Shown: in pieces, positions 1 to 26,158 of the stretch | Layout: each line of letters opens with the position of its first letter | How positions within the stretch are numbered: position 1 is the first letter of the stretch | DNA from: a virus | Virus record (IMG/VR): IMGVR_UViG_3300018876_000087 | Coordinates: 1 to 26,158 of that record | Direction: 5' to 3' (one strand) | DNA length: 26,158 nucleotides | Program-made: the position numbers and the translations under genes | The notes under the pieces: model-generated | What the model was told of the DNA's origin: nothing | Seen by the model: the letters and a program-made list of their open reading frames with translations, nothing else | The model's database searches: none

Positions 1-32
1 CCAAATAACTTAAGTAAACTATCGTCTGCCAT
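1..32 (-). CDS. gp20: Start of probable portal vertex protein gp20 (partial, cut by window edge)
   Basis: Only eleven codons are visible, reading M-A-D-D-S-L-L-K-L-F-G from an ATG at 32-30. An AGGG lies seven bases before the ATG and could be the ribosome binding site. The gene follows gp19 and its terminator, which is where T4-type phages encode portal protein gp20, the dodecameric ring through which DNA enters and leaves the head. A Leu-Phe-Gly near the N-terminus fits my memory of marine T4-like portals. The identification rests mainly on gene order, since no portal domain is inside the window. Confidence 0.55.
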   Translation of the reverse strand, partial: MADDSLLKLF

Positions 33-57
33 TTACGTGCCCTAAAAATTAGAAATC

Positions 58-78
58 GGGGGTTCTTGATGAACCCCC
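58..78 (-). terminator. Hairpin terminator after tail tube gene
   Basis: A perfect 8-base inverted repeat (GGGGGTTC / GAACCCCC) with a 5-base loop begins 17 bases after the gp19 stop codon. In the direction of transcription (minus strand) the stem is followed by a T-rich stretch containing TTTCTAATTTTT, which is not a clean T-run. A terminator here fits a T4-like late region, where the highly expressed tube gene ends a transcription unit just before the portal gene. Confidence 0.75.
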
Positions 79-80
79 TT

Positions 81-88
81 TATCTATA
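81..88 (-). promoter_or_regulatory. Candidate weak late promoter before gp20
   Basis: The minus strand reads TATAGATA, one base away from the T4 late promoter consensus TATAAATA. It lies between the gp19 stop and the terminator hairpin. If used, transcription would begin close to or inside the hairpin and the gp20 message would carry part of that structure as its leader. The two other late promoters in this window match the consensus exactly, so this one is uncertain. Confidence 0.25.
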
Positions 89-94
89 CTACTA

Positions 95-622
95 TTAACT
101 GGTGGTATTTGATTCCCAGTATTGATATGAGAACTCAACATCAAACTGTTCTATAGCAGTTTGCTGATCATAGTCCAAAGCAATTTCACCAACTCGAATT
201 GGGAAAGCACCTCGGAAATCATATCGTTTTAGAACAGTTTCGTCTCTATCTAATTGCTCAACTGTAAGATCGGTTTGGTAATCCGTTGGGTTAGACAAAC
301 CTGTGTTAGCAGAATGAGCATTAATACCGTTAACCCAACGCTCCATAGAATCTCTTACAACAAAACCTGTATCATTTAAAATTGTTACGGTCCAGTTGTC
401 GAAGGTTCTGTCACCTGCCATCTTGAGAATACGTCCCCTAAAAGGAACCTCAATGATGCCAGTTGAAGCAGCAGGTAACTGTGCAGTACGGCAGAGAAAA
501 GATGTCAGTTCAACATCTCCTCCTGCATATACTGGGAAGTTTAGCGTAACCTTAAATAGATTAGCGCGAGCACCTCCACCAGTCAGTTTTGATTTAAAGT
601 CATCGACTCCTAAAATTGCCAT
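95..622 (-). CDS. gp19: Tail tube protein gp19
   Basis: This 175-residue protein matches the T4-type tail tube family in length (T4 gp19 is 163 residues), in its N-terminus (M-A-I-L-G-V-D-D-F-K) and in position after the sheath gene. Hexameric rings of it stack to form the rigid inner tube through which DNA passes and which is driven into the cell when the sheath contracts. Visible family features include the segment ending LPAAS near residue 50 and the run ERWVNGINAHSANTG around residues 93-107. A strong ribosome binding site (TAAGGAG, seven bases before the ATG) lies in the 11-base gap after gp18, and the TAA of that site is the gp18 stop. It is probably cotranscribed with gp18 from the promoter at 2423-2416, with the hairpin at 58-78 ending the transcript. 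Confidence 0.93.
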   Translation of the reverse strand: MAILGVDDFKSKLTGGGARANLFKVTLNFPVYAGGDVELTSFLCRTAQLPAASTGIIEVPFRGRILKMAGDRTFDNWTVTILNDTGFVVRDSMERWVNGINAHSANTGLSNPTDYQTDLTVEQLDRDETVLKRYDFRGAFPIRVGEIALDYDQQTAIEQFDVEFSYQYWESNTTS

Positions 623-633
623 CTAGACTCTCC

Positions 634-2349
634 TTATACTACGCCAACCACTTCTTCAAACTCTACTCCCGTTCTCACCGCAACGAAGTTCAGCGTTACG
701 AAGTTGATTGAACGAGCAGGTTTGATGAAGATGCTTGCTACGAAACGATTTGAATCAATCACAGCAGCAGTGTTGTTTGTTTCGTCACACACAACTCTGA
801 AATCCGTGATCCCTCTTCTTCCTTGTATTTCACGCAAGAACGGTTCGACGATCCCGACAAACTCTGATCGAGTAAACTCGTCGTTAAATTCAAACAAGAC
901 ATTTTCTGATGCCTGTTTGATTGCTCTTTCGATAGTAAGGAAAAGTCTTCGTACATTAATGCGATCAAACGCACTTGGGCGAGACTCTTTCGTCTTATCT
1001 CCGTAAAGCAAGATTCCCTGCCCCGGTAGATTTACGATTGGGTTAATGCCTGCTTTATATAGCGTGTCTCTTGCTGCTCTGTCTGCGTTCCACGCAAGAG
1101 AAGTTACACCGAAATATAATCCTCTTCGTTGTCCTGCAGGAGAGAACCAAGGTGCTGCTACCTGATCAGTCAAGGCACAAAGACCAGCAGTAGAACTTGC
1201 TGCAGGAATAAACAAATACTGATCGCTATACTTATCATATACCTTAAGTAAATTGCTATCGGTAATGAGATAAGAAGAAGCAGCATAGTTTATACCAGTA
1301 ACTGCAGTAAGAATTGCACTAGCACTTGCTTGATTCAAAACGGCATTTCTGCTAGGTGATGCGAAAGCAACACAATCTTTTCGTTTCGTGGCAGCAATGC
1401 CTGTTACGTAATCTACTACAGTTTTATGGTCAGCATCACTTACCATGCTAGGACAAATCAGGAGATCTACTGTAATCGTCTCAGGATCGTCAAATGTGTC
1501 CCATCCGGTTTCATAATTTCCTGTGGTTAATGCAGGACTTTCTACACCGTTTGCTAGTTGTAAGTTGCCGTTAGCAATACCGCTTGTAAATGTCGTTTCT
1601 TTTGCACTGCCTAACTGGGTAAGTTCTGAAATATCAGTAACCCAAACATAGTTAGACTTAGCATTGATAACATCAACAAGATAGTTGTTGCTTCCGTCTG
1701 ATGTCAAAGCACCTTTGATCTGCGATACATAGGGAAACTTTTCTAGGACTGCGCCGGGAGTTCCTGTAAATGTTCCGTCTTCGTCAATAACTGCTACATG
1801 GACTTCATCGTCTGCGCCACCATAAGTTGCTGCGTAAGATGAAGTTCCGGGTGCACCGTCAAACTCTGCTGCTAGATCTACAGCAGGGTCAGTGAGTGCC
1901 CATGTTGCGAAGTTTGCGGAATCAGAACAGAAAGCAAGACTTAAACTGTTTCCTGCAGTTCCGGGGTATTTTGCGATAACTTCATTTGAAAGCAAACCAC
2001 TTTCTTGATATTCAAAATCTGATCGATTTTTAACCATTGAAGAAAGAGTGCCAGCATGAATAGCATTTCTTGCGCTGCTACCTGCTGCTCTCGTTACATA
2101 CAACGCGCCTGAATATTTTAAAAAGTAAGATGCAGACAAGAAGTCAATTGCAGCACTGTCGTTACTCAGTGCAGGGGATCCAAATGCTTCCACTAATCCT
2201 GCCTCATTAGAGACTAAAACCGGTTGCTCCACTGGTCCCCAATTAAAGTCTCCTACAAACGCACCCGTAGAAGTATCAACTGCTGGCACTACGCCAGATA
2301 AATCAACTTCTTTGACTGTGATGTTTGGAGACGCGAATTGATTAGCCAT
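634..2349 (-). CDS. gp18: Contractile tail sheath protein gp18
   Basis: This 571-residue protein is the T4-type tail sheath subunit, which polymerises around the gp19 tube and contracts during injection. The N-terminus (ASPNITVKEVDLSGVVPAV, residues 6-24) and the C-terminal core (about residues 470-571, with NVLFEFND, the strand FRVVCD and the final EFEEVVGVV) are typical of the family. Both termini form the conserved inner domain that bonds neighbouring subunits. The central part is variable and faces outward. T4 gp18 has 659 residues, so this version is shorter, most simply by a smaller protruding region. The ATG at 2349 has AAAGGA eight bases upstream, and a perfect late promoter lies 67 bases upstream, giving the highly expressed sheath gene its own start of transcription. 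Confidence 0.95.
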   Translation of the reverse strand: MANQFASPNITVKEVDLSGVVPAVDTSTGAFVGDFNWGPVEQPVLVSNEAGLVEAFGSPALSNDSAAIDFLSASYFLKYSGALYVTRAAGSSARNAIHAGTLSSMVKNRSDFEYQESGLLSNEVIAKYPGTAGNSLSLAFCSDSANFATWALTDPAVDLAAEFDGAPGTSSYAATYGGADDEVHVAVIDEDGTFTGTPGAVLEKFPYVSQIKGALTSDGSNNYLVDVINAKSNYVWVTDISELTQLGSAKETTFTSGIANGNLQLANGVESPALTTGNYETGWDTFDDPETITVDLLICPSMVSDADHKTVVDYVTGIAATKRKDCVAFASPSRNAVLNQASASAILTAVTGINYAASSYLITDSNLLKVYDKYSDQYLFIPAASSTAGLCALTDQVAAPWFSPAGQRRGLYFGVTSLAWNADRAARDTLYKAGINPIVNLPGQGILLYGDKTKESRPSAFDRINVRRLFLTIERAIKQASENVLFEFNDEFTRSEFVGIVEPFLREIQGRRGITDFRVVCDETNNTAAVIDSNRFVASIFIKPARSINFVTLNFVAVRTGVEFEEVVGVV

Positions 2350-2415
2350 AATCGTGTCCTTTTTTTCGTTTACCTATGATAAGAAAACATAATACGGAGA
2401 ATTTCACTATGTTTT

Positions 2416-2423
2416 TATTTATA
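2416..2423 (-). promoter_or_regulatory. T4-type late promoter for gp18-gp19
   Basis: The minus strand carries an exact TATAAATA, the late promoter element recognised in T4 by the phage sigma factor gp55 with the gp45 clamp. It sits in the 86-base gap between gp17 and gp18, with the expected start roughly 55-60 bases before the gp18 ATG. The element is part of a 12-base palindrome (TATTTATAAATA, 2416-2427), so the same box also occurs on the plus strand at 2420-2427. Nothing else is seen in this gap apart from the gp18 ribosome binding site. Confidence 0.85.
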
Positions 2424-2435
2424 AATAATCGAAAT

Positions 2436-4070
2436 TTACCACATGTCAGAAGTGTCAACGGGTTGCCAGACTCCCCATTCTTTTGCTTGGATTTCTTCTC
2501 TTGTTATAATCTCTTCAATATATTCACTACCATCATCGATAACACCAAAGGGTACAACATCTGCTTCAATATCTTTCATCCTTTGTTCAAACAACATGTT
2601 CTTCAAGTCAATGTCAGACATATTGTAGAACATCTCTGTACCCACAAAAAAACCAAACATAACTAAGTTCATCATCAAGTCATCATGGTTGCCTTCTGAT
2701 GCCTCGTATGACTGACCTTTGAGGACAAAAGTGGAGATCTCCATGATAGTCTCTTCATCGACAATCTCTAACTTCTTTTCTTCTAATAGATCTTTAATAC
2801 CGGAACAACCAATGCGCTTGGTCCTACGGTTCATTTCCACACCGATTTGAGAAGACTTGATAGCAGAAGAAACGTGCACGTTCTCATACTCTATGTCATA
2901 ATATAGTCCATTGCAGACTACAGCACCTTGATCATTATTCTCAATAACGACATATGCATTATTGTAAACGGCAGCATACTTATATATAATATTAGGGAAG
3001 AGTATTGGAGAGATAGTATTGTTCCGATACACAGCCACTTGTTTAAATGGGCGGGTCGAAATGTCGATGACAGTGAACGTAGAGTAGTCCTGACCTCTTC
3101 CTTTCGAGACATCAACGGTCATGATGTACTCGTGACTCTGCAGAGTTTCTTCGTAAATTAGTAACTGACCACCCTCCCGAACATGCAGGGGCGGTTTTGA
3201 TCGCAATGACAAAAGCGTCTCTGCATTTATAAGGGTATCGCCTGTCCCAAAGAATGTGTTGCCAAATTCTTGGTCAAACTGAAGTTGGGAAGTGTTTGCT
3301 ATTGTCTGTTCTTTCCACTTCTCGTCTCTGCCGGGAACATCCCACCAGTCTACACGAAACGGTTTATACTCGTTGATACCTTGTTCCGCACCTTGCCATA
3401 TATTGTGGAAAATGTTTCCGATACCATTTGCGGTAGACGTGATGATAACTTTTGTGTCCACACCGGACGAGATAACTGGATAGGTGGAAGTATAGAATTC
3501 ACCTGCTCGCTCAACAAAAGCAAACTCATCGAGATAGAGCAAATTAACAGACATGCCCCGAATAGAAGACCCACTAGTGGAAGCAGCAACAATGCGACTG
3601 TTATTGCTAAACTCAATAGAACCCTTATTAAGAGATTTACAACCGGGTTGGAGGAAGAAAGGAAGGTTCTCAAGCATGAGCGTAATTCTTCCCAGCATCT
3701 CACGAGAGGTTGCCCCTTTGTTTGCCAGAATTGCGATGGTTTTTTCGGGGTGGAATATTGCGTACCATAGTAGGTAGGCGACAGAAGAAATACTTTTGCC
3801 GCTTTGTCTACAAGCCAAAATAACACTAAAACGATTATCGTTAAAGTGGCGGAACATGTTTTCTTGATATGGGTAGAGATTAAATGGAACAAGTCCTCTG
3901 TCAAGTGAGATAATCTTGACATAGTGTTCCGCAAAGTAGGCGGGACTTGCCATGCATTTCGCGTACTCATGTACTTCCTCCTGTGTCCACTCTTGGACTA
4001 CACCGTCTTTCTTTACAAGAGAATTGTATTGATAAGTATCATTGCTGAACATTCGAGTCGGTTGTAACAT
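2436..4070 (-). CDS. gp17: Large terminase subunit gp17 (packaging ATPase and nuclease)
   Basis: This is the motor that pumps DNA into the prohead and cuts the concatemer (544 residues; T4 gp17 has 610). The N-terminal ATPase has Walker A CRQSGKS (residues 87-93), Walker B LLYLDEF with D181-E182, and a coupling motif TSTANG (211-216). The C-terminal RNase H-like nuclease has TVDVSKGRGQDYS with D320, VVIENN with E377, and NHDD with D463-D464, matching the three acidic positions of T4 gp17. I chose ATG 4070 over the TTG at 4073 because AAGGTG lies directly upstream at normal spacing. The gene overlaps gp16 by 32 bases, which suggests translational coupling of the two subunits. Confidence 0.96.
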   Translation of the reverse strand: MLQPTRMFSNDTYQYNSLVKKDGVVQEWTQEEVHEYAKCMASPAYFAEHYVKIISLDRGLVPFNLYPYQENMFRHFNDNRFSVILACRQSGKSISSVAYLLWYAIFHPEKTIAILANKGATSREMLGRITLMLENLPFFLQPGCKSLNKGSIEFSNNSRIVAASTSGSSIRGMSVNLLYLDEFAFVERAGEFYTSTYPVISSGVDTKVIITSTANGIGNIFHNIWQGAEQGINEYKPFRVDWWDVPGRDEKWKEQTIANTSQLQFDQEFGNTFFGTGDTLINAETLLSLRSKPPLHVREGGQLLIYEETLQSHEYIMTVDVSKGRGQDYSTFTVIDISTRPFKQVAVYRNNTISPILFPNIIYKYAAVYNNAYVVIENNDQGAVVCNGLYYDIEYENVHVSSAIKSSQIGVEMNRRTKRIGCSGIKDLLEEKKLEIVDEETIMEISTFVLKGQSYEASEGNHDDLMMNLVMFGFFVGTEMFYNMSDIDLKNMLFEQRMKDIEADVVPFGVIDDGSEYIEEIITREEIQAKEWGVWQPVDTSDMW

Positions 4071-4413
4071 CAATCACCTTTTCTACCTTATCCTGTAATA
4101 ATCTCTGTAAGTCAGTTGTGCTTCCTAAAAACACATTGTTGTTTGTAATTTGTTTTGCTTCATGCTTCGAAGGTTCTTTCAGATCTTTCTGCTTCTTATT
4201 CAGATCCATAAGTTTGTCGTTGGTGTCTGCAAGGTTCTTGATCAAACCAGACAACACTTCAAAAGCACGAGGGTGTTCTGATTCACGAGCAACCTCGATC
4301 ATCAAGTCAAGAGATTCCTTACCCTTCTCGATGAGTTCATAGTATGTAGCACGTGAATAATCGTAATCGTAATCAGTCTTTTCTTCTGGCGTATTTTTAT
4401 CGTGATGTTTCAT
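4039..4413 (-). CDS. gp16: Small terminase subunit gp16
   Basis: This 124-residue protein sits directly before gp17 and has the hallmarks of T4 gp16 (164 residues): a charged N-terminus, a long central helical region (about residues 25-85) with SEHPRAFEVLSGLIKNLADT, then a polar linker and the short conserved stretch NNNVFLGSTTDLQRLL near residues 90-105. In T4 the small subunit forms a ring that regulates the gp17 ATPase and nuclease and helps select DNA for packaging. The ATG overlaps the stop codon of the preceding gene (TAATG), and the upstream ribosome binding site is weak, so reinitiation is likely. The protein is shorter than T4 gp16, mainly at the ends. Confidence 0.88.
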   Translation of the reverse strand: MKHHDKNTPEEKTDYDYDYSRATYYELIEKGKESLDLMIEVARESEHPRAFEVLSGLIKNLADTNDKLMDLNKKQKDLKEPSKHEAKQITNNNVFLGSTTDLQRLLQDKVEKVIDVTTDSNVQQ

Positions 4414-5708
4414 TAATCGTTTCTTGCTTGTAGATCAAAATCAAATCCTGCGGTCAACACAGTAGTTCCTGTACCAAGAGTTCCAGAATATTCTTTAATA
4501 ATAAATTCAATGTAACCAGATTGCTGTGTTGATTGAGAGCCTGAAATAATATTTACCACGTCACATTTCATTTGAATTTGTATATCTTCGTTCATTTGAA
4601 ACCATGCTGGCGAGGTGTCATCTTGTTCCCATTGAACATTGGTTACACCTGCCTCATTTCCGTTTAAAACAGTAGACCCTTTGATTAAAAATACGGTGTC
4701 GTAACTTCCTACGTTTGCCGGAGAGTTTGGAAAATCCGATGATCTTGTGCTATTGCCCGCCAATCTCGCTGCCTTGGTGCTATTTTCATAAACATTTACC
4801 TGTATCTGATAGTTGTCACCAAATGTTGTAGTATGATTTGCGGCGTCTGTCCATTCGTTAGCAGTAACAGACGGAGAAACACTATCTGTAGGATCGGTTG
4901 TTGCAGAGCCGCCGGGATCAAAAACGGTATTAACTGCAGAAGCATCACCGTTTCTAAACAAAGTTACTGTTGAAGTTACATTTCCACCACTAACCTGACT
5001 TCTGTATCTGTTCGTCATATCTGTCGGCGAAAACGCAAAATTCAGTGCAGGGGTTTGACTATCATCCGTAACATTTAATTGAATTGAGTCAACGCTTGTT
5101 CCAGTGTCACTACCTGTTCTAACGTGCAGATAGAAAGTTTCTGTGCTTCCATCTGTGAATGCGTCTGCCGTAGCATCAATATCGAAAGTACCTGAATTGC
5201 TGGTAATTTCAAATCCTGTACCGCCTGAATTGTATGCTTGCCAGTCAGTAGATGCCTGTGTTGTTCCGGGTGCATCGGTAGTAATGTTCCAGTATAAGAA
5301 AGTTCCATCAGAAACGTTCGTTGTGTTGACTGTGATCGTTTGTGCGGGGTCAGACTCAAGAACAGTAAGCGGATCTGATCCCTGAATCTCATATGTCGGT
5401 GATGCAGCAGCAGCACCATCAACCACCTGAAAATCTAATGTGACTTTTCCGGTGAACCCTGCGTTATCTGCTACTTCTAATGTAAAGTTTCTGGTACCTT
5501 GAGTTCCAGTTTGTTCTTTCACGCCTAAGACTATATCTGTAGTATTACCAGTGCAAGCTTGAGTTCCAGAAGAAACATCGAAATCGTTTGCTACATTTCC
5601 GGCAGTGCCTCCACCACCTGCTCCACGAGATACTACCCGGAAGTGAAACGTAGTTGTTGCTGGGTTGTAGTTCGTAGAATTTACGACATATGTATAATTA
5701 ATTGTCAT
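4413..5708 (-). CDS. Beta-sandwich virion decoration/fibre protein, 431 residues
   Basis: I do not recognise a named gene. The protein is almost entirely beta-rich, Thr/Ser/Asn/Gly-rich and low in lysine, like phage surface proteins. Three parts can be seen. Residues 1-97 form a beta domain containing a RGAGGGG turn. Residues about 100-215 look like the Calx-beta/Ig-like module of marine phage fibres: a LESDPAQTITV opening strand, then LYWNITT, a GTFDI strand, and ETFYLHVRTG. Residues about 215-431 form a C-terminal domain ending in GYIEFIIKEYSGTLGTGTT and FDFDLQARND. This C-terminal part resembles that of the 1423-residue neighbour, so the two may be related by duplication. The start overlaps the neighbour's stop (TAATG) and gp16 starts in its own stop, so it is translated with that operon. 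No signal peptide or membrane segment is seen. Confidence 0.75.
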   Translation of the reverse strand: MTINYTYVVNSTNYNPATTTFHFRVVSRGAGGGGTAGNVANDFDVSSGTQACTGNTTDIVLGVKEQTGTQGTRNFTLEVADNAGFTGKVTLDFQVVDGAAAASPTYEIQGSDPLTVLESDPAQTITVNTTNVSDGTFLYWNITTDAPGTTQASTDWQAYNSGGTGFEITSNSGTFDIDATADAFTDGSTETFYLHVRTGSDTGTSVDSIQLNVTDDSQTPALNFAFSPTDMTNRYRSQVSGGNVTSTVTLFRNGDASAVNTVFDPGGSATTDPTDSVSPSVTANEWTDAANHTTTFGDNYQIQVNVYENSTKAARLAGNSTRSSDFPNSPANVGSYDTVFLIKGSTVLNGNEAGVTNVQWEQDDTSPAWFQMNEDIQIQMKCDVVNIISGSQSTQQSGYIEFIIKEYSGTLGTGTTVLTAGFDFDLQARND

Positions 5709-8700
5709 TATAACCCACCACTAGTGTCAATTTCAACACCGATATAATATACATTGAATGTGTCTTGTACTGTTGAAGTTGCAACATCTCTAATCTCAAA
5801 TTGAATACTATATTGCGGAGTTTCAATACCTGTAGAATTTGTCACGTCAAGTTCCCAAGTTCTGTTCGTGCCCAAACCTAACCACGAACCAAATGTTCCA
5901 GTGAAAGATGAGTTTGAAGAAGTACTGCTACTATTTAGAGTTGCTCTAATTTCGTAATCGCTTGCCAATTCAGAAGTTACGCCAGTTGCCCACGTTCCAT
6001 TATCCACTTCAAGAAAACTATTTGATCCGGGAGTTATATTACCAACACCTTTAATCTTAAAGTCGTTAGCAAACTTAATATAAGCATTTGCCGAAGCAGG
6101 CGACCCACCAAACGACAATGCGTAAGATTGCGAACCTGTACCAGTAGTAGTATTACTAGATGTTGGGAATGAGTACGACCCAGCATTAGACGGATTAATG
6201 GCAATAGTCGCGCTTGCTGCTGTTCCGCCATCGTTGATGCTCGCAGGACCAGTTACCGAATTCAAAGATCCTGCTTCATCCACAAGAGAGAAAGTATCAC
6301 TAGCAGTGTTGCTGTATGTTGCACCAGTTCCATCAACCGTTATTGTTGTAGGTCCTTGATAAACAGGATCACTTGTGCTAGTTCTGTTAACTGTTACGGA
6401 TCCACCACCGCTGCTAAACTGTGCTGCCGTAATTTGTCCACTTGCGTTAACCCTCGTATCACCAGTAATATCCCAATCAAAGTCTTCGTATGTTCCGGTG
6501 TTAGTCAAACTAGCAACAACCGTGAAACTCCATGCGTCTCCTTCGGTAACATTACCAGCGGGTGCCGTAAGAGTGTATGTGATATCTGCTGCACCATCTT
6601 CCAGAGTTAATGTGTCAGTTGCCTGAACCCCTGTTGTTTGTCCTGTAACCGTAAATGTAAGTAAAGGATCATTTTCAAAAGTTCCCGGAGCAGAGGTTGT
6701 GATGTCTATATCAACATATCCCGGAGATGTAAATGTACCAGACGTTGCACTTAATCGTGCATCAGCAGGAGACACAGACCAATCTACATCTTCGCCTACC
6801 GCATCAGTAACACCAAGATCAAGTCTAATTGTAGCACCTTCTACAAGAGAGGTGACACTTGTATTGCTGGTGTTTCTAATAGTAAGAGAGTAGGTTGGCA
6901 AAAGATCTGTAAGATCAAAGGTTACCGTATCTTGAACACCAGAGGATTGTCCTGTAACAGTCAAAGTAATAGTTTGCGGATTGTCTGTTCCTGCATTGAT
7001 AGAAGTTGGAATATTTAAGTTTCCATACGATGAACCATTCCATGTGAACGTGTCTCCTGCGGTGCTGTATCTTCCAGTACCATCATCACTGATAGCAAGG
7101 TCTACATCTTCTTCCACACTGTTCGTGAAATTAAGTCCGACTACAATAGTGTCGCCTTCCACATACGATGTTTGTGAAGTGATAACTTCGTATATTGGTA
7201 CAACATCATTTAACACAACCGTTGTGCTATCAGTTTGACCAGAACTTGCTCCCGTGACACTAACAGATATATTTTCCCCTAATGCATTTTGTATAGCGGG
7301 ATCCAAAGTTGTTGCAATAGTGATATCGTTATAAGCGGGTGAAGTAAAGGTGTAAGCACCAGCAGTGTATCGTCCTGATCCATCATCTGCAACTGTAACG
7401 TTAACATCTTCTGAAACAGGATTAACTACTGCGAGAGACAAGACGATATCGTTGCCTTCGGTAACTGGCGTGTTGGAAGAAACTGTGTATTCTGGAATAA
7501 CATCTGTGATATCTACTGCGAATGATGCAATTTCGTTTGCTGCATCTGTATTACTGTCAGACACTTTGATCGTAAAACTTTCGGTGTTTTCTGTCAGAGC
7601 ATCCAGCACCGCAGCAAGATCCATAGTAGATGTCATGATCATGGTGTCACCGGCAGCAGTAACACTGTTAGCAGTGCTGTCAGTAGTTAAGACTCCTCTG
7701 CTTCCTGAACGAGGAGGAGTACTAGTAAAGTCTGCATCAGCAAGTCCGTCTACCCACCAATAATAATTAGTTCCGGGTACTGAATTCTTATGAGTAAATG
7801 CCCAAGAACCACTCGCAGCACCTTCGGTAATACTAGTAGGACCAGTGATCACTGGATTAGAAACAGCAGCATCGACCATTGTAATTGTACCAGTGCTCTG
7901 TATGCCATCGTGGTTCGTCACTCTAACCGTTGCTTGTTGAGTGCCTCTGTAATATCCATCAACAGTTGTTGCCGACATGGTCAAGTTAGTAGATGCTGCT
8001 GAGAAAGGTTCTCTTCCCGTAAGCGTAGAGATTCTACCATCTAAACTATCAAGAATCTCCCACTGTACGCCATCAGTAGTTAATGTTTCTGTTCCTGAAT
8101 TGTAAAAATAATCGCCATTTGGATTATGCTCACTACCATCTCCGGAGTCTGGTGTTCCAGATATTGTGGAAACATTTATTACAACATCGTCTCCCTCGGT
8201 GATGCTCGTATCCCCTGTAGTATATCGGGGATAGATCGAGGTATCATTAATGGTAACTAGTTGACCTTGCTGTGTAGTATCGCTAGGATTAAGATGAGCA
8301 AGAAGTTCTACCGTGTTTGCATCGCCGTGATAATCTGTGTAAGTCGCAGGTCCAACCAAGAATACTCTAAAGGTTTGTGCCCCTTCTGTGATGTAATCTT
8401 TTTTAATACGAACATTAAATGTACCAGTTCCGCTGCTGATAGTGACTGGTTGTCGATTTGCAAACCCAACTCCGTTTTGAACCCCTGCACTGTTTCCAAA
8501 GTCATTAGTGTGAGCAGTTAAAGTTGCGTCCAATGCAGGATCACTTCCAACGTTAGTTGTTTTGTCTGCGATATACCAGTAGATAGTTCCATCCGGTAGG
8601 TTTATTCCGTCAATGGTTATTGCTTGGTTGCTATCTAATTCATCGACGGAAGTTGTAGTTACGGTATAGTGAACATCGTTGATTGAATAAGTGTTTTCAA

Positions 8701-9979
8701 AAACCTGATTTCTTTGTGGAGTTCTGCACCAATCTGCTATATAAAGTTTGTATTGTTCTATTCTATCGGGTATTGTAATGTCCCCGTCAGTTTCGTCTTG
8801 GAAGAAGTCGTTGGCAATAGTAAATTGTATCTGTCCACTGGTTGGCGTACCATAAACTTTATCTGTGGCAGGGTTTACTTCTACCTCTAAGTCTTGCCAC
8901 CCACCAATGATTCTGAACTGTTCACCGCCAGCATCAGCATCTGCTAATGGTTGCGATAAAGTTAGCGTGTTGGGTGAGGTTGATACTGCGACGATGTATC
9001 CGTTTCTGGGGATATATTCTCCAGTTAATTCTGAACCATCATAGTGTATGATATCATAACCTTCCCAACCAGTAGGATCCTGACCTATGATGATTTGATT
9101 GTTTGCAGCACCGGTTTGATCAGCAACAGCAGTTACAGTGTACTCTACTTTTTGCGGAGGAACTACAGTGAAATCAGCATCTTCTGTGTCTACGTGCTCT
9201 AACCACCACTTGTAAGTTCCGGGATAAATGTTATTCGTAGTTCCTACAGTATAGGTAACTTGTAATCCCTCGGTTGCTGGTTCATTAGAAGGTGTTAAGG
9301 TGACTACAGGAGATGGGAAGTCATCAATTGTAGCAGGTTCTTGACTTGATCCTAATGCTAGGTTTGCTTGCCCCTCTAGCAACACCTCTCCACCCAGATA
9401 CATACCAGCAGGATGAACAAACAACTTAAAAAGTTTTTTCCATTGATTTACAGGAATACCTGCCCTTACAAGAATAGCAAAGGTCTGATATAACTTATCG
9501 TCTGTGAGGAATCTAAGCGACGATGGACCAAGTTTAGATGAGAAAGAGTTAGAATTCTTGTCATCTGCAATTAAAAATACGTTCTCTTTTGTATACAAAA
9601 CTTCTGGGTCGAGTTGGAAAAAAGAACGGAAGAACCATTCAATAGAATATTTTGATCCTTTTGCTCGGAATAAAGTGCTAGAAAAATTTGCTGCTGCACG
9701 TTTATCACCAGACCCTTCGAAGTAACTTCCGCCTAATAACAGTTCGTCTTCAATAAAATTTAGAAGCGTAATATCTGTTTCTGTTATATCACGAGAAGAG
9801 AAAAGATGATTCAACAACTCAGTAGCATCGTACTGATTTTGAAACTCGTAATATCTTTCTAATAGAGATATAAACTTAGGATAAGCAGATGCAAAATATT
9901 CAGGCAACACGTCATCGATATGAACATCTCTGAGGTTCAGTCTGCGTCTTTTCTTGTCTATAAAATTATCGTGTGCCAT
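5708..9979 (-). CDS. Giant virion structural protein with conserved N-terminal domain and tandem Ig/Calx-beta repeats
   Basis: This 1423-residue protein has two clearly different parts. Residues 1-205 are helical, charged and conserved-looking: KKRRRLNLRDVHIDDVLPEY near the start, IEWFFRSFF at 113-121, LTDDKLYQTFAILVRAGIP at 158-176 and HPAGMYLGGEV at 189-199. I recall this type of domain from T4-like marine phage virion proteins; it presumably anchors the protein to the particle. The rest is a chain of beta-sandwich modules with recurring T-E-G or V-E-G openings at about 236, 531, 594, 718, 840, 941, 1047 and 1146. A C-terminal module (about 1320-1423) contains DYEIRATL and IQFEIRDV. ATG 9979 was chosen over an in-frame TTG at 10036, which lies inside gp15. 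It starts 8 bases after the gp15 stop. The role is likely adhesion or display from the neck or tail; no enzyme motif is seen. Confidence 0.82.
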   Translation of the reverse strand: MAHDNFIDKKRRRLNLRDVHIDDVLPEYFASAYPKFISLLERYYEFQNQYDATELLNHLFSSRDITETDITLLNFIEDELLLGGSYFEGSGDKRAAANFSSTLFRAKGSKYSIEWFFRSFFQLDPEVLYTKENVFLIADDKNSNSFSSKLGPSSLRFLTDDKLYQTFAILVRAGIPVNQWKKLFKLFVHPAGMYLGGEVLLEGQANLALGSSQEPATIDDFPSPVVTLTPSNEPATEGLQVTYTVGTTNNIYPGTYKWWLEHVDTEDADFTVVPPQKVEYTVTAVADQTGAANNQIIIGQDPTGWEGYDIIHYDGSELTGEYIPRNGYIVAVSTSPNTLTLSQPLADADAGGEQFRIIGGWQDLEVEVNPATDKVYGTPTSGQIQFTIANDFFQDETDGDITIPDRIEQYKLYIADWCRTPQRNQVFENTYSINDVHYTVTTTSVDELDSNQAITIDGINLPDGTIYWYIADKTTNVGSDPALDATLTAHTNDFGNSAGVQNGVGFANRQPVTISSGTGTFNVRIKKDYITEGAQTFRVFLVGPATYTDYHGDANTVELLAHLNPSDTTQQGQLVTINDTSIYPRYTTGDTSITEGDDVVINVSTISGTPDSGDGSEHNPNGDYFYNSGTETLTTDGVQWEILDSLDGRISTLTGREPFSAASTNLTMSATTVDGYYRGTQQATVRVTNHDGIQSTGTITMVDAAVSNPVITGPTSITEGAASGSWAFTHKNSVPGTNYYWWVDGLADADFTSTPPRSGSRGVLTTDSTANSVTAAGDTMIMTSTMDLAAVLDALTENTESFTIKVSDSNTDAANEIASFAVDITDVIPEYTVSSNTPVTEGNDIVLSLAVVNPVSEDVNVTVADDGSGRYTAGAYTFTSPAYNDITIATTLDPAIQNALGENISVSVTGASSGQTDSTTVVLNDVVPIYEVITSQTSYVEGDTIVVGLNFTNSVEEDVDLAISDDGTGRYSTAGDTFTWNGSSYGNLNIPTSINAGTDNPQTITLTVTGQSSGVQDTVTFDLTDLLPTYSLTIRNTSNTSVTSLVEGATIRLDLGVTDAVGEDVDWSVSPADARLSATSGTFTSPGYVDIDITTSAPGTFENDPLLTFTVTGQTTGVQATDTLTLEDGAADITYTLTAPAGNVTEGDAWSFTVVASLTNTGTYEDFDWDITGDTRVNASGQITAAQFSSGGGSVTVNRTSTSDPVYQGPTTITVDGTGATYSNTASDTFSLVDEAGSLNSVTGPASINDGGTAASATIAINPSNAGSYSFPTSSNTTTGTGSQSYALSFGGSPASANAYIKFANDFKIKGVGNITPGSNSFLEVDNGTWATGVTSELASDYEIRATLNSSSTSSNSSFTGTFGSWLGLGTNRTWELDVTNSTGIETPQYSIQFEIRDVATSTVQDTFNVYYIGVEIDTSGGL
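6278..7495 (-). repeat. Four tandem Ig/Calx-beta-like repeats of about 100 residues
   Basis: Within the 1423-residue protein, residues about 829-1234 hold four successive units. Each opens with PxYxV/L, then V-E-G or T-E-G followed by a hydrophobic strand, then EDVD or a similar acidic pair (EDVN, EDVD, EDVD, EDFD). The first two share DDGSGRY and DDGTGRY, and three units end in TVTG-type strands with S/T-S/T-G and a D-T pair. The E-G pairs are spaced about 100, 106 and 99 residues apart. The similarity is clear in protein but weak in DNA, so these are old duplications. Confidence 0.8.
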
Positions 9980-9987
9980 AGTTCTAT

Positions 9988-12900
9988 TTAGGGTGCCGCC
10001 TTCAGCACCGGAGCAGTTGGTGAATTGGTGACCCAAACAAGAAGGTATTGATTATTGCCCCAATTGACATAATCGCCCGTAGAAGTTCCTGTTGCCTGTC
10101 CCGTGTTGCCTCGTTGTTGAACTTCATTTGACCCTAATGCGCTATTACCGTAGAGTCGGAGTTGATTACTTCTAAACACGAAACCTGATTGGTCATTCGT
10201 ATTAAAGTCATCACCAACATCTTCATCGTGCCAGAAAGTTCTTATTCCAGATTTTATTGTTTCCCGACCTAAATTTTCAGCATTAGTTAGATTGGTTCCT
10301 GAAATATTTGGTTCAGTGGTTATTGCCGCCTTTGTAAATACAACACCATTGGTTTCTCTCTGTGAAGGTAGTGTATTTTGCGGAGAACCAGACGGGTCAA
10401 CAATATCAAATGTTATGTATGTTGCATCGTTCATTACTTGCGCATAGTCTGCATCTCTCATAATCGAATCTAATGTCATGGTTAGACCATCAGCCGGTAT
10501 TCCAAAATCTTGTTTGGTACGTGTAGCAGATTCGTAAGTAGTGTCGACATTGAGGATTGCCACGCACCATCCAAACTCTGGATCGTAAGTGTGTGATCCG
10601 GAAAAGGTAATCTCGTCCGTAAAAGATTGATTTTCTAAAACTCTACCCTGATTGCTGGCAAACTCGTTGTTACCGATTTTAACAAAGTTTCCGTTTGTCG
10701 ATATTTGTGCAGGACTACCTGCATTATAATTACTTGAATTAGTAACCTGTCCATAAAAATAACTCTGACTCGTCGTGCCAAACCCGAGATAGTCATTTAC
10801 TTCCCCACGGAAATATCCATTCAAAGTCGCAATTGTATCAGAAGCGAGCGTCCTGTCAAAACCAACATCAACGGTATCGTCCAAGGCGAACTTATAAATT
10901 GTGCCACGATTTTCGCCAGACCAAGATTCCAATGGTGCCGCAACGTATAACTCTGTGCTGTTCGGATTGACTGCCACATATCTTCCAAAATCAATATCAG
11001 TTTCACCGCTCTGTCCAGTAAGAGTTATAAGGTGACTAAACTGCACAATCATAGATATCTGTAAGTTATAAGTTCCATCTCCTGTGTATCCGGGTATAGC
11101 AGGCGAACCACCGGGTTCTGATCCGTCAATAGTCCAATTCACAGTACGAGTTCGGACAGACGTTGGATACTGCGGTACGGCAGGGAACCCAAATGCTTGC
11201 ATGTCACGAGCAAGTCTGCAAATAATATATTCATCGGTATCTTTGTTTCGAATCCAAGCAATACCACCATTCGCACCATACCATGTGTTGGTAGCACTCC
11301 TACGCAAAGTTCCGCTGTACTCACCAACTGACATATTTTCAGGATCAGTTCGACCTGAAATTAGATCGGGTGCTTGTGCTCCAAGATCGATCTGAGCACC
11401 ACTTGCTGAAACCGCGAAAGAACCATCGATCCTTGGCGTAGTTGGTGTTGCCCCCAAACTTCCAAACCTTCCGTTTAATGGATCTGCGTATCTCCAAACC
11501 GAAACACGATTAAGATTAGGAACTCCTAGAAAAATATGATTGTTAGACATTGCTACACTAGTAGGACCATTTGTAAAAGTATTCGTTGGATCGTAATGTG
11601 AATTCCAAATACTAGCAGTATTATCGTGCGTATCTAAGAAATTATTAAACTGTAAAGTGCCGCCAGAAACTTTTATTACTCTACCGGCTGATGATCTACC
11701 CGGAAGAGCAACAACATAATCTTCAGCATAGGGCGAAGATGCTACAGAAGTTCCGACATAATTGTTAGTTGATCCTCCGTAATCTTTAGTATAGATTAAA
11801 CTATACGGAGAAGATCTATCATAAAAATAAATTATGCCACCACTAGCACTTCCTGCTCTTGGGTGTGTGATACCAATATAATTTTCCGTAAAGAACAATT
11901 CGAAACCAAACCTAGCATTTCCAGTATCGTCCCACACATTAAGAAGGTTGCCAGAAGTGTCAAACAAATACACAGTTGCTTGTCCATTTGAGGTATTTAA
12001 TGCACTTACCAAAACCTGACTACCTTCTATTGCAACTGCTCTACCAAAGTTTGCTGTTTGAACGCCTCCTGACGGCACGAGTTCGACTGTTGTTCCATCT
12101 GCAATAGTTCTAAGATACGCCGAGTCATTTCCGGGTTCACCGATAACTGCATATGTGTCGCTAGTATCAATGGCATATCCAAAGTCACCGTTGTTTGTTG
12201 GTGTCGATGCCTGATATGTTGCTGGAGGATATGTGTCAAGAATGTCGAATGTATCTGACTCAGTAACACCTGCTGCAGCATCATTAATAGTAAACGTGCT
12301 TGTAACGGTGCCTTGTTCACCAGCAGGTTGACCAATTACAATGTCAACCGTCTTAGTAAGAGCATCCATTACAACCGAACCTGAAGTAGTTGATATTCTA
12401 CCGTTGGTGTTATTATCACCAGTAATCGTGTAAGTAACTGTCTGGTTGATTGCATAGTTACTAGTGATCGTTGCCTGTATAGTTTCATCTTCAATTGCAT
12501 TAGGCACAGATACCGTGTATGAGTAACCCTCAAGAACTGTAATAGTAACCTCACCAACTTCAGAAGAGTTCTCTGCTCCCTCCGGAACAGCACGATACTC
12601 AAAGGTAACTACGCCCGTAAATGCTGCGCTTGGTGGAGTGTAACTGAATGTACCTGCTAATGAGTCAACAATTGCAACGGTTCCTTGCGCAGGTTGATTC
12701 TCCACAGTGTGAGTTACCGTTCCTGTAGATTCCCATTCATCATTAGTCGAAACATCAAAAGTGAACGCACTACCATCCTGATTGTAATAAGTAAACGTGT
12801 CATCGATAGCATCGTCTACACCGGGCAATCCAGAAGCACGAACCTGAACAGTAACACTTTCTGTAACATTCTGTCCTACATCAACACCAATGATGAAACT

Positions 12901-13797
12901 ATCTGCTCCATAAGCATCTGAGTTTGGAGTGTATGTCCATTTACCATCAGAGTCAACTACAGCAGTACCAAACTCTGGTTGAGTCAAGATGCTGTAACCT
13001 TCAATATCATTTAGGGTGTTGACCAATGAAATTGTATTGGTAGCAGTTGAACCAGCATCTTCAGCAATACTAGAAAGTTCTGCACTGTCGCCACTTAGAA
13101 TATTACTTTCTACCTTACAAAATGCAAGCAAACCGCCGGTATCGAAATCTAACAAACTCGTCTCCGCTGTTCTAATAATAGAAGAAGCACTTTCTACGAG
13201 TTTATACAAATTAAGTTTCATTTCAAAATCTAATGTGTATATAATCGTTCTTCTAGCCTCTAATGCTGCTTCATAATCATCTTGCATCACAACGCCATCA
13301 AGTCTGATGGGGGTGTCTTCTTGTAAATCAAAACCTTCTAGAGGTTTGACTGCAACCGTATACTGTGGTGTAAAGTACGGTAAGATTTGTTCTACGATTT
13401 GTAATGCATCGTCTTGACTTCTTGCGTATACATTTAACTGAAAGGTTAGGTTATATGGAACAGGAGTGTATATCTGCCTAGCATTCTCTCCTGCTTGAGG
13501 TATAACTCTTTTGTTAACTTTTGATAATTGTCTTTGTGCATCGTATTGAATCGCAAGAATCTCGAACGACATTCTAGGTAGTTTAATAGCAATCTGTCTT
13601 TCTTGTTGGTCCCCGGCATCCATTGCTTGGATACGATCAATAAAGTCTCTTCGAGGTGCATAAGACAAAGGCACTTTAGTTTGATTAATAGTTTCCCCTG
13701 CCGCATTGTGTCTAACGACATAAATGTTATTGAACAAAGAACCAAAGACAGCAACTGCTTTTCTGATTCTTTCGTGATAAAACCAATTACCTAACAT
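9988..13797 (-). CDS. gp15: gp15 tail terminator/sheath stabiliser fused to a large beta-rich extension
   Basis: Residues 1 to about 215 match T4 gp15 (272 residues), the hexamer that caps the tail tube and sheath and docks to the neck: NWFYHERIRKAVAVFGSLFN at 4-23, VPLSYAPRRDF at 42-52, LPRMSFEI at 73-80 and ALQIVEQILPYFTPQY at 131-146, close to the IVEQILPYF segment of T4. The frame then continues for about 1050 residues. There are two cadherin/VCBS-like domains (about 225-423, with DGKWTYTPNSDAYG and AGTFSYTPPSAAF), a Calx-beta-like domain (424-520), a beta-propeller (about 528-970) with at least six FG-GAP-like blades and an inserted segment (about 780-935), and an unrecognised C-terminal domain (980-1269). 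The start overlaps the gp14 stop (TAATG). The fusion is unusual for gp15. A sequencing artefact is unlikely because one open frame spans 3.8 kb. Confidence 0.88.
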   Translation of the reverse strand: MLGNWFYHERIRKAVAVFGSLFNNIYVVRHNAAGETINQTKVPLSYAPRRDFIDRIQAMDAGDQQERQIAIKLPRMSFEILAIQYDAQRQLSKVNKRVIPQAGENARQIYTPVPYNLTFQLNVYARSQDDALQIVEQILPYFTPQYTVAVKPLEGFDLQEDTPIRLDGVVMQDDYEAALEARRTIIYTLDFEMKLNLYKLVESASSIIRTAETSLLDFDTGGLLAFCKVESNILSGDSAELSSIAEDAGSTATNTISLVNTLNDIEGYSILTQPEFGTAVVDSDGKWTYTPNSDAYGADSFIIGVDVGQNVTESVTVQVRASGLPGVDDAIDDTFTYYNQDGSAFTFDVSTNDEWESTGTVTHTVENQPAQGTVAIVDSLAGTFSYTPPSAAFTGVVTFEYRAVPEGAENSSEVGEVTITVLEGYSYTVSVPNAIEDETIQATITSNYAINQTVTYTITGDNNTNGRISTTSGSVVMDALTKTVDIVIGQPAGEQGTVTSTFTINDAAAGVTESDTFDILDTYPPATYQASTPTNNGDFGYAIDTSDTYAVIGEPGNDSAYLRTIADGTTVELVPSGGVQTANFGRAVAIEGSQVLVSALNTSNGQATVYLFDTSGNLLNVWDDTGNARFGFELFFTENYIGITHPRAGSASGGIIYFYDRSSPYSLIYTKDYGGSTNNYVGTSVASSPYAEDYVVALPGRSSAGRVIKVSGGTLQFNNFLDTHDNTASIWNSHYDPTNTFTNGPTSVAMSNNHIFLGVPNLNRVSVWRYADPLNGRFGSLGATPTTPRIDGSFAVSASGAQIDLGAQAPDLISGRTDPENMSVGEYSGTLRRSATNTWYGANGGIAWIRNKDTDEYIICRLARDMQAFGFPAVPQYPTSVRTRTVNWTIDGSEPGGSPAIPGYTGDGTYNLQISMIVQFSHLITLTGQSGETDIDFGRYVAVNPNSTELYVAAPLESWSGENRGTIYKFALDDTVDVGFDRTLASDTIATLNGYFRGEVNDYLGFGTTSQSYFYGQVTNSSNYNAGSPAQISTNGNFVKIGNNEFASNQGRVLENQSFTDEITFSGSHTYDPEFGWCVAILNVDTTYESATRTKQDFGIPADGLTMTLDSIMRDADYAQVMNDATYITFDIVDPSGSPQNTLPSQRETNGVVFTKAAITTEPNISGTNLTNAENLGRETIKSGIRTFWHDEDVGDDFNTNDQSGFVFRSNQLRLYGNSALGSNEVQQRGNTGQATGTSTGDYVNWGNNQYLLVWVTNSPTAPVLKAAP
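10888..12216 (-). other. Beta-propeller (FG-GAP-like) region within the gp15 fusion
   Basis: Repeated blades follow the pattern F-G-x-x-V/I-A, a short gap, a hydrophobic strand ending near a Pro, then G-x-x-Y-x-F/Y. Examples are DFGYAIDTSDTYAVIGEP, NFGRAVAIEGSQVLVSA, RFGFELFFTENYIGITHP and DFGRYVAVNPNSTELYVAAP. Between the fifth and last visible blades about 150 residues are inserted that do not follow the pattern. Such propellers often bind protein or sugar ligands; which ligand cannot be told here. Confidence 0.6.
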
Positions 13798-14699
13798 TAT
13801 GGATCACCAAACGGGTTGCTTTCTGAGAAATCTAATATACCATCTGCTACAGTTTCAAAAGTGTCGTTCTGTTCTACTGTCATTTCTACTTCACCAACAG
13901 AGACCGGTATTCCTGCTGCGTTACTCTCCTGACCTATGACGCTAACAGTGGTCGCAAAAGAATGAAACTTACCATCAGTCGATGATATGTTGGTGACCTG
14001 AAGAACTCTTGCGCTTTGATTAGTGGCATCGTAAGAAACCACCTCTGCACTCAACACATAATCATCAAAGGTTTGTTTAACAACTTCACCTACCACATAA
14101 GACCCTTGCTCGTTCATAAATTCTGTAGTCACAACATTATCGAATGTTAACTGATATTTATGTCCAAATACTTCGACGTTATCTATCTCTTCAATATCCG
14201 TATCAAAATCCTCGCCACTGTACTCAAACAGTTCACATGATAATCTGAACACGGGAAGATTCTTTAACTGATAGAATGGTGTTTCGTCAAATACTTTTGT
14301 AATTTCGAAAATAGATCCAGAGAGTTGTAAGAAAATAAGGTCGCCTTCTCTTGGACGATAAAACGGTTTGTCCGTATCCGCTTCGTAAGGAGCAATCAGT
14401 TCATTCCATCGTCTACGTGCGACAATAAAGGTTGCTTGGTCTCTAATCTCTACACCGAACTTAGAGAACAAGTCACCCTCGCCATCGAAACCCTCAACAT
14501 TTTCGATATACATTTCAATTTTGTATGCGTCATCAAATACCGCAGAAGTCTCATCTCCAAAGATAGTATCTTTGTTTACTGAGTCGCGGGGAAGATAATA
14601 AACATCCTGCCCGTACATTTTTAAGGATTCAACAATGATATCCTCGTACAGGAGTTGTTCTGATCTGGCACCTTGTGCAAAATACTTGTTAGTTGCCAT
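13797..14699 (-). CDS. gp14: Neck protein gp14 (head completion)
   Basis: This 300-residue protein (T4 gp14 has 256) follows gp13 and precedes gp15 as in T4. Its N-terminus is typical of marine T4-like gp14: NKYFAQGARSEQLLYEDIIV (residues 4-23), then DVYYLPR, followed by FIVARRRWNELI, FYRPREGDLIFL and FDETPFYQLKNLPVFRL in the central beta-rich domain. gp14 hexamers, with gp13, close the head after packaging and form the docking surface for the tail capped by gp15. The start has GTAGGATAACCA upstream, placing AGGA about six bases before the ATG, and the gap from gp13 is three bases. No frameshift or missing segment is apparent. Confidence 0.9.
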   Translation of the reverse strand: MATNKYFAQGARSEQLLYEDIIVESLKMYGQDVYYLPRDSVNKDTIFGDETSAVFDDAYKIEMYIENVEGFDGEGDLFSKFGVEIRDQATFIVARRRWNELIAPYEADTDKPFYRPREGDLIFLQLSGSIFEITKVFDETPFYQLKNLPVFRLSCELFEYSGEDFDTDIEEIDNVEVFGHKYQLTFDNVVTTEFMNEQGSYVVGEVVKQTFDDYVLSAEVVSYDATNQSARVLQVTNISSTDGKFHSFATTVSVIGQESNAAGIPVSVGEVEMTVEQNDTFETVADGILDFSESNPFGDP

Positions 14700-14702
14700 T
14701 GG

Positions 14703-15467
14703 TTATCCTACAAAGAAGTCTGGTGGTAACTCCTGCTCCAGTCTTACTTTCTCTTCTAACCTTTCGAGTTCCGCTGTAGCATCTTCATATAGTTGTCTCC
14801 CGCTAATAGTTACACCACCGGGAAGTTGCATCCCTTCAAACTTAGACATGTTCATACCCCACTGCTGCTTAATCAAAGCAGTTGTGTAATTCTTCAAAAA
14901 CATATCATCATAAACACTGGTATGTGTTTCGGGATCGATTGCTTGGTATACTTCTGCTACAACATAATCCCCGACTGCTAAGTCTGCGCCTCCACCTTCG
15001 TTATAGAATTCACCAAAGATATACAGTCTCCCTTGTCTACGAGAGAAAGTTGTTTTAGGGGTACCACTTAAAAGCATGTCTAAGAAATCTAGGTATTGTT
15101 CGAATTGAAAATAATATGACATGCCACCAGAGAAGTTCATGAAGTCGCCCAGACTGTTCAGCATCATTTGATATCGAACATCAAACATGTTCACCGTACT
15201 GAAAGTAGGATTGATAGGAAACAATTGAGATACAAATAAAATATCATCCGATATAGGAATGTACCCGTTTGCTTTATCGTCAGCAGTAATAAGATGTTTC
15301 AGGTATGTTCTAAACTTGGCGTCCGAATGATACTCACGATATACCTGTATCGCATCATCAACTTTGTCTTCGATCTGGTCTTCATCCACATTTATTTCGA
15401 TCACGGGATCGCCCAACCTACGCAGGCAGTAATCGATCAAAGATTGTCTAGAGTTTGGGATTGCCAT
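14703..15467 (-). CDS. gp13: Neck protein gp13 (head completion)
   Basis: This 254-residue protein (T4 gp13 has 309) is recognisable as the T4-type neck protein. It has a helical N-terminus SRQSLIDYCLRRLGDPVIEI (residues 6-25), an acidic helix with DQIEDKVDDAIQVYREYHSD, the segment YIPISDDILFVSQLFPI, and a C-terminal helical part with ALIKQQWGMNMSKFEGMQLP. gp13 binds the portal after packaging and, with gp14, closes the head and prepares it for tail attachment. The ATG at 15467 has AAAGGT seven bases upstream, and an exact late promoter starts only 19 bases before the ATG, so the leader is very short. It is the first gene of the transcription unit that includes gp14, gp15, two decoration proteins and the terminases. 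Confidence 0.92.
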   Translation of the reverse strand: MAIPNSRQSLIDYCLRRLGDPVIEINVDEDQIEDKVDDAIQVYREYHSDAKFRTYLKHLITADDKANGYIPISDDILFVSQLFPINPTFSTVNMFDVRYQMMLNSLGDFMNFSGGMSYYFQFEQYLDFLDMLLSGTPKTTFSRRQGRLYIFGEFYNEGGGADLAVGDYVVAEVYQAIDPETHTSVYDDMFLKNYTTALIKQQWGMNMSKFEGMQLPGGVTISGRQLYEDATAELERLEEKVRLEQELPPDFFVG

Positions 15468-15485
15468 TTAGATACCTTTTACCTG

Positions 15486-15493
15486 TATTTATA
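15486..15493 (-). promoter_or_regulatory. T4-type late promoter for the gp13-gp17 unit
   Basis: An exact TATAAATA on the minus strand lies 19 bases before the gp13 ATG, with AAAAGGT between. The TAA stop codon of the upstream 1886-residue fibre gene (15491-15489) is part of the promoter box itself. Transcription would start roughly 10-13 bases before the ATG, leaving just enough leader for the ribosome binding site. Confidence 0.8.
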
Positions 15494-18400
15494 CGTTACC
15501 CCAGAGGACTGCACCTGCAGAATCGTATATTACCAAAGTTCTGTTGCTGGCATCCTGAAGTTTAACGCCAGTGTCGAGTTTGAGTTTTTCAGTGTCAGTA
15601 ACCAAAACCTCACCAGCACTATCGATCTTAACCCTCGTTCCAGCAGCACCAAAATCGTTACCAGCAACCCTAAGTTCCATTCTGGCAGTTTCACTGCCTG
15701 CAGTTCTTTCTGTGAATACAGTTCGAATCTCTGCGTATTCGTACTCTTCAGTCGCACTAGTGCTGTTACCTGAAGTGAACAAAAGTTTACTAGCGGTAGC
15801 AGCACCATTTGTTCTGTTATCCAGTTTAAAATCTGTGGAAGAATAATCTGTAGTGATCGACGCTCCGTTTTGCCCGTCTAGTATCAACTGGTTTGTAACA
15901 GATCCGTCTGCAATAGACTTAACGCCAAATCGCATTTTAGTAAACGAATCACCACTACCGTTGTCAGCACTATCAAAAGAAATGAAATGTGATATCGTGT
16001 TACTTACATCAGTCTTAACATTAATACCAGAGGAAGTGCCGTTCGCTTCGTTATTAATAGTTAAGAAATTCCCCATATTGATACTGTGAGGAGTTGTAAG
16101 AGAGTTATCATCGATTTCCAAATCAATACTTTCGGTATTGCTTGGGTAAGTACTAAACTGGAATTTAGTGGGGAGGTTTCCACTAGAGACTGTATCTTTT
16201 GCTACTACCCTAAGAGAAGCACCAATTTCTTGAGAAGTATTATCAACACCATTCCAAATAATTGAACCAAGTTGATCTCCGTTTTGAATTGGTGACAAAT
16301 CAACTGCACTGTCTCCACGGTTTTTTGCCAGAACAAGATATGCACCGAATTCGTTGTTGCTGTGTCTTGTTAAAGAGACAAGCGATTCGTTTGCTGCGTT
16401 GCCGGAAATTTCAGTAAAACCAGCAGCAGAAGTAAGAGGAGTTAGGGAAACGTTTTCAACAAAGTTTGCTCCAGCACTGAATCGATAACGTGTTACATTG
16501 AGGTTGTCGATATCAAAGAAAGCATCTCTTAGATTAACCCTATCATTGAATGTGGCGAGACCATCAACATTTAATGCTGAATCAAACTGACCTTGTTGTG
16601 CGGTTACCGATATCGGATTCCCTGTACCAGAACTTACACTAATTACAGTTTCGTAATTGTTGGGGAATGACGTGTTAGTTGATCCACCAAAACCACCGCC
16701 TTTTTGAACGCGAAGTTCTTGAATACCAATACCACGATTTGCCAAAATACCACGAGATGTCACATCATCAAAGTTAGTGAGATCTTGAATACTAGTGACA
16801 GTTCTTCTAGACAACTGACCCGTTGATGTGTCAATCGCAACGAGAGTATCCCTGTCGTTAGAGTCTTCAAGACCAGACAACCGGAAGTTGTAGTTAGAAA
16901 ATTCTACGGGGACTCTTGCCGAGTCTGCTGGCAATCCGTTAGAGATTGCACGATCCGTTACAGAGCGGAGCGTGTCTCTTTCGTTTAGTCTGGTAATTAC
17001 TCCTGCCTGTCCTCTCTTGACTCTACCTGCTTCAGCACCGCCAGTCTGAACGAGTAGGAGTTCGTAGTAATCGGCAACTTCTGCTTCGATGTCAGTTTGA
17101 GTGACTAACGGAACACCAGTTGTATTAGTGATGTCATAGTTCATACCACCAGCAAAGGTTGACAGAACGTTCGTTGAGTCGCCGCCTTCTTGTGTTACTG
17201 CCTGCAGAGAGGGAATTTCGAATGCTGATGGTGCAAGAGTTCTAATCGTTACCTGATTACTTGCACTGTCATACATCATTGCATCGGTAGTGTTTATGAC
17301 AGGGAAAGAACCATAAGAATCTGTGATATAAAAATCGTTAGCATTTCTAATGGTCAGTCCGTGCACACCGATAGAAGCAGTTGTACTATCTCCACCTGCT
17401 TCGCCCGTTGTCACTTCTTGCAGATTGGTAGTATCTTTGAAAGCAAAGGCACCAACATCTCTGTACCCTACGCTATCAGCACCGCCTTCTGCGTTGGGCG
17501 AGATGAAGAGTGCCTTACCATCCCCGGCAGGAGCATATGCACCAGTAAACTCACCAATACTAGCAATAAGATTACCAATCTTCAACCCACGTGTGGTCTC
17601 AGCAAAAGCAACCCCACCAATTGTCTGGTTAGAGTTATCTGTAACTTCTTGCAGTGTAAAGAATTCTGTTGCAACGTTTGCTGCAGTTCCGAGAGTTCTT
17701 ACACCTACACTGTCAAACTCTACGCCCGTGTTAGTAGGTTTGAATACCGGAACAACCAAACTAGAACTGAACGGAGCAGCAATCGGTAAAGAAGATCTCT
17801 TGATATAAAGTTGACTTCCGATATTAACATCTTGACCACCGGTAGAGTCTCCGTTGCCTAGAACGAATGCCCACGTGTAATCTTCAGCAGGTTTCGTAGC
17901 ACCTGATTGTAAAGTGACACGGAATGCACTATCTGTTCCACCTGCGTCAGCAACACGGATAACATCAAATGCTCCAGCAGGAGTTCCGGGGTTGTTCAAC
18001 CCAGCAGTGAAACCTGCGTCTAGGTTGATTGGTTGCGTTACATCAATTTGTCTTGTTAACTGATCTGAACCCGTTTCTGCTGCCTGATCTATGGTGAAGT
18101 AGGTTAATGGAGTATGAGCAGTATTTTCTAGCGTTGTAGTTTCAGCACTATCGTTCTGGTATGCTAATACTGTCAGTAAGTCTGGTTTATTTGTAAGTTG
18201 CGTGATAACCAAATTTTGAACAGTAGCTTTACCAGTAACATTAAGTTGAACACCAAGATTTGCCGAGTCACCTTTAAACCCTTTCGCAATGATGGGAGTG
18301 GTTGTAAGGTAATCTACGTCTGTTACTGTTTGTAAATCTGGGTTAGTAAATGCAGATGCTGCAAGTTCTCTTCCTACTACCTTTCCAGTGGGCAGTATCA

Positions 18401-21149
18401 TCAAAGAAGTGTTTTCAGAAGTATTTTCTATGCTGAGACCTGACAAAGTCAGACCTGCTCTTCCTGTAATCGTAGTAGAGTCTAGATCTGTCAAACCTTC
18501 TACAGTTAGATCGTTGGTGACAGTTAAATCACTTTCGACTTTAAGGGAGTGATCAAATACCCATCTGTCTTCGAGGGCAGCATAGAACAAGTTAACGCTA
18601 CTATCTACTCCAGTCTTGAGTGTGATACCACCGCCATTCGCATCAGAAGGTTGCTGTGCACTATCGGCAAGAACAATATTCTTATCATTAACCGTCAATT
18701 CTGTACTGTTAATAATTGTAGTAGCACCATCAACACGTAAGGATCCTAACACCACAAGGTCTTGTACTGTAGCACTATCAGAAACGGTAAGGAAGGTCAG
18801 TGTTGCAGAGTCTGCAGTTAAACCACCAGTTCCTGTCAATATAATGTTTCGTCCAGAAACTGGATCGTTAGTCAATACTTCATCAAGTCCTAACTGGGTA
18901 CCGTCTAAGATATCAGCATCGACTGGTAAGTATTCAACACTATCACCGGAAGGTGTCTGTAAAACCAAAACATTGTAAGTTGTTGCTGTACCAGCAGGTG
19001 GTGCTGTCGTTGATATACCACCGTTAAGATATAATGGAGTCGGCGTAGTGTCAAATCCTGCAGGTCTTGTGGGATCTGTTACCGTTGTTAAAGTATCGAC
19101 TTGTTGTGCTTCTTGAGCAATTGTTATCGTTTCTACTGTTGTACCGTTCAACCCCAAGAAAGTAGTAGAATTGTTTTCGTTGGATTTTACGTTACTGAAC
19201 TCAATGCCATTTCCTGCAGCACCAGCATCTATAGAAGTAGAGTCTAGTGTGGTGAGACCGTCAACATCAAGGTTGTTGAGTACGTTTAAATCACCATCCG
19301 CATCAATTCTTAACCGCTCTAGATTGCTGGTGAAGAACGACATTGGTTTGGCACTGATACCTCTGAAATTTACCGTACCACTTTCAGTTGTAATTTCTAA
19401 TACGGTATTATCACCCGTGTTATCCAGACGTAAAGACACTGGAGTTGTTCGTTCAATCTCCAGTCCTCGTCCACTAAAAAAGGTGGGTGTGCTTGTTCCC
19501 ATACCAAAGTTTGCTTCGGAGTTGGAAATTTCGCCATGAAAAAGTGCACCATTCAGATAGACATCGTCGCCATCGACAACGAGTCTTCCGTTAATTGTGG
19601 TGGAGTCTAATTGTGTAAACCCACTTGAAGTAAAGGTGGGTGGGTTTGTAGCAGTACTGAAAGTTAGATTAGGATTATCAGACAGTTGCCCATCAGCACC
19701 CACATACACAACTGAATTTAAGACAAGATCTTTTACCTTTGCAGAACCAACCTTGATACCTATGTTTGTCGAATCGCCCCTAGAAGCAACAAAGTCTAAT
19801 GTGACCAAACTATCATCGAATGCAATATCAGTAGCATTTCGAATACCGACTACAGCACTGTCATTACTAGTTGCTCGATCCGCAACAACTACAGTATTAG
19901 TTGTCAGTTCGTTTAATGGATCGCCGGGACTATTGTTTCTTAATTTTACTTGTCCACTGAATATTACTGGATTGAGAGTCTCACCTACATCAAGACTTGG
20001 ATCAACATTTGCTCTACCAGCAACAGAGTGCAAAGTTTCGAAAGTATTATCGAGATTAGTGACATCGATATCTAAAACTTTATATTCTTTTGTAACGGAG
20101 TCTTGGAAAACAAGGGGGACGGTTCCAGTGATATTACCAATAACACCAAGTCCCGGTTCTCTGACGAAGAGACGTGGCATCTTGATATCGTCATTGGTGC
20201 TGTCATACAAAGCAAGATCGCTTAAGTTTCTATAACCAATAGAGTCTGCTGTCTGTTGATTTAAACCAACCCCAACGGTATCGACTACCAAAGCACGACG
20301 ATAATCTGTTCTGTAAGTTCCCGCCGCACTAGTTCTATCTTGAATTTCAAATGCTTTTAGAAACTTAGCATTGATACCATCAGGAGTTGATGCACCTTGA
20401 GCAAAAGAACTAGATTGGTCGCCTGATCCTATTGTAAATTGTGTTACTTCTCTTAACGTAGGTGGATCAAATGCGGTGAAATTAAATGCTCGTTTTCCTA
20501 TTCGATATGGGATAGGTGCCGTTGCACTGTCAATAACAAGAAGTTCAATAGAGTTTAAACCTGTGATTCCTGTACCACGAACTTCACCATTACTGGTATT
20601 GATATTGAATACACCAGTAATCTCTAAATCACCATCTATTAATGAATAGGTGTTGTCGGCAATGTACAAAGCATTGTCGGGAGACCCGTTATTATATCCA
20701 TTAATTTGTAAACCGTAGTTATTACTATTATTACCAGTAAGAGGACCATTGGTAATAACAATACCTTCGGTTGTTTCGTTTCCGTTCTCAGTAACAACCT
20801 GTAATGTGATATCTGCTTCGTTGGTAAATGCAAGATCGCCTAACTTACGATACCCAACGCTATCGTCTCCTGCTATAGTAGGATTGGTGTTGAGGATGAG
20901 CGCATAGTCATCTTCTGGACCTGCTTCGTTTAATTTGCCATTATCGAAACCCAAACCACTTAGTTTAGGGTTTTTTGTAAACCCACGGGTTCCGTCAGCG
21001 TTAGAGAAGAATAAACTATTATCGCTGTCGGGATTTCCCGGATTGGGTTCTGCTTGGTCTAGGGAAAGGTATAGGTAGCGGTCTGCATCAAGATCAGCAA
21101 CGCTTTTCCTTACTACCTTACCCGCAAGCGATATAAGTCTCTTAGCCAT
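15489..21149 (-). CDS. Repetitive tail-fibre-like virion protein, 1886 residues
   Basis: This long repetitive protein has the composition and motifs of marine T4-like phage fibres. A motif of the form (Y/I)R-x-L-G-x-x-A-F, followed after 8-15 residues by LQxVT, recurs about seven or eight times: GYRKLGDLAF at 99-108 with LQVVT, IGYRNLSDLAL at 304-314, GRELAASAF at 926-934 with LQTVT, GYRDVGAFAF at 1228-1237 with LQEVT, and IRTLAPSAF at 1302-1310 with LQAVT. A second module type has SLRVDGATTIINSTELTVND and NIVLADS, then GGGITLK (residues 803-845). It ends in LVIYDSAGAVLWG, with no peptidase S74 chaperone at the C-terminus. Its place upstream of gp13 corresponds to the short tail fibre/fibritin position in T4, so it may be a tail or collar fibre. 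It overlaps the preceding small gene by 8 bases. Confidence 0.8.
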   Translation of the reverse strand: MAKRLISLAGKVVRKSVADLDADRYLYLSLDQAEPNPGNPDSDNSLFFSNADGTRGFTKNPKLSGLGFDNGKLNEAGPEDDYALILNTNPTIAGDDSVGYRKLGDLAFTNEADITLQVVTENGNETTEGIVITNGPLTGNNSNNYGLQINGYNNGSPDNALYIADNTYSLIDGDLEITGVFNINTSNGEVRGTGITGLNSIELLVIDSATAPIPYRIGKRAFNFTAFDPPTLREVTQFTIGSGDQSSSFAQGASTPDGINAKFLKAFEIQDRTSAAGTYRTDYRRALVVDTVGVGLNQQTADSIGYRNLSDLALYDSTNDDIKMPRLFVREPGLGVIGNITGTVPLVFQDSVTKEYKVLDIDVTNLDNTFETLHSVAGRANVDPSLDVGETLNPVIFSGQVKLRNNSPGDPLNELTTNTVVVADRATSNDSAVVGIRNATDIAFDDSLVTLDFVASRGDSTNIGIKVGSAKVKDLVLNSVVYVGADGQLSDNPNLTFSTATNPPTFTSSGFTQLDSTTINGRLVVDGDDVYLNGALFHGEISNSEANFGMGTSTPTFFSGRGLEIERTTPVSLRLDNTGDNTVLEITTESGTVNFRGISAKPMSFFTSNLERLRIDADGDLNVLNNLDVDGLTTLDSTSIDAGAAGNGIEFSNVKSNENNSTTFLGLNGTTVETITIAQEAQQVDTLTTVTDPTRPAGFDTTPTPLYLNGGISTTAPPAGTATTYNVLVLQTPSGDSVEYLPVDADILDGTQLGLDEVLTNDPVSGRNIILTGTGGLTADSATLTFLTVSDSATVQDLVVLGSLRVDGATTIINSTELTVNDKNIVLADSAQQPSDANGGGITLKTGVDSSVNLFYAALEDRWVFDHSLKVESDLTVTNDLTVEGLTDLDSTTITGRAGLTLSGLSIENTSENTSLMILPTGKVVGRELAASAFTNPDLQTVTDVDYLTTTPIIAKGFKGDSANLGVQLNVTGKATVQNLVITQLTNKPDLLTVLAYQNDSAETTTLENTAHTPLTYFTIDQAAETGSDQLTRQIDVTQPINLDAGFTAGLNNPGTPAGAFDVIRVADAGGTDSAFRVTLQSGATKPAEDYTWAFVLGNGDSTGGQDVNIGSQLYIKRSSLPIAAPFSSSLVVPVFKPTNTGVEFDSVGVRTLGTAANVATEFFTLQEVTDNSNQTIGGVAFAETTRGLKIGNLIASIGEFTGAYAPAGDGKALFISPNAEGGADSVGYRDVGAFAFKDTTNLQEVTTGEAGGDSTTASIGVHGLTIRNANDFYITDSYGSFPVINTTDAMMYDSASNQVTIRTLAPSAFEIPSLQAVTQEGGDSTNVLSTFAGGMNYDITNTTGVPLVTQTDIEAEVADYYELLLVQTGGAEAGRVKRGQAGVITRLNERDTLRSVTDRAISNGLPADSARVPVEFSNYNFRLSGLEDSNDRDTLVAIDTSTGQLSRRTVTSIQDLTNFDDVTSRGILANRGIGIQELRVQKGGGFGGSTNTSFPNNYETVISVSSGTGNPISVTAQQGQFDSALNVDGLATFNDRVNLRDAFFDIDNLNVTRYRFSAGANFVENVSLTPLTSAAGFTEISGNAANESLVSLTRHSNNEFGAYLVLAKNRGDSAVDLSPIQNGDQLGSIIWNGVDNTSQEIGASLRVVAKDTVSSGNLPTKFQFSTYPSNTESIDLEIDDNSLTTPHSINMGNFLTINNEANGTSSGINVKTDVSNTISHFISFDSADNGSGDSFTKMRFGVKSIADGSVTNQLILDGQNGASITTDYSSTDFKLDNRTNGAATASKLLFTSGNSTSATEEYEYAEIRTVFTERTAGSETARMELRVAGNDFGAAGTRVKIDSAGEVLVTDTEKLKLDTGVKLQDASNRTLVIYDSAGAVLWGNV

Positions 21150-21513
21150 TTAAAGATTCCAGATAACTCAAGGTCAATTCTAATTTTCCTGCTTGATCTG
21201 CCCATATCGCAATTTGGTTGCCTTCTTGGACTACAAGTTTTCCTGTCAAAGGGGATATAGCATCATTAGACTGAACCCCAAACTCTTTTACAAGATATGT
21301 AGTGGTGTCAGTTCCTACATCATGGTGCACAAAATTGACATTGTAAGTCGCATCGTTTGCAATGTTAGACACCTGCGCCATCAATATAATCGCAGAAATT
21401 CCTGCGGGAACAGTGTATACTACATCGGTACCACGTGCCTTATTGACATCTGTGTTGTCCTTTGTTTGTATAACATAAGTTTTTGTTTTAAATTGATTTA
21501 ATGGAGTTGCCAT
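21142..21513 (-). CDS. Small conserved virion-associated protein, 123 residues
   Basis: I recognise this only as a type of small protein found beside fibre genes in marine T4-like phages; it has no gene name that I know. The sequence is beta-rich: VVYTVPAGISAIILMAQVSN (residues 31-50), NVNFVHHDVGTDTTTYLV, then SPLTGKLVVQEGNQIAIWAD and the final LELTLSYLES. It resembles a single beta-sandwich of the kind used as a fibre adaptor or decoration. GAGGG lies six bases before the ATG. Its stop lies inside the start of the 1886-residue fibre gene (8-base overlap), and it begins one base after the preceding gene's stop, so the three genes are translated as a set and may act together. Confidence 0.8.
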   Translation of the reverse strand: MATPLNQFKTKTYVIQTKDNTDVNKARGTDVVYTVPAGISAIILMAQVSNIANDATYNVNFVHHDVGTDTTTYLVKEFGVQSNDAISPLTGKLVVQEGNQIAIWADQAGKLELTLSYLESLNG

Positions 21514-21514
21514 T

Positions 21515-24500
21515 TTAACCCTCTAATGCTAGAATATATGGTGTTAGCACCGCAAACAACGATCTATCAAAAGTTGTTCCTGTAATTGTTCCTGACTCAC
21601 GGTTGATGGTCAAGTCACCACCGATACGGAAGTCTCCTAATTCATCTGTTGCGGTGAAGTAAACCAAACCAAAGTTAGGTTGTGCTGCTTCCGCAGAGTC
21701 GAACACGATTTCGTTTTCTTTCTTAGGAATACCACCATTTTGTGGTACTGCCGCAAACATGTTTGTGCCTGATCCCACGAATTCAAACGTGTGAGACGAT
21801 GCACTGATCAATGATCTCTGGTGGAAATCTACATTTTGACTCCCTGCCGCATCTTTATTTAGGGGCGGTGCAATCGTTAGTTCGTAAGATCCTGTTTCAG
21901 AAAGGATAGATGAGTACGCAAATACCGAACCGGTACCAGTTTGTCCATCTATTTGTCGATTGTCTGCACCGACTAAAATATAATCGCCCGTTCCACCTAT
22001 AGTCACATATCTTCCAAATCTGTCATCATCGGTGCTACCATTACCATCACCGTTGAATTGTTGACTTTGTGGTTCGAGTTTTGCTACCTGTGCCCAATTA
22101 GATCCTGCCCTTTCTATGATATACGCACCGGTACCATCAGACTCATTTAAGGTGTTTGTAGATGAGCGGTTTTGACCAACGATAACAATATCACCCTTGT
22201 TGTTGATATCGATGTCAGTACCCATAGAGGTACCTTCTTTAGCATCAGCAGGATAAACAGTCTCTTGAAGACTCCATGCGCCTTCGTCAAAATCGAACAG
22301 TTCTACACCACCCGTGTTTCGATACAAACCAAAGATGTAATCATCTGTACCGTCGAAAGTCCCTGTGGTAGGATTAGACAGTTCTAGTGTTGTGGCATCT
22401 GTAATGTCAACAATAGTAGTGTTGCTCGGAATACGAGTATCTCTGTCAGCGTACTCTATGATAGGAGAAGAAGCAGAGTAAATAGTTTGTCCTACTTCGA
22501 ACTTACTTGTGTCATTAATCTGCAGGAACACCGTTCCTGATGCATGAGAAGTCGCAGAATCTATGAAAGTTTCTGACACACTCTGTGAAGTAAATGCAGC
22601 ATATGTCGCATCCTTGGTCATTGCCACTTCAAACTGTGCATTGTCATTTTGACCTAACTGTGATACAATATTCTGAGATATCGTGTAGGTGTCAAACTGA
22701 TTCTTAGTATAATAGTAATGCGTGTTACCCTTCCATGCGACAAGAACCGCACCACCGTCACCAGATATTGCCATTCTAGGTTTGGATGCTGATGTGCCTT
22801 TCGGGAACAACAATTTTTGAACCTTTTGGAATCCATCAGGATCTTGTGCTGAATCTCTGGTGTAAATATGGACCGCACCATTAATAAAGTTAGTGTCCGA
22901 ATCACTTGCGTTTGCTACAAGAAGTGTGTTACCATCACCTGATATTTCTACTTCTGCTCCTAGTTCTCTAGCAGTAGTTGGGTTGGGCGAGTTTGTCACT
23001 GAATCTTGCAGGAACTGTACTTGATCCCAATTGTAGTCGTTAGCAGAATCTCTTTGATAAACGTATACGCCACCGTGTGAAATCGATCCTGTAGAACCCT
23101 GAACATATATGTTAGAGGGAGCACCTACTGCAACACACAACCCTTGCTCGTCAACTGCGATTGCTTGACCATATTGGTCTGTTTGTATTCCACCATTTAC
23201 AGGGTTGCTTGGAGTCAAAGAGTCTCGTAAAGTGTAGTTAAGTCCATCACGCTCTTGTACTTCTACTCTTCTTGCACCAAGACTTGCGAACGCAATGATA
23301 GAGTCGTTCTTAGACATCTGCACACCATATCCAACCTGTGTGTCAGAAGCAACGTTTGGATCGATTCTAACTTGATCGGTGTTACCTGAGACTGCCCAGT
23401 TCTGTAAGATTTCGTCAGAGACATTCAAAATAGTATAGTAGTACGAATCATTTGCAAATTTGATTGCATCATTATAGTTTGGTGTCTTAAAGTCTCCGAT
23501 GTTCAAAGAGTAGTTTGCTGAGTCTCGGTTTATAATGCCATTAACACGGATGATATCATCGTTGAGGTTGTAATCTGCGTGAAGCGATCCATCGTAAATC
23601 GATTTAGAACCGCCAGTTGCAACCAAACCAAAATCACCAAACGATGAGTTAGAGTTTGTTACAGAACACTGTGCGCCTGACTCTGCCTTGATAGAGGTAG
23701 AAGTAGAAATTGTAAAGCACGATACCAACTGTGCATATGCTCGCTCTTTCAGCAGAACACCAATACCGTCAGCATTGAACTGTGTGAACGCATCAAGTAC
23801 CATCGAGCGAAGACCGGACACTTTTGACCCGTCGATCTTCATACCAATGCCAGAGGTTGTCAATGAAGTACAGTTTTGTACATAAGGGGACTGCGTAATA
23901 AACGGACCTGTCTGCGCATCGTTCCTTGGATCAAAGGCAACACATGCTGCTCCGTTCTGGTGATCACGGAAAGTAATTTCTTTTACATAACAACCATTGT
24001 CTACCCAGAAAATATCGCTGTCTACGTTACGAGGACGAATCGTCGTTGCCCTTAATGCATCACCAATAATAGATGTTTTCGGCGGTAACTTAATTGGGTT
24101 GTTGACTGTGTAGTCACCAGACTTTAAGAAGATAGTAGAGTCTGTACCTTGGTTCTGTGCTGTCTCTGATGACTGACGAATGATTGTCTGCCTAGAGGAA
24201 GTCCCTTGATTAAATTGCAACCATGCGGAGTAAATAGCAGGGAAGGTCAACTGAACACCTAGTGCTCCCAAGTCTGGGAAAGTCAACGAGTCAAAACCGG
24301 TTGCCAACCCAGTCGGATAGTTATAAGCATAGATTGTTCCCGCAGTATCCGTTGCTGGGTTAAAGAAGTTGCCCAACTGGAATGTGCCGACACGGGATTG
24401 CTCGATTGCGTGAATGATGATGTCAAGAAGGTTCTGAATCTTAGTAATGTTTCCAGTATCAGTTCCTACTGTGTAGGTTGCGATGATAGACTTCAATTGC

Positions 24501-26158
24501 TCATACGCGGCAATCGTTGCTTCGAACTCACTGTTGCCCAATCGATCTGCGTACCCATTACTAAAAACTGAGAAGTATGAACGCATTGCAATTGAAGTTG
24601 CGCTGTTACCGCCATACTTAAGATCATACACTAACGCATCAAGAATGTACCCAACATCTCTACGACATGTTGCTTGATCGTATGAGAAAGTTGGGAATAT
24701 AGAATTTGCGTAAAAAACTACTTGCTCTTGGAGTGTAGATCTGTTAGCATAGAATGTTGCGCTTTCTCCGGTAATAGCAGGAAGCGTCACTGTGATACCA
24801 GAACCGTCAGCAGCTTGAATAGATGAGATGATAACATCCATCAGGGTGTTTACTCGGGTCTCTTCTGCAGAAGTTGAGATATATTGATTGACAATAGTTT
24901 TCATCTGCTCATATGCAGCGGCAGATGCAACAATCTCTCCTGCTCCTAATTGGTTAGTCCATACATCGGGTTCACCGTCAAGACTGAGGTAGTCGGAAGT
25001 ATTTTCAATATTAAGGTCTCTACCCACCCAGTATGATCGAGCATTTGTATCGATAGCAAAAGTGCCATCGAATAAAATATCGTGAATCAAAGCATCTACA
25101 ATATAACCGACATCTCTTTGGCATTTGTCTTGGTCGTATTCAAGAGAATCGTAATTTTCTTGAATCCATGTGATGACTTGCCTTTGAATTTGAAGTCGAT
25201 TAACAATCAAAGAGTTTGCGGCATTTCTTTTATCCGCATCTTCTGATCCGGAACCCGTGAAATCGATGGGGTTGCCATCTGTCTTTCCGTATTCAGTTGA
25301 CTCTTCTAAAAGTTCAGTTATTTCTTTAATACGAGCAGTAACAAAAGTTTGACTGTCTGAATTGATACCAGAAGCATTGATTTGATCTCGCAAGTAGTTA
25401 ATTGAATCAACCGTATATTGTAATTGATCGTCTTGAACTTTCTGTGCGTTACCACGCTGATAGGCAAGACCTGCCGTGATGCTATTATAATTTGTATTGT
25501 TTTGTAAGTCAAGTGCGATTGCGTCAATTATTAAACCTGTATCTCGCTCGCACTTGTGCTGGTCGAAGTTGTTGACAATGTTTTCGTCGTTTACATAGTC
25601 AATAACATCATTCTGAATAATCAGCGTATTGTCTTTTATAGCATCAAATTCTGTGGTTGTCAACCCTGCCGTGCTGATATCAACCTCAGCAGGAACACCA
25701 TCTGTGTTACCAGCAGTAATTGCATCATTGGTAATCGCAATTAAAGTATCAACATCTGCATCATCTGTAACGTTTGCGAGTGCTTTGATACGTGTTGCGA
25801 GATCAGTGAATGCCGCTACTGTTGCAGATTCCTCACCTGATCCAAGTTGACTTTCTGTTCCAACAAAGTATGCAAGAGCAACCTGACGCGAAGCAGAGTT
25901 ACCATCGTAAGTCAAGTCAGCAACCAGACCATCAATCAAGAATCCTGTGTCTCTTTCACATGCAGTTTGATCGTAACCCAGACCCGGATAGTTTGCGGTA
26001 ATGAATGCGATGGTGTCTGAAATAAGAGTCGCACGTGCACCTACGATAGCATCTCGTTGTGGTCCACGTGTTGAGGCATATGTTCCAGCAGTTGGATATG
26101 TGGTTACTGCTTGTACAGTAGTAAACGTTCCGTCCAGAACGTCGATGACTCTCTCAAA
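21515..26158 (-). CDS. Giant virion protein with Cys-Arg-Asp repeats, beta-helix and beta-propeller (5' end missing)
   Basis: The frame is open to the window edge, giving 1547 visible residues; the true start lies outside. Counting from the edge, residues about 60-560 hold four degenerate repeats with Y/F-D-Q-x-x-C-x-R-D-x-G. About 670-870 looks like a pectate-lyase-type beta-helix (TIFLKSGDYTVNNPIKLPPK, then IIGDALRATTIRPRN and runs of short strands). About 938-1415 is a beta-propeller with blades such as YGQAIAVDEQGLCVAVGAP and LGAEVEISGDGNTLLVA, interrupted by an inserted segment. The last 120 residues (NMFAAVPQNGGIP, GLVYFTATDELGDFRIGG) form a C-terminal module that I recall from other marine T4-like structural proteins. 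It is probably a tail fibre or spike. No catalytic residues can be assigned to the beta-helix. Confidence 0.82.
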   Translation of the reverse strand, partial: FERVIDVLDGTFTTVQAVTTYPTAGTYASTRGPQRDAIVGARATLISDTIAFITANYPGLGYDQTACERDTGFLIDGLVADLTYDGNSASRQVALAYFVGTESQLGSGEESATVAAFTDLATRIKALANVTDDADVDTLIAITNDAITAGNTDGVPAEVDISTAGLTTTEFDAIKDNTLIIQNDVIDYVNDENIVNNFDQHKCERDTGLIIDAIALDLQNNTNYNSITAGLAYQRGNAQKVQDDQLQYTVDSINYLRDQINASGINSDSQTFVTARIKEITELLEESTEYGKTDGNPIDFTGSGSEDADKRNAANSLIVNRLQIQRQVITWIQENYDSLEYDQDKCQRDVGYIVDALIHDILFDGTFAIDTNARSYWVGRDLNIENTSDYLSLDGEPDVWTNQLGAGEIVASAAAYEQMKTIVNQYISTSAEETRVNTLMDVIISSIQAADGSGITVTLPAITGESATFYANRSTLQEQVVFYANSIFPTFSYDQATCRRDVGYILDALVYDLKYGGNSATSIAMRSYFSVFSNGYADRLGNSEFEATIAAYEQLKSIIATYTVGTDTGNITKIQNLLDIIIHAIEQSRVGTFQLGNFFNPATDTAGTIYAYNYPTGLATGFDSLTFPDLGALGVQLTFPAIYSAWLQFNQGTSSRQTIIRQSSETAQNQGTDSTIFLKSGDYTVNNPIKLPPKTSIIGDALRATTIRPRNVDSDIFWVDNGCYVKEITFRDHQNGAACVAFDPRNDAQTGPFITQSPYVQNCTSLTTSGIGMKIDGSKVSGLRSMVLDAFTQFNADGIGVLLKERAYAQLVSCFTISTSTSIKAESGAQCSVTNSNSSFGDFGLVATGGSKSIYDGSLHADYNLNDDIIRVNGIINRDSANYSLNIGDFKTPNYNDAIKFANDSYYYTILNVSDEILQNWAVSGNTDQVRIDPNVASDTQVGYGVQMSKNDSIIAFASLGARRVEVQERDGLNYTLRDSLTPSNPVNGGIQTDQYGQAIAVDEQGLCVAVGAPSNIYVQGSTGSISHGGVYVYQRDSANDYNWDQVQFLQDSVTNSPNPTTARELGAEVEISGDGNTLLVANASDSDTNFINGAVHIYTRDSAQDPDGFQKVQKLLFPKGTSASKPRMAISGDGGAVLVAWKGNTHYYYTKNQFDTYTISQNIVSQLGQNDNAQFEVAMTKDATYAAFTSQSVSETFIDSATSHASGTVFLQINDTSKFEVGQTIYSASSPIIEYADRDTRIPSNTTIVDITDATTLELSNPTTGTFDGTDDYIFGLYRNTGGVELFDFDEGAWSLQETVYPADAKEGTSMGTDIDINNKGDIVIVGQNRSSTNTLNESDGTGAYIIERAGSNWAQVAKLEPQSQQFNGDGNGSTDDDRFGRYVTIGGTGDYILVGADNRQIDGQTGTGSVFAYSSILSETGSYELTIAPPLNKDAAGSQNVDFHQRSLISASSHTFEFVGSGTNMFAAVPQNGGIPKKENEIVFDSAEAAQPNFGLVYFTATDELGDFRIGGDLTINRESGTITGTTFDRSLFAVLTPYILALEG
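24460..25975 (-). repeat. Four Cys-Arg-Asp repeats of about 136-152 residues
   Basis: The motifs read YDQTACERDTGFLIDGL, FDQHKCERDTGLIIDAI, YDQDKCQRDVGYIVDAL and YDQATCRRDVGYILDAL. Their cysteine codons start at 25960, 25552, 25123 and 24667, a spacing of 136, 143 and 152 residues. Each is followed by a D-L/I turn, in most copies a GNSA-like stretch, an aromatic A/S-Y segment and a long helix (for example AAYEQMKTIVNQY and AAYEQLKSIIATY). The units look mostly helical, in contrast to the beta-rich remainder of the protein. Confidence 0.85.

Follow-up and report, generated by a model that had tools for sequence, protein, structure and literature searches.

The tail terminator of bacteriophage T4, gp15, is a protein of 272 aa. 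It assembles as a hexamer on top of the tail (PMC3004832), and the T4 neck also carries fibritin, which is anchored on gp13, where its binding segment has been defined (PMC12270204). Adhesion domains on virion proteins are already known, and they have been found on fibers, baseplate, tail tube, capsid and separate neck proteins. Ig-like domains in particular occur as optional C-terminal additions (Fraser et al. 2006), some of them made by programmed frameshift, and the review that sorts them into five virion classes (tail fibers, baseplate, tail tube, major capsid and Hoc) does not list the tail terminator among them (PMC9022992). At the neck itself, the C termini of T4-like fibritin (wac) have been swapped, some of them carrying Ig domains, and an accessory adhesin role has been proposed for them (PMC3797505). 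The neck passage proteins of 936 lactococcal phages join about 180 constant N-terminal residues to one of seven alternative C-terminal groups, and one carbohydrate-binding module (CBM) from such a neck bound its host (PMC6669499). In contrast, the carbohydrate-binding module at the end of the A-1(L) neck fiber failed to bind its host (PMC10966104), which shows that host recognition is not a necessary property of modules at the neck. Finally, Agrobacterium phages Milano (gp13) and 7-7-1 (gp118) have a separate collar protein arranged in 15-fold rings.

The sequence analyzed here, referred to as the window, is an entire IMG/VR record of 26,158 bases and thus a 26-kb fragment. Its minus strand holds a T4-like structural block that encodes tail tube, sheath, large and small terminase, a wedge-type protein, gp15, gp14 and gp13, together with an 1886-aa protein and a fiber protein. 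The neck gene order gp13-gp14-gp15 is present, but gp16 lies two genes after gp15 rather than directly after it as in T4. The gene for gp13 (14703..15467, minus strand) was assigned by PHROG_211 and alignments, and that for gp14 (13797..14699, minus strand) by PF11649 and PHROG_460. The gp15 gene (9988..13797, minus strand; PF16724 and PHROG_227) begins with ATG and runs through 1269 codons in a single frame to give a protein of 1269 aa. Its start is secure because the gp14 stop overlaps the ATG (TAATG).

The first part of this protein (residues 1-214; 13156..13797, minus strand) is a tail-terminator core. A Pfam profile search matched residues 6-215 to PF16724 with 222 bits (E=7e-66; cut-off 25 bits), residues 1-214 matched the tail sheath stabilizer family PHROG_227 (E=1.5e-70), and residues 4-214 matched the solved T4 gp15 (PDB 4huh and 3j2m; E=4e-24, 3.7e-24 for 4huh). 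An earlier, sequence-only reading had recognized a gp15 core to about residue 215 followed by cadherin-like domains and a beta-propeller, and these searches confirmed the core. The cadherin-like domains were confirmed as well, with Pfam matches to Big_9 in two stretches and to Cadherin_5. The first Ig/cadherin-like domain occupies residues about 216-323 (12829..13152, minus strand; best Big_9 match 246-319), and the second, which contains the other Big_9 stretch, occupies residues about 324-424 (12526..12828, minus strand). A third, Calx-beta-like sandwich at residues about 425-523 (12229..12525, minus strand) had been omitted from that otherwise correct domain list; it separates the Ig domains from the FG-GAP part and matches repeats in the wedge-type proteins of relatives by BLAST (E about 1e-6). 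An AF2 model of residues 1-545 shows three beta-sandwiches in tandem at about 230-520, mostly at pLDDT 75-90, and models the gp15 core poorly. Foldseek matches of these sandwiches to protocadherins, complement and similar proteins were rejected as relatives since the fold is common.

The beta-propeller is less certain. The region of FG-GAP-type repeats (residues 524-1000; 10798..12228, minus strand), kept in relatives L003 and L015, contains one Pfam FG-GAP_2 repeat at 571-612 and further repeats read by eye, but AF2 gave no reliable propeller model; residues 525-1269, folded from a three-row alignment, reached a mean pLDDT of 34. The last 213 residues (1057-1269; 9991..10629, minus strand) form a C-terminal domain that, by comparison with relatives, occurs elsewhere only in L086.

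The same reading had named a stop or frameshift near 13140-13100 as the result that would separate gp15 from the rest. Independent contigs argue against either and bear out the single open frame from gp15 into the extension. The L002 protein is identical to the window protein at 100% of residues about 1-812, across the core/extension junction, with a single differing residue by BLAST near the end of the matched stretch; L086 is 99.6% identical across the C-terminal 264 residues; and five other contigs (L003-L007) encode a 1056-aa version in one frame. The extended gp15 is not a chimera, because its N-terminal 812 and C-terminal 264 residues recur almost identically in contigs that were assembled separately. 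In the relative L011 one base is deleted exactly at the gp15 junction, a change that its close relatives do not share. A programmed ribosomal frameshift, raised by L011, was rejected because the window and its relatives have a single open frame. In this respect gp15 differs from those Ig-like virion proteins that use such a frameshift, since its domains follow in plain frame and are topped with further modules.

The extended protein is very likely the terminator itself, because it is the only gp15 per contig and its core is under purifying selection. Fourteen related contigs of 19-160 kb had exactly one gp15 match apiece, although these contigs may be incomplete, and dN/dS of the core was 0.04-0.07 where computable. 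In the contigs of 160 kb and 137 kb the extended gp15 is also the sole DUF285 gene. The window protein shares with T4 gp15 the core at residues 4-214 and its place after gp14, but in place of the C-terminal tail of T4 it has about 1050 residues of modules. Conservation of the core stops near residue 215. In T4 gp15, residues 203-245 contact gp14; the T4-like tail is missing in the clade of the window and retained in a second clade, around Phage C48C1.

Comparison with 80 relatives, in which gp15 is typically 414-460 aa, revealed a ladder of forms. In L044 and L047 gp15 is the core alone (236 aa), so that some close relatives have no Ig fold on this structural protein. Nearly all gp15s of the window clade have the core and two Ig domains, and a typical one (about 430 aa) has little or nothing beyond. 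The position after this two-Ig stalk is empty or is taken by LamG (Laminin_G_3 in L008, L012 and others; E=3e-14), by DUF285/BspA-like repeats (L016, L022 and L023; E=1.8e-34) or by the FG-GAP cassette, which together with the Calx-beta-like sandwich is found in L003-L007, L015 and the window. A second clade, around Phage C48C1, usually has a gp15 of 251-259 aa that retains the T4-like tail, but in 14 of its loci gp15 continues through a Pro-Glu linker into DUF285 for a total of 672-695 aa. The linker differs in length among L144, L146 and L147 despite identical cores, and in Phage C48C1 itself gp15 is plain and DUF285 is encoded by a gene of its own. The suggestion that a collar appendage had been built by fusion therefore holds as far as the fusion goes, but the extension, instead of being a single fixed appendage, combines a conserved two-Ig stalk with an exchangeable terminal cassette.

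Terminal gp15 modules have been swapped by recombination, and both fusion and exchange are established. Divergence at fourfold-degenerate sites was 0.50-0.79 between cores but 0.01-0.20 between the terminal modules that they carry. The LamG modules of L254 and L256 differ by 0.01 at these sites and are 100% identical in amino acids, while their cores differ by 0.50 and are 77% identical in amino acids. Corresponding values for core and module were 0.79 and 0.07 for the DUF285 pair L016/L022, 0.64 and 0.12 for the DUF285 pair L106/L143, and 0.59 and 0.11-0.20 for the FG-GAP pair formed by the window and L003. At the DNA level, the tract that was exchanged with L003-L007 covers approximately residues 600-1056 (10630..12000, minus strand) and is mostly 86-99% identical, compared with 65-83% for the gp15 core and Ig domains, and sliding identity climbs within the module and drops at or soon after the gp15 stop. 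Cassettes also differ between close phages. L023 and L025 have flanks that are 98-99% identical and a cassette in L023 only, and L016 and L020, with flanks 91-96% identical, show a cassette difference likewise. Pairs of this kind, near-identical with and without a cassette, are natural experiments.

On a tree of gp15 cores, DUF285 in the second clade requires 4 changes, the same count on well-supported branches only, and all C-terminal states together require 13, one of which is a contig-end artifact (L026). Among the loci retrieved, related DUF285 or LamG modules were found on other proteins of other viral contigs in 131 ORFs, a count that includes a few gp15 fragments cut by contig ends, versus 23 gp15 fusions. 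Among phages, the modules thus move faster than the protein that carries them, and where near-identical modules sit on diverged cores they record genetic exchange between uncultured marine phages. For the replacement-rich modules, a diversity-generating retroelement was rejected, since the substitutions are scattered and of all types and give no sign of one. Like gp15, fibritin is located at the neck and has exchanged its C-terminal modules. It is, however, a separate trimeric coiled-coil fiber whose swaps are reported to be ancient and to have ceased, whereas those of gp15 are recent and on the terminator itself. The 936 neck passage proteins differ in belonging to siphophages and in having a dedicated neck gene.

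When core and extension were searched separately by tblastn, the core was found in 2,141 of 50,697 phage records and the window extension in none of them; the Ig stalk of L060 likewise had no match in these records. Most sampled isolates have a gp15 of 228-280 aa. Four reach 337-437 aa (P-SSM4, S-SCSM1, Campylobacter F360 and Vibrio 6E35.1a), and no Pfam module was recognizable in these. We found no description of Ig or adhesin domains on gp15 in the literature covered, which included few subscription journals, and the tail terminator appears to be a new site for adhesion domains.

We propose that the gp15 C terminus is a display site for adhesin-like modules that make reversible contact with a host surface, a polymer or particles, and we give this reading a probability of roughly 58%. 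Reversible capture is the most likely role because the modules belong to extracellular binding families and because swapped tips on a constant base are typical of phage adhesins. The families of the terminal modules are those used in carbohydrate or surface-protein binding; for Ig, FG-GAP, LamG and DUF285 alike, such family matches suggest an adhesive role but are no proof of it. Homology to T4 suggests that six gp15 copies would ring the top of the sheath, from which six beta-sandwich stalks with their terminal modules could project at the neck. The modules may then make reversible contact with the envelope or exopolymer of the host or with particles, keeping the virion close to its host until the fibers of the baseplate engage, and frequent cassette replacement would follow changes in ligand. 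If the modules bind, the phage would have six capture arms at the end of the tail opposite its usual receptor-binding proteins. The 936 neck passage proteins and the swapped fibritin C termini are precedents at the neck, and the dN/dS of the Ig stalk is 0.07-0.37 between diverged pairs where computable. Against an adhesive role, the A-1(L) neck module failed to bind its host, and many relatives and all isolates looked at are without a terminal module. We are more tentative, at slightly below even odds, about the broader idea that the terminator ring serves generally as a dock for adhesin cassettes that are traded horizontally, forming a second capture apparatus at the neck that evolves by exchange independently of the baseplate fibers.

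Alternatively, the extension could be a structural collar in which the Ig-like stalks are wound around the neck and strengthen the joint of head and tail, with the terminal modules as decoration that has no specific ligand. Residues 328-424 of gp15 superimpose on the decorating domain of the Milano collar (VIA Z 11.4, 1.6 A, 26% identity), although the Ig-like fold is common, and also resemble the collar of phage 7-7-1. In Milano the collar connects the sheath with the neck and bears no fibers (PMC10491603), and in gp15 the stalk is conserved where the tip varies. The Milano decorating domain has itself been described as similar to glycan-interacting proteins, however, phmmer detected no sequence match between the Milano or 7-7-1 collar and gp15, and both collars are separate proteins and not gp15 fusions. 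Recent swapping of the terminal module would also be unexpected for a stiffener, and we regard this explanation as unlikely.

A whisker-like role, in which the extension helps to attach or retain tail fibers and senses conditions as T4 fibritin does, is more doubtful still. The location at the neck follows from homology to T4 gp15, and swapped modules could match swapped fibers. The window gp13 is also about 55 residues shorter than that of T4, with alignment gaps that span most of T4 residues 190-239, and because it is without the fibritin-binding segment, a T4-type collar is unlikely in this phage. A profile search for a Fibritin_C domain on the extended gp15 gave no match at E up to 0.1. 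Relatives and isolates with a short gp15 are likewise without the gp13 segment in alignments, though, and no pattern of compensation is seen; close phages differ by a whole cassette, and the modules resemble ligand-binding families. While the sequence-only reading was supported in placing the extension at the top of the tail by homology to T4 gp15, its comparison with whiskers stands as a loose analogy only, since the segment is missing with or without a long gp15.

It is also conceivable, but improbable, that module traffic is passive or near neutral, with recombination adding domains of little effect at a permissive C-terminal end. The dN/dS of terminal modules ranges over 0.13-0.73, which fits weak constraint as well as diversification, and its upper values would suit such traffic, as would the presence or absence of cassettes between near-identical phages and the scarcity of cassettes among C48C1-type phages. 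Every cassette seen nevertheless has an open frame throughout its 200-840 residues, the dN/dS of DUF285 on second-clade gp15 is 0.13-0.16, and both gp15 clades, though separate, carry adhesin-like families. An assembly artifact that fused gp15 with an unrelated gene, to which the one-base gap in L011 might point, has practically no probability and is already contradicted by the same frame in the independent contigs L002, L003-L007 and L086.

Residues 425-530 of the window's gp15 are related to repeats found in the wedge-type proteins of its relatives (E about 1e-6), and neck and baseplate proteins therefore seem, at the level of sequence, to have modules in common. Besides gp15, the window's own wedge-type protein (1423 aa; 5708-9979, minus strand) carries a long extension, which we read as Calx-beta-like repeats. 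Further upstream in the block, the fibre protein (21515-25939, minus strand) contains an FG-GAP_2 repeat at 1304-1342, so that two virion proteins of one phage have FG-GAP-type parts.

Directly upstream of gp13, a neck protein gene, lies the gene for a 1886-aa protein (15489-21149, minus strand) that had no match in Pfam or PHROG. When the window was compared with L007, a related contig, about 900 bases in the 3' part of this gene were 93-99% identical, whereas identity was 51-79% in the gp15 core and over the 3' half of the gp14 gene. This difference argues that the gene for the 1886-aa protein is also affected by exchange.

The near-identical phages L023 and L025 show a second clean length difference, which lies further downstream of gp15, roughly 4.1-5.1 kb from where that gene starts, and is probably located in the wedge-type gene. 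Among loci of the second gp15 clade, L144, L146, and L147 have identical gp15 cores but differ in repeat number in the Pro-Glu linker ahead of DUF285, with gp15 lengths of 679, 689, and 695 aa. The 267-aa gp15 of L107 (2952-3752) ends in a Pro-Glu stump followed by PNFI, which are also the last residues of the DUF285-bearing versions; judged from these termini, it looks as if it arose by deletion of the DUF285 module.

One isolate record, Vibrio phage 6E35.1a (L323; gp15 at 889-2202, 437 aa), has a gp15 whose tail is likewise long but of a different type. This tail had no Pfam match and is repetitive in appearance, with recurring Trp/Arg motifs.
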